Origin: Pyropia yezoensis | Taxonomy: Eukaryota; Rhodophyta; Bangiophyceae; Bangiales; Bangiaceae | Reading direction: 5' to 3' | DNA length: 64,000 nucleotides | Assembly: GCA_009829735.1 (NCBI GenBank) | Contig: CM020619.1 | Coordinates: forward strand, 29,414,063-29,478,062 | In this document: positions 1 through 64,000 of the stretch, piece by piece | Numbering within the stretch: the first letter of the stretch is position 1 | Layout of the letters: every line of letters begins with the position of its first letter | The notes under the pieces: model-generated | What the model was told of the DNA's origin: nothing | The model's input: only the letters and a program-made list of their open reading frames with translations | The model's database searches: none | Program-made: the position numbers and the translations under genes

Positions 1-2178
1 AGTACCGGTAGTTGCCGGGGGCTCCCGCTCATCCAGATATGCCCGTCGGCGCCCCTGGAAGCCAGTGAAGGTTTCTGACCACTGCTGGGCCAAGCCATGC
101 CGCGTCAAGGTCGCCAGAAGTTCGCCAACCACCGGGCTGTTCGACATCTGGCCGCTGTCCGCGCAAGCAAACACCCGGTTAACCACGTTGTTCAAGACGC
201 TGGCGTGAGTACCCAGCACCAGGGAGGACCCAACGCCTTCAACCTGCACCGGAAGACGACCCAGCTGGTCTTCAATCATACCGACGTCGTACTGGTCGCA
301 TGTCGGGCCACCTTGGTTCAGGTACCAGTCAGGCACCCGGAAGCGGGTAAGGCGCAGAGTCGGCGCCGGAATCTCGAACCGCCCCGAGGATGACACCACC
401 GGACGGTCCACAACGGCCCCAGAAACCGGAGTACCCAACTCCAGCGGAGGCACAGCGCCGCCGGCGTTGGAAGAAGACGTCCGAGGCGGAGCGGCCGGAG
501 TGGTAGGCGACCGCACGGTCACCCCCAGACTCGCCGCAGACAGGCGCGGTGCCGGGGGAGCTTGAAGTACCGGCACAGCCGGAACAGGGCGTGAACGCGC
601 CGGCGACGGTTCAGGCGAGGCCACCGGGGCGACAGGTGCAACAGGAGGAAGCGGAGCCGCCGCAGACGCCTGACCGACCGCCGCGGCCCATCCCGACTCC
701 TGCACCGTCGGCCCAACTGGCAGAAGATCAAGGGCGGCCGGGGCAGGAAAGCTACCTAGCTGCGGCCACGCCGGAAGCGGCGTCGCCAGCTGCACCTCGG
801 CCGGAGAAGACTGGTAGACCACCTGCGCCCAACCGAAGCCATCCCGACGCGGGCGGTTCTGGTCGGCAATCGCGTTCAAGAAGTTCCGGTCATGCACCGG
901 CACCAGACGCCGGAAGTCAATCATCGCCTGGAAGAGCCCCTTGTACTCTTCGTCCTGGCTGCACAGGAAGTCGACGGTCAACTTGTCGACAATCCAGACC
1001 ATCAGGAGGTCAGGGAGAAACCAAAGCCGGTTGGACACCAAGACCTCGTGAAGCCAGTGGTTGGCCGCCAAGACTGTCATCTCGGACGTGTACATCATGT
1101 ACGGGATCGAGTGGAAGAAGCCCTTGATCGACGCCTGAGTCAAGGCGTCCAAGAAGTACCAGGTGAAGGGGATGCTGGAAGGAGCAAACCCGACCGGGAT
1201 CTCGACTTTCTGCTGCTGCGGGATGACCTTGGGGTAGTACGCCGCCCGGTTAGCCTTATCCAGCTTCCAGAACTCCTGATGGTTGCAGCTCACGAGGAAG
1301 TCACGCTGGCGGCCGCGTCGCTCGCCTTGCTCCCGTGCCGGTGACAACTTGGAGTACTTCCGGGTCAGGAAAGGCGGCTGGAGAGCGACCATGCTCGGAC
1401 GGGGGTCGCAGTTCAGGCTCCCCGACCCCTTGAGCGCCTCGTCCCAGACCTTGAGCGCCCGGTGGACGTACCCTTCCTCCGCCGGCAACCGGAGAACGGA
1501 CGCGGACACGCGACGCTAGGTCAAGGGCAGATCCAGCACCAGCGCGAAGGGGAGATCCTCCAGACGAGCAACCCAGGAGGAACCCGAGAAGCTCTGGGAG
1601 CGGTCTTGTGCCAGGCGCATCTGGTCCGCCGTGTGAAGACGAGCCTTATCCATCTCTGTCAAGACCCCGCGCTGGAGTTCCTTGCGCCAGAGGTCCAAGC
1701 AATCCTGCTGGCACTGGGCCGCGCCGGCGTTGCCGACCACCGTGGAGTAACGCCGGGCCGCCAGAGGGTCCTGCCCAAGAAGCATCTCCGGGAGACCCAC
1801 CGGGGGGGTCTCGACCGGGTGCATCACAGAAGCCGGGGGAACCCGATCCGTCCCCGCCGTGGCGACCGGCGCCGACATCGACACCCGAGGAACCGGAGGC
1901 AGGAGAGGGGCGCGACTACCCGAGTTCTCCTCCGCAACACTCGCCGCCGGAACCACGGGCCCAGCTTGGATCTCGGAACTGGACATGACGTCCAGACTCC
2001 GGGGGAACGCGAGGACCAAGGTGAAGGAGAGAAGGGGGGCAGAGAACCGGAGCAGGTGATCGTGACCAGGGCGAAGACGCTCGAACTCGGCACCGGTGTG
2101 GACGTGCTCGAGGCTGTGCACGGTGGCACCTGGTTCGGCCCGAGGACGTGCCGGACTAGGGAGGGAGCTATGTAGCAT
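1..2178 (-). pseudogene. ORF3-like retroelement gene of element D, one nonsense codon, 3' end beyond window
   Basis: One minus-strand frame runs from ATG at 2178 to base 1 (726 codons, still open) and is broken only by a TAG at 1516-1518. It has a Pro/Ser-rich N-terminus, a globular region, a long Pro/Ala linker (about 850-420), and a C-terminal domain. Two stretches align by eye with ORF3 of A and B. One is a core segment (about residues 364-430) sharing an aromatic-T-x-E-hydrophobic-T start, then RL-aromatic-x-LP, I-x4-L-x-VD and E-x4-F-x-A. The other is a C-terminal segment starting N-x-GGP and containing LV-x-G-(S/T)-(A/H) and WS. Function unknown. The TAG could be mutational or a readthrough codon. 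The flanking frame looks selectively maintained, so the damage is probably recent. Confidence 0.6.
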
Positions 2179-2482
2179 CCCTGGCCCCGACTTGGCGCCG
2201 ACCCGGGACTACAACCAGAGGGCACCAGGTGCCAGAACACGCCCGCCGTGTGGTGATGGTTGGCGGCCGTGGCCCGTGCCCGGCACTGGGATGCGGTGGA
2301 CTACGCTATCCACACGTGAGAGAGGGATTGCTGATGGGTTTTTGCATACTTGTGAGGGACTTGATTTGAGAGAATTTGAGTGTGAGATTAGTGAGTGGGA
2401 ATAGAATTAGTAGTGATAGTGGCCCCCGACCTGACGAGGTTAGACTCGGGTCGGGGCCACTCGGGGTTATGGGGGGGCTACC
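2179..2482 (-). other. Leader region upstream of the ORF3-like gene of element D
   Basis: About 300 bases without a gene. Read on the minus strand it is AT-richer than its surroundings (about 2300-2420), like the leader upstream of gag in A and B, and it leads to the ATG at 2178. It contains the strong hairpin at 2419-2460. Confidence 0.4.
2419..2460. other. Strong hairpin
   Basis: Left arm GTGGCCCCCGACC (2419-2431) and right arm GGTCGGGGCCAC (2449-2460) pair with one bulged C across a 17-base loop. The loop itself can form a short CGAG/CTCG stem. It lies between the leader of element D and the putative polypurine tract. Confidence 0.7.
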
Positions 2483-2739
2483 TGGCCAACGTGCCGAGGC
2501 TCCCCCAGATGCACGTTAAGAGGGACAGCGAGGCGCCCTTGGCCCGCGCCCTCAGGAAAAAGACAACTGCGCGTTTGCTTTCCTCTTCCCCGTGTGCACT
2601 ACCGTGCGTATCTGTTTGCTCTGCGAGCAGGCACGTGAGGCAACAGGCATACCATTCTCGTAGTTCCCCTTTCTGTGTTACCTGTCCCTTTCCCCCGAGG
2701 GATATTGACACGTGTCTGAGAGGATCGAGTTTTATACCA
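2483..2739 (+). repeat. Putative 3' LTR of element D
   Basis: The segment follows a G-run (2471-2477), begins TGG and ends CCA, and stops where the pol frame of element C is interrupted. Read on the minus strand the C frame enters it and hits TAA at once (2734-2732). No second LTR copy is in the window, so the ends are a guess from TG...CA and the frame break. Confidence 0.3.
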
Positions 2740-4973
2740 CACGCGTCTCCGCCACTGTATCCAGTGTATCCCTCTGCGACTTGCAGAAGGGATCCTCGGC
2801 CTGGGCCTTCACCACCTCGTCCAGGGACAGGGGCAAGTACTTCTTGTTCCCTGGCGCCTCGGGGTTCAACGCCTGACCCGAGCGCGTGACTACCCCCACG
2901 ATGGGGATGTCCTCATCGACTGGGTTCGTGTCCAGCCCCTCGGTAGGTACCCGAGAAAGGCCGTCGGCAAGGGCATGTTGCCTGCCAGGTCGGTACTCAA
3001 TATCAAAGTGGAAGGGTGCCAGTCGCACCCTCCACCGGTTGAGACGAGTGTTCGTACAATCTGTCTTGAAGATGAACTGCAACGCGCGGTGGTCACAGCG
3101 GACGAGGAACTTCTCACCCTCTAGGTAGTGACGAAGTGACGTCACCGCCCACACCACTGCGAGTCCTTCCAACTCGGTGACTCCGTAGTTCTTCTCGGCC
3201 GAGTTCAGCCCCTTGCTGAAGCATCCCACCGGCAAGTACTCCTTGTCCGGCTGCTGCTGAAGCAACACACAACCAAGTTGGTCGTAGCTAGCGTCCACAT
3301 CCAGGTTGTAGTGGCCTCCCAGCCTGGGAATAGCCAGGATAGGGGGCTTCAGCAGAAGGTCCCGAAGAGTCTCAAAGGATTCCTGCTCCACCCGACTTGG
3401 GGGAGGCAGGTTCTTCGGTAGCGTTGAGCTCACTCACTCATTCAACGGCTTCGCCACCTTGGCGAAGCCCTTGGTGAAACGTCGGTACATGTTACACATC
3501 CCGAGGAAGCTCCTCATCTGGGTCAGGGTCCGGGGGTACTGAGCCCTACGGATGGCTCTCAAGTTCTTCTCGTTGACACTGAGGCGCCCCGGACGGACAA
3601 CATGTCCCAAGTACTCCACCTCTTCAGTGAAGAGGTGGCACTTACTCGCCTTCAGTGACACACCGGCGTCAGTAAGTAGCTTCAAGACCTGGCCAAGATG
3701 GCCAATGTGTTCCTCCGGACTTCGGGAGAACGCAATGATATCGTCTAGGTACACGAGACAGATCTGCCATCGTACTCCGACCAGAATCATGTCCATAGCG
3801 CGCTGGAAAGTTGCCGGCGCGTTACACAGTCCAAACGGTAGTCGCTTGCACTGGTAGGTACCACAGTGACAGGTAAAGGTAGTTTTATGCCTGTCCTCCG
3901 GGGCAATGGGAATTTGCCAGTACCCCGCGTTACAGTTCAGGGTAGAGAACACGTTTGCCTCCCCCAGAGAGTCCAGACAGTCGTCCATCCTAGGTAGGGG
4001 ATAACTGTCCTTCACCGTGCTCTCGTTGAGCTTACGGTAGTCGATACAGAACCGGGGGGTCCCATCAACTTTGGGGACGATAACCACCGGACTCGACCAC
4101 TCGGCGTTGCTGGCCTCGATCACATCGAGGGCCTCCATGCGAGCAACTTGCTCCTTGACGAGGGCCCTTGAACGGCGTCCTCCCCTATAAGGTTGTTGGC
4201 GTATAGGGGGTGCACCGGGCCTCAACTCGATCCGGTGTTGGGTGGCTCTCATGAGTCCCAATTGACCATCCCACAACTTGTGATACTGGTCCAAGAGGCG
4301 TTCAACTTGAACCCTCAACCTGGGTGGAACACCCTCCATGTTCACATGGGGCCGAGGAGAGGCGGCCGACTTGGCTTGGTGCTTCTCCTTTCCGGACTTC
4401 GGGTCGCTACTCGCGCCCGCATTGAGGTTAACCGCTACTACCGGTCCCTCATATTGGTCGATATAGCCGAACTTGGCTCTTGACTTACAGTACTTGGGCG
4501 ACGAGCTCAGGTTCATAACCTGGATCCTCCACGGAACCCCGTCTTTGGAGTCCATCGTGCCAAGGGAAACATGCACTTGGTGCTTGCGAGCAAGACGGGG
4601 GTGAGGGTGCACCAACCCGTTCCCCGTATAATCAGTTACAACGTCAACGTGCGCCACCGAGTTGGGGGGCAACGTGACATTACGGGCTAAACGCAGAGTA
4701 GCAGTAATCCCTTCCCTCACAGAGCAAACAGGCTTCGACTGTGTGACTGTCACAGGAGCCACAGACTTCCCCTTACCAAGGATGGGGATAGTCTCCCCAT
4801 TCATCAACTTGACCCAATACTCAGGGCCACAAATCAAAGGCACTCGTGTAACAACATAATGGGGTACCCAGAAGCAGGGGTACCGATATATTCTCAACTA
4901 CTCCATAGGTCACGTTGACCTCATGGGTCCCCAATCTAGTTGGTAGGGTCACGGCACCAACGATGGGAAGTAC
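2740..4973 (-). pseudogene. Element C pol, 3' fragment: end of protease, reverse transcriptase, RNase H
   Basis: Read from 4973 downward this continues the protease begun at 26827-26475. It carries the second half of the protease (a LLLGTP motif), then RT with a PRFCIDYRKLN motif, PFGLCNAPATFQ and YLDD (about 3755), then an RNase H region (DVDASYDQLGCVLLQ, CFSKGLNSAEKNY, RCDHRALQF, LADGLSR). Defects: a frameshift near 4860-4880, just after LLLGTP, and an in-frame TGA at 3436-3434 between the RT thumb and RNase H. The frame is otherwise open on both sides of the TGA. The sequence ends after the RNase H/integrase linker, and no integrase zinc finger or core follows. The frame and domain order match pol of A and B, which supports a single ancestral gene. 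Confidence 0.85.
4969..4973. repeat. Target-site duplication of element B, left copy (AGTAC)
   Basis: AGTAC directly precedes the LTR start at 4974 and recurs at 26475-26479 directly after the LTR end at 26474. Removing B and one copy rejoins the protease reading frame of element C (codons for G-G-V-L-P-I). Confidence 0.9.
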
Positions 4974-5336
4974 TGTAGCACAATAGGGATCCGTCGCACG
5001 TCCACTCTCAGGGAACACTCACCAAGGGGGATCGGCACCAACGTCACCGGGAGGCCAAGGTTGCTGTCCTTGGAGCGCAAGCCACGGGACCAAGATGGGA
5101 GCCCAGATGGGAGGGGTTTGTTGTTCTACCTTGGCCGGCGGTGGATTCGCCACCGGCCCCCTCGTTATAAACCCTCGGAGACACTACTAACTACCCTCCA
5201 CCCCAAGATGCAAGTCCCTCTGGTCATACGTAACTTATAGATACCGTGACCAGTACGGACTCTCAAATTGAAAGCCAAGGATTAGAAGTAGCCCCCCTAA
5301 TATTAGGGTTACAATACGGCCAACCATATTGCTACA
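4974..5336 (-). repeat. 3' LTR of element B
   Basis: 363 bp. On the coding (minus) strand it starts TGTAGCA and ends TGCTACA, a 7-bp terminal inverted repeat. It contains a TATAA-like core (GTTTATAACG) near the middle and a perfect 14-bp palindrome CCCTAATATTAGGG near its start. It is near-identical to the copies at 6034-6396, 16417-16779 and 26112-26474. Confidence 0.95.
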
Positions 5337-5350
5337 TATCCCCCCCTTCG
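5337..5350 (-). other. Polypurine tract of element B
   Basis: On the minus strand GAAGGGGGGGATA lies directly against the 3' LTR. It is the expected site for plus-strand DNA priming. Element A has the equivalent AAGGGGGGGATA before 16417. Confidence 0.75.
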
Positions 5351-5927
5351 GTTCGGCCCGTCCTCGGGTCGAGTTGCATTCGGGTTACCGAATGTAAGTG
5401 GGTCGCGTGACCGTTTACCAGTCGGGTGGGGCTTTGCGCCCCGTCGTGACAGACACCCCTTTTCGAGGTTGTCTGAGGGGGGTGCCCCCCTTTGTGTGGT
5501 ACACACACGATCCGTTTTCCGGACCGTTAAATTCCCGATGCGGGTTCTGTTCACGACCCCCCTTCCCGAGGGGTGGTGCAAGCGGATCCGCCACCAGGTG
5601 TCTGGTGGTAGGGGAGCCCCTCTCGTGTTACCGAGTGAATGGGGGCGGCCGCTCCCTCTTTTCGCGGGGGCGGCTTCGGGGTGAACCCCTCTTGGTTGCC
5701 CCGTACGGGGGTGTGGCCCCGGCCCGCCTAGGTGCCTGGGTGGAGCCCGTTCGTAGCCTCGTGGGGCGCGGGTCGAGATGCGCGCCTGCGGCGCTCCTCG
5801 TGGCCGTTTGTGGTCATAAGCGCGGGCGCCCGAGCTTCCCTGGCTCGTCCGTGCGAGCGTTCTCTGTACCGGGTCGAGCCGGCCTCGGCTTCTCTGCAAG
5901 GGGCGCCCCTGCCACCCCGGTTGCACC
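5351..5927 (+). other. Leader of ORF3 in element B, rich in short hairpins
   Basis: About 580 bases between the polypurine tract and the ORF3 start. No protein is supported here. It contains a chain of short inverted repeats, including GGGGGGTGCCCCCC, GTGTGGTACACAC, CCCGATGCGGG, GCGGATCCGC and CCACCAGGTGTCTGGTGG (all within about 5475-5615). It is likely promoter and/or 5' UTR of ORF3, since ORF3 reads away from the LTR. The segment around 5700-5810 is poorly conserved with the matching part of element A although the flanks are nearly identical. Confidence 0.5.
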
Positions 5928-6033
5928 ATGTCGGACCCCCAGGTACCCGGGGACGAGGACGACCTCCTGCCTGAAGAGGGGGAAGAGGTGATGGTGGACG
6001 ACGTTCCCGTCTCCGCCACCGCCGCCGAGTGCT
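5928..6033 (+). pseudogene. ORF3 of element B, N-terminal fragment (35 codons) cut off by element A
   Basis: ATG at 5928 opens 35 codons plus one base of an acidic N-terminus that matches ORF3 of element A with one amino-acid difference. The 5' LTR of A begins at 6034. After removing A and one GTGCT copy the frame continues exactly at 16785, giving 789 codons before the stop, the same as the copy in A. Translation of the fragment now ends inside the LTR of A (TAG at 6036-6038). Confidence 0.9.
6029..6033. repeat. Target-site duplication of element A, left copy (GTGCT)
   Basis: GTGCT precedes the LTR at 6034 and recurs at 16780-16784 directly after the LTR end at 16779. Confidence 0.92.
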
Positions 6034-6396
6034 TGTAGCAATATGGTTGTTCGTATTGTAACCCTAATATTAGGGGGGCTACTTCTAATCCTTGGCTTTC
6101 AATTTGAGAGTCCGTACTGGTCACGGTATCTATAAGTTACGTATGACCAGAGGGACTTGCATCTTGGGGTGGAGGGTAGTTAGTAGTGTCTCCGAGGGTT
6201 TATAACGAGGGGGCCGGTGGCGAATCCACCGCCGGCCAAGGTAGAACAACAAACCCCTCCCATTTAGGCTCCCATCTTGGTCCCGTGGCTTGCGCTCCAA
6301 GGACAGCAACCTTGGCCTCCCGGTGACGTTGGTGCCGATCCCCCTTGGTGAGTGTTCCCTGAGAGTGGACGTGCGACGGACCCCTATTGTGCTACA
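6034..6396 (+). repeat. 5' LTR of element A
   Basis: 363 bp, TGTAGCA...TGCTACA. TATAA at 6201-6205 is a plausible core promoter. The palindrome CCCTAATATTAGGG is at 6062-6075. It differs from the 3' copy at about five positions. Confidence 0.95.
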
Positions 6397-6397
6397 T

Positions 6398-6416
6398 TGG
6401 TGGAGCAGCAGGGGAC
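6398..6416 (+). other. Primer-binding site of element A
   Basis: TGGTGGAGCAGCAGGGGAC starts one base after the LTR. The identical 19-mer follows the 5' LTR of element B and, two bases after the LTR, that of the diverged element C. This conservation supports its role as the tRNA primer site. The complement ends in CCA as expected for a tRNA 3' end. I cannot name the tRNA. Confidence 0.88.
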
Positions 6417-6621
6417 GGGTTTCCGTCACCCTTGTGGTGACGCCGTCTTCGGCCCTGGCACACGGATAGGGATCCGGTCCTTTTCTTGTACTCTTGGTGT
6501 TGCGACCTGATCGATTGTGTTGAGTTTTTACCTTTGACTGTGATCTACTGTTACTCTCCCCAATCTACCCCCTCGCTCTCTTATTCGTGGTGATTGTTAC
6601 GTCGGTTGACTGATTGTGACT
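6417..6621 (+). other. gag leader of element A
   Basis: About 205 bases of untranslated leader between PBS and the gag ATG. It becomes AT-richer towards gag (about 6480-6615). No feature beyond the leader is supported. Confidence 0.6.
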
Positions 6622-8805
6622 ATGTCTACCCAAGAGACGGGGAACGTTCAAGATGACGGATCGGCGTCGACGCCGACCCCGGAGGTGACTACGGGAACCG
6701 AGATCGGGAACCCGATCGACAACATTGAGACGCCAATGCGCTCAGGTGCCGGATCGACGTTTGGCACGGCTCGGACGGCAGGAGGCGGGGGCCCGCCTCA
6801 ACTGTCGTCGACCGACCTCACTCCGCCGCCTCCTTCACCAGGGGATTCCCTGATGGCATCATTGGCCCGCATCGAGGCCCGGTTTTCCGGACTCGACGCC
6901 CGTCAAGATCGGACGGAGGACGCAATGGCCGTGTTGATGTCAACACGCCACACGACGGGACCCCGATGTGCTCCTCCCACACCGGTACGGTTCGAACCGG
7001 CCGGACTACTTTCGGAGTCCACCAGGGTCAACCCCGGTGTTGCTACTCCTGGACAACCCCCGGATACAATGGGGTATGGATCCGACTCGTCGGCAGAGTT
7101 GGAACGGAGCCACACGGAGCGATACGCTCGGAGCACCCGAAGCGGACTCCGCGGACACGACCCGGCGGATACTTACGCCGGTGGAGAGTCGGTTATTGGC
7201 GAAGGGGGTACCCTCTCACAGTATCCCCACGACGAAGGAGGCCAGGCAACTCGGGTTCCCGAGGTGCCGACGCCTGAAGTACCATCTTCAGTGGTGGAAG
7301 CTATGACCGCGCAGGTCACTGCGAGCCTACTGAAGCGGATGGAGTCCGATGAGTTTGCTCATCAACTGGCTAAGCGACTGGATATCCAGGACGCTGACAC
7401 GGAGATCGTCAACGAAGTCTTCAGGTCGGTACTGACTCCCGAACGTTATCGTTTGGAAGACCAATCTACCACCGTATCGGAATCGATGCGTAATACGTCG
7501 CACCGAGCGATCCGCTCTATGCAGACCCTTATGAAGGGAGTCCCTATGTTCGGAGGGCCGACCGGACGTCCGTTGGCAGTCATAGGCTTCTTGACTAGCT
7601 TCAAGGCAGCCGCGGACAAGGCCCTCGTTAACGAGGGGCTGGCCCTGGAGATCCTCCCGTTCTTTGTTGATGAAAGGGTGCGAGGCATCCTTCGCCAGGC
7701 ATCCCCAATGCCGGGAATGAGGGTCGCGGCCACCCCCATGGATTACCGTGGGATCCTCAAGGAGCTGCTGAGCAGTTACCTCAGTGAGGACAAGTGCGAG
7801 GACCACTACCGGGCCCTGCGCACTGCCATCGCCCAGAGCTGGGAGGATGAGGAGATGTTTGGACGCCGGATCCAAGAGCTCGACTACGAGCTGGGGAAGC
7901 TCCTCGGTGAAGGGGAACTACGGGCCATCCTGTTCGCAGGAGTACCCAACTACGTGCGGATATCCGCACGGGGAGCCAATACGGCACGGACGAACTTCAG
8001 TCGACTGATGCATATGTGCAAGTCCCTAGGGGACGCCTACCGGGTTCTACACCCGGAGTGTGCTCTGGCCTCAAAGCCCAAGGGTGAGGGGAGCAAGCTC
8101 AATCTTACCCCGGTACCGAGGCAAGAGAAGGTGGAACGTAAGGCCGCACCAGTACTGGTGGCGACCGAACATACCCCTACGGGCGAGGATGAACCTCTAG
8201 TTGACCAGCAGGGCCACCTGCTGCTACCGGCTACGCCGGTGATGGATGAGTACGGTACGGTAGCGTACATCGCCCCGGCTAGGACCCAGTTCCAGTTCAA
8301 CGAGGGAGCGGGACGGCGCGTCCCGTATGTGCGGACTACGGGGTATGCCCCGGTTACGGGTAACCCCCACCAGCCCCTGCCTACATGGGCAGTACGTACG
8401 GAGGCACCTCCGCAGATTGCGGGCCGACCCAACCGGTTGGGGGAGTCCATGTTCCGGTTGACCCAAGGACCCAAGGCCTACCAGGGAGCAGGCACTCGGG
8501 CGCCCGAGGGAGGCAACCGCAGCTACGGGGCTACCCCGATGCGAACTCAAGGAGGGACCGGCACGTCCGGATGTATGTTGTGTGGGGATCCCCAGCACTG
8601 GGTGTCTTCCTGCCCACTCATCCCCGAGGAGTCTCGGCGGGCAGCGGCTCAACGCAAGGCATCCACCGGGGGGTATCCCGCCGGAGCACCCGGACCCGCA
8701 CCGGGTAGGCAGCCAGCTCCAGGTGGAGTACTGGCCGTCGAGGAGGCACCTCCTCAGCCGGATGTCCCGGCGGACAGCACCCTACCAAGGGCGGGAAACG
8801 AGTAA
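6622..8805 (+). CDS. gag: Gag polyprotein, element A
   Basis: 727 aa from ATG 6622; the frame is open two codons further to a GTG at 6616, but ATG is the reasonable start. Gag forms the virus-like particle that packages element RNA. The N-terminal 200 residues are Pro/Thr/Gly-rich and low in complexity. A helical capsid-like region follows (about residues 210-480). A single zinc knuckle C-x2-C-x4-H-x4-C lies at residues 651-664 and would bind RNA. The C-terminus is Pro/Ala-rich and ends AGNE before TAA. Pol starts 8 bases later in the -1 frame, and a slippery heptamer overlaps the last codons, so Gag-Pol is probably made by frameshifting. The copy in element B is nearly identical. Subdomain limits are inferred; the zinc knuckle is seen directly. 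Confidence 0.92.
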   Translation: MSTQETGNVQDDGSASTPTPEVTTGTEIGNPIDNIETPMRSGAGSTFGTARTAGGGGPPQLSSTDLTPPPPSPGDSLMASLARIEARFSGLDARQDRTEDAMAVLMSTRHTTGPRCAPPTPVRFEPAGLLSESTRVNPGVATPGQPPDTMGYGSDSSAELERSHTERYARSTRSGLRGHDPADTYAGGESVIGEGGTLSQYPHDEGGQATRVPEVPTPEVPSSVVEAMTAQVTASLLKRMESDEFAHQLAKRLDIQDADTEIVNEVFRSVLTPERYRLEDQSTTVSESMRNTSHRAIRSMQTLMKGVPMFGGPTGRPLAVIGFLTSFKAAADKALVNEGLALEILPFFVDERVRGILRQASPMPGMRVAATPMDYRGILKELLSSYLSEDKCEDHYRALRTAIAQSWEDEEMFGRRIQELDYELGKLLGEGELRAILFAGVPNYVRISARGANTARTNFSRLMHMCKSLGDAYRVLHPECALASKPKGEGSKLNLTPVPRQEKVERKAAPVLVATEHTPTGEDEPLVDQQGHLLLPATPVMDEYGTVAYIAPARTQFQFNEGAGRRVPYVRTTGYAPVTGNPHQPLPTWAVRTEAPPQIAGRPNRLGESMFRLTQGPKAYQGAGTRAPEGGNRSYGATPMRTQGGTGTSGCMLCGDPQHWVSSCPLIPEESRRAAAQRKASTGGYPAGAPGPAPGRQPAPGGVLAVEEAPPQPDVPADSTLPRAGNE
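8793..8799 (+). promoter_or_regulatory. Probable -1 ribosomal frameshift site, element A
   Basis: The heptamer G GGA AAC is in the X XXY YYZ phase relative to gag, two codons before the gag TAA (8803-8805). A -1 slip reads GGG AAA CGA and continues without a stop into the pol frame and its ATG at 8814. GC-rich downstream sequence (from about 8819) could form a stimulatory stem. The same heptamer is present in elements B and C. Confidence 0.75.
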
Positions 8806-8813
8806 GAGGAAGG

Positions 8814-11800
8814 ATGACCGGGGGGCGCTGGGGTAACCCAAGCAAGCCACCCCGGAGTACCGCGGGGAAAGCCCCACGGAGAGCGCGGTTGAGCCGACGC
8901 CGCATCAACCCCCGGGTACACCTTCCGGCCCCGACGACACGGCGTCAGGGGATTGATGACCAACCACCAAGGTTTGGAGGAGAGGACGGGAAGCCCCGTC
9001 ACATGGAACCAGACAAGGGCCCTGTTCAGGATGCCCGAGCTACACCGGATATCGGTGTAGGCCACGTGCTGTTTACCTTGGAGAACTTCAAGGTATCAGC
9101 CACACTGGGGGTTGACCCCCAGTCGACACGATCGTACTACCCTGTACTGGATACAGGGGCTGGACCCAACCTTATCCGGAAGGATACCCTCCCGGACAAG
9201 TGGCTTCCGCGAGTCAGAGTGACTCGGGGACCCACCATCAAGGACGCGAATGGTCGCCTCATTCGTACGACCGCAGCGATGTCGCTGCGGGTTACCATCG
9301 GGGAACTCACCACGGAAGTCGACTTCCTGGTGTGTGAGACCCTATCGGTGCCCTGCATACTGGGGTGCACCTTCATCAACGTTCACGTTGATGCAATCCG
9401 GCCAGGCCGGAGGACCGTCGAGCTTCAAGAAGCCGACGGGACGAAGCGAGGACACACGGCTATCGTCAGGGACCTGACGCTACAAGGGAGCCACGTTAAC
9501 GTGGCTGAGGTGTACGCAAGTGTCGAGCCGAAGACACTTCGGTTGGCCAAGCGAACTCGCTTTGAGCCGTTGTCGGAGACAGTCCTCCCGGTTAACTGTG
9601 ACCTCGCAGGCATCTGCAGAGTCAAGTCCAACCTGCGGACGTACAAGCGCCATGGGTTGACCATGGCCAACGGTCTCATAGACCTCCCATCAGGAGGGTC
9701 GTCCCTCCTAGTGATGGCGAACTATCGCCGTAAGGCAGTCACCCTCCCGAAAGGAACTATCCTCGGGATTGCAGAGCTCTACGAAGGAGATATTCTTACC
9801 CCTGACAAGGAAGGTCAAGTGGACCCACTTGAGGTGCTGGCGGTCGCCGAGACCACCGAGCGACAGCAACCCGATGACGGGAAGCCTAGTCGACCATCAT
9901 TACCGGCGGATATTCCGCCGAAGGACCAAGAAGCATTGAAGGCACTGGCCGAGGCTGACCTCGACCACCTTCCCCCTTCGGTAGCCGAAGGGGTACGACG
10001 GATGCTAAGAAAGCATGACGTCATGTGGACAGGCGGGGCCTTGGGTACCATTGGGGCAACCCAACATCGTATAGACCTGGTACAAGGTGCGCGACCCGCC
10101 CGGTCACAGCCGCACCGAGCGGGACCTATGCAACGAGAGATCATTGATGGAGAAGTGAAGAGGATGAGCGAAGCGAAGGTGATACGACCTTCGATGTCGG
10201 AGTGGGGTGCCCCAGTCGTTATCGTACCGAAGAAGGATCAAACCCCTCGGTTTTGCATCGATTATCGACGCCTCAACTTGGTTACCAAGAAGGACTCCTA
10301 CCCTTTACCAAGGATGGATGAATGCATCGACTCCCTGGGGGAAGCTACGGTGTTTACCACCATCGACTGCAATGCCGGATACTGGCAGATCCCGGTGGCG
10401 GACGAGGATATCCCCAAGACGGCGTTTGTCTGTCACAGTGGAGTGTACGAGTTCCTAAGGATGCCCTTCGGATTGTCCAACGCCCCCGCTACATTCCAGC
10501 GGGCTATCGACATTATACTGTCGGGGGTGAAGTGGCGTAACTGCCTAGTGTACCTCGATGACGTCATCGTCTTCTCGCGTAACATGGATGACCATGTGCA
10601 ACACGTTGACGAGGTACTCACCCTCTTGCGTAACGCCGGGGTAACCCTGCGTCTGAAGAAGTGCGCCTTCTTCCAACAGACGGTCGAGTACCTGGGCCAC
10701 CAGATAACCCCTGGTAAACTAGGGGTACTCGAAGCCAATACCCGGGCACTCCGGGATGCCCGGTTCCCTAACACCCAGACACAGCTCAAGAGCTTCCTGG
10801 GAATGTGCAATGTATACCGACGGTTCGTCAAGGACTTCGCTCGGATAGCTAAACCGTTAACGGTTCTTACGAGCAGTACCCTGCCCAAGGTACTCCAACC
10901 CCCTTCGCCTAGCGAAGAGGAGGCATTCGAGTCGCTGAAGCGAGCCCTACTATCCCCACCCGTCCTTGCGTTACCGCACCGACGGGGTACCTTCGTCATC
11001 GATGTCGATGCGTGCGACACCCAAGTGGGATGCACCCTGCTACAGGGGGAGACGTTGATCGGTACCGATAACGTTATCCCGGACCTACGTCCGGTAGGAT
11101 ACTTCAGCCGGACACTCAACCCGGCTGAGCGTAACTATAGTGCCACCGAGCGTGAATGCCTCGGAGTTATATGGGCAGTGCAACTGCTCCGTCCATACCT
11201 GGAGGGCTCCAGGTTCATCGTGAGGTCCGACCACGAACCCCTACGATGGCTCCTCAACCTTGGTGACAAGGATTCCGATAGCCATGGGAGGCTAGCCCGA
11301 TGGAGGCTAAAAATGGCCGAGCACGACTACCGTACCGTGTATCAGGCTGGGTCAACCCACCATCTCGGAGACGCATTGTCTCGACTCGACACCCCGAGCG
11401 GGGATACCCGCCCGGTGGACGAGGACATCCCGGTGGTACCGGTCTGCATGGTGGGTAACGCTACCCAAGGTATGGTTGACCATACCATGGCACACCGAGC
11501 ATGCCCACTAACCCTCGCGGACTTCCGCGAGGCAAAAGCCAATGACGACGACTGTAGACGTCATCGCGCTAACCTCCTGGCCGGTACGGCCGGCATGTTC
11601 TCCGAGAACGAAGACGGACTCATATACCGGCGGGCACCCGCCGATGGACGACATCAAGTCGTGGTTCCCGTGTCCTTACGGCAAGCCGTCATGGAACGAG
11701 AACACGAGAACCCCACAGCCGGACACCCGGGGGGTTCACGTATGTTCGCAGCAATGCGAAGGTTCTTCTACTGGCCAGCAATGGCCGTCGACGTGGTCGA

Positions 11801-12980
11801 CCACGTAAGGGGATGCCACCCCTGTGCGCGTAACCGCATGAGTCTACATAGGCAGGCGTCTGCCATGAAGCTATTGCCACCCGATGGGCCCAAAGGGCAA
11901 GTCGCTATCGACATACTCGGGCCACTTCCGGTAACGGAAGAAGGGAACAGGTACATCCTGGTCATGTCTGACCGCTTCACTAAGCTGTCACGAGCGGCAG
12001 CCATCCCGAATGATACGGCATACACGATTATGAACGCAGTGGTTGACCACTGGATCAGTGCATACGGAGTCATGAAGCAACTCCTCTCCGACAACGGAAC
12101 AAACCTTACGTCAGCATTCTGCACTAAGGTCCTGGGCATGTTCGGTATCGAACCACGTCGGGCATCCGACTACCACCCGCAAACCAACGGGCAGGTGGAG
12201 CGGTTCAACCGCACCATCGTCAAGATGCTACAGTGCTACGTGGCCGAGCACACGAACACTTGGGACAGGCTTCTGTCTGTACTCACCCTGGCATACAATG
12301 CCAGGCCACATCGGAGCACAAACATCGCTCCGCTGGAGTGGGTCATGCCACTAGGCGTCGGTAACCTGACGCTGCCACCAGGCAGGTGCACTCGGTATGA
12401 TACACCGAAGGGCCGACCGGCCGAACGTATCCACCTAGCTTGGTTGGCCAAGCTGTCGTGGATGATTCCTAAGCTCAAGGGTGCCCTTGACAGAACACAA
12501 CTTCGATATAAGAAGAACTTCGACACCCGGTTACGGGTGCGCAACGCTACCCTGGTAACAGGTGACTGGGTCTATATCAGACACCAGAAGCTCCGGGGCA
12601 ATAAGCTCATGCAACCGGTCAAGGGACCGTACCAGATTCTCCACAGAGATGACCACTCTGTTATCTTACACTCCGATACGGAGATCCAACGCATCAGTGT
12701 GAATGATGTCACACCTGCTCCGAAGCTGGAACAGCCTCAGCCGGTACCGGCTGGGTTGCTACATGAAGCTCTTACAACCCACCGGTCAGATGACCCGGTG
12801 GGACCGGATGGGATCCCATACCAAGTAGAGAGCGTGGTCGGACACACCGACCCGGACCTACCAGAACCCCGGTACGTCAAGGTTATGTGGGTCGGATACG
12901 ACTCACCCACCTGGGAACAGGCGGCAAATATACCCCGCCAACTACTCATGTCTTACATGAGGCGACGACGCCTACTGTAA
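8814..12980 (+). CDS. pol: Pol polyprotein, element A: protease, RT, RNase H, integrase, chromodomain
   Basis: 1388 aa counted from ATG 8814; it is probably made as Gag-Pol by -1 frameshifting. Domains: aspartic protease with DTGAG at residue 113; reverse transcriptase with PRFCIDYRRLN, PFGLSNAPATFQ and YLDD at 580-583; RNase H from about 725 (IDVDACD, ATERE, SDHEPL, LGDALSRL); integrase with an H-H-C-C zinc-binding region near 969-1005 and a catalytic triad D1033, D1093, E1129 with exactly 35 residues between the last two. The C-terminus (about 1335-1385) is a chromodomain-like segment with a YQVESVVGH start, a VMWVGY core and TWE. In chromoviruses this module directs integration to marked chromatin. 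No frame defects are visible. Element B has the same protein with about 16 to 18 visible substitutions. Confidence 0.96.
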   Translation: MTGGRWGNPSKPPRSTAGKAPRRARLSRRRINPRVHLPAPTTRRQGIDDQPPRFGGEDGKPRHMEPDKGPVQDARATPDIGVGHVLFTLENFKVSATLGVDPQSTRSYYPVLDTGAGPNLIRKDTLPDKWLPRVRVTRGPTIKDANGRLIRTTAAMSLRVTIGELTTEVDFLVCETLSVPCILGCTFINVHVDAIRPGRRTVELQEADGTKRGHTAIVRDLTLQGSHVNVAEVYASVEPKTLRLAKRTRFEPLSETVLPVNCDLAGICRVKSNLRTYKRHGLTMANGLIDLPSGGSSLLVMANYRRKAVTLPKGTILGIAELYEGDILTPDKEGQVDPLEVLAVAETTERQQPDDGKPSRPSLPADIPPKDQEALKALAEADLDHLPPSVAEGVRRMLRKHDVMWTGGALGTIGATQHRIDLVQGARPARSQPHRAGPMQREIIDGEVKRMSEAKVIRPSMSEWGAPVVIVPKKDQTPRFCIDYRRLNLVTKKDSYPLPRMDECIDSLGEATVFTTIDCNAGYWQIPVADEDIPKTAFVCHSGVYEFLRMPFGLSNAPATFQRAIDIILSGVKWRNCLVYLDDVIVFSRNMDDHVQHVDEVLTLLRNAGVTLRLKKCAFFQQTVEYLGHQITPGKLGVLEANTRALRDARFPNTQTQLKSFLGMCNVYRRFVKDFARIAKPLTVLTSSTLPKVLQPPSPSEEEAFESLKRALLSPPVLALPHRRGTFVIDVDACDTQVGCTLLQGETLIGTDNVIPDLRPVGYFSRTLNPAERNYSATERECLGVIWAVQLLRPYLEGSRFIVRSDHEPLRWLLNLGDKDSDSHGRLARWRLKMAEHDYRTVYQAGSTHHLGDALSRLDTPSGDTRPVDEDIPVVPVCMVGNATQGMVDHTMAHRACPLTLADFREAKANDDDCRRHRANLLAGTAGMFSENEDGLIYRRAPADGRHQVVVPVSLRQAVMEREHENPTAGHPGGSRMFAAMRRFFYWPAMAVDVVDHVRGCHPCARNRMSLHRQASAMKLLPPDGPKGQVAIDILGPLPVTEEGNRYILVMSDRFTKLSRAAAIPNDTAYTIMNAVVDHWISAYGVMKQLLSDNGTNLTSAFCTKVLGMFGIEPRRASDYHPQTNGQVERFNRTIVKMLQCYVAEHTNTWDRLLSVLTLAYNARPHRSTNIAPLEWVMPLGVGNLTLPPGRCTRYDTPKGRPAERIHLAWLAKLSWMIPKLKGALDRTQLRYKKNFDTRLRVRNATLVTGDWVYIRHQKLRGNKLMQPVKGPYQILHRDDHSVILHSDTEIQRISVNDVTPAPKLEQPQPVPAGLLHEALTTHRSDDPVGPDGIPYQVESVVGHTDPDLPEPRYVKVMWVGYDSPTWEQAANIPRQLLMSYMRRRRLL

Positions 12981-13459
12981 CAACCCAACCGACACCGACT
13001 TCGGCTGTTGGGGGGTGAGGCTTATACCTACTAAGTAGGGTGTGACATGGTTACGGCAGACTTAGGTTTCCAAGTCAAATCAGACTTAGGTTTCTAAGTC
13101 GGACCAAGCTTCGGTAACTAAGTAGAGCCAAGCTTAGGTAACTAAGTAAAACCTGAACCTCAATAAGTTAACTTAAAGGTAAAGGCTAACCTCGATAATA
13201 TCGAAGTAACTAGAGGGTTTACACGGGAGGATGACCTCCCAAAGCCAAGACACAAAGTGAGGGAGGATAATATCCCCAAGCATGAACCAACCGGAAGAAG
13301 TTGGACGGGAGGCAAGGCACCACTGAGCCAGAAGGGGCACTCCCCAGGGCAGCAAACAGAGGCAAGCAATGCCCCCAGCGGGGGATGAGTTTACACTCAC
13401 TACTACCCGGCCACCATGAGGGCCACCGGGTCCCTCTTTTATACAAACAATAACACTCC
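12981..13459. other. Convergent 3' region between pol and ORF3, element A
   Basis: About 480 bases where pol (plus) and ORF3 (minus) converge. It is AT-richer than the genes, contains CCTACTAAGTAGG (about 13026-13038), and the palindromic tandem repeat at 13059-13154. It probably supplies transcript ends for both strands. No ORF is supported. Confidence 0.55.
13059..13154. repeat. Four imperfect 24-bp tandem repeats, each self-complementary
   Basis: Four adjacent units of about 24 bp. The first two are GACTTAGGTTTCCAAGTC and GACTTAGGTTTCTAAGTC, near-perfect hairpins. The next two are variants with AAGCTT(C/A)GGTAACTAAGT. An equivalent array is at about 19376-19470 in element B. Confidence 0.7.
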
Positions 13460-15829
13460 TCAGTGGGTAGACCCACTGCCCGAGGGAGGCCACTCACGCG
13501 TAAGCGCGTATACCTCCGTGCTCCACCGGTCGGCAATGTCACGACGGTCGATCACCCGAGTTACCTCGGTGCATGGCTGGACGAGGGTGCTGCGGCCAGC
13601 CTCCACGTCCTCCAGAGCTTTCTGGAGGCGGTCCAGCACGCCACCGAAGCAACGCGCTGACCCAACCAGCGCAGCACCTGGGGGGATATCCCCCCAGCTA
13701 ACAGAGAGACCCTCCCGCATTGCGCGGGCAACAAGGGCGTCAACGCCTTCATACCAGAGACAGGGACCCCCGTCATTCATGACAGGGGCGGGAGGTGACA
13801 CTGGCGCAGCCAGAGGAGCCACAGGAGCCGACACGGCTACCACCGGAGCCGGTGGCACCTGATACGAGGCCCGGTAGGACCCTACCGAAGGGGCTCCACC
13901 GTAACCCCGGCGGGGCTCCGCCCGACGACGGGACACCTCACGCTCCCCACCCGCAGAGCCCCACTCTCGGGGACGACGGCCAACCGCCGCCGGTATCGGG
14001 TTACCGAACCACGGGGCAAGGACCTGAAGAGGGTCATGGATAACCATGGGAATACCCAGGTCAGGAACGGCCTCGGTGGACGCCCACCCATGGCAACTAG
14101 GCTCACCCGGCTGAGTACGCCGGATACGCAACGAGCGACGAGGCAAGGGGGTAGCCCCAGCCTGCGGGTCCCGGTACGGGGGAAGGGCCAACACCCCAGC
14201 CCAGTTCACGGCATCGTGAACAGCCAGCAGGGCCTCGAACTCCCGGGCCAACCCGGTCTTGGCAGCTATCAGGTCCACGCCCAACTGCGCGATGTGCCGA
14301 CGGACACCCGTCGGAAGATGAAACAGGCGCCCCTGCCGGCGGACGGACAGCAGGAAGGAGGACGCCTGCCCGAGGGTAACCTCAAGGGTAAAGGTACCTT
14401 GCAACGGGTGGACCGGCCGGGAGGCCAACACACTCCCGAAGTATCGGAGACAGGAGCCGGTGTCAAACCGGAAAGCAGGGGCGGGTTCCAACCCCTCCTG
14501 CCATAGCGGCGGGCGCACGGGAGTGTATACCGGCGCACGACCGTTGCCGGTCTGCAACGCACACGTTATATCCGTGCGAAACGCATCCGCCATGACACCA
14601 TGGTTACGTCGCCAGCTCGACGCCGACTTCAACCCCGCCATAGGCGGGTAGGGAGCAGCCAACGACAGATACGGGGGTACCCTCTGGTAGTAGTCAAAGT
14701 CGGGATACCGACCGGTATCGCCCACCGTCTCCCCGAACGCAACCGGCGCCGCCGCCGCCGCAATCCCCCGAGCACTAGCCGGGTAGTCAACCTCCCGCGG
14801 CAACGCGGGAGCAATCAGGTCGCATACCCCGAAGGCGGGGTCGAGGTAGACCTCACCCCGTCCCACCCGAGTACGCCAGAGCTGCGCATGCCGGTCGTCC
14901 GGCTGACTCAGGATCCAATGGTGTTCCACTCGCACCGCGTTCGGCTGGTTGACCAGCCGCACCAACTCCCGCTCCCAACTCGGGTCCACCTTGACGCGCC
15001 GGGAGGACTCTCCACGGGGATGGGGCAGGTGGAAGTCCACCTGCATCCGCCCATCGGACTCCATTGACTCTTGCACAGTCAGGCCTCGAACCCGAGCCAC
15101 CAAGTCGAACATCGACATGGCGGGTTGACCCGCCGCCACGGCGACGCCGCCACCCAACGGGGCAACCCGGGAAGGACCAGGAAGAATAGGGGGCGCCGGG
15201 GGATGCCCCACGGGAAGAGGGGCCGGCGCCGGAGTCGCACGCGGCCGAAGAGGAAGAAGAAGGGCGGGCGCCCGCCCGGAGTAACTACCGGAGTCCACTG
15301 CCATCGGTGTAGACCCACCTTGACCACCAGACGCCCGCGGCACCGCGGGCAGAGCATCGCCGCCACCCGGACCCGACGTGGGTACCACGGGGGCAGCACG
15401 GGTAGACCCGCTACCCGCAGCCGCGGATGATCCACCCGGACGGGCACCCGCGCCGTCTTGACCCACCGTCCCGGTTGGGGTGCCACCATAACCGCCCGAC
15501 ACGTCGACGACGCCGTCTTGAGGTTGAGCCGCGCCGGCACCGGCGACAAAAGCCATCGGGGCCGCCGGAGGAGTAGGGGTAGACGCAGCAGCTACCCGCG
15601 GTTGCCCGCCACCTGACGGAGCCGTCGTGCCGCTGCACACGGACGACAAGCCGCCCGGAGCACCGTCCGGGGCCACACGAACGATCACCCGGTCGTCCTC
15701 GTCCTCCGACGAGCTCGCTAGGAAGCACTCGGCGGCGGTGGCGGAGACGGGAACGTCGTCCACCATCACCTCTTCCCCCTCTTCAGGCAGGAGGTCGTCC
15801 TCGCCCCCGGGTACCTGGGGGTCCGACAT
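13460..15829 (-). CDS. ORF3, antisense third gene of element A, function unknown
   Basis: 789 aa from ATG 15829; the frame is open further upstream but only from a GTG. It is encoded opposite to gag-pol, between pol and the 3' LTR. Visible layout: acidic N-terminus (1-50), low-complexity Gly/Ala/Pro/Ser linker (about 50-235), a folded-looking core (about 238-560) rich in W, Y, F and R, a Pro-rich linker (about 600-685), and a C-terminal domain (about 685-789) starting NDGGP and ending in a charged helix. No transmembrane segment, zinc finger, nuclease or polymerase motif was found. The same gene, equally long, is in element B, and a diverged relative is in element D. This argues that it is a real, conserved element gene. 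It could be a structural or accessory protein, or a captured host gene; I do not recognise the family. Confidence 0.8.
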   Translation of the reverse strand: MSDPQVPGGEDDLLPEEGEEVMVDDVPVSATAAECFLASSSEDEDDRVIVRVAPDGAPGGLSSVCSGTTAPSGGGQPRVAAASTPTPPAAPMAFVAGAGAAQPQDGVVDVSGGYGGTPTGTVGQDGAGARPGGSSAAAGSGSTRAAPVVPTSGPGGGDALPAVPRASGGQGGSTPMAVDSGSYSGRAPALLLPLRPRATPAPAPLPVGHPPAPPILPGPSRVAPLGGGVAVAAGQPAMSMFDLVARVRGLTVQESMESDGRMQVDFHLPHPRGESSRRVKVDPSWERELVRLVNQPNAVRVEHHWILSQPDDRHAQLWRTRVGRGEVYLDPAFGVCDLIAPALPREVDYPASARGIAAAAAPVAFGETVGDTGRYPDFDYYQRVPPYLSLAAPYPPMAGLKSASSWRRNHGVMADAFRTDITCALQTGNGRAPVYTPVRPPLWQEGLEPAPAFRFDTGSCLRYFGSVLASRPVHPLQGTFTLEVTLGQASSFLLSVRRQGRLFHLPTGVRRHIAQLGVDLIAAKTGLAREFEALLAVHDAVNWAGVLALPPYRDPQAGATPLPRRSLRIRRTQPGEPSCHGWASTEAVPDLGIPMVIHDPLQVLAPWFGNPIPAAVGRRPREWGSAGGEREVSRRRAEPRRGYGGAPSVGSYRASYQVPPAPVVAVSAPVAPLAAPVSPPAPVMNDGGPCLWYEGVDALVARAMREGLSVSWGDIPPGAALVGSARCFGGVLDRLQKALEDVEAGRSTLVQPCTEVTRVIDRRDIADRWSTEVYALTREWPPSGSGSTH

Positions 15830-16402
15830 GGTGCAACCGGGGTGGCAGGGGCGCCCCTTGCAGAAAAGCCGAGGCCGGCTCGACCCGGTACAGAGAACGC
15901 TCGCACGGACGAGCCAGGGAAGCGCGGGCACTCGCGCGTATAACCACACAGCTCAGCACGAGCGATACGGTAGCGCGGGACGACCCGCGCCAGCCGAGCT
16001 ACGGGGGCGCTCCACCCAGGCACCTGGACCGGAGCCACGCCCCCCCCACACGGGGTAAGCAAGGGGGGTCACCCCCAACCGCCCCCGCGCAACGCGGGCA
16101 GTTCCCGCCCCCACTCAATCGTCCACTCGAGAGGGGCCCCCCTACCACCAGGCACCTGGTGGCGGATCCGCTTGCACCACCCCTCGGAAAGGGGGGTCGT
16201 GAACAGAACCCGCATCGGGAATTTAACGGTCCGGAAAACGGATCGTGTGTGTGCCACACAAAGGGGGGCACCCCCCTCAGACAACCTCGAAAAGGGGTGT
16301 CTGTCGCGACGGGGCGCAAAGCCCCCCCCGACGGGTAAACGGTCACGCGACCCACTTACATTCGGTAACCCGAATGCAACTCGACCCGAGGACGGGCCGA
16401 AT
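15830..16402 (-). other. Leader of ORF3 in element A
   Basis: About 570 bases between the ORF3 start and the polypurine tract. It carries the same hairpin-rich segment as element B (16140-16400) and a conserved patch near the start codon (15830-15925). A patch at about 15940-16130 matches element B poorly. It likely holds the ORF3 promoter or 5' UTR. Confidence 0.5.
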
Positions 16403-16416
16403 CTAAGGGGGGGATA
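16403..16416 (+). other. Polypurine tract of element A
   Basis: CTAAGGGGGGGATA directly precedes the 3' LTR at 16417. It matches the tract of element B. Confidence 0.78.
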
Positions 16417-16779
16417 TGTAGCAATATGGTTGTCCGTATTGTAACCCTAATATTAGGGGGGCTACTTCTAATCCTTGGCTTTCAATTTGAGAGTCCGTAC
16501 TGGTCACGGTATCTATAAGTTACGTATGACCAGAGGGACTTGCATCTTGGGGTGGAGGGTAGTTAGTAGTGTCTCCGAGGGTTTATAACGAGGGGGCCGG
16601 TGGCGAATCCACCGCCGGCCAAGGTAGAACAACAAACCCCTCCCATCTGGGCTCCCATATTGGTCCCGTGGCTTGCGCTCCAAGGACAGCAACCTTGGCC
16701 TCCCGGTGACGTTGGTGCCGATCCCCCTTGGTGAGTGTTCCCTGAGAGTGGACGTGCGACGGATCCCTATTGTGCTACA
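16417..16779 (+). repeat. 3' LTR of element A
   Basis: 363 bp, TGTAGCA...TGCTACA, near-identical to 6034-6396. It is followed by the target duplication GTGCT and then by the continuation of ORF3 of element B. Confidence 0.95.
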
Positions 16780-16784
16780 GTGCT
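16780..16784. repeat. Target-site duplication of element A, right copy (GTGCT)
   Basis: It matches 6029-6033. Together they define the 5-bp staggered cut made when A integrated into ORF3 of B. Confidence 0.92.
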
Positions 16785-19048
16785 TCCTAGCGAGCTCGTC
16801 GGAGGACGATGACGACCGGGTGACCGTTCGTGTGGCTCCGGACGGCGCGCCGGGCGGGTTGTCGTCCGAGTGTAGCGGCACGACGGCTCCGTCGGGTGGC
16901 GGACAACCGCGTGCAGCGGTGGCTTCTACCGCTTCTCCTCCGGCGGCCCGGATGGCTTCTGTCGCCGGTACCGGCGTGGCTCTACCTCAAGACGGTGTCG
17001 CCGGCGTGGCGGATGGTGGTGTTGGCACTCCGTCCAGTCCGGCGGGTCAAGACAGCGCGGGTGCCCGCCCGGTTGGTGTGTCCGCTGCGGCGGGTAGCGG
17101 GTCTACCCGTGCTGCCCCCGTGGTACCCACGTCGGGTCCGGGTGGCGGCGATGCTCTGCCCGCGGTGCCGCGGGCGTCTGGTGGTCAAGGTGGGTCTATA
17201 CCGATGGCAGTGGACTCCGGTAGTTACTCCGGGCGGGCGCCCGCCCTTCTTCTTCCTCTTCGGCCGCGTGCGACTCCGGCGCCGGCCCCTCTTCCCGTGG
17301 GGCATCCCCCGGCGCCCCCTATTCTTCCTGGTCCTGCCCGGGTTGCCCCGTTGGGTGGCGGCGTCGCCGTGGCGGCGGGTCAACCCGCCATGTCGATGTT
17401 CGACTTGGTGGCTCGGGTTCGAGGCCTGACTGTGCAAGAGTCAATGGAGTCCGATGGGCGGATGCAGGTGGACTTCCACCTGCCCCATCCCCGTGGAGAG
17501 TCCTCCCGGCGCGTCAAGGTGGACCCGAGTTGGGAGCGGGAGTTGGTGCGGCTGGTCAACCAGCCGAACGCGGTGCGAGTGGAACACCATTGGATCCTGA
17601 GTCAGCCGGACGACCGGCATGCGCAGCTCTGGCGTACTCGGGTGGGACGGGGTGAGGTCTACCTCGACCCCGCCTTCGGGGTATGCGACCTGATTGCTCC
17701 CGCGTTGCCGCGGGAGGTTGACTACCCGGCTAGTGCTCGGGGGATTGCGGCGGCGGCGGCGCCGGTTGCGTTCGGGGAGACGGTGGGCGATACCGGTCGG
17801 TATCCCGACTTTGACTACTACCAGAGGGTACCCCCGTATCTGTCGTTGGCTGCTCCCTACCCGCCTATGGCGGGGTTGAAGTCGGCGTCGAGCTGGCGAC
17901 GTAACCATGGTGTCATGGCGGATGCGTTTCGCACGGATATAACGTGTGCGTTGCAGACCGGCAACGGTCGTGCGCCGGTATACACTCCCGTGCGCCCGCC
18001 GCTATGGCAGGAGGGGTTGGAACCCGCCCCTGCTTTCCGGTTTGACACCGGCTCCTGTCTCCGATACTTCGGGAGTGTGTTGGCCTCCCGGCCGGTCCAC
18101 CCGTTGCAAGGTACCTTTACCCTTGAGGTTGCCCTCGGGCAGGCGTCCTCCTTCCTGCTGTCCGTCCGCCGGCAGGGGCGCCTGTTTCATCTTCCGACGG
18201 GTGTCCGTCGGCACATCGCGCAGTTGGGCGTGGACCTGATAGCTGCCAAGACCGGGTTGGCCCGGGAGTTCGAGGCCCTGCTGGCTGTTCACGATGCCGT
18301 GAACTGGGCTGGGGTGTTGGCCCTTCCCCCGTACCGGGACCCGCAGGCTGGGGCTACCCCCTTGCCTCGTCGCTCGTTGCGTATCCGGCGTACTCAGCCG
18401 GGTGAGCCTAGTTGCCATGGGTGGGCGTCCACCGAGGCCGTTCCTGACCTGGGTATTCCCATGGTTATCCATGACCCTCTTCAGGTCCTTGCCCCGTGGT
18501 TCGGTAACCCGATACCGGCGGCGGTTGGCCGTCGTCCCCGAGAGTGGGGCTCTGCGGGTGGGGAGCGTGAGGTGTCCCGTCGTCGGGCGGAGCCCCGCCG
18601 GGGTTACGGTGGAGCCCCTTCGGTAGGGTCCTACCGGGCCTCGTATCAGGTGCCACCGGCTCCGGTGGTAGCCGTGTCGGCTCCTGTGGCTCCTCTGGCT
18701 GCGCCAGTGTCACCTCCCGCCCCTGTCATGAATGACGGGGGTCCCTGTCTCTGGTATGAAGGCGTTGACGCCCTTGTTGCCCGCGCAATGCGGGAGGGTC
18801 TCTCTGTTAGCTGGGGGGATATCCCCCCAGGTGCTGCGCTGGTTGGGTCAGCGCGTTGCTTCGGTGGCGTGCTGGACCGCCTCCAGAAAGCTCTGGAGGA
18901 CGTGGAGGCTGGCCGCAGCACCCTCGTCCAGCCATGCACCGAGGTAACTCGGGTGATCGACCGTCGTGACATTGCCGACCGGTGGAGCACGGAGGTATAC
19001 GCGCTTACGCGTGAGTGGCCTCCCTCGGGCAGTGGGTCTACCCACTGA
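16785..19048 (+). pseudogene. ORF3 of element B, main part, separated from its start by element A
   Basis: Continues ORF3 from the split Phe codon at the insertion point to the TGA at 19046-19048 (754 codons plus the stop). From about residue 150 to the end it differs from the copy in element A at only a handful of positions. Residues about 40-150 differ at roughly 25 to 30 positions. The frame is also open upstream through the LTR of A, so an LTR-initiated fusion is formally possible, but the ATG-started gene is at 5928. The insertion leaves this copy without its native leader and start. Confidence 0.88.
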
Positions 19049-19527
19049 GGAGTGTTATTGTTTGTATAAAAGAGGGACCCGGTGGCCCTCATGGTGGCCG
19101 GGTAGTAGTGAGTGTAAACTCATCCCCCGCTGGGGGCATTGCTTGCCTCTGTTTGCTGCCCTGGGGAGTACCCCTTCTGGCTCAGTGGTGCCTTGCCTCC
19201 CGCCCAACTTCTTCCGGTTGGTTCATGCTTGGGGAGGTTATCCTCCCTCACTTTGTGTCTTGGCTTGGGGAGGTCATCCTCCCTTGTAAGCTCCCTAGTT
19301 ACTTCGATATTATCGGAGATAGCCTTTACCTTTACGTTAACTTATTAAGGTTCAGGTTTTACTTAGTTACCTAAGCTTGACTCTACGTAGATGCCCAAGC
19401 TTGGTTCGACTTAGAAACCTAAGTCTGATTTGACTTATAAACCTAAGTCTGCCGTAACCATGTCACACCCTACTTAGTAGGTATAAGCCTCACCCCCCAA
19501 CAGCCGAAGTCGGTGTCGGTTGGGTTG
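19049..19527. other. Convergent 3' region between ORF3 and pol, element B
   Basis: Inverted equivalent of 12981-13459, with the hairpin tandem repeats at about 19376-19470 and a few differences from element A. No gene is supported. Confidence 0.55.
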
Positions 19528-22500
19528 TTACAGTAGGCGTCGTCGCCTCATGGAAGGCATGAGGAGTTGGCGGGGTATATTTGCCGCCTGTTCCCAGGTG
19601 GGTGAGTCGTATCCGACCCACATAACCTTCACGTACCAGGGTCCTGGTAGGTTCGGGTCGGTGTGTCCGACCACGCTCTCTACTTGGTATGGAATCCCAT
19701 CCGGTCCCACCGGGCCATCTGACCGGTGGGTTGTAAGAGCTTCATGTAGCAACCCAGCCGGTACCGGCTGAAGCTGTTCCAGCTTCGGAGCAGGTGTGAC
19801 ATCATTCACACTGATGCGTTGGATCTCCGTATCGGAGTGTAAGATAACAGAGTGGTCATCTCTGTGGAGAATCTGGTACGGTCCCTTGACCGGTTGCATG
19901 AGCTTATTGCCCCGGAACTTCTGGTGTCTGATATAGACCCAGTCACCTGTTACCAGGGTAGCGTTGCGCACCCGTAACCGGGTGTCGAAGTTCTTCTTAT
20001 ATCGAAGTTGTGTTCTGTCAAGGGCACCCTTGAGCTTAGGAATCATCCACGACAGCTTGGCCAACCAAGCTAGGTGGATACGTTCGGCCGGTCGGCCTTT
20101 CGGTGTATCATACCGAGTGCACCTGCCTGGTGGCAGCGTCAGGTTACTGACGCCTAGTGGCATGACCCACTCCAGCGGAGCGATGTTCGTGCTCCGATGC
20201 GGCCTGGCATTGTATGCCAGGGTGAGTACGGACAGAAGCCTGTCCCAAGTGTTCGTGTGCTCTGCCACGTAGCACTGTAGCATCTTGACGATGGTGCGGT
20301 TGAACCGCTCCACCTGCCCGTTGGTTTGCGGGTGGTAGTCGGATGCCCGACGTGGTTCGATACCGAACATGCCCAGGACCTTAGTGCAGAATGCTGACGT
20401 AAGGTTTGTTCCGTTGTCGGAGAGGAGTTGCTTCATGACTCCGTATGCACTGATCCAGTGGTCAACCACTGCGTTCATAATCGTGTATGCCGTATCATTC
20501 GGGATGGCTGCCGCTCGTGACAGCTTAGTGAAGCGGTCAGACATGACCAGGATGTACCTGTTCCCTTCTTCCGTTACCGGAAGTGGCCCGAGTATGTCGA
20601 TAGCGACTTGCTCTTTGGGCCCATCGGGTGGCAATAGCTTCATGGCAGACGCCTGCCTATGTAGACTCATGCGGTTACGTGCACAGGGGTGGCACCCCCT
20701 TACGTGGTCGACCACGTCGACGGCCATTGCTGGCCAGTAGAAGAACCTTCGCATTGCTGCGAACATACGTGAACCCCCCGGGTGTCCGGCTGTGGGGTTC
20801 TCGTGTTCTCGTTCCATGACGGCTTGCCGTAAGGACACGGGAACCACGACTTGATGTCGTCCATCGGCGGGTGCCCGCCGGTATATGAGTCCGTCTTCGT
20901 TCTCGGAGAAGATGCCGGCCGTACCGGCCAGGAGGTTAGCGCGATGACGTCTACAGTCGTCGTCATTGGCTTGTGCCTCGCGGAAGTCCGCGAGGGTTAG
21001 TGGGCATGCTCGGTGTGCCATGGTATGGTCAACCATACCTTGGGTAGCGTTACCCACCATGCAGACCGGTACCACCGGGATGTCCTCGTCCACCGGGCGG
21101 GTATCCCCGCTCGGGGTGTCGAGGCGAGACAATGCGTCTCCGAGATAGTGGGTTGACCCAGCCTTATACACGGTACGGTAGTCGTGCTCGGCCATTTTTA
21201 GCCTCCATCGGGCTAGCCTCCCATGGCTATCGGAATCCTTGTCACCAAGGTTGAGGAGCCATCGTAGGGGTTCGTGGTCGGACCTCACGATGAGCCTGGA
21301 GCCCTCCAGGTATGGACGGAGCAGTTGCACTGCCCATATAACTCCGAGGCATTCACGCTCGGTGGCACTATAGTTACGCTCAGCCGGGTTGAGTGTCCGG
21401 CTGAAGTATCCTACCGGACGTAGGTCCGGGATAACGTTATCGGTACCGATCAACGTCTCCCCCTGTAGCAGGGTGCATCCCACTTGGGTGTCGCACGCAT
21501 CGACATCGATGACGAAGGTACCCCGTCGGTGCGGTAACGCAAGGACGGGTGGGGATAGTAGGGCTCGCTTCAGCGACTCGAATGCCTCCTCTTCGCTAGG
21601 CGAAGGGGGTTGGAGTACCTTGGGCAGGGTACTGCTCGTAAGAACCGTTAACGGTTTAGCTATCCGAGCGAAGTCCTTGACGAACCGTCGGTATACATTG
21701 CACATTCCCAGGAAGCTCTTGAGCTGTGTCTGGGTGTTAGGGAACCGGGCATCCCGGAGTGCCCGGGTATTGGCTTCGAGTACCCCTAGTTTACCAGGGG
21801 TTATCTGGTGGCCCAGGTACTCGACCGTCTGTTGGAAGAAGGCGCACTTCTTCAGACGCAGGGTTACCCCGGCGTTACGCAAGAGGGTGAGTACCTCGTC
21901 AACGTGTTGCACATGGTCATCCATGTTACGCGAGAAGACGATGACGTCATCGAGGTACACTAGGCAGTTACGCCACTTCACCCCCGACAGTATAATGTCG
22001 ATAGCCCGCTGGAATGTAGCGGGGGCGTTGGACAATCCGAAGGGCATCCTTAGGAACTCGTACACTCCACTGTGACAGACGAACGCCGTCTTGGGGATAT
22101 CCTCGTCCGCCACCGGGATCTGCCAGTATCCGGCATTGCAGTCGATGGTGGTAAACACCGTAGCTTCCCCCAGGGAGTCGATGCATTCATCCATCCTTGG
22201 TAAAGGGTAGGAGTCCTTCTTGGTAACCAAGTTGAGGCGTCGATAATCGATGCAAAACCGAGGGGTTTGATCCTTCTTCGGTACGATAACGACTGGGGCA
22301 CCCCACTCCGACATCGAAGGTCGTATCACCTTCGCTTCGCTCATCCTCTTCACTTCTCCATCAATGATCTCTCGTTGCATAGGTCCCGCTCGGTGCGGCT
22401 GTGACCGGGCGGGTCGCGCACCTTGTACCAGGTCTATACGATGTTGGGTTGCCCCAATGGTACCCAAGGCCCCGCCTGTCCACATGACGTCATGCTTTCT

Positions 22501-23694
22501 TAGCATCCGTCGTACCCCTTCGGCTACCGAAGGGGGAAGGTGGTCGAGGTCAGCCTCGGCCAGTGCCTTCAATGCTTCTTGGTCCTTCGGCGGAATATCC
22601 GCCGGTAATGATGGTCGACTAGGCTTCCCGTCATCGGGTTGCTGTCGCTCGGTGGTCTCGGCGACCGCCAGCACCTCAAGTGGGTCCACTTGACCTTCCT
22701 TGTCAGGGGTAAGGATATCTCCTTCGTAGAGCTCGGCAATCCCGAGGATAGTTCCCTTCGGGAGGGTGACTGCCTTACGGCGATAGTTCGCCATCACTAG
22801 GAGGGACGACCCTCCTGATGGGAGGTCTATGAGACCGTTGGCCATGGTCAACCCATGGCGCTTGTACGTCCGCAGGTTGGACTTGACTCTGCAGACGCCT
22901 GCGAGGTCACAGTTAACCGGGAGGACTGTCTCCGACAACGGCTCAAAGCGAGTTCGCTTGGCCAACCGAAGTGTCTTCGGCTCGACACTTGCGTACACCT
23001 CAGCCACGTTAACGTGGCTCCCTTGTAGCGTCAGGTCCCTGACGATAGCCGTGTGTCCTCGCTTCGTCCCGTCGGCTTCTTGAAGCTCGACGGTCCTCCG
23101 GCCTGGCCGGATTGCATCAACGTGAACGTTGATGAAGGTGCACCCCAGTATGCAGGGCACCGATAGGGTCTCACACACCAGGAAGTCGACTTCCGTGGTG
23201 AGTTCCCCGATGGTAACCCGCAGCGACATCGCTGCGGTCGTACGAATGAGGCGACCATTCGCGTCCTTGATGGTGGGTCCCCGAGTCACTCTGACTCGCG
23301 GAAGCCACTTGTCCGGGAGGGTATCCTTCCGGATAAGGTTGGGTCCAGCCCCTGCATCCAGTACAGGGTAGTACGATCGTGTCGACTGGGGGTCAACCCC
23401 CAGTGTGGCTGATACCTTAAAGTTCTCCAAGGTAAACAGCACGTGGCCTACACCGATATCCGGTGTAGCTCGGGCATCCTGAACAGGGCCCTTGTCTGGT
23501 TCCATGTGACGGGGCTTCCCGTCCTCTCCTCCAAACCTTGGTGGTTGGTCATCAATCCCCTGACGCCGTGTCGTCGGGGCCGGAAGGTGTACCCGGGGGT
23601 TGATGCGGCGTCGGCTCAACCGCGCTCTCCGTGGGGCTTTCCCCGCGGTACTCCGGGGTGGCTTGCTTGGGTTACCCCAGCGCCCCCCGGTCAT
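19528..23694 (-). CDS. pol: Pol polyprotein, element B, protease active site altered
   Basis: 1388 aa, same length and domain order as pol of A: protease, RT with YLDD, RNase H, integrase with D, D, E, and a C-terminal chromodomain. The frame is fully open. The notable change is in the protease: the catalytic DTG is DAG, from a single A-to-G transition (ACA to GCA). In retroviral-type aspartic proteases the Thr of D-T/S-G stabilises the active-site dimer, so activity may be reduced; that is inference. Other substitutions are scattered, including two in the chromodomain linker (EPR to GPW) and two near the C-terminus (SYM to PSM). Pol is expressed in the -1 frame relative to gag as in A. Confidence 0.93.
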   Translation of the reverse strand: MTGGRWGNPSKPPRSTAGKAPRRARLSRRRINPRVHLPAPTTRRQGIDDQPPRFGGEDGKPRHMEPDKGPVQDARATPDIGVGHVLFTLENFKVSATLGVDPQSTRSYYPVLDAGAGPNLIRKDTLPDKWLPRVRVTRGPTIKDANGRLIRTTAAMSLRVTIGELTTEVDFLVCETLSVPCILGCTFINVHVDAIRPGRRTVELQEADGTKRGHTAIVRDLTLQGSHVNVAEVYASVEPKTLRLAKRTRFEPLSETVLPVNCDLAGVCRVKSNLRTYKRHGLTMANGLIDLPSGGSSLLVMANYRRKAVTLPKGTILGIAELYEGDILTPDKEGQVDPLEVLAVAETTERQQPDDGKPSRPSLPADIPPKDQEALKALAEADLDHLPPSVAEGVRRMLRKHDVMWTGGALGTIGATQHRIDLVQGARPARSQPHRAGPMQREIIDGEVKRMSEAKVIRPSMSEWGAPVVIVPKKDQTPRFCIDYRRLNLVTKKDSYPLPRMDECIDSLGEATVFTTIDCNAGYWQIPVADEDIPKTAFVCHSGVYEFLRMPFGLSNAPATFQRAIDIILSGVKWRNCLVYLDDVIVFSRNMDDHVQHVDEVLTLLRNAGVTLRLKKCAFFQQTVEYLGHQITPGKLGVLEANTRALRDARFPNTQTQLKSFLGMCNVYRRFVKDFARIAKPLTVLTSSTLPKVLQPPSPSEEEAFESLKRALLSPPVLALPHRRGTFVIDVDACDTQVGCTLLQGETLIGTDNVIPDLRPVGYFSRTLNPAERNYSATERECLGVIWAVQLLRPYLEGSRLIVRSDHEPLRWLLNLGDKDSDSHGRLARWRLKMAEHDYRTVYKAGSTHYLGDALSRLDTPSGDTRPVDEDIPVVPVCMVGNATQGMVDHTMAHRACPLTLADFREAQANDDDCRRHRANLLAGTAGIFSENEDGLIYRRAPADGRHQVVVPVSLRQAVMEREHENPTAGHPGGSRMFAAMRRFFYWPAMAVDVVDHVRGCHPCARNRMSLHRQASAMKLLPPDGPKEQVAIDILGPLPVTEEGNRYILVMSDRFTKLSRAAAIPNDTAYTIMNAVVDHWISAYGVMKQLLSDNGTNLTSAFCTKVLGMFGIEPRRASDYHPQTNGQVERFNRTIVKMLQCYVAEHTNTWDRLLSVLTLAYNARPHRSTNIAPLEWVMPLGVSNLTLPPGRCTRYDTPKGRPAERIHLAWLAKLSWMIPKLKGALDRTQLRYKKNFDTRLRVRNATLVTGDWVYIRHQKFRGNKLMQPVKGPYQILHRDDHSVILHSDTEIQRISVNDVTPAPKLEQLQPVPAGLLHEALTTHRSDGPVGPDGIPYQVESVVGHTDPNLPGPWYVKVMWVGYDSPTWEQAANIPRQLLMPSMRRRRLL

Positions 23695-23702
23695 CCTTCC
23701 TC

Positions 23703-25886
23703 TTACTCGTTTCCCGCCCTTGGTAGGGTGCTGTCCGCCGGGACATCCGGCTGAGGAGGTGCCTCCTCGACGGCCAGTACTCCACCTGGAGCTGGCTGCC
23801 TACCCGGTGCGGGTCCGGGTGCTCCGGCGGGATACCCCCCGGTGGATGCCTTGCGCTGAGCCGCTGCCCGCCGAGACTCCTCGGGGATTAGTGGGCAGGA
23901 AGACACCCAGTGCTGGGGATCCCCACACAACATACATCCGGACGTGCCGGTCCCTCCTTGAGCTCGCATCGGGGTAGCCCCGTAGCTGCGGTTGCCTCCC
24001 TCGGGCGCCCGAGTGCCTGCTCCCTGGTAGGCCTTGGGTCCTTGGGTCAACCGGAACATGGACTCCCCCAACCGGTTGGGTCGGCCCGCAATCTGCGGAG
24101 GTGCCTCCGTACGTACTGCCCATGTAGGCAGGGGCTGGTGGGGGTTACCCGTAACCGGGGCATACCCCGTTGTCCGCACATACGGGACGCGCCGTCCCGC
24201 TCCCTCGTTGACCTGGAACTGGGTCCCAGCCGGGGCGATGTACGCTACCGTACCGTGCTCATCAATCACCGGCGTAGCCGGTAGCAGCAGGTGGCCCTGC
24301 TGGTCAACTAGAGGTTCATCCTCGCCCGTAGGGGTATGTTCGGTCGCCACCAGTACTGGTGCGGCCTTACGTTCCACCTTCTCTTGCCTCGGTACCGGGG
24401 TAAGATTGAGCTTGCTCCCCTCACCCTTGGGCTTTGAGGCCAGAGCACACTCCGGGTGTAGAACCCGGTAGGCGTCCCCTAGGGACTTGCACATATGCAT
24501 CAGTCGACTGAAGTTCGTCCGTGCCGTGTTGGCTCCCCGTGCGGATATCCGCACGTAGTTGGGTACTCCTGCGAACAGGATGGCCCGTAGTTCCCCTTCT
24601 CCGAGGAGCTTCCCCAGCTCGTAGTCGAGCTCTTGAATCCGTCGTCCGAACATCTCCTCATCCTCCCAGCTCTGGGCGATGGCAGTGCGCAGGGCCCGGT
24701 AGTGGTCCTCGCACTTGTCCTCACTGAGGTAACTGCTCAGCAGCTCCTTGAGGATCCCACGGTAATCCATGGGGGTGGCCGCGACCCTCATTCCCGGCAT
24801 CGGGGATGCCTGGCGAAGGATGCCTCGCACCCTTTCATCAACAAAGAACGGGAGGATCTCCAGGGACAGCCCCTCGTTAACGAGGGCCTTGTCCGCGGCT
24901 GCCTTGAAGCTAGTCAAGAAGCCGATGACTGCCAACGGGCGTCCGGTCGGCCCTCCGAACATAGGGACTCCCTTCATAAGGGTCTGCATAGAGCGGATCG
25001 CTCGGTGCGACGTATTACGCATCGATTCCGATACGGTGGTAGATCGGTCCTCCAAACGATAACGTTCGGGAGTCAGTACCGACCTGAAGACTTCGTTGAC
25101 GATCTCCGTGTCAGCGTCCTGGATATCCAGTCGCTTAGCCAGTTGATGAGCAAACTCATCGGACTCCATCCGCTTCAGTAGGCTCGCAGTGACCTGCGCG
25201 GTCATAGCTTCCACCACTGAAGATGGTACTTCAGGCGTCGGCACTTCGGGAACCCGAGTTGCCTGGCCTCCTTCGTCGTGGGGATACTGTGAGAGGGTAC
25301 CCCCTCCGCCAATAACCGACTCTCCACCGGCGTAAGTATCCGCCGGGTCGTGTCCGCGGAGTCCGCTTCGGGTGCTCCGAGCGTATCGCTCCGTGTGGCT
25401 CCGTTCCAACTCTGCCGATGAGTCGGATCCATACCCCATTGTGTCCGGGGGTTGTCCAGGAGTAGCCACACCGGGGTTGACCCTGGTGGACTCCGAAAGT
25501 AGTCCGGTCGGTTCGAACCGTACCGGTGTGGGAGGAGCACATCGGGGTCCGGTCGTGTGGCGTGTTGACATCAACACGGCCATTGCGTCCTCCGTCCGCT
25601 CTTGGCGAGCGTCGAGTCCGGAAAACCGGGCTTCGATGCGGGCCAATGATGCCATCAGGGAATCCCCTGGTGAAGGAGGCGGCGGAGTGAGGTCGGTCGA
25701 CAACAGTTGAGGCGGGCCCCCGCCTCCTGCCGTCCGAGCCGTGCCAAACGTCGATCCGGCACCGGAAAGCATTGGCGTCTCAACGTTGTCGATCGGGTTC
25801 CCGATCCCGGCTCCCGTAGTCACCTCCGGGGTCGGCGTCGACGCCGATCCGTCATCTTGAACGTTCCCCGTCTCTTGGGTAGACAT
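23703..25886 (-). CDS. gag: Gag polyprotein, element B
   Basis: 727 aa from ATG 25886, almost identical to gag of element A. It has the same low-complexity N-terminus, capsid-like middle, C-x2-C-x4-H-x4-C knuckle near residue 651 and AGNE terminus. Intact frame. Pol begins nine bases beyond its end in the -1 frame. Confidence 0.92.
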   Translation of the reverse strand: MSTQETGNVQDDGSASTPTPEVTTGAGIGNPIDNVETPMLSGAGSTFGTARTAGGGGPPQLLSTDLTPPPPSPGDSLMASLARIEARFSGLDARQERTEDAMAVLMSTRHTTGPRCAPPTPVRFEPTGLLSESTRVNPGVATPGQPPDTMGYGSDSSAELERSHTERYARSTRSGLRGHDPADTYAGGESVIGGGGTLSQYPHDEGGQATRVPEVPTPEVPSSVVEAMTAQVTASLLKRMESDEFAHQLAKRLDIQDADTEIVNEVFRSVLTPERYRLEDRSTTVSESMRNTSHRAIRSMQTLMKGVPMFGGPTGRPLAVIGFLTSFKAAADKALVNEGLSLEILPFFVDERVRGILRQASPMPGMRVAATPMDYRGILKELLSSYLSEDKCEDHYRALRTAIAQSWEDEEMFGRRIQELDYELGKLLGEGELRAILFAGVPNYVRISARGANTARTNFSRLMHMCKSLGDAYRVLHPECALASKPKGEGSKLNLTPVPRQEKVERKAAPVLVATEHTPTGEDEPLVDQQGHLLLPATPVIDEHGTVAYIAPAGTQFQVNEGAGRRVPYVRTTGYAPVTGNPHQPLPTWAVRTEAPPQIAGRPNRLGESMFRLTQGPKAYQGAGTRAPEGGNRSYGATPMRAQGGTGTSGCMLCGDPQHWVSSCPLIPEESRRAAAQRKASTGGYPAGAPGPAPGRQPAPGGVLAVEEAPPQPDVPADSTLPRAGNE
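23709..23715 (-). promoter_or_regulatory. Probable -1 ribosomal frameshift site, element B
   Basis: G GGA AAC in gag phase, two codons before TAA, identical to the site in A. Confidence 0.75.
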
Positions 25887-26111
25887 AGTCACAATCAGTC
25901 AACCGACGTAACAATCACCACGAATAAGAGAGCGAGGGGGTAGATTGGGGAGAGTAACAGTAGATCACAGTCAAAGGTAAAAACTCAACACAATCGATCA
26001 GGTCGCAACACCACGAGTACAAGAAAAGGACCGGATCCCTATCCGTGTGCCAGGGCCGAAGACGGCGTCACCACAAGGGTGACGGAAACCCGTCCCCTGC
26101 TGCTCCACCAA
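25887..26111 (-). other. gag leader and primer-binding site of element B
   Basis: The PBS (complement of 26092-26110) is the same 19-mer as in element A, one base from the LTR. The rest is untranslated leader, AT-richer near gag. Confidence 0.8.
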
Positions 26112-26474
26112 TGTAGCACAATAGGGATCCGTCGCACGTCCACTCTCAGGGAACACTCACCAAGGGGGATCGGCACCAACGTCACCGGGAGGCCAAGGTT
26201 GCTGTCCTTGGAGCGCAAGCCACGGGACCAAGATGGGAGCCCAGATGGGAGGGGTTTGTTGTTCTACCTTGGCCGGCGGTGGATTCGCCGCCGGCCCCCA
26301 CGTTATAAACCCTCGGAGACACTACTAACTACCCTCCACCCCAAGATGCAAGTCCCTCTGGTCATACGTAACTTATAGATACCGTGACCAGTACGAACTA
26401 TCAAATTGAAAGTTAAGGGTTAGAAGTAGCCCCCCTAATATTAGGGTTACAATACGGCCAACCATATTGCTACA
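26112..26474 (-). repeat. 5' LTR of element B
   Basis: 363 bp. It differs from the 3' copy (4974-5336) at about seven positions, several clustered at 26398-26421. It is followed on the right by the target duplication AGTAC. Confidence 0.95.
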
Positions 26475-26479
26475 AGTAC
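26475..26479. repeat. Target-site duplication of element B, right copy (AGTAC)
   Basis: Matches 4969-4973. Confidence 0.9.
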
Positions 26480-26827
26480 CCCACCATTGATATCGATCAG
26501 ATGGTCAGCTTTAGACCTCCAGCGTTGGAGCTTCATCTCCTTTGGTAATAGCGACTTGCGTATCAAGGAGGCTCCTGACCCAGTATCAAGTACGATACGG
26601 GCACAGGTGGCACGGCCGGGGGCAAGTTGCATTCGTCCAGCCACCTGGAAGTTCTCACCCGTCAGCACCGCGATGACCCGACGTGGGTTTACGTTCTTGG
26701 GGAGTCCTACCCGAGGTGGGCGGACTCCCTTAGGTCGCCGCAGTATCCGGCACGGTTGGTTCGTCCTCTTGGCCCACTTGGCCGAGGCTGCCGTTGTGAG
26801 CTTCGGACGGCCGGCTCCAACGGTCAT
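26475..26827 (-). pseudogene. pol: Element C pol, 5' fragment: start of protease, interrupted by element B
   Basis: Begins at ATG 26827, overlapping the gag stop by ATGA, in the -1 frame of gag. About 117 codons, basic N-terminal part, then a protease with intact DTGSG followed by ASLIRK, equivalent to DTGAGPNLIRK in A. The frame runs to the insertion site of B and resumes at 4973. It is clearly homologous to pol of A and B but much diverged. Confidence 0.88.
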
Positions 26828-28770
26828 TCGTTTCCCGCCGACTTGGCGTCCGAATCTGAGGGCGGAGGGGAAGACGACGAGTCCGAGGACGACGTGTCCG
26901 CCTCCTCCGCCGAGGGTGTGGCGACCGCGACGACCGGTCGAGACCCACCCTCGCGGCGTGAACGTGCTTCGTTCGTAGCCGACTTCTTACTCGCATTCCT
27001 AACAAGTTGTTGGATGCGTTTACTCAACTTTGGGCAATCATATGCCCAGTGTCCATCGGAGTTGCAGTTCCAACACCGATTGTCTGTTCCCGGGGGGGTC
27101 TTCCCGACTGGGGAAGACGAAGAGGTACCCTGGGAAGTTCCCACGGCAGCTACCACCCTCTCCTTGCGGATTCGGCGCGCCTCCCTCAGCTCTCTGGCCT
27201 GGCGCGCCTCCTCAAGTTCCTTGGCCAACTCGGCCTGACGCTCCTGGCGTTGTTCCTCCCGCAACTTGCGGTAGGCCTCACCTCTGCGGTAAGCGAACCT
27301 AGCCAACTCGGCCAGGGTCGCCCGGGCAGTGTTGTGCTCCCGGGTCTCCATCTGGACTGACCAATGGAGTCCCTCCACAAACCGACTCTTTACCACAGCT
27401 TGTGGATGAAGAAACCCACAAAGATTGTTGAGCTTACGAACTCGCTCCGCAAAGGACAACTCGTCCTCCGCCTCTTCCTGATGGGCTTGCGTAAACTCCT
27501 CGACTTGAGAAGCCAACGCCGCTTCATCAACCATGGCTCTCAACAACCAGTTGACGAGCTCCAAATAGGACGTCACTTCACCAGTGCCTCCACTTGAGGA
27601 GCTGGGCATGACGGACATAAGTTCTGTCCGCAGGTCGCCCTTTGTAGACTCCTGTAGCATATAGAAAGCCATGCCTTCACTTATGGCATTGTCGTCACAT
27701 GCTTTTGTGAAACGACGTAGAAACTCAAAGACACGGAGGGGGGGGGTTCCATCCCACTCCGCTTTGTGCCCAAAAGAGTGAAGTGCATTCTTCTTGGCAC
27801 GGCCCATGGCTCGGGCCTGGACAGGACCATACGCCACCGACTTGTTGTGGAGGGCGTAGGTCTCACAGTCAAAGATCCTCTGGTAGACCGGGTTGGCTAC
27901 CTGGATCTTGGGCGGCACCTCACGTTGAGGGAATAGCCGCTGTGACACTGGGGTAAGTTCACCCTCAGTGCCTGTAGTCTGGCGCGGCGAACTTGACGTA
28001 GCCGCCGGCGTTTCCGGGGGAAACTCCCCCGAGAAGGGCGTACGCCCCACCGAGAATGGTGTGGCTCCCTCGTTGAGAGTCACAGGTGTCGCCCCCTGTT
28101 CGGGGCGACCTGAGATAGGCGTGAGGAGGGATTCCCCCTGCGCCTGCGGGCTCGAAAGCCCCAATCCGGTCTGGACATTAAGACCATCTGGCAAACTGGC
28201 CACAATCTGATTCAGAATAGTATTCGTCATCGTCACCACCAGGTCCGGCAAAGTCTGCCGCAACACATTGGTCGCCTCCCGACGAACAGTTTCCGCGAGG
28301 AGGGGATTGTCGACTCCAGTTGAGTCTCGGTCCGCCTCCGGGAGTCCACCTGAGGGGTAACCACGTTCCTCAGGAGTCTCAACCGGGGGCATGGGCGCGA
28401 GCCCATCGCCGACCTACGGAGGTCCGCCGTCCTCCGAAAGCCTAGTTGGCGACGGCTCCAAGCCAAAGTTGGCTCCAACCCGAGTGGAACCCGCGGGGAC
28501 ATTCCTCACCCCTTGGGACGTTCCCGTTGAGTGTACCACACGGTGGCCAGACTTCGGCCCACCCACATCAGAAGTGTCACCCGAGTGAACTCCCGACTGA
28601 GTCGGGGTGGCCTGTTGCCCGCCCGCACTTCCAGTCCTGCTGGGTTGAGGGACCTCTAGTCCCTCTGCGACCCCAGGTAAACCCACCTGTGTCTCACCAG
28701 TATTCAAAGGCACTGAAGTACGTGCGTCACCCGTGTACTCCCCGGACGACGGGGGGTCCGAACTAGCCAT
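26824..28770 (-). pseudogene. gag: Gag of element C, one nonsense codon
   Basis: 648 codons before the stop from ATG 28770, with an in-frame TAG at 28416-28414. Downstream of it the frame restarts at ATG 28392 (522 aa). The N-terminus is Ser/Thr/Pro/Gly-rich. A helical capsid-like middle follows, then a long charged Arg/Glu-rich stretch (about 27160-27310), a zinc knuckle C-x2-C-x4-H-x4-C (about 27035-27080) and a Ser/Asp-rich tail ending AGNE. Length and domain order match gag of A and B, but sequence is well diverged. The shared AGNE end coincides with the frameshift heptamer. Confidence 0.85.
26830..26836 (-). promoter_or_regulatory. Probable -1 ribosomal frameshift site, element C
   Basis: G GGA AAC in gag phase, followed by GAA and the TGA stop. 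The -1 frame leads directly into ATG ACC of pol. It is the same heptamer and position as in A and B despite strong divergence elsewhere. Confidence 0.75.
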
Positions 28771-28868
28771 TTTGGCTGACGATCCGTATGACACGGTCCA
28801 AGTCCACCGTTCCTCTGAGACAGAGGGCCCCCTACACCCGGGTGCACCCGGAGGTAAAGTTTACCTCT

Positions 28869-28887
28869 GTCCCCTGCTGCTCCACCA
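28869..28887 (-). other. Primer-binding site of element C
   Basis: On the minus strand TGGTGGAGCAGCAGGGGAC, identical to the PBS of A and B, two bases inside the LTR. The 98 bases from here to the gag ATG are a short leader. Confidence 0.85.
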
Positions 28888-28889
28888 AA

Positions 28890-29359
28890 TGTGGCAAAAA
28901 CCACTTACACACGCGACACCCAAGTTGGGGCGGTGTACAAGGGCTGCCTCCCGTGTCGGAGGGAACCGGAAGAAGTGCAAGTCGCACACACTCTGTCCCT
29001 GTTGTGGGGCAAACCCCCCACTGACAAACAAGAAGATGGTGTGTGGTCCAACAGTTTCTTGGTCGGGACGGGGACGCAGGGCCAAGCCCCGCTGTCCCTC
29101 CCCTTATCCCCCCAGGGTCCCCTCAGAATCTCGCCACTCAGAATCTCCCACCCCAGCACCTGCCCACCGGGCCACACGAAAATTCAAGACGATAAATGCA
29201 GAAAACCCTCAAATCCAAGTTGGATTTACTACTAAGCTAACTATCCCAAACTTAGGGAATACGGTCCCAAATGCAGGGAGAGGAACGGATCAGGCTAGTG
29301 GCCTGCCGCCCCTTGCATGGCACGTGTTGCCCCCCTACCTGGGGGTCAATACTGCCACA
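28890..29359 (-). repeat. 5' LTR of element C
   Basis: 470 bp. On the coding strand it begins TGTGGCA and ends TGCCACA, a 7-bp inverted terminus parallel to TGTAGCA/TGCTACA of A and B. The inner end lies two bases from the PBS. The outer end is inferred from the inverted terminus. No second copy is present to confirm it. Confidence 0.7.
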
Positions 29360-30039
29360 CGCCCCACGCCCGGCCCTGGCAGCAAGGAGAGCTGCAGCCA
29401 ATATAGGCTTCTTGAACGATTCCTGAAGTGCCCTTAACAGGTTGTCACCTGTCGGTGAGATAGACTCTAAGCGAGCAGTTGCGTAGACAAGTGCCAGCGG
29501 CGAGTGTTTCACAAAAATGTATACCCCTTTGCGGTTGACCGTGGCACCGTCCATCGACACAGCCGACGAGTCGGCCTCTCGCGTGCCCTCCACCACCCGC
29601 GCGTCTGAATGGCCGCCACGGGGGGCACCTAAGTAGGCGCCAGCCCTCGCCGGTCACCAAGTGTAAACCGCCTACCAGTGACAGCGGCGATTTCCAGCTG
29701 CCACGAGAGTGTGTCGAAACAGCTCAGCGGCAAGCAAGACTCGCACATCGCCTCCACCCACAGGAGCCGCCAACGTTGCAGTTGCTCCCCAGTCGCTGCG
29801 GACAGGTCTCCAGGGTGGTCTATAGCTGGAGCAAGGACCCCCATCATCTCGGGTAATGACCGCTTTGCAGCCAGGCAGCTAACCAGGTGCTCTCGCGCCC
29901 GGGTCTTGTTGGGCGTGGTCTCCCACTGGCAGCCGTCTCCCCGACAATGCATCCGGCCTGGTGTGGAGTCGACTTTAACGTAGAGCCACGATCCCGTGCA
30001 GCGAGAAGCAGGGGGCACGGTGCCCCCGCCTGAGGCCAT
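29360..30039 (-). pseudogene. hAT-like transposase fragment (BED-type finger, DUF659-like region)
   Basis: Read from ATG 30039 downward. Residues near the start contain C-x4-C followed by a basic stretch and H-L-x3-C, the pattern of BED-type zinc fingers that open hAT transposases. After a frame change near 29630 a second stretch (29596-29360) has SMDGATVNRKG and a region like DUF659 of hAT-related transposases, where the motif is a DGW-type strand. The gene ends where the LTR of element C starts. The catalytic core is absent, so it is a broken remnant. Family assignment rests on these two patterns only. Confidence 0.45.
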
Positions 30040-32353
30040 GGAGAGCCGTGGGAGGGGGGGAGGGTTGGAGGGAGATGTGCGCCACTGGTGAGGGTGGAGG
30101 GGAAAGGGGAAGAGGTACAGTGCGTACGCGATTATATCGGGCTCGTTTATATCCACCCTGGATATGAACGAGCCGAACAACGCACGAGAGAGCTCCTCAG
30201 CACTGTACAGCAAGATTCCAATAGTGTATTTCTTCGAGCCCGATCTGGAGCATTGCAAAAATCTACAGCACTTATCGATTTCCTGTGCGCTGCGAACGCG
30301 CACCGCCTGCCAACATCACTGTGCTACGGACGGGAAATCGGCGACGCCACGGGTGTCACCCGCATCGCCCGCTTCTCTCGCCTGGTACCGCTCTTTCGAC
30401 GCTTCACCCTTTGAGAACGCCCATATGGACGTCTCAGCCGTCGTTGCCTTGATGGCCAACACGTCGCAGGCGGACGAGTTGAGGGGGGTGGACACGCCAG
30501 ACCGCGTGCGCGCGGCGCAGCGGTGGATGGATGCTGAGAGCGACGTCGCTGCGATTGAAGAGACAATGGATATGGTTCTGGACGGGGAGGAGGACGACCT
30601 GTGAGTGTTTTTCTACACACTTTTATTGTATTTGTTTTACGCTTGCCCCCACATCATTCACTTGTCCATGTACAACCTCCGTGCGTCGTACCGCCACCGT
30701 CTGCGTCTCGTCACCTGCGTGCCCCTCCGTACCCTGCCGGTCCCCTTGTACTCCCCATCTGCGGCCATGAGTTTCGGTTGGGCTCCATTCTCGCGAGCCC
30801 CCCCCGCACTTTTCGGTTGAACACCGTTCTCGCGAGCCCCCCCCGCATCCCCATCCCGCTCCGCCGCCCCCCCCCCGCATCTCTCCTCCTTCACGACGAT
30901 CCTTCCAGTCGCAGACGAGGTCCGCCTCCTCTGTACGCCCGTCCCCTTCACATTTTTCCTGGCCGAGTCAGAACAGGCATTTTCGTACTTGGTAGGCTCG
31001 TTGTCGCGATTCCTCTCGCCACCTGACACATTACTGCACTTGGTGGTACATCAAGTCGGAACAGTACTGTTCCGACTCCAAATGGTGCGGTACAGAAGTG
31101 GGCTACTTCCTCGGGAGACCCCTGGATATGATCGCGTACGCACTGTAGGGGGTCGGCACAGGGGTGATACTCGGCGTGCTCGTGCAAGACTGGTCCGCTC
31201 GTGATAGATTCAGGTGCGATAACGCGCTTTCGGGCTGTGCGTACATTTGCCCATCCTACGGCGCAGCGGGTCACGCGTGGCCGGTCTCGAGTTGAAAGGG
31301 AATGGAACTTTCATTGCAAGAAAACCGCCGCACGGCCCATGTGCGTGCAAGACGAAATTTCACGCATTTTTCCATACGTGGCTGCAAGATCGACATCGGT
31401 CTGCCACGCCCTCTACGTATACGCTCACTGGTAGCTAGTAGGTGCCAAATGTCGACCAGTGCCGGAAATGTCGACCCCCCTGACGGCCCCAAGAGGGCCG
31501 ATTATTGAAGGATGTATTTTTCTCCGCTGCTTGCATCCAACAGCACGAGAAGCTCACATGACCTGGGCTTGAGACCTTCCACCAGCAGATGGACGTAGAC
31601 GTTGTCCACTTTCTGGTCCAGCATCAACCCCTGGGGGTCGACGCCCTCCACGCTGTGCTTTTTTCTCTACTTCAAAGTGTATTTCTGACGCCGTCAAATA
31701 GCACCCAGGTGGCCCAATGTGCGTGGTCGTGCTACACTCAGCATGATGATTCGCTCACCATGCACCGCAGACCCAGATTGATCTCGAATCCGGGTGTTTC
31801 CATTGGCTTCATGGTCTGGTCGACATTCCCAGAGCGACACTTACAGTCCGTTGGGCTTCTCTCGCTCGTAGCTCAGAGAGAACAGAAGCACTCAGAAAAA
31901 AAAAAATACACTTCTTACTCGCCTCGGTCTCCTCTACAAGCACGTGTGATGTGCTTCTCTTGTAGTCCACGGGAACCTTGGATCTCAGCGAGAGTGGTCG
32001 ACATTTGACACACACTAGCTATACGCTCACTGGCGGCGGCACGGGGACCTCTTTCGCAGACACTACATATCGGGCCTCGCGGTCCACGGCGGAGGGGGAT
32101 GGCGCACGCGCATGGCGAAGAAGTACAGTCGCGTGGGCGCGGCGGTCCCCTCCCCTCCCACCTCCCTGTCCCTTCAGGATGAAAACAGGTGGGCACATTA
32201 GCTTCCAGTTTCTCTCTGCCCTTCGAGCGCTCCCACAGTGCGTGAACGCCGCCGCGACCAACACCCGCCCCCCCTCCCCCCCCATCCCCCAGGCCCCTGT
32301 CATTCTCAACCCCCGAAAGCTCGTCCCCCCCTCCCCCCACCCCCCCCCATCGC
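30040..32353. other. Intergenic, 2.3 kb, no confident gene
   Basis: Nearer average GC than the rest of the right half. There is a plus-strand ORF at 30164-30604 whose last 60 codons (from ATG 30425) look protein-like and acidic, but I recognise nothing. A 21-bp direct repeat, TTCTCGCGAG plus a C-run and GCA, lies at 30788-30808 and 30827-30847. Confidence 0.5.
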
Positions 32354-35300
32354 TTAGACCCGAAAGATGTTTTTCTCGTGGTAGAGGATGTGCCCCCGCT
32401 CGTCAATGGCCCGCAGCGCCGCCTCGACCTGCGCGGCGGTCAGGGCGTCGGCATCGTCTGGGGCGTCCTCCTCCTCGGCAAGCCACCCGAGGAGCGCGTC
32501 GAGCGGGAAGCTCTCCTCCCGCAGCCGCGTCGACACTGCGTTGATGGCCGCCAGGACGCGGTCCACCACCGCCGCACTGACGGGGACGTCCGCCGCGGCG
32601 GCGGCAGTGGCCGCCGCTGCCGCCGCCGCGGGGGTGGGGATGACCTTGGCCCGCTTGGCGACGCTCCCGGCCGGCGAGCCGCCGCCGCCGTCCACCTCCA
32701 TCCCGTCCCCGTCGGCCGTCGACAGGGGCAGGGAGCCCCCCACCGACGGCGCCGAGCCGCCGCTGCGGGCCGTCCCGCCGGGCACGACCGACTCCCCGTC
32801 CGTGTCCTCCCCCTCCTCCTCGTCGTCCATGGCGGCCAACGCCGCCGCCGCCGACGCGCGGGAGCGCTTGCGCGTGGACCGGGCGCTCGTTTGGGTGCCG
32901 CCGGGGGGTGCTGCCGACGCCGACGCGGCGGCACCAGACGGGGCGCCGCCGCCGCCAGGAGCTGCTGCTGCCGCCGCCGCCGACCCGCCAGTGGCCGCCG
33001 CGGCCACCGGCCCGCCCCCCCCCCCGCCCCCCTCCTCGTCGTCGCTGTCACTCGTGTCCTCGTCCGAGCCCCCCCCCCCGCCGGCCGCCGCCCCCCCCCG
33101 CGCGCGGCGGGCCGCCGCACGGCGGGCGCGCATGGCGGCGCGGAAGGCGCGGTCCCCCTTGTGCGGCGCCGCCTGGTTAAACAGCGCGTACCGGAGGAGC
33201 TCCGCCCCCGCCGCGGCGTCGGCGGCCTCGACGGCCGACGCCAGGCGGAGCTTGGCGTGCGCCGTGGCCAGCCGGATGAGCGTCTCGAGGACGCGCGGGG
33301 TGATGGGCAGAGTCTTGACTGACTCCCCGTCTGCCCGCAGGTCCCGGTACGCGCTCGCAATCGCCGACGCCGCGGCGGGCGTCAGGGAGGGGGGGGCGTG
33401 CCGGGACTTCGCATAGTGCACGTACTTTTTGACGAAGTCGAGCGACAGCACCTTGCCGGCCGTGCTGTCGGCAGCCGCGGCAGCGGCCGCGGCGGCGGCC
33501 GCGGCGCGGCGGCCCGCCGCCGCGCGAGTGCTGCCGCCGCCGCCGCCGCCGTCCTCCTCGCCGGGGGCGGCCGCCTCGGCGGCGGCGAGCGCCGCCGCCG
33601 CCGACGCGGCATAGACGGCTTGGGCGGAGCGCTCCCACACGGGCGACGTGCCGTCCCCATCCTCGTCGTCGCCACCAATGCCGCCCACCCCCCCGCCGCC
33701 GCCCCCACCACCGCCGCCATCGTCGCCGTCCATCGCAACGGGCGCCCGGTACCGGTGCGCCCGCAGCACGTGGTCGGCAATGACCGCGTCGCGGCTCGCG
33801 TCGGCCGCGTCGAGCACAATGAACAGCAGGTCAAAACGGGAGAGCAGCGAGTCGGGCAGCGCGATATTCTCGTGCGGCTTGCGCCGCCGGTCGTAGCTCC
33901 CGTACACGGGGTTGGCGGCGGCCACCACCGAACAGCGGGCGTTGAGGGAGGCGTGGATGCCCGCCTTGGCAATCGTCACCGTCTGCTGCTCCATCACCTC
34001 GTGGATGGCCACCCGGTCCTCGTCGTTCATCTTGTCAAACTCGTCAATGCACACGACGCCCCGGTCGGCCAGCACCATCGCGCCCGCCTCGAGCGCCCGC
34101 TCCCCCGTGTCCGGGTCCGACGTGACCGCCGCGGTGAGGCCGACGCCCGACGAGCCGCGGCCGGTGGTGGAGAGCGCCAGCGGCGCGGTGTGGAGGATAA
34201 AGCGGAGAAGCTGGGACTTGGCCGTCGATGGGTCCCCAACGAGCAGCACGTTGATGTCGCCACGCAAGTGGGTGCCGTTGGCCAGGTTCCGCTCCGCGCC
34301 GCCCACCAGCAGCAGCAGCAGCGCCCGCTTGATGTAGTCTGCCCCGCAGATGGAGGGCGCGATGGAGCGGGCGAGGAGGGAAAAGCTGCCGGCCATGGCG
34401 GCCACCTTGCGCACGTTGCGAACGTCCCCGGCGGTCAGCGTGAGGGCCACCTCGGACGCGGCGGTCGGGTCCGCGGCGCCCGCCGAGCCACTCGCGGCGG
34501 TGCCGCCGGCGCCACTCCCGCCCCCCGCCCCCCGGCCGCCCGCCGACCGCTGCGTCACGGCCACAGCCACGACAAGCGTCTTGAAGACACCCGTCCCCGA
34601 CGCGGCCTGCGCGCCCGACACGGCACGGTAAACGCCGACCACGTCGATGCGGTCGCCCGGCTTGGCGCGGTCGACGAGGTCCGCCTCGACGAGGATGTCC
34701 ACGGCCCGTGGGAGCTGCCCCGCAGGCGCCTTTTCCGGCATCTCCTGGATGGTCAGCCGCTGCGAGTCGCGGTACCAGCAGGCGCCGTACTCGGTCTCGA
34801 GCGGGTTCCCATCGCCGTCCACCCGCGGGTAGGCGCTGCCCGGCACGCCCGCTGCGCCCGAGTAGGCCATCATGGACGTCAACGCCGCGTTGTCCCGGTA
34901 CACCTTTTCGTGTGTCGCCTTGGTCGCCGGGCAGTAGTGGACGCTCTTGACCAGCTTTGGCCGCACCCCCGAGCAGCGCGTCACAATCCCCTCGACGCAC
35001 ACCACCGAGCCGACCAGGTGCGCGCGCAGGCCCCGGGGGGACACCCGGCGGCCGCCAAACGCGCCCGACAGGCCCACCGCGTGGGCCGACAGCGCACGGG
35101 CCGACGCGGGGTCCCCGAGGCTGGGGCGGACCGACTTGGCCAGCTCCCGAAACGCCTTTTCCAGCACCGGCAGGTGCGTGACGGGGGTGGTGAGGAGGGA
35201 CCGGGCGAGCGCGGCGTCGACGGCGCGGAGCTCGTCAATGTTGACAATCAGCCGCTTTTCTGTGCCGCCCGAGAGGGGGGGGAGGGGGCAGGGGAGGGGA

Positions 35301-35815
35301 GTATCAGGACGTATGGCACGCAATGCGGATGACGTGACAGGATGGCGACAAGGAAGAGGAGTCGTCAGTAAACGGACGACAGGACCGAGGCCGCGCTGTC
35401 CCGGCGGGGCGTACCGCACCGTCTCCACCCCGCTCTCTGGCTGAATGGCTCACCTTTACCCCCCCACCCCCCCCTCCCCAGAGATAGCATCCTCGTCGCG
35501 TCACCCATTCCAACCCCGCCACAACACCGCCCTCCCCCCCCCCACGGCGCCTCCACCCTCCAGGGCTCTCTCGCCCATGACCGCAGAGCAGCCTGCCGGC
35601 GCACCCCCCCACCCACCCCGCCCACCCTGTCCACCCCCCCTCTCGCCCCCCTTTGGTCGCCAAGCACCACACGTACCGTCACGCTCGAGCATGCCCTCAA
35701 TGATGGGCATGATGGGCCCGGCGCCAAAGCCCGGGCCATCGAGAAAGTCGGAAAACTTGCGCAGCAACACCGCGTCGGCGGCGGTGGCCGCCGCCGCCGC
35801 CGCCGTGTCGGCCAT
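32354..35815 (-). CDS. MCM3: DNA replication licensing factor MCM3 (two exons)
   Basis: Subunit of the nuclear MCM2-7 replicative helicase. I read two exons: 35815-35677 (46 codons plus one base) and 35259-32354, with a 417-bp intron starting GTACGT and ending CACAG. Splicing gives 1014 aa and joins LERD to EKRLIVNIDELR, the conserved MCM3 N-terminal region. Motifs: VCVEGIVT and VHYCPATK in the OB domain, IQEMPEKAPAGQLPR, Walker A GDPSTAKSQ (about residue 388), Walker B CIDEFDKM (about 451), arginine finger SRFD (about 520), and a C-terminal winged-helix-like segment. VHYCPATK plus EKAPAGQLPR identifies MCM3 rather than other MCMs. It is longer than usual because Gly-, Ala- and Asp-rich inserts follow the AAA+ core (about 33500-33730 and 32600-33100). 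Confidence 0.95.
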
Positions 35816-37076
35816 GATGGGGGTGGGGGGGGGAGCTGCCGCGGGATGGCGGTGTGACCAGGGGAGAGGGCGGCTATGGAAATAGAGGGAGAGGCGAGGG
35901 GAAGGCCGGGGGAGCAGCAACGGGAGAAAGTGAAAGCGGCAGGATGGAGGATAGGTGCGGGGGACAGATGGGAGAGGGCGAGAGAGACCCCGGCAGGGGT
36001 TGCCTATGGGAGGGATGGGAAAACGGAGGTTGCGGAGGAAGGTGAGGGCGGAGGGGGACGTTCCGCAGGGCAAGGAAACAGCTGTTGCGTACGGTGGGGT
36101 GGGGGTTGCCGGCGAGTAGGGGATGGGGGACAGAGCTACAGGGTCGGCGGCGGGCGCGGGCGGGCGCCGCCGCTACCTCCGCCGGCGCTGCGCAGTGGGG
36201 TGCTTAGGTCGGGGAAACGGCGGGAAATAGGGGAAGTGGGCAGACTGGACCCAGGGAAGGGGGGCTTTCAAAACAGGGCAGTGAGGGGGAGTCCCCCAGG
36301 GGACAAGGATCGCACCTGCCCAGCGGTACAACCACCAATCGGGCGCCTTCCCGCCACGATTCACACGACTCACTTTTTACGCGCGAAATAGGCTCTGTGC
36401 CATCCCCTTTGCCCCCCCCCACACCCCGAATGACGGCGAAGACGGTCGCTCGCACCGACGACGTGGGACGTTACCGCAGTGCTGTGGGGGGGGACGTGGG
36501 GTGCACTAGTCAGAGAGCCCTTCGTACCCTCCATCCAGCCACCACCTCACCTCGCTCATGTCCCCCTTGCCGTCGTGACTGGGACCTTTGCATCGTGACG
36601 CCGACCACGCTCCGGTCGCTGGACCACGCCCAGCTCAAGCCCCCTGTTTCCAGTCTGGAGCGACGGACCGGGACAGGCCCGTCGCCTGCTGGCAACAACT
36701 GACTCACGGAAGGCGCCATTCCCAAAGCTCATCGGTTGGACTGGGCGGCGCGCTCGGGGCTCTTGGGACGCCGTTGAAAGGAGGGCCCCAGAGGGAGGGG
36801 GTCCAGGCGAGGTGCCCACGCAGGTCGTTGGAAGCGACCCGCGCGTTTCTTTCTTCCTTCTTCTTCGTTGCTATCCCTCACTCTCTTCGTAGAGGGCGCG
36901 CTCTCCCCACGCATAGATTCCATTCATCCCACCCGCCATGTCCATCGGGACCGCGTGGGGTGTGCGCAAGAGCCCTTGCTGGCGGACACTCGTGCGCGCC
37001 CTCCACCGTCCGCGGCGGCATCCGCATCGCCAACAAGGATGGAAAGCCGCGCGGGCAGATGATGCCAGCCGCCCCG
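35816..37076. other. Intergenic, 1.3 kb, no gene seen
   Basis: GC-rich. The start is purine-rich on the plus strand (35850-36130), so a promoter for MCM3 would lie here. No conserved protein motif was found on either strand. Confidence 0.5.
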
Positions 37077-37895
37077 CTAATCGCCACCGCCGTTGCCGCC
37101 ACGCCCGCGACCGTTGCCGCCGCGGCCCCGCGGGCGGCCATCCCGACGAAGGCCGCGGCGGTCACCGTGGCCACGCCCGCGGCGAGGGGGGGGGGACCCC
37201 GAGGGCGTTGCAGCGGGAGTCGCCGACGCCGCCGGCGCTGGTGACGCGCTCGCGCGGCGCCCGCTGCGGGGCTTGGGCGTCGCCGACGGAGCGGGCGACG
37301 CCGCCGCCGCCGGCGCGGCCGTCGGCACGGGGCTGGCCGGCGCGGCGCCCGCCGGCGTCGGTGTCGGCGTCGGCCGGCGGCCACGGCCACGGGCACGGCC
37401 ACGCCCGCCGCCACGGCCACGGCCACGCCCGCCGCCACGCCCGCCGCCACGGTTGCGACTGCGGCGGGCCGCGCGGGTGGTCATGACCCCGCCCTCGGGG
37501 GTGCGGCAAAAGCGGCCGCCGCGGCGGCGCCCCCATCGGCCCCGCGTCACGGGGAGGGCGTCACACGCCGGCAGGGCGGCCACGTCGCCTACGCGGGTGG
37601 CCAGGATGCACCGCCCGATGGCGGTGCCGTTGCGGCCCGCCCGCACCGTTACGCACAGGCGGGCGTCGGCGCAGGGGGGGGCCCCCGTCGCCGACGCGCA
37701 GGTGGGACCGGGCGTCGGGCGGCCGCCGCGGCCGTCCAGACGAAAGCCCCACCGGGCGGCTGCCCCGTCCATGGCGGCAGCGGGCGCGCCCGACACGCTG
37801 CCCGCCGTCGTCGCGCCGGCGGCGGTGGTCGTAAGAGCCAGCAGCAGCAGCGCGCTGACCCCGCACACGGCCTTGGTCGCCCCCATCACAGCCAT
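37077..37895 (-). CDS. Putative secreted protein with Arg/Gly- and Pro/Ala-rich tail
   Basis: 272 aa from ATG 37895. The start has a signal-peptide profile: a short basic/polar lead, a hydrophobic run LLLLALTT, then small residues AGATTAG. A Cys-containing region follows (about residues 40-130: PTCAS, PPCAD, RLCVTV, GRCIL, PACDAL), which could form disulfides. The remaining half is low-complexity: repeated RGRGGG and RGRAR, a Pro/Thr/Ala/Ser stretch, and a final RGRGG/GNGRG tail. A TTAAATAG element lies about 90 bases upstream. It could be an extracellular matrix or cell-wall protein, but no family is recognised. The alternative, an artefact of GC-rich DNA, is not excluded because opposite-strand frames are also open here. 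Confidence 0.45.
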   Translation of the reverse strand: MAVMGATKAVCGVSALLLLALTTTAAGATTAGSVSGAPAAAMDGAAARWGFRLDGRGGRPTPGPTCASATGAPPCADARLCVTVRAGRNGTAIGRCILATRVGDVAALPACDALPVTRGRWGRRRGGRFCRTPEGGVMTTRAARRSRNRGGGRGGGRGRGRGGGRGRARGRGRRPTPTPTPAGAAPASPVPTAAPAAAASPAPSATPKPRSGRRASASPAPAASATPAATPSGSPPPRRGRGHGDRRGLRRDGRPRGRGGNGRGRGGNGGGD

Positions 37896-39285
37896 CACAG
37901 CCACAGAGGTGGGTGGTGTGAAAAGGGGGAGGGGTAGGAAGAGCGGGGAGGGGGGGGGTCAGCAAACTGGACACCGCCAACTATTTAACTTGCACAGACT
38001 GGTCTGGCCGCCGCTGGAGTGTTCCCCCCGCCAACCCCGGCTGTGCCGGTGGGTGAGGGGTGTGTGGGAATGGGGTGAGGTGGGATGCCCGGTCTCTCTC
38101 ACGAACTGCGGCCCCAGCGACCCCCTTATACTCGCCCGCCGCCGCCATCACATGCCCGCCCGTCGCCACCACCGGCCCGTCGCCACCACCCGCCCGCCGC
38201 ACAGAGCCGCGCCCCCCACTGGCTGGCGGCGTCACCACATGCGGCAGGCCGCGTCGCCACGGGCTAGCCGCGTCGCCACGGACCAGCCACGGCGCTCTCC
38301 CCGAGGGGAGCTGCCGCCGTCAGTGTCAGGGGGGGGAGGACGACCTGGAGTAGCCATTGCTGGGGCGGGGGCTTCATGCAGGCACCCCCCCATGGTGCAT
38401 CATGATGGTTCCGCGCGTGGTCGACGCCTCAGGCCGACAAGACCAGGACCCAAACAGGGGCGAGCAGCTGGGAGGCGGAGGGAGGGCGAGCACACTTTGG
38501 TGGGCGGGCGCAGGCGTGAGCAGGCAAAAGGGGCAGGCAGGTGGAGGGGGGACGCGTTGGTCCGACACCTCTCGATGGAGGGGTGATAGCCGGTGGGGTA
38601 GCGGGAAGGGCCAGGCCGGCGCAGGATGCAGGCGCCGCGTGGCCGCCGGAGGTCGCGCCGCGACAGATTTTCCCCCGAAAGAGGAGACGACTGATCATCA
38701 AATGAGTGGGACGCGGCCGATACCCACGTGACCGTGCACCCAATCGGGGAGAGGGGTGACGCGCGGGCGCGGCGGGAAACGGGAAGACATTTTTCGTACA
38801 GTAGTACCCCGAAAAGAGACTGGAAAGGGAAAGAGTGCCGAGGATTTTACAAGTCCGAGAAGTTACCAACACACAGATGGTGGATCACTGGCTCACCCAG
38901 CTTCCACGGCCATTGGAGGAGTGGCGCACCTCGCGCTCGAACCTGGACCTGTCAATCGCGCATCGTCCCAGCCCCCACCGCCCTCTGCTGCTGCCGTGCG
39001 CGCCTACCAGACCATGCTCCTGTAGCAGGTGGCTGATGGATGCAAAGTTTTGCATCTCTCTCCTGAGGTGCGAGTATGAACCCGTCCCCCCTCCCGGCCC
39101 CTTTTGTGACCGGGAGGACGCCTCTCGGCGCTGCGGCCTCCTGAGCTGGAGCGCCCCCGCCAATGCACCCACCGCGCCTCTGGTCCCTGTGCCAAGTCGC
39201 TGCTGGCGGGTCGCCATTGTCGGCCTGTCCCTCCTCCCGCCCCTCCCGCTCCCCTTTTCGGCCTTGACACGCCCCCCCCCGTCTC
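37896..39285. other. Intergenic, 1.4 kb, no gene seen
   Basis: Divergent spacer between the minus-strand gene ending at 37077 and the mutase gene. It contains a CGTCGCCACC-type imperfect repeat (about 38150-38290). Promoters for both neighbours should lie here. No confident protein. Confidence 0.5.
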
Positions 39286-41178
39286 ATGGCGCCGTCCCCC
39301 TTTACCAAGCCCCCCGGCCCGGTGGCGCTCATCGTCCTTGATGGCGTGGGGTTGGCCCCCTCGTCCCCCTACAACGCGTGGGCAGTGGCGGCGACGCCCA
39401 CCCTCGACGCCCTCACGGCGGGGGAGCTCCCCACGGGGGTGCCCACCACCGCGGGGGCGGCCGTGCTGACCACCACCCTCGCCGCGTCGGGGCGGGCGGT
39501 GGGCCTGCGGGAGCCCGGCGATGCGGGCAATTCGGAGGTGGGGCACGTCACCCTTGGGGCGGGGCGGGTGCTGCGGCAGGCCGCCGCGGCGATTGATGAC
39601 GGGCTGGCGGGGGGGCGCTTCCGGGAGGGCGACGTGTGGCGGTGGCTGATGGAGGCGGTGGGCGAGCAGCAGCAGGGGGGAGCTGGGGGGGGGGAGGGGG
39701 GGGAGGGGGCGCCACCAGCCGCAGAGGCGGGAACGGCCGGGCCTGACGACCAAGACGGGACGGCGGGTGGGGATGGTGAGGAGGGTGGGCAACGGCCGCC
39801 TGCCACGCTGCACCTGCTGGGGCTGCTTTCCGACGGGGGTGTCCACGCGGTGATGGACCACGTGTGGACTCTGCTGGACGCGGCGGTAGCGGATGGCGTC
39901 CGTCGCATCCGCTTGCACGTGCTGACTGACGGGCGGGATGTGGGCGAGCGCACCGCCCTTGGCTTCCTGGACCAGCTGGACGCCAAGCTGGCGGCCATCC
40001 GCGACGGCGCCGACGGGAACGTCGACGTGGCGGTTGCCAGCGGCGGCGGCCGCATGGCCGTCACCATGGACCGCTATGGCACCGACTGGGGCGTTGTGGC
40101 CGCCGGCTGGCACGCGCACGTGGCGGGCGACACGGAGACGGTGGCGGCCTTCCCGTCTGCGGCTGCCGCGGTGAAGGCGGCGTACAAGGACGGGCTCAAC
40201 GACCAGCACATCCCCGCGTTTGTGGTGGTCGACCCCGACGGCCGCCCCGTTGGCCGCATGGCGGACGGCGACGCGGTGGTGCTGTGGAACTACCGGGGGG
40301 ACCGGGCGGTGGAGATGGCCCGCGCGCTGGACACCCCCGCGGGGGAGGAGTGGCCCCACTTTGACCGCCGCCACGTGCCACGCGTGCGCTTTGCGGGCAT
40401 GACCGTCTATGACGAGGAGGAGGGGGTGCCTGACGCCGCGCTCGTCTCACCCGTGGCGGTGGACCAGCCGGTTGGCGAGGTAGTCGCGGCGGCTGGCCTG
40501 ACCCGCCTGTGCGTGGCCGAGTCGAAAAAGTTCGGACATCTCACGTATTTCTTCAATGGGCACAGGGGCACCCCGTTTGACCCGTCCGTGGAGGAGTATG
40601 TCAAGGTGGACAGCCTGCCGGGGCGGGATGAGGACCACCCGGCCATGGCCACGGAGGCGGTGGTGGAGCGGGTCCTCGACGCGGTTCAGGGCCGGGACGG
40701 GCGCGTGCCAGACCTGCTGTGTATCAATTTCGCAAACGGGGACATGTGCGGGCACACGGGCGTCATGGCCGCCGCGGTGGCGGGGATGGAGACGTTGGAC
40801 GCGGCGCTCGCGCGGCTGCTGTCTGCGGTGGTGGGCGCGGGGGGGGTGGCGGTGGTGACCGCTGACCACGGAAATGTGGAGCAGATGGCGGAGCTGGACG
40901 AGGACAGCGGGGTGGTGGCGGGGGACACCCCCGGTGGGTGGGCGCCCCTCACCGCCCACACCACCGCGGCAGTGCCGCTGTGGGTGGTGGGCGCCCCCGT
41001 GGGGGGGATGGCCATTGACGGGGGGGCCCGGTGGGACGCGGGCACCCCGGGGGGCGACCCGACGTGTGACGGACCGGGGATTGCCAATGTGTCTGCGGCG
41101 GTGCTGCACCTGCTGGGGCTGGAATCGCCCGACGAGTACCTGCCTTCTGTGCTGGTCGAAGCAAAGAAGGAAGCGTAA
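39286..41178 (+). CDS. gpmI: 2,3-bisphosphoglycerate-independent phosphoglycerate mutase
   Basis: 630 aa. It interconverts 3- and 2-phosphoglycerate in glycolysis using two metal ions and a phosphoserine intermediate. Motifs of the alkaline-phosphatase superfamily: LIVLDGVG near the N-terminus (metal Asp19), GNSEVGH with the catalytic Ser83, LLSDGGVH, TDGRD, MDRYG, NYRGDRAVEM, YFFNG, and VTADHGNVEQM with Asp527-His528 near the end. Single open frame, start chosen at the first in-frame ATG (TCTCATGG). The family is usually about 510-560 aa; the extra length is mainly a Gly/Glu/Ala-rich insert at about residues 128-170. No clear transit peptide, so it is probably cytosolic. The next gene is over 6 kb away. 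Confidence 0.96.
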   Translation: MAPSPFTKPPGPVALIVLDGVGLAPSSPYNAWAVAATPTLDALTAGELPTGVPTTAGAAVLTTTLAASGRAVGLREPGDAGNSEVGHVTLGAGRVLRQAAAAIDDGLAGGRFREGDVWRWLMEAVGEQQQGGAGGGEGGEGAPPAAEAGTAGPDDQDGTAGGDGEEGGQRPPATLHLLGLLSDGGVHAVMDHVWTLLDAAVADGVRRIRLHVLTDGRDVGERTALGFLDQLDAKLAAIRDGADGNVDVAVASGGGRMAVTMDRYGTDWGVVAAGWHAHVAGDTETVAAFPSAAAAVKAAYKDGLNDQHIPAFVVVDPDGRPVGRMADGDAVVLWNYRGDRAVEMARALDTPAGEEWPHFDRRHVPRVRFAGMTVYDEEEGVPDAALVSPVAVDQPVGEVVAAAGLTRLCVAESKKFGHLTYFFNGHRGTPFDPSVEEYVKVDSLPGRDEDHPAMATEAVVERVLDAVQGRDGRVPDLLCINFANGDMCGHTGVMAAAVAGMETLDAALARLLSAVVGAGGVAVVTADHGNVEQMAELDEDSGVVAGDTPGGWAPLTAHTTAAVPLWVVGAPVGGMAIDGGARWDAGTPGGDPTCDGPGIANVSAAVLHLLGLESPDEYLPSVLVEAKKEA

Positions 41179-41647
41179 CGGGAAGGGGGGGGGGGGGCGC
41201 TCTGCAGTGTAAGCATGACTGTGGCTTCTGATCCTCTGTGTAGTTTTTTTTTTTCTTTGGGTGCACATGCGAAGAGTTTTTCAAGTGCCAGGGATGCTTG
41301 GCGTGTCTTCTCTGCACGGCAGAACACCTGGTTCGAAACGCGGACGGTGAGGTGCTTCAACGCGGCGCCGCAGTTTCACGGCAGCGCATGGGCTCTCGGC
41401 TCATCCTTCCCTGTCTGCACCCCGCCCTTCCAACGCCCCCCCTCCTCCTTTCCCCTTCTCTGGCCTTGACCCCTCCACTGGCCGTGGCGGTCAGTTTTTG
41501 TTTGTCCGTATTTTGTGCCTCGTGGAGTCCGCCTTGGCTGGCCGTGGCTCGCCCTGCCCAGCGCCGCAAGGCGGCGTTCACCCCTGACCGCGCGTGCTGC
41601 TGTCGCCACCGCTTCTTCCGCGGCCGCGGCCGTAGCCACGCGTCCCA

Positions 41648-41674
41648 CCCCCCCCCCCCCCCCCCCCCCCCCCC
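41648..41674. repeat. Poly-C run (27)
   Basis: Uninterrupted cytosines flanked by CGTCCCA and TCCCGA. Confidence 0.9.
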
Positions 41675-43624
41675 TCCCGATCACCATGGCGGTTGAGAGG
41701 GAAGGGGGAGGTTGAGGGGCGGGCTGGCTGGCAGGGTGCGTTCGAGCGGAATGATGGAGGTAGGTGGGGGTGAGGAGAGAAACGGCCGCCTCGATTGCAA
41801 TGTGTGGGGTGAAACCCCCGCCGCGGCCGGCTGCGGGCGCGGCAGGCGTGGCGGCTGCAGCGGCGGCTGCGGCGGCAATGGCGGCGATTTCAGTTTCCGT
41901 GGCGGCAGCAGAGGCGGCGGCAAGCGCTTCACGCGGCCCCGGCCCGTGGAGAGGAGTACCGGAGGGGAGCTCTGCCAGCGCGGCCGCGGCTGTGTCTCGA
42001 ACCAAAGGGGGGGCGCTGCAACCGTCGACGGTCCCCCCCCCCCCACCCTTTACGAGCGATGGACGACAGCAACGCGGTCGACGTTGTGTGGTGACAATTG
42101 GGCGGGAACGTTGCCAGCGCTGCTGACTCTACCGGCTGCGTTGACGGGCGTGCCGGAACGTTTCAGCCGACGGGGCGGTCGTTGGCCCTTGGTTCCCGTC
42201 AACAACACGGTCCTTGTTCGCCGCCCTTTCCCTCCCTCCCTCACCTCTTGCCACCATGTCTTTCTCAGCATCACCGCGACGGCTGCAGACGCTGAGCTGA
42301 GGGGGAAAGGGGAGGATGCCCGTCGTACAGAGCGGCGATGACCATGATCGTTGTCCACTGCGGGATCCCGGCGGGAGCTCGCAAGAGCGCCTCCCGCGAC
42401 ATACGTACTGGAATGGGGAATACTTCCCCAGCAATGTGTCTCAACACATCCTCAACAATTACAACTGTCGTAAGGTGGAGATTACGCGAGCCCGTCGTGG
42501 CGACGCGCACGTTCGCACAGCACGGCGCGGTCGTGCAACGCGTGCAACCATTTCGGGTGGAGCACGAGCTCCCCAGCACGCCGCTCTCCCGGTGAGCCCC
42601 TGAGCGGTGCCGCCTGTGTACCACACACACCTTTGGCCTCCAGCCTCGAGCAGGAGTTGGACACGGCTGCCTGTCCCTGTGCCTCCTATCCCACTGTACG
42701 CGTGGGGGGGCGCTGACACTGACCCGCGGCCCTTCGCTGGCCGACTTTCTGCCTACGTCACACACTGCAGAGACGCTTCCGTACTGTGTACCCAACGATG
42801 ACTGGGTGGGCCCCGCGACGGGGCCCCGCCCCCCCCTCCTGTCCGCGGGGGATGGGGGACGGAGAAACCCCGTCTTATGCGCTGCCCAGATGATGCGGAC
42901 GGGGCCGGCAGTGGCCGGGTCGCGAGTGGAGGGAACGAACACGCCGAGCGGCATTGGCCCTGTCGTACATACCGACATCCGCCCGCTGGTGCGTTTGGGC
43001 CCGACCACGCCACGGCGAGCGGAGGGTGTGGGCGGCGGGCGTGGGTCAACCTTTGGCGTACCAGGGATGGCCGTTGGCGCCTGCCGTACCTGCCGCCGCG
43101 CTGGTCATCCATCCTACTTCCAACGGCGGCACTCGGTCATCCGGTGGTGGTCCCCACAGCGGGCGAGCGACACGGGGCGTTAACCCTCCCCGGCCGTCGC
43201 GCCGCGCACCCGCATCCCGTCGCGCTGACGATTTGGATGTCAGGATGATAGGCAGGGGCGTGGGAATCTATCTTGGCTCCCCGCCCGCCTGCAAGCCGAT
43301 GGAACGAGGCGTGCAAAAACGACAGCCTGGGCCCCCGACGGCGTGTCGCCACCCACGCCGCTCATTGGGTGGCCCACACATGTCATCCGCTGATTTGGAT
43401 TCCGGGGGGGGGGGGCCGCGAGGAGGGCGGCAGGGGGAGTACAGTACTGTACAGTAAATAGCTATGTATCTAGAATGGGAGCCACCGCAGCGCCTGCTTG
43501 GAGCGTCCGAGACCCGCCTACGTGAGCAGAGAGAGGGAGGCGGGGACGGGGCCAGTCGTGTCCATCTGGCGTTGGCGTCTGGCAACACACACGGAGTGGC
43601 GCACGACGATTGGCGGCGCACGTC

Positions 43625-43645
43625 TTTTTTTTTTTTTTTTTTTTT
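43625..43645. repeat. Poly-T run (21)
   Basis: An isolated T21 tract inside very GC-rich DNA. It could be an old retroposed poly-A tail on the minus strand, but no source transcript or target duplication is visible. Confidence 0.85.
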
Positions 43646-44673
43646 GCGTGGTGGGACTCTGGGGCCCAGAGGAGCGCGCAACGCATGGGGGAGGAGCGGC
43701 ACACGAACAGAGCAGAGGAGCGGCAGAGCCTTGCTGTCTGGTCAAGGACGCTCGACCGGCCGCGCTCCCCCGGGGACTCCCTGTGCCGGTTGTATGTTCC
43801 CATCCTGACATGCAATGCCACCCACCGGCGAGCACACGTTTGGCGCCTTGGTGCGGTGCCGCCGTATCGTTTCTTTCCAAAACCTGCCCACGACGCGGGC
43901 GGGATCCCCCTCCCGATACCTACCTACCGTACACCCCGTCAGGGCAGAGGTGGGATTGGCGCCGTACCTGACGCGACCAGCCTCTACTAGCGGCCACCCT
44001 CTCTTTTCTTGCCTATGGATATATGCTTTTTCCTCTCTCCCCCCCCCCAGCGCTGCTTCCATTCTCCGCCCGTCCCGTCGCCCAAAAAACTGTGTTTGCC
44101 CAAAGAGAGAGGGGGGGGGGGGGGGGGTTGCGGTCGCTTCCTCCCCATCATGATGGGCCACAGAGGATGGATGGTGTCGGCCTGACGGCGATCGTCCCCC
44201 GCGGCGACCGCCGCCGCCACCGCCGTCCAGGGGCCCCCTACCCCCCCCCGGAGGTGGCGGTGGGTGGGGGCCCCCCACCGCGGTGACGCACACCCTAGAT
44301 GGCTGACTGACGGAGGGGGGGGGGGGTCCCGTTCCCCCCCACCCCCCCCCCCCCCTCCGCATGCGGCGGACCCCCGCGCCCCCATCGGCACGACGGCATC
44401 CCCAGCTCCTTGTCTGGGCCACAGCGTCCCCGCGCGGGTGGGTTTTGGGGTTTTTGGGTGGCGCACGCCCTCCGCTCCCATCCGCCCACCCCCCCCCCCC
44501 CCCCCCTCCCCCCCCCCCCCCCCCCCTTTTTTTCCGCTCTCCCCCTTGCGTGGCGACCCCCCCCCCCCCCCTCCTTGCGTAGGCCCCCGCCGCTGCGGCA
44601 CTGCTGCCGACACAACACACTGGACGGCCGGTGGCGGTGGCGCTGGCGGTGGCGGGCCGGGCGAGCACCGCCG

Positions 44674-44704
<31 letters not shown>

Positions 44705-47553
44705 AGCCGGCAGGGGGGGGGGGGGCGGGGTCGGGGGGGCCTCGCACTAAAAAAAAAAAACGAGCAAGGCACGCGGCGGGAGGGGGCGCCGGCGGCGGAG
44801 GTGCGCGCCCCCCCACCCACCCCACCCCCCCCCCCCCCCCCCCCCCCCCGGGGGCGGGCGCTGACGGCGAAAACCCCCCTCCCCCCCCCCCCCAGACAAC
44901 CCCACCGTGGGGTGTACACGGTGGGTGTGTGTGGTTGGCGCCACAGCAAGAGAAACAAGCCCCCCCCTGGTGGCAAGCGGCACCCGCTGTGGCCCCTACG
45001 CTTGTGCGCTGGGACGGCGACGCGGCGGCAGCGGGGCACAACCCCACCCCACCCCCCCCCCCCCTCCCTCCCTCCGCGCCCGCCGCTCTCTCCCAAATCC
45101 GCCCGCGGTCCCTCTGGGGCGGGGTCCCCCCACCACCACCACCCCCACCACCGCCACCTGCCTGCCGCACCCGGCCCCCCCCCCCCCCCCCCCCGGCACC
45201 GGGCCCCCCTCCCCGCGCGGGTGGCTGCTGACGCAAGGCGTGACCATCACCGACCGCCGGCGCACGTCCCCAATCAGCAGGGAGAGAGGGCACACAGGGG
45301 AAAAGGGGGGTGGGGGGGGCGGGGTCCAAAAGGCCAGACACGAGGGCCCCCCCCCCTCCCTCGCCCCTCCTCGCCAAGGGCTCTCGCTGGTCCACCCAGC
45401 CGCTGGGCCCAGCCGCTGCGCGCGCTCGCCCGTCACGCCACGCGCGCTGACGTGGGCGCCTCCCCCCCCCCCCCCCCCCCCCAGCGGCCGCACGTAGCGC
45501 GGCCGCCGGCGCGCCGGGAGCCACGGCGGTCACGTTGACCCCCTGGTCGGGATTGGGTGGAGCGGGGGTGGGGGGGGGGGATGTCGCTGGCGATTGGGGG
45601 ATTTGCAGTGGCGGGGGGGGAAGTGGGGGGGGGGGGGGGGGGGGGAGGGGGGGGGGGGGGAGGGTCGCCCGGACGCTCTTTCTCTCCCTCTCTCTCTCTC
45701 TCTCTCTCTCCGCCCCCCCACCCACCCACACTCCCCCTCGACGGGCGGCGGTGGGCCCCCCCCCGGCGGGTTTTCCCGCCGCCGTTCGTCATGCGGGCGG
45801 CGGCACGGCCACGCCGCCTACGCACCCCCGCCCGCTGGTCGGCGTCCTTGGGGCCGCCACACACCCACACACACCCACCGTCACGGGGGGGGGGGGGGGG
45901 GGGAGGGAGGAGAGCCGAGCTGCCTTTCGCCCCGCACCCCCCGCTGCCGCACCCAGTCCCCCGCGCCTCCTCCCCCGCACCCTCTCCCTCTCCCCCTCTC
46001 CCCCACCGCCCACCGCGGACCGCCGCCGCCCTGTCGGTCGGTCGGTGGCTCACCCTCCGCCACCCCGCCCGCCCCACCCCCCCTCACCCCCCCTCCTTCC
46101 CCTCTCTCTCCCCCCCCAAACACCTCCACTTCCCCCGCCCCCCGCCCCCACCGCTCCGCACCTCCTTCCCCCGGCCCCCAACCGTTGAGCGGTGCGCGTT
46201 CGCGCGGCATCTCTGTGGGCACCGGCAAGGGCGCCACTCATTCCTCTGCCCCCCTCCCCCCCCCCCACCCCCCCACCCCCCACCCCCCCTCCTCCCCCGT
46301 CGTGCACCACGCGGGCGCTCCCAATCGCGCGGTGGCGTCGCACCGCCGCCCTGCGGCTGCTGACCCTCCCCCCCCCCCGTCCCTTCCCCCCCCCGCGCCA
46401 AGACAATACCACGCGACTCGTCGCGCGCACCACCACCACCTCCGCCGCTCCCTTTTCTCTCTTCAACCCCCCCCCCCCCCCCGCCCCACCCCCGCCCCCC
46501 CCCCGCCCCCCGCCCCCAGCGCCACCCGTAGGGGCTCCCTCTCGCCCCCCCCCGCCTACTCATATATCATCTCCCACCCGCCCCTCCCCCTCCGTCTCCG
46601 TCCGCCACACCACCGGCTGCGGCACACACGCCGGGGTGGAGCGACGGCGTTTTGACGAGGGGGGGGAGACAGCGTGCGCGCCCGCGTCGACGCACACGGC
46701 CGCGTGGGGTGGTGTGTGTGGGGGGGGGGTAGGGTAGGGGAGGTGGGTGGGCTGGGTGAGTCGCGCGGGTGGGCGCCCGTGGGGCCCCTTCATCTCTGGG
46801 CGCCACAGCCGCGGCGGTGGGGCGCAGCCGTGGCGTGCGTGGCCGTGGCCGGCGGGTGGGGGGGTTTGTAGCGCTTGCGCGCGCGCACCCAACGGAGAGG
46901 CGTGGGGAGCGGGGGGGGGGGGGGGGGGGGGGGTGTGCTGCGTGCGAGTGCCCCGCGCAGCTGGCGTGCGCGGCATCGACACACGCCCGCGCCGGCATCA
47001 TCGCTCACCCACCCACACCCACTGCGGGAATCGGGGGCGGCGGGTGAGGAAGGGGTAGGGAGGTGGTGTGTGTGTGTCGGCGGCGCTCGGTGTGGGGGGT
47101 TGTGTCTTTGGTGAGGGGGCGGGGGGGGGGGGGGGGGTGTGCCCGGCGGCAGCGTGTGTGTGTGTGTGCCACCGCGTGTCGCGCCGACCGCTGCGGCTCT
47201 GCGTGCACAGCACACCTGGCGGCTGCGCGCGTGTCACCCCACCGCCGCCGTCTACCTACGCCACGCCCATCCCCGCCGGCGGGCCGCTGTCGGTGGCCCG
47301 TCAGTTCCACCCGGAACGACAACCCGTGGGGCCTGGCGGCTACGGAACCCCCCCCCCCCCCCCCCGCGCCCCCCTTTCGGTCCTCCACCTCGCTCACGCT
47401 GCGTCATATCCGTCGGCACAAAAGCACACGCGGGGTGGGGTTTTGATCCCCCCCCCCCCCTCCCCCCCCCCCCGCCCTCGTTTCCTCTTTCCACTTCCTC
47501 CGTCCACTTCACTGGAGGGGGGTGGCGCCCCTGCCGGCCGGCGGTCTGCGGGC

Positions 47554-47724
47554 ATGACCTCCTTCAACGCCCGCCGGCGGTCGGCGGGCTTTGCGTCCCT
47601 TCAACTGCCCGAGGCGGCCATCCGCCTCGGCACCGCCGCCAGCGGCGGCGGCGTCGGCGGTGGCGGTGGCGGCGGCGGTGGGGGCGGCGGCGGCGGCGGC
47701 GGCAATGGCGGCGGTGGGGGCGCC

Positions 47725-47780
<56 letters not shown>

Positions 47781-49992
47781 CCCGATCCTCCCCTCCCCCG
47801 GCCTGAGCTCCCCCACCACCCCGTCTGGGGCGTTGCCACCGGTAGGGGGCATGCGCTGGGAAGGCCGCGGCGGCGGCGGCGGCGGCGGCGGCGGCGTCGC
47901 GGCGGCGTCGGCCGGCGGGGGCGGGCAGGGCGGGGGCCCCCTCGGCGATCCCCCTCCGTCAGCCGCGGCGGTGGCCGCCGGCGGCGGTGGCGGCGGCGGC
48001 GGCGGCCTCAACCCCCGGCTGGGCCACCACCCGGCGGGTGGCGGCGGCGGCGGCGGGGGCCCCCCCCCGCCGCCGTCGCGGGCGCTGCGGGGCGGCGGCG
48101 CCCCCTCCCCCGGGGGGGGCACCCCCTGGAGCACCGTCCCCTCCCCGTGGGGCGCCTCCCGCCCGCCCGTGGCGGCGCCCCACACCGCCGACGGGCCGCG
48201 CAAGCCGCTGCTGCCACCCATTGCGGGGCTCGGCGCGCCGCCGCTGAGCGCCGACGGCGGCGGCGGCGGCGGCGGGTACCCCCGGTCGCCGGCGCTGCCG
48301 CCACCCCCGCTGTCGGCGGGAGGGGGCATCGGCGGGCGGGCGGCCAAGCGGCCGTGGGAGTCGATGGACGGCGTCGTTGGCGGCGCCAACGGGGCCGTCG
48401 GCGGCGCGCTGGCAGAGGCGGGTGTCGGCGGCGGCAACGGGGGGGGGGGTGGTCTCCGGCTGCCCCCGCTCCTGTCGGCGGGCGGCGGCATGCCCCGGAC
48501 GCCCCTGTCGGCGTCCTTCCTCCCGTCGCCGCTCACCTCAGGGGGGGCCGCCACGGCGGGGGGGATGGCCGGCGGCGGCGGCGGCGGCGGCGGGTGCCTC
48601 ATCCCGCCCTTCCGCAGCCCGCTGGGCGGGGCGGACCTTTTGTCCCCGTCGGGCCTCTACTCGCCGTCGGTGGTACTGCCTGGCGGCGGCGGCGGTGGCG
48701 GCGGCGGCGGCAAGGCGTACCGGGGGGGGCTGCCGGTGGGGGGGGACGGCCGCGGCGCGTCCGAGCCGCCGCTCAGCCTGTCGCCGGTGCTCGAGCGGAG
48801 CTCCTACCTGGGCGGCGGGGGCGGCGACGGCTGGTCCCCGGTGGGGGTGGTGCGCCCGCGGGAGCCCCTGAGCAGCTACGCCCCCACTGCCGGTGGCGGC
48901 GGCGGCGGCGTCGGCGGCGGCGTCGGCGGCGGCGGCGGTGGGGGTGGTGGTGGCGGTGGGGGTGGCGGCGGGGGTGGCGGCGCCCACCCGCGGACGGCCG
49001 ACGAGATCCGGGAGATCAAGCGGGAGCAGAACCGCGAGTCGGCCCGCCGCTTCCGGGCGAGCCAAAAGCGCCGCTGGCGGGAGCTCACCGCCGACCTGGC
49101 CGCCAAGGACGCGGCCATTGCCGAGCGGGACGACCGCATCCGCCAGCTGACCGCCGCCCTCGACGCGGCGCATGTCACCACGACGGGGTGGCCGGGCGGT
49201 GGGGGAGGCGGCGGCGGAGGGGGCGGGGGGGGGGGCAGCGGCGGCGCCGCCGGCCCCGACGGCTCCCCGGCCCGCCGGGCCTCTGCCGACGCGGACGCGG
49301 CCGCCGCGGCGGCCGCGGGCGACCATACGAGCAGCTCGGCGAATGCACACGGCCAGTCTGTGGCGGCGGCGGCAGCGGCCGCCGCCGCATCGGCGAGTGC
49401 CTCTGCCGACGCGGTGCTGCGGCAGGCGGAGAATGAGCTCCTCACCCACCTCCTCGCGACGGTGCCCGGGCCGTGGGTGGCGCCGCCACCCCCGCGGGGC
49501 GTCGGCGGCGGGGGGGTCCCCCCACCGGCAGCGGCCGACACCCACCCACCCGTGACACTGTCGTGGGTGCTGACGCTGGACGTGCGGGGCCACCTGGTGG
49601 GCATCCGCCCCGCCGGGGGGGGCGGCGGCGGCGTCGGCGTCCGCGCGCCGCCGGCGCACCCGCCACCGTCGCTGCGGCTGGGGCGGCTGCTGTGGGATAC
49701 GGTGGACGGGCCCTACTCCATGGGCGTCCGGGATGCGCTGGCGGCGGCGCTCCAGGGCGCCGCCGCTTCTGCTGCAGACGGAGGCGGACCGGGGGAGCGG
49801 GGGGGGCGGGGCGGGGCGGGCGACCCGCCGCCGCCGTCGCCGGTGGGCGCCACGGGCGTCGTGCGCTTTGCGTTTGGCCGCGACGGCGCCGGCGTTGGCG
49901 CCGTCGTGCGGCCAGTGGTGAGCGCCGACGGGGTGTCGATTGTGGGGATGGTGGTGATGGAGTTTGGGGGGGTGGGGGGGGGGGGGTTGTAG
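47554..49992 (+). CDS. bZIP transcription factor with C-terminal globular domain
   Basis: 812 aa from ATG 47554, the first ATG in a frame that is open upstream. The first 470 residues are extremely Gly/Pro-rich with long GGC/GGG codon runs. A bZIP domain follows: basic region EIKREQNRESARRFRASQ with the invariant N493-x7-R, then a short zipper with WRELTADL and DDRIRQLTAAL. It would bind DNA as a dimer in the nucleus. After an Ala/Gly spacer a separate domain of about 170 residues follows (from about residue 630), with LSWVLTLDVRGHLVGIRPA early and VVRFAFGR...VSIVGMVVMEF at the end. Its strand pattern resembles a PAS-type sensor, but this is inference. No intron is needed in this reading. Confidence 0.85.
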
Positions 49993-50773
49993 CCCACACC
50001 CCGCACCCAGGGGCGGGGGGGGGGGGGGGGGGGGGGGCATGGACGCGCCAGTGACGTGGGCGGCGGCAGGGGGTCGTCCGCGCAGCTGTGTATATGAAAC
50101 CATTTCGTTCTCTTTCCAAGCCGCGTCGGCCACTGAGCGGTTGCAGGCCGGAATAGAGCTCGGGGGGCAGTGGTCAAGGTGGCCGAGTCATGGCGACGTC
50201 GTGATTTTTGTTGGGCGACCTGTTTGGAAGCACACAGCGCTGGTAGTGTCTGTCGCCTCCCGACATGTTCACGGACGACCACGCTTCTGCACCTCGGCCT
50301 GTTGCTCCTCCACCACACCCGACAGCCCAAGTGGTGCGTGGTGGTCGTGGTTGTGGCCACCGCCCCGGAAGCGCGACCATTGCCGCTGCTCGCCACGGGG
50401 AGGCACGTGGCGCGTGCACTTGACGCACGGGCCAGCTGGCAACACGCTTCCATTGAATATGTATGAGTCGAGTAAAGTACTAATTAATTGACTGTCGTGC
50501 ACGTGTTACGTCAATTCAGACAATTCTGTCGATGCCTTGTAATCGTATCCCCTGCATTTCCGTGCAAGGCACGTGGCGTTGCTGTCAGTTTCACTCTTGC
50601 CCGTCGATTCGATCGTCACGCCGACGTTTTGCCTTTGTCGCAGGACGGCCGTGCTCGCCGTGTACTCTGTCGCACTCGCCCGCGTCGCTCACGGCAGCGG
50701 TGAGCCGGCGTTGGGCACGTCGCACCCTCCCTCTCCCCCTCTCTTCCCTGGTCTCCCCCTGCTTCCCTTCTCC
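49993..50773. other. Intergenic, 780 bp; bZIP 3' end and CCT4 promoter
   Basis: A G-run follows the bZIP stop (50016-50037). An AT-rich patch at about 50455-50490 (AGTAAAGTACTAATTAATTG) stands out and is a candidate transcript end or promoter. The CCT4 frame is open upstream to 50573 without an ATG. Confidence 0.5.
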
Positions 50774-52471
50774 ATGGCTCAAGCCAATGGCTCGGCGTCG
50801 TCCGCCGCACCCAAGGGCGCCTCTGGCCGCCAGGCGGGCGCGTCGGAGAAGTCCAAGGACGTGCGCCTGAACAACATCACCGCCGCCAAGGCGGTGGCTG
50901 ACGCGGTGCGCACGTCTCTGGGACCCCGCGGCATGGACAAGATGATGCAGACCGCATCTGGCGACGTTCTCATCACCAATGACGGCGCCACCATCCTTGC
51001 CAAGATGACCGTGGAGCACCCCGCCGCCAAGATGCTTGTGCAGCTGTCGCAGGCACAAGACTCGGTGGCGGGGGACGGTACTACGTCCGTGGTGGTGCTG
51101 GCTGGTGCACTTTTGCAGGCCTGCACGGGGCTGCTGGCCAAGGGCATCCACCCCACCAGCATTTCAGACGCCTTTGCGACCGCCTCCCACCTCGCCGATG
51201 ACGTGCTCAAGGGCATGTCCTTCCCTGTTGAGCTAAGCGACAGGGAAACGCTGATCAAGGCGGCGTCCACCTCCCTGAATTCCAAGGTGGTCAGCCAGTA
51301 CGCGTCGCTGCTGGCGCCCATGGCCGTCGACGCGGTGCTCGCCGTTGCCGTGCCACGACCGCCATCCGGCGCCCTTTCCGGCGCTGTGGGTGTCAACGGT
51401 GTTGGTTCCACCCCCGGTGTGAGCATCGACGGGGACCTGGTGGTGGATCTCAACAATGTGCGGACGGTGAAGAAGCTGGGCGGCACCATTGATGACACGT
51501 CGCTGGTAGACGGCTTGTTGCTGACGCAGCGCGCGGCGACGGGGGGCTCGGCGGGAGTGCGGCGGGTTGCCAACGCCAAGGTGGCGCTCCTCCAGTTTTG
51601 TCTTTCCCCACCCAAGACGGACGTGGAGAACAGCGTTGTCGTGCAAGATTACGCGGCGATGGACCGGATCCTGCGGGAGGAGCGGCAGTACATTCTGGGC
51701 CTGTGCAAGAAGATCAAGGCGTCGGGCGCCAACGTGCTGCTCATCCAAAAGAGCATTCTGCGGGACGCGGTCACGGAGCTGAGTCTTCACTTCCTGGCCA
51801 AGCTCAAGATCATGGTCGTGACCGACATTGAGCGTGGAGAGGTGGAGTTTGTGTGCAAGTCTCTCGGCTGCCTGCCCGTTGCATCTATCGACGCCCTCAA
51901 GGCGGACAAGCTGGGCAAGGTAGACCTGGTGGAGGAAATTTCTCTCGGCTCGGACAAAGCTGTCCGCCTGTCGGGCGTGACACTTCCGGCGGGCGTGCCC
52001 CGCACTGTCTCTCTCCTTGTCCGGGGCTCCAACAACCTGATGCTCGATGAGGCGGAGCGCTCCCTCCACGACGCGCTCTGTGTGGTGAGGTCACTGGTGC
52101 ACCGCCGCTTCCTCATCCCCGGCGGTGGCGCTCCTGAGACACAGGTGTCGGTGGCGCTGTCCAAGGCGTCCAAGGGCATGTCGGGCATGCAGGCCTACTG
52201 CGTCAAGGCGTATGCCGAGGCGCTCGAGGTGGTCCCGTTTACGCTGTCGGAGAACGCGGGGCTCAACCCGATTGAGATTGTGACGGAGCTGCGCCGTCGC
52301 CACGCGGCAGGCGAGACGACGGCCGGCATCAATGTGCGGAAGGGGTCTGTGACGGACATTGCGGAGGAGAATGTGCTGATGCCGCTGCTGGTCATCTCTT
52401 CGGCGCTTGGCCTCGCGACCGAGAGCGTGCGGATGATTCTCAAGATTGACGATGTTGTCGTGGTGCGGTAG
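50774..52471 (+). CDS. CCT4: T-complex protein 1 subunit delta (CCT4)
   Basis: 565 aa. ATP-driven subunit of the cytosolic CCT/TRiC chaperonin that folds actin and tubulin. Group II chaperonin motifs: [13 protein letters not shown], the phosphate-binding NDGATIL and GDGTTS (residues 100-105), ELSDRETL, and near the C-terminus AGLNPIE and the closing [11 protein letters not shown]. The delta identity rests on the apical-domain stretch [22 protein letters not shown] and [11 protein letters not shown], which are typical of CCT4. The start at 50774 (CTCCATGG) gives a normal N-terminus with a short Ala/Ser/Gly lead. A small insert follows residue 190 ([16 protein letters not shown] and neighbours). 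Single open frame. Confidence 0.95.
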
Positions 52472-53493
52472 GGGAGGGGCCTGGGTCTTGCGTCTGTAGC
52501 AGGAGGACGCAAGTCAGTGTACCCCTGGGGAGCTTGAAAAGAAATATGAGCCTTTCCACACCCTGCGGGTTCCGGTTCCATTCTGTTCTGGCCGGACCTC
52601 CCGCAACCGCCTTCCACAGCTTCCTTACCCGACTAACTGCTCTTTCAGCACATGGAATACACCAAGTGCTGGTAAGAGCGCGGACGCGAGCGTGGGCGCA
52701 GCCAGCTGACTCATGCAGCATTCCATGTATGTCTACAGTGCGCATCCTTTTCTTGGCCAAGGCTCTCCCGCGGGACCGCGTCTTGAGGGCAATCCTCACT
52801 TACAGTCGAAAATTCAAATTCCACTGCACCCATGAGCGTGGCGCTCGGCACACCATCTCCACCCCACCGCGCCGTTTGGTGCACGTTGCCGTCCACCAAA
52901 CGCCCTGACGTGGACCCACGCCCACAAACCACCAATTCTTGAGCCCCGCTGGAGGCGCTTGGCCCCAGAAGACTCCCGGGCCCCAGTGTCAGTTGCCCGG
53001 GGCGAGCGCCAAGCCCCCCCCCCCCCCCGGCATGGGCGCACCCATCGTCCGTGTCGGTGACCCTGTGCCACCGCCCACGACGTCATGTGACTGGACAGCA
53101 GCAATGGGCATCGCCACTCTGCAGATCGGCTTGCCGCCTCACGTCGGCGGCACGACGCGCGGTGGCGGTCGCGTGGCTGCGGTTGCGGTGCCAGCGCTTG
53201 GCCGTTGACCACTTCGAACGGGATTTGCCGACGGCCGGCGGAGGGGCGGGGGAGACGACCACCGCGCGCCGGTCGTTGCTTGAGTGCTCTTTGCCGTGGC
53301 CGCCTGTCGCTGCTCTCTTGCCATTGCCGTTTTCCTTTCCATTGCCTCGTCCGTCGCCTCCCCTCCCCTCGTTCCCTGGCGCCAATCCCCCCTTTCTGTA
53401 CAGACGCCTTTCGCTCTTTTTCCCCGTCTTCCCGCGGTCATCCCCCTGCCGGTTCGTGTGCACCCTGACGCCGCCTGCTGTCTGCACGCCGCC
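52472..53493. other. Intergenic, 1.0 kb, no gene seen
   Basis: Mixed composition, closer to average GC than the surrounding spacers. It should carry the CCT4 3' end and the promoter of the methyltransferase gene. The last 100 bases before the ATG are pyrimidine-rich. Confidence 0.5.
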
Positions 53494-54728
53494 ATGAACA
53501 GTTCACCCATGAACGGCACGGCCAGTTATCCCCTCCGCTCTTACCGGGGGCGCGCCATCGTGCTCGTCATTGCTGCCGCGGGCGCCCTTTTCGTCTGCTT
53601 TGCCGTCGTTTTCCCCCCTTCCCTCTCGTCGCTTCGGTCGGTGCGGCGGTCCGCGGGTGCGGACCCGCGGATAACGGGCACCTCTGGCTCCACCCTCAGC
53701 CCTGAGGCGGCTGCAGTCGCGGCGGTGGGGGGCGTGACGGCCCCCCGTCCCGCCTGGTGCGATGCGCTCGTCGCGTCCCCGCTGCCCGCGGGGGGGGGCG
53801 GGTGCCACCCCTCGTCGGCGGCCAACTGTGGGCCGGGCGTGCCGCCCCGCTTTTATGGCCAGTTTGGGCAGGATGCGTGGCTGTATAGCCAGCACTTTCG
53901 GTTCTTGAAGCGCCCTGGGGTCTTCTTTGACGTGGCGGCCAACGAGGCGTTTGGCATATCGAACACTTATGTCTTTGAGGTATGTTTGGGACCTCCACTG
54001 GGGCTGCGACCGCCGTGCGTGTGCCCATGAGTAAGGTCGGGGGGAGGGGTGAGTAGGATGGCAGAGGATGCTATGCGTTTGTTGGTTTTGTTATGTGGGA
54101 GAGTGCTTGCGGCCTCTGCCACTGCTGCAGCTGTCCGGCTGGCATCATCTGACCGACATGTATGTGCTGCGCGTGGCCCTTCTGATCCCCTTGCCGTGCG
54201 ATTGCTTTGTACCTCTCTTAGGCGTGCCTCGGTTGGAAAGGCATTTGCGTGGAGCCCAACACCCGGTACTTGCGTGCCCTCCACACCCACCGCACCTGCG
54301 AGCTGGTCCCCCTCTGCCTTGCGGAAAAGCCGAAAACTGTGACCTTTATTGACTACCTGGGGTTGAGTGGCATAGCCGAAACGAACAAGAACCTCAACGG
54401 CTCGGCCTCGTGGCAGCGGCCCGTCCGGTCTGCGCCACGCCGTCAAATTGATTGCACGACAGCAACGGAGGTGCTGAGGCGGACGGGGCTGACGCATATA
54501 GACTTTATGTCTTTAGATGTGGAGGGGGCAGAGCTTGCGGTCCTCGAAGGCATTGACTGGAGCCACACGCGGATTGACGTCATTGCACTGGAGGAGGAGA
54601 GCGCCGACGCGGGTGCGTTGGCGTTTCTCGTTGCCCGCGGCTACCGGCCTGTCTACTTTAACCCTGAGCGGAAGGAGGACGTAATCTGCTTCCACCCTGA
54701 CGTCAAGATAGGCGAGCCCTCCCCATAG
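53494..54728 (+). CDS. FkbM-family methyltransferase, type II membrane protein (two exons)
   Basis: Two exons, 53494-53979 and 54222-54728, with an intron starting GTATGT and ending TTAG. Splicing joins NTYVFE to ACLGWKGICVEPN, rebuilding the first FkbM block, and gives 330 aa. A short polar N-terminus and one hydrophobic segment (AIVLVIAAAGALFVCF, about residues 19-34) indicate a membrane-anchored, probably Golgi or ER, luminal enzyme. It then has a GQFGQDAWLY motif, FFDVAANEAFGISNTY as the SAM-binding loop, the post-loop GICVEPN, and later FMSLDVEGAELAVLEGIDW with the second FkbM block. The usual loop is D-x-GAN-x-G; here it is DVAANEAFG, so Gly is replaced by Ala. Likely a sugar O-methyltransferase on glycans; the substrate is unknown. 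Confidence 0.88.
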
Positions 54729-57700
54729 GGGGGGGGGGGTGGCGTGTTAGAAGTCGGGGAGGGGCGGAGCTTTTGGGGGCCTGCACGTCGGCTACGCTGC
54801 GCGGGCTGCCTTCCATGTGGCGACAGGCGCGGGCTCTCTTGCGAAGCTGGTGTGGCCACTTCTAGGGACTTGCGCGGCAGCGTCGCTGCGCAGGCGCTGT
54901 GCCGCTGCCATGCCGGAGGTTGTTTGTGGGGGCACTCCCGCTGCCCGGCGGTGCCGCACGTCAGTCCTGTGTGGCTTCGCACGTCGCGGCCGGCGGAGGA
55001 AGGGGGACGACCTTTTGTCGTGGGCAGGTGGCCACCACGCGCCCCCGCTTAGGCTGTTCAGCGGGTGTGCGTCGTGCGGTTGACAGGGGCGGCTCGGCGG
55101 GGGGCGGTGCGCCTCTTTTGTGGCGCGCACGGATGCCGTAGAGTTGGCGGCGCCTCGCACCGCAGCGTCTGTGGGTTCTGTGCCGCCAACTTTGGTGGTG
55201 GCCGTGCGTGTTGCTTGCGTTAGGGATTTCCCTCTTTGTTGCTTGGGCTTCTGTTTTGCTGCACCAAAGTGGTCCGCGGCAGTCACGGCCCATGTGCATT
55301 AGCGTCGGCCACCGCGGGGGTTATGGCCCTACAAGTGACGCGTGGGCGGGGAACAAGGGAGTGGGAATGAAAAGGGGGGAGGCGACGGACGAGTGCTGTG
55401 AGGTGCCTCCCACCGGGTGGCACGGCCTCAAGCCGAGAGCCGTCGGTGGGGAGCCCTGCCCGCGGATACATAGCGTTCTGGCGCCCGTCCTCAAGCTCCC
55501 CTTGCCGGGGAGTCGGGACCACCTCTGGCCGGTGCATCCTCGAGTCGCAGCGACGCACCGCTCAGGTCATCGCATCGACGATCCCCCCTGCCCACCCCCT
55601 TTCCATTCGGACCCTGCCGCTCGCTACGCAACCGTGACCGATGCCAAGGTGGCCGACCCACGGCCACGCAATGAACCATCGACGTTACGTCGCCGGTGCG
55701 ACCAGTCCAGGGACCGCACCACGAGTGTGGGAGGGAGGGGGTAAGAGGCAGCGTGCCGCCGCCGTGCCGTTTCGTCTTGCGCGATGGAGCGTGCGCGCCC
55801 CACGGCCACGCGTTGCACCGGGCGGGCCGGCACCGCCACGACCTGCACGACGGTGCCGGCTGGCAGGGAAGATGGCGCAACAGCCCGGGGTCCCAGGACC
55901 TGTCCCACGACGGCGGGCGGGGACGGTTGGGAGAGGGAGCAGCTGCCCCGGGAGAGCATGGACGGAGCCGGCCGGCCGCGGCCGCCATTCTTTCCGCGCC
56001 TACCGCCGGTGCCGGGCGCCGTCGCCAACGCCGGTGGCACGCGCGAGGAGGAAGGTGACCGAGAGCCACAGTACAGTACGCACCAATTCCTCCGCAGCCG
56101 CAGGCGCGGGCCGCCGAGGTATTCCTGACAAATCCTGCCAGTCTGACAGCCGTTGGTCAGGTGCACCAATCAGGCGGGCCCGCCTTCCGACTGGGGGCCA
56201 GTCAGCGCCGCCCATGTCCCGCCCCACCCCCCCCCGGCTGACCCTGCCGGCGGGCCCCGCAGCTCTGAACGCTGTCAACGTGGACAGGCGACGCACTGCA
56301 CAGGCAGCCCGCCGACACGCGGGCGCGTAGCCTGACAAAAAGCATGGGAAAACTCTCGCAGGGGGGGGGCTACAGTGGCAGGCATGCAACTACAAACTGC
56401 GAAATCTGGTCGCCAGCCAGACAACACTGGCACCCCCCCCCCCAGCCCTGTTGACAGCCGACACGGCCGATGGAATGGGGCCTGCCCCGCGCGCGTCCCC
56501 TCCACGTCCTGGACAGGCGCGCCTTCGCCTCCCCCCCCTTCCTTCCCCCTTTTTTTCACGCAATAGATGCGTGTAAGGGGTGCTGTGTCCGCGCCGCGTC
56601 ACAGCCGTTGCAGTGTTTGTCTGCAGCCACCCCTGATGAGGCACCCCCGCCGGTCGAGGGTGCGGCATTTGCGGTGACGGCCCGGCGGCCAGCGGTCGCC
56701 TGTCGATTTCCGCCACCCCCCCCCCCCCCCCCCTCACGGTGGTTGCCCCCCCTCCCCACTTTGGTCCCCTTTTGGGAACTCGCCCTCGCGCGCACGCGCA
56801 GCGGGGTCGGGGGACGATTCGGTTGCCCTCAATCTCCCCCCCCCGGGGCCCCCTCCCGCCCCCCCCCCCCCCCCCCCCCCCCCACGCCCTCGCTTTTGCA
56901 TGATGCCGCCGCCCCCCCCCCACCCACAACAGCCCCTCTCTGCAAGCACGGCCTCCTGGCCGTCCTGCCGTCCGCTCCTCCCACGCCTCTTTTGCTGGGG
57001 GGTAATCCGGGTGTCGCGTCGTCCGACGGTGGCCGGCGGTGGCCCCCGCCGCACAGAGGGTGCGGTGGGCAAAGGAGCACGCTGGCCAACCTCGTGCGGT
57101 GGCAACACTCAGGACCGGTGCGGCACCCGTCACCCCCCTCCCTTGCCCACCACCCCCCCACCACACCCCCCCCCCCCTCCACACCCCCCCCCCCCACCTG
57201 ACGGGGGCTGTCTCGCGTCGCGCGACAGCACGCCCCCCCCCCAAAAAACTGGGCGCCGCCGCCGCGCCTGGGGTCCTTCAGTGAGGGGCCCGCCCCAGTG
57301 GGGGGCCCGTCCCACCAGGCCACAAAGGCCACCACCGTCCACCCCACCACAGCACACTCCATCCAGACACCCCCTCAGCGCGGTGCCGGGCTCCTTTCGT
57401 GTCCCCCTTTTTGCAAACAGGGGTCCGCCTGGCGGCCGTTTCTTTTTCTTCCTGTCTCCACTGCGCTGGCGGGGAGTGTCCCCCCCGCCCCTGTGCCCTG
57501 CGTGTCCTGATTTGGGGAGCGCGCCCTCTGCGGAGGCGCTGCGGCATTCGTCGCCGCGGCTGTGGGGGCGCCCGCGCGCCCGGTGGCAGAGGGCGGTGAA
57601 ATGGCGAGACGAGCCGCCGTGGCGGCCGTGTGGGGTGGCAGACGTCCGCTGGCCCGGTCGCCCCGCCCGCCCCCCCGCCCCGCCCCGCGTCGCCCACTCA

Positions 57701-59889
57701 CGCAGCCGGCCGTGGCTGGCGGGGAGGGGCTGGCCAGGGGGGGGCCGACGCCGACGCGCGGCAAACGCGGGGAATGAACGGCCAGGGGGGGCTGGAGTAC
57801 ATAGTGGCTGGGAAACTGGTCGTTGGCGACGGGCGCGCCCCCGTTCCCCCTCCCACCCGCCGCCTCCGTCGGCCACAGCACGCCCCCCCCCCCACTTGGC
57901 ACCGCCGCGCAGCCAGGGGCGCCTCGTGGTGGTTGGCAGGGCGTGTCTGCTTTTTTCTTTGTTCGCCGCCGCCGTAGTAGTTGTTGGGTCCACTCCCCCC
58001 CCCCCCCTACACCGGCGCGCGCAGCGTGGACGCCACGCCCCGCCCCCGACGGCACGACGACCCTGTGTGTGTGCGCAGGGGCGAATGGAGGGGGGCCGCC
58101 CGTGGACCGGCCGCCCAGCCTCCGCCGCGCACGCCCCCGCCCTCTTGTCGCTTGCGGGGGGGGGGACATGCGAGGCAGGGGGAGCAGCTGCGGCCGCGGC
58201 CCCCCAGCGTCGGCGTCAGGCGCCGGGACGGGCACCTTGTCAAGGGCCCTCTCGGGCGGGGCCCGCCCGCCCCGTCCGCTCCTGGGCGGGGGGGCGGGAG
58301 CGGGGCGGGGCAGGGCGCCACTTCGGTGGGGGAGGTTCGCTGGATCTTTGGGGGGGGGGGCGCGGCGGGGGGTGCGGCTGACCCCCCCGTAGACCGGGGG
58401 GGGGGGGGGGGGGGGCCGCCCCGGGTGCCTGGCCGTCCTCCGCCCCCCCCCCCCCTCCCCACCACTCTGCTCTCTTACAATCACAAGCGGGTGGGCTCGC
58501 GTTGGAGGGGTGGCTCGGGGGGGCAGGGGGGGTCAGGGGCCAGCCAGCCCACTTGTGGCTGGGGTGCCGGCAGGCCGGCCGGGGGGGTGGTACCTCGGCA
58601 GGCGGTCTGCCTCGCGCGTGCGCGCGCGCCGCGCAGGCGGGAGCGGCAGCGGGCAGCAGCAGCAGGGAATAGGGAAGGGGGGAGTGGGGGATTGGGACGG
58701 TCTGGTCTGGCGTGCGCCCGCGTGCCGCGCGTGCACACGGGCGGGCGGGCGTGCCCGCGTGCCAGGAAGACGGGGGGGGGCTTGGCGGGGGGGGGGGGGG
58801 GGGGGGGGCGGGGGCGGCCGCCCTCTGGGGGGGGGGGGGAAAGGAGTGGGGGGGGGAGCGCCCCCCGGCCCCCCCCCCCCCCCCCCCCCTGGTGGCTTTG
58901 CCGTTGCGTGCCCTCCCTCCCTCCCGCCCCGCCCTCCCCAGCCGCGTTCACGCGCGGCACCACCTGCGGCGTATTTTTTCTTTTTGCTTGCGCCCCGCCC
59001 CCCGCCCCGCCCCCCGCCCGACCACCACCCGCGGGGTGCCGCGCGCCGACGGGGGAGCGCGGCGGGGGAGGAGGGCTGCGCGTGTTGGTGGCGGCGTGGG
59101 GGGGGAAGGAGGGGGGGGGGGGGGGGGGGGGGTGACCGCCCGCCGTGCCGTGCCGTGCCGTGCCGTGCCGGCAGCCGACGGGCCTACCGCATGCGCAGGG
59201 GAGGGAGAGGGGTGGGGAGAGGGAGAGGGGTAGGGGTAGGGGAGGGGGGCGGCGGCGGACCGCCGACGCCGCCGCCGCCGCCGCCGCGGCGGCGCCAGCC
59301 ACAGTGCCGCTGACGCCGTCAATGCGCCGCCACTGCTGTCCCGACAGGGGGGGTGGTGGCATAAGGGCGCTCCCCCCAGCCGCCCTCCCCTCCTCCCCCC
59401 CCCCACCTCCTCCTCCTCCCACCCCTCCACCCCCCCCACCACAGCTCTGCCAGTGACGTACGATCCTACGTGGGGTGTCAGGGGGCGGCGCAGCCCCCCC
59501 CCCCCCCCCCCCCCTCCCCCCCCTCCCTCCACACCCCCCATCCCGCGCCGCTGTTTGGTGTCGTACCGCCGCGTGTCACAGCCGACGCGTAGGGGGGAGG
59601 GTGGTGTGCAGGCACGGACGCACCTGCTGCACGACGTGGGGGAGTGCCGCTGGGGGGGCGCGGCCGCCGTCAGCACCGCCCCACCCGCCGCGTTTTCTTT
59701 CTCATAGGCACCGCCAGTTGCATCGGGGCGTGAGCCCCGCAGCACCCTTCCTCAACCCTCTCTGTCCTTCCCCCCCCCCTTGTATGTGTGGCCGGTGGCG
59801 CTGCCAGCCACCTTCCCAACAACCAACAAATACCACCACTACCACAGGCCGCTACCGCCACCGTCGGCGGCGGCACCGCCGCGGCCGCC
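54729..59889. other. Intergenic, 5.2 kb, low-complexity, no confident gene
   Basis: Very GC-rich with many homopolymer runs, for example a C-run at 56859-56883, C-runs in 57160-57200 and G-runs in 58785-58810. Long overlapping open frames on both strands have no conserved motif. At 59692-59707 TTTTCTTTCTCATAG looks like a 3' splice acceptor, so an unseen 5' exon of the zinc-finger gene may lie in this region. Confidence 0.5.
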
Positions 59890-61583
59890 ATGGACGGGGG
59901 ATGGTGGCGGCGGGACGGCGCGTCACGGCGGGTCGACTGGGCCCGCGGCGGCGGCGGCAGCGGCGGCGGTAGCGGCGTTGGCGTCGGCGGCAGCGGCGGC
60001 GGTGGCGGCGGCAGTGGTGGCGGCGGCGGTGACGATGATGGCGACGACGATGGCGGCAGTGGGGGCAGAGGGGGCGGCTGGCCGCGGCCACCCCCACCCC
60101 CACCCCCCCCACGGTCGGGGGCGGCGGCGGCAGCGGCGGCGGTCGCGACCGCCGCCCTCCCGCCGCAGCGCGGGCCCTACGGCCTCCCCCCCCTGCGCCC
60201 TCCCCCGCTCCTGGCGCCCCCCCCCCCCGGGCGGCATCCCTGGGATGACCGGCCGCCCCCCGGCTCGTGGCCGCCGCCGCCGCCGTCGGTGCGGGAGCGG
60301 CCCGCCGCCGCCGCCGCCGCCCCGGCAGCCGCCGCCGCGGCGGCCAGCCGGCTGGGCGCCGTCGACCACCCTCCCCCCTTACCGGCGGCGGCGGCCGCCG
60401 CTTTTTCCACCTCCCCCGCCGCTGACGCCCAGCTGCCGCGGCTGCACCACCCCCCGCGGACGGTGTCGCTGCCCGCTCTCTATGGCGGCGGCCATTCCCC
60501 GGCGTTGTACGCCCGCGGTGAACGTGGAGACGACAGCGGCGTGGCGGGGGTGGGGTCCGCCTCCCCGTGGGGGGGGGCTCTGGGTGGTGGCGGCCTGGGG
60601 GGTGACAGCGGCTTTGGCGGCGGCGGCTTTGGCGGCGGCGGCGGTGGTGGTGGCGGCGGCCGTGGTGGCGGCAGTGGCGGTGGTGGCGGTGGCGGCGGCG
60701 GCAGCGGTGGGAGCGGCGGGGGCGGCGGCGACAGCGGCCTGCACCTGCCGCCCGTGCGGCCAATTGCGCCGGCCAAGCGGTTTGTGTGTGACGAGCCAAC
60801 GTGCCGCCGCGCGTTTTCAAAAAAGGTACGTGCGCGCGCCCCGCGGGGAGAGGGTGGGAAACTCAGCGCCGGCGGGGGGGGGGTCGGGGGGAGGGTTCTA
60901 GAGGAGGGGGCGGCGCGTCAGAGGAAGGAGACGGAGGCCACTCGAGGAGCAGGGAGCACCAGCGTGTGGGCGGGGTGCAGCGGGCGCGCCTGCTCTTGCA
61001 CACTACAGCCCAGCCGGCTACCCGCCGCGGTGTGCAGTGGGGAGCGTGAGACCACTGAACTGACTCCCAACGGAACCACCCCCCTGACTAGGTAGGGGGT
61101 ACCCCCACGGGCACCTGCTCCATTGGATGATGCTCCCCTGCCCTCGCCCCTAACCTTCCCGCCCCCTCCTCCCCCCCACCTACCACCACCACCCCCCCCC
61201 CACAGTGGAATCTGACCGCCCACCGCCGCATCCACAGCGGCTACAAGCCGTTTGTGTGCGACTGCTGCGACGAGAGCTTCCGGTGGCTCAGCAGCCTCAA
61301 GGCCCACACCCGCCGCGGCTGCCGCGTGCGGGGGGCGTCGCCCGACGTGGCCGCCGCCGCCGCCGCCGCTGCCACGGCGGCGGCCAGGGAGGGCATGGCG
61401 GGCGCGCGGGGGGGGTGGCCCGCCGGGGCCACGGCGGTGCCCCTACAGCCCCCGTGGTGGGGTGCCGGCGGGCGCGATGCGAGCGGCGGTGGCGGCGGGC
61501 CCGCCACTGCCGCCGCCGACGCTGCCTTGCCGCCGTGGGGGGCGACCCGGCGGGGGCCGTGGCCACCCCCCCCCCCGCCGCCA

Positions 61584-61617
<34 letters not shown>

Positions 61618-61899
61618 GGGCACCACACCGATTTGGGGGGGGCCTACTACCCCCCGCCCCCCCCCCGCTGCCACGCGAGGACAGCGCCTCGTCCGTGGTG
61701 ACCCGCGCGCCGCCGCCAGTGGTGGGGGTGGGGAGCCCCTGGGGGGCGACGGCCGCGTCGTCCGCCCCCGCCGGCAGCGGCGGCGGGATGGGACCGCGCG
61801 CAGTGCCGGCGGGGGCGGCGACGGGGGGGGACGGCCGGTGGCCGGTGCCGTGGCCGCCCGCCGCCCCCCCCCACCGGGGGGCGCCGCCCCCTGGCGACC

Positions 61900-61935
<36 letters not shown>

Positions 61936-62522
61936 CCCACGACCCGTCGTGGCCGCCGCCGCTGCCGCCGCTGCGGCTGCCGCCGCCGCGGCCCCTCCAA
62001 CAGCCGCTGCTGCGGCTGCCGCTGCGGCTGCCGCTGCCGCCGCGAGGCCTGGGCGGTGCCGCCTCGCCGTGGGCGGCCCCGCCGCCGCTGCTCGGCGGTG
62101 GTGGTGGCAGTGGTGGTGGTGGTGGGGGGGGTGGTGGTGGGACCCTCGCGCCGCTAGGGGAAACCGCCGTTGGCGGTGGCGGCGGCGGCGGCGGGATGGT
62201 GCCCACCCTCAGCCCGTGGGGCCTTGGCGGCAGTGCGGGGGGGGGAGGTGGCGCCGGGGGGGAGGGCGCAGCCGCGTCGCCGCGCGCCGGCGGGGGCGCC
62301 CCGCTGTCGCCGCCCCCGCCGCCCCCGACGGGCGTGCGGGATGTGTGCTACGACGCCCTCCGCTCCATGCGCCGCCGTGGTGGTGGAGAGGCTGGCGGGG
62401 GGGGGGAGGGGGGGGACGGCACCGCCTCCACCGCCGCCGCCACCGCCACCGCCATCACCGCCGCTGCCAGCCACCGGCCGCCGCCGTTGTTGCGACCGCC
62501 GCCTCCGCCGCTGCCGTCGGCG

Positions 62523-62569
<47 letters not shown>

Positions 62570-62726
62570 GCCGTTGCGGTCGCCGCCACCGACGGCGGTG
62601 TCAATGGCGGTGATGACGGCAGCAGCTGGGGCGGCATCGGCGGCGGCGGGAACGGGGTCGGGGGCAGGGACCGCCCCGCGGGTGGGGAGCACCGCGGGGG
62701 TGTCGCCCTCCACGTCGACGGAGTAA
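59890..62726 (+). CDS. C2H2 zinc-finger protein (at least two exons)
   Basis: Exons 59890-60825 and 61206-62726, with an intron starting GTACGT and ending CCCACAG. Spliced length is 818 aa from an ATG in a strong context (GCCGCCATGG). The intron interrupts the first finger, and splicing restores C-x4-C-x12-H-x3-H. A standard HSGYKPF linker follows, then a second finger C-x2-C-x12-H-x4-C of the C2HC kind. The tandem pair suggests sequence-specific DNA binding in the nucleus. The regions before and after are low-complexity: Gly/Pro-rich before, and Pro-, Ala- and Gly-runs after, with a short VRDVCYDALRSMRR island at about 62336-62380. Possible splice acceptors upstream (59692-59707, 59836-59847) mean further 5' exons cannot be ruled out. 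Confidence 0.85.
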
Positions 62727-64000
62727 GTGTGGGTGATAGGGGGGGGGGGCAGACAGGGCCACCAACGGGAAGGGAAAGATGGGGAGGGAAGGGTTGGGGG
62801 AGGAAGAGGGGGCTGTTGAGGGAGGGAGTGGGGGAGCGGAGGGTGAGGGTGAGGGACGGTCGCCCTGTGCGCCCTCTGCCGCGTCGGACTTTCGATGACG
62901 CCGACGGCGGGTGGGAAGGGGGCCGGCGGACGCGGTGGGGGGGCGGGCGGCGCTCGTGGTGGGGACCCCTTGCCCCCGCGTGGGGGGGTCTGTGGATATA
63001 TTATGGGGCGCGACTCGAGAGAAGTGAGTGGATGGCGAGTGTCGACGGGCGTTCCCCGCGCGGCAGCGGTGGAGGTGGGGGAAGGACAAGAGTGGCTTCC
63101 GCAGGCCCTTTCCACATGGACCATGTTGCTCTTCCACACGCGGAGGTGGGGGGCGAGCGTGCCCTTGTTGTGGAAACGTAGTTCGAGGACCCGGACCCGG
63201 ACCTCAGTTCATGCCCACTCTCCGCACCACCATGACCTGAACCTCCTCCTCGTCACCACGCGCTGTGCGTCCACAGCGGGCTCTGACTATCGACCGGAAC
63301 CCATGATGCGCACAAAAAAAACCCACCAAAAACATAGGTGCAAAACCTGGGCCGAAACAACGTCGACGCCCTGGGAGGGCCACCCATCGTTCCAGGCCAC
63401 CCGCCACCACGCAAAGGCGTTTGAGCTGGACCATGGATGCGTACAGTACTGCCCAGAGGGGGGGGGTGCGCCGTCGCCTGACGGCGCGCCGCCGATCAGT
63501 GGCGGGCGGGGGACCACCGCCCCGCGCCGCCGCCGCCGCCCCCACCGCCGAAAATCACAAGCGGCGGCGCACGCAGAGTCCCTCGTGCGCGGGGGACCGC
63601 GCGCCCCGGCGGCATCCAGACGGGCCACGGAGGCGGGCGCCGCCGCGCCGCGGCGGCCCCCACCACCCACCCAGCCGTGTATACGTGACTGCCCGCCGCC
63701 ACCGCTGCCGGCCGCCATCTGCCATCCCCCGCCGCCACCCGCGGGCGTGGCCCGGCTGCCATCCCCCGGCACTCGCGGGCGGGGCCCGCCTGGTGTCCGC
63801 CGCCACCTGCACGGGCGAGGCATGGCACCCCCTCCGCCCCCCTTCCCCCCCCCCACACGCCACTGCGTCTTCCTTTCTTTTTTCGACGCCTACGTCGCAA
63901 CCGCACGGGCTTCCAGGTGCGCCCACCGCGCGACGGCGTAAGTATCCATGGATAGATGGGCTGGTTGCCGAGGCCGGGTGGATCCCCGCCGGAGGGAATG
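62727..64000. other. Intergenic or unidentified, 1.3 kb to window end
   Basis: Purine-rich first (62730-62900), with GATATATTATGGGG at 62994-63007 as an isolated AT-rich patch. Open frames are present but none has a recognisable motif. Confidence 0.45.

What the first reader, a model, noticed from the sequence alone, without database searches (positions are those of the whole stretch)
13460..15829. Antisense third gene (ORF3) carried by algal-type chromoviruses
A 789-codon gene lies between pol and the 3' LTR but reads towards pol. It is open and equally long in A and (before its split) B. Antisense ORFs beyond pol are known from some plant Ty3/gypsy elements such as Grande, but I cannot match this sequence to a known family. 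It has an acidic N-terminus, long disordered linkers, an aromatic-rich core and a conserved C-terminal domain. It could be a structural, regulatory or captured host protein with its own promoter near the 3' LTR.
Basis: partly seen in the sequence, partly recalled or inferred. Interest (0 to 1): 0.88.

Follow-up and report, generated by a model that had tools for sequence, protein, structure and literature searches.

The report
Backward third gene in seaweed retrotransposons
Three distantly related jumping-gene families of a red seaweed each carry, behind their two usual genes, a third gene that reads backwards; selection has kept its protein in the two families that could be tested, so it is a real gene of a new protein family whose job is still unknown.

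Summary
Element A has a 789-codon gene on the opposite strand between pol and the 3' LTR. Of the 57 best copies scored in this genome (93-100% identical) 47 have no stop; a DNA tag of the core finds 575 places. Variants favour third codon positions (203/178/296) and replacements are depleted (N/S 0.60 of neutral, 0.39 for shared variants; pol 3' end 0.34 and 0.12). It is a protein gene, not chance.

New here: two other chromovirus-like families in the same genome (pol 40-46% identical to A's) also carry an antisense ORF in the same place. The cores are related: A-C hhalign E 3.6e-6, C-D BLASTP E 1e-8; A-D only through C. In C the gene is under stronger constraint (N/S 0.11, three copies) than the 3' part of pol (0.19). 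Pyropia vietnamensis has relatives. No Pfam or PDB match.

So: a new family of antisense accessory gene, analogous to but not a member of the plant Retand/Grande (TRP28) kind; most likely a nuclear regulatory protein made from its own antisense transcript (inferred). No RNA, structure or functional test could be run.

The parts
13460..15829 (-). ORF3 of element A, antisense third gene, 789 codons
   Evidence: open frame, selection, relatives
6616..8805 (+). gag of element A
   Evidence: 729-codon frame; weak zinc knuckle, E 0.072
8814..12980 (+). pol of element A: protease-like, RT, RNase H, integrase, weak chromodomain
   Evidence: Pfam
6034..6396 (+). 5' LTR of A; GTGCT target duplication on its left
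16417..16779 (+). 3' LTR of A; GTGCT target duplication on its right
15830..16416 (-). leader upstream of ORF3; possible site of an antisense promoter (inferred)
   Evidence: position; 12-17% mismatch to the window copy in 15930-16129, 1.7-2.7% in 16130-16417
12981..13459 (.). spacer between the convergent pol and ORF3, with a 24-base tandem repeat at 13085-13153
16780..19048 (+). larger piece of element B's ORF3 (B lies on the - strand, so its ORF3 reads +)
   Evidence: tblastn, 95% identical
5928..6033 (+). N-terminal piece of element B's ORF3, cut off by A's insertion
   Evidence: tblastn residues 1-36
19528..25892 (-). pol (19528-23694) and gag (23703-25892) of element B
26112..26474 (-). 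5' LTR of element B; AGTAC target duplication on its right
4974..5336 (-). 3' LTR of element B; AGTAC target duplication on its left
1..1986 (-). part of ORF3 of element D (runs 129 bases beyond the window start), antisense to D's pol in L058; one in-frame stop at 1516-1518
2732..4897 (-). decayed RT/RNase H part of an element C copy, interrupted by B
26537..28392 (-). protease fragment and gag of the same element C copy

Best explanation
ORF3 is a genuine protein-coding third gene of a group of red-algal Ty3/gypsy chromovirus-like elements, on the strand opposite to gag-pol, between pol and the 3' LTR. Shown: it is open in most copies examined, it evolves as a protein in families A and C, and related antisense genes sit in the same place in three families whose pol proteins are 40-46% identical. 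Inferred: it was present before these families split. Inferred mechanism: an antisense mRNA starts in the leader or the adjoining 3' LTR and yields a soluble, probably nuclear accessory protein (acidic N-terminus, disordered linkers, conserved core, basic stretches, in C an arginine/serine-rich tail) that acts on the element's own transcription, RNA handling or chromatin, as proposed in print for the plant Grande and Retand antisense proteins.
For: 47 of 57 scored copies without stop; N/S 0.60 (0.525-0.703), 0.39 for shared variants, codon positions p 3.6e-8; family C N/S 0.11 (0.06-0.17), positions 13/6/72; A-C z 14.75 and hhalign E 3.6e-6, C-D z 11.65 and BLASTP E 1e-8; nine opposite-strand controls z below 1; relatives in P. 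vietnamensis; no transmembrane-like stretch (max 19-residue hydropathy 1.37 in A, 1.23 in C) and a +11 stretch of 60 residues near C's end; Grande gene23 is nuclear and has its own antisense promoter (PMC7264820, sections and passages read).
Against: No transcript, peptide, structure or localisation data. A-D relation is not significant directly (z 1.2; hhalign probability 1.3%), and C-terminal segments are not shown related. ORF3 of A is less constrained than pol, with singletons near neutral (0.77). C rests on three copies, D on one copy with a stop. The nuclear and regulatory role is inferred from composition and analogy alone.
Confidence: 0.55

Rival explanations
1. ORF3 is a self-limiting factor: a protein (or its transcript) made antisense that restrains the element's own transposition, a copy-number control.
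For: Antisense position fits; antisense RNA of yeast Ty1 restrains transposition (passage in PMC4007536), and PMC7264820 names antisense silencing as an option.
Against: A purely RNA-level control would not need a conserved protein, yet replacements are depleted in A and C. The family has hundreds of tagged copies.
Confidence: 0.15
2. ORF3 is a structural or particle-associated protein (capsid-like, or envelope-like).
For: The core is large and rich in hydrophobic and aromatic residues.
Against: No similarity to gag of A or C (six comparisons, z -0.7 to 1.1, positive control gagA-gagC z 18.5); no transmembrane-like stretch; antisense, not sense as env is.
Confidence: 0.12
3. ORF3 is a captured host gene that rides along without function for the element.
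For: No similarity to known element proteins; disordered linkers.
Against: Selection within element copies; related genes in three families in the same place; the two protein searches listed no clear host gene.
Confidence: 0.05
4. The long frame is a by-product of base composition or of coding on the pol strand.
For: G+C is high; the mirror frame that shares third positions also shows low N/S (0.67 in A, 0.29 in C).
Against: That mirror frame has 20 stops in A; shuffles reach at most 522 codons; protein-level relatives exist only in the antisense reading.
Confidence: 0.02

Closest known systems
Antisense ORFs of plant Retand, Grande and RIRE2 elements (Retand: TRP28, PF04195; PMC11963269, PMC7264820)
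   [quoted passage not shown] for Retand)
   Different: No PF04195 match (E up to 10 in the last two); Retand is a non-chromovirus lineage of flowering plants, whereas these pols end in a chromodomain-like segment
PvRetro13 (bean) and Boty (Botrytis) antisense ORFs (named in PMC7264820)
   Same: Antisense, between pol and 3' LTR
   Different: PvRetro13 ORF2 is described with an SMC domain; no sequence of either was compared here
Hypothetical proteins of Pyropia vietnamensis (MMPV_009242, MMPV_008948 and eight more)
   Same: 44-51% identical to ORF3 A depending on the alignment; P0007 begins with a similar acidic segment
   Different: Shorter gene models; whether they lie antisense to a pol could not be checked
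HBZ, the antisense protein of HTLV-1 (recalled)
   Same: Antisense gene read from the 3' end; suggested model for how ORF3 might work
   Different: No sequence relation tested or expected

Membership tests
Ty3/gypsy chromovirus (elements A, C, D) | pol order RT, RNase H, integrase | tested here: met
   Pfam on A, on the part of C and on the part of D held
Ty3/gypsy chromovirus (elements A, C, D) | chromodomain at the end of integrase | tested here: inconclusive
   PF00385 in the right place but under the curated cut-off of 25.1 bits: A 13.3, D 20.2, C 20.4; nine relatives align over it
Antisense additional ORF (aORF-3R) of LTR retrotransposons | ORF antisense to gag-pol between pol and 3' LTR | tested here: met
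   A; C: three copies; D: one copy, (D's 3' LTR not delimited)
Antisense additional ORF (aORF-3R) of LTR retrotransposons | kept in most copies and conserved like other element proteins | tested here: met
   A: 47 of 57 best copies without stop, N/S 0.60 against 0.34 for pol 3' end; C: 0.11 against 0.19
Antisense additional ORF (aORF-3R) of LTR retrotransposons | antisense transcription | not testable with these tools
   no RNA data held
Retand TRP28 protein | Transposase_28 domain PF04195 | tested here: not met
   not listed for ORF3 A and its four relatives, C or D
Envelope-like third gene | sense orientation and transmembrane segment | tested here: not met
   antisense; maximum 19-residue hydropathy 1.37 (A) and 1.23 (C)

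The most novel reading that the evidence does not exclude
One ancient antisense gene is a standard third gene of a whole clade of red-algal chromovirus-like elements, older than the split of families whose pol proteins are 40-46% identical. It defines a new protein family with a shared core, independent of the plant TRP28 genes, so that antisense accessory genes arose at least twice in Ty3/gypsy elements, for a common need.
Probability: 0.55. Interest if true: 0.75.

Novelty: new variant of a known kind. Interest (0 to 1): 0.62.

Why it matters
What antisense genes of LTR retrotransposons do is an open question stated in the two papers read in part (PMC7264820, PMC11963269). This case offers an independent, conserved gene in high copy number in one compact genome, with three diverged versions of the protein, so that shared core residues can be told from noise. 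If RNA and protein data confirm it, such genes are a recurrent solution that chromodomain-type elements use too.

Tried and rejected
Known families: Pfam and solved structures gave only chance-level matches. IMG/VR scans gave no relative for ORF3 A, pol, ORF3 D or ORF3 C. Gag as source of ORF3: six comparisons, z -0.7 to 1.1. Coding on the other strand: the mirror frame sharing third positions gives 0.67 in A but has 20 stops; the remaining four frames give 1.2-1.5. ORF3-free subfamily: I followed six pol-tag places whose ORF3 tag was not among the 100 exact places listed (575 in all); three hold full-length ORF3 (one frameshifted), three are truncated or broken by other insertions. The difference between 892 pol tags and 575 ORF3 tags is not explained further; the pol tag codes for a motif that many integrases share. 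Linkage of ORF3 to pol in P. vietnamensis: no P. vietnamensis pol among the 120 of 192 hits listed, so it stays open. C-terminal segment shared by the families: A-D z 2.3 (14 of 500 shuffles as high), A-C and C-D nothing. The first hhalign run used a global setting by mistake, repeated locally. One search printed target duplications one base off; those given here are read.

Full report
What is there. The only named relatives of ORF3 in two protein searches are from Pyropia vietnamensis, a bangialean red alga, so the host is probably a bangialean; size and three large contigs recall Neopyropia yezoensis (recalled, not tested). Element A is an LTR element on the + strand: LTRs 6034-6396 and 16417-16779 (363 bp), target duplication GTGCT, gag 6616-8805, pol 8814-12980, and on the - strand ORF3 13460-15829. 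A sits in ORF3 of element B (- strand, LTRs 4974-5336 and 26112-26474, duplication AGTAC), and B sits in pol of a decayed element C copy. The LTR pairs differ at 5 (A) and 7 (B) of 361 compared bases, so both insertions look young.

Is ORF3 more than chance? In 1000 first-order Markov shuffles of the region the longest open frame in any of six frames had median 222 and maximum 522 codons, against 789. The genome search scored 57 copies, 93-100% identical over all 789 residues; 47 of 57 had no stop. These are the best-scoring copies, so the intact share of the whole family is lower. A 41-base tag of the core occurs at 575 places with up to 3 mismatches, a pol tag at 892; reversed controls gave 0. 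Six pol-tag places whose ORF3 tag was not among the 100 exact places listed were followed: L049-L051 carry full-length ORF3 (L049 frameshifted), L052-L054 are truncated or broken by other insertions. Six places cannot show that ORF3 is present throughout.

Selection. I fetched 40 further copies; 36 align without gaps, four were left out, and six of the 36 have internal stops. Each distinct variant was counted once against the window copy, with expectations from the observed mutation spectrum. ORF3: 387 replacement, 280 silent and 10 stop variants against 460, 201 and 16 expected; N/S 0.60; singletons 0.77, variants in 2-5 copies 0.37, in 6 or more 0.41; all 10 stops are singletons. Codon-bootstrap interval 0.525-0.703, codon positions 203/178/296 (p 3.6e-8); three other reference copies give 0.60-0.62. 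The last 1002 bases of pol in 31 copies give 0.34, shared variants 0.12, with stops in nine copies. So ORF3 is a selected protein gene, less constrained than this part of pol. Constraint is strongest at codons 1-79, 475-632 and 712-790 (0.41-0.46), weak at 80-237 (0.81-0.83), 317-395 (0.76) and 633-711 (0.95). Of the five other frames four give 1.2-1.5; the mirror frame that shares third positions gives 0.67 but has 20 stops.

Other families. Element C's family was sought with its RT piece: 88 copies scored, many with a 1380-codon pol frame. Three copies were read beyond pol. All three have an antisense frame of 724 codons (one with a stop) between pol and the end of the shared element sequence; from its ATG it is 647 codons. 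A third family, D, has pol on the + strand just left of the window (L058) and an antisense ORF3 from window 1986 to 129 bases beyond the window start, with one stop in this copy. Pol of C and D is 40% and 46% identical to A's over the parts compared.

Are these ORF3s related? A-C: Smith-Waterman 185 against a maximum of 92 in 300 shuffles (z 14.75); hhalign E 3.6e-6, probability 87.5%, 182 columns, 27% identity. C-D: 154 against 103 (z 11.65); hhalign E 4.3e-5, probability 69%; BLASTP E 1e-8 for the single comparison. P. vietnamensis-C: z 9.1. A-D: z 1.2, hhalign probability 1.3%; P. vietnamensis-D: z -0.2; neither significant. The relation of A to D therefore rests on C. Nine of nine opposite-strand comparisons of A and C give z below 1. 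C-terminal segments are not shown to be related. In C, ORF3 has 72 silent, 18 replacement and one stop variant, N/S 0.11 (0.06-0.17), positions 13/6/72, p 1.5e-19, against 0.19 for the 3' part of C's pol; only three copies.

Age. In a tree of 38 pol sequences A, C and D fall in one clade of 13 rows (99/99), A on one side (92/91), C and D on the other (92/84); they are not a clade by themselves (0% of 200 bootstrap trees). The other ten rows come from unnamed assemblies whose ORF3 status could not be read; one, P0014, is very close to C's pol. The simplest reading is that ORF3 was already antisense in the common ancestor of the clade. Exchange of ORF3 between families is not excluded.

What it may do. 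No Pfam or PDB relative. Residues 1-60 of A have net charge -15; linkers are rich in P, G, S and A; there is no transmembrane-like stretch; C has a +11, arginine/serine-rich stretch near its end. This suits a soluble, probably nuclear accessory protein, which is inference. PMC7264820 (part 1 of 3 of the text, section 7 and passages seen) describes antisense ORFs of Grande, RIRE2, Retand, PvRetro13 and Boty, and a nuclear gene23 product with an antisense promoter of its own. PMC11963269 (abstract, part 1 of section 11, section 12) makes TRP28 typical of Retand, function unknown. The ORF3 described here has the same position but fails the TRP28 test.

In print? Eight searches listed no paper on an antisense third gene in red-algal chromoviruses; I saw the listings (titles and starts of abstracts; two of the searches found more papers than they listed), and of PMC8220671, PMC4007536 and PMC9289625 passages only. 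Chromoviruses of red algae as such are known (abstract start of PMC3605345). Most subscription papers are not in the library.

Verdict.

Noticed in passing
window 1-28392: Threefold nest: element A in ORF3 of B, B in pol of a decayed C copy, with the 3' part of a fourth element (D) beside C at the window start.
   Followed up: yes
window 15360-15660 and 15930-16129: The window copy differs from the 40 other copies by 7-12% and 12-17% here, against mostly 1-7% elsewhere in ORF3 and leader, as if A were a mosaic or this part evolves fast.
   Followed up: no
protein P0013 (P. vietnamensis MMPV_000838): Gene model that joins the N-terminal part of an ORF3 to a stretch that looks gag-like by eye (untested); perhaps a nested insertion or a model error.
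   Followed up: no
window 47614-47772, 48879-48985 and 62476-62623: Partly complementary repeats about 14 kb apart in very G+C-rich DNA.
   Followed up: no
window 6397-6420: Sequence after the 5' LTR (TTGGTGGAGCAGCAGGG...) is a plausible primer-binding site; the tRNA was not identified.
   Followed up: no
L042 pol 3' ends in general (31 copies): Nine of 31 pol 3' ends carry a stop while six of 36 ORF3s do: ORF3 is at least as often intact as this part of pol.
   Followed up: no
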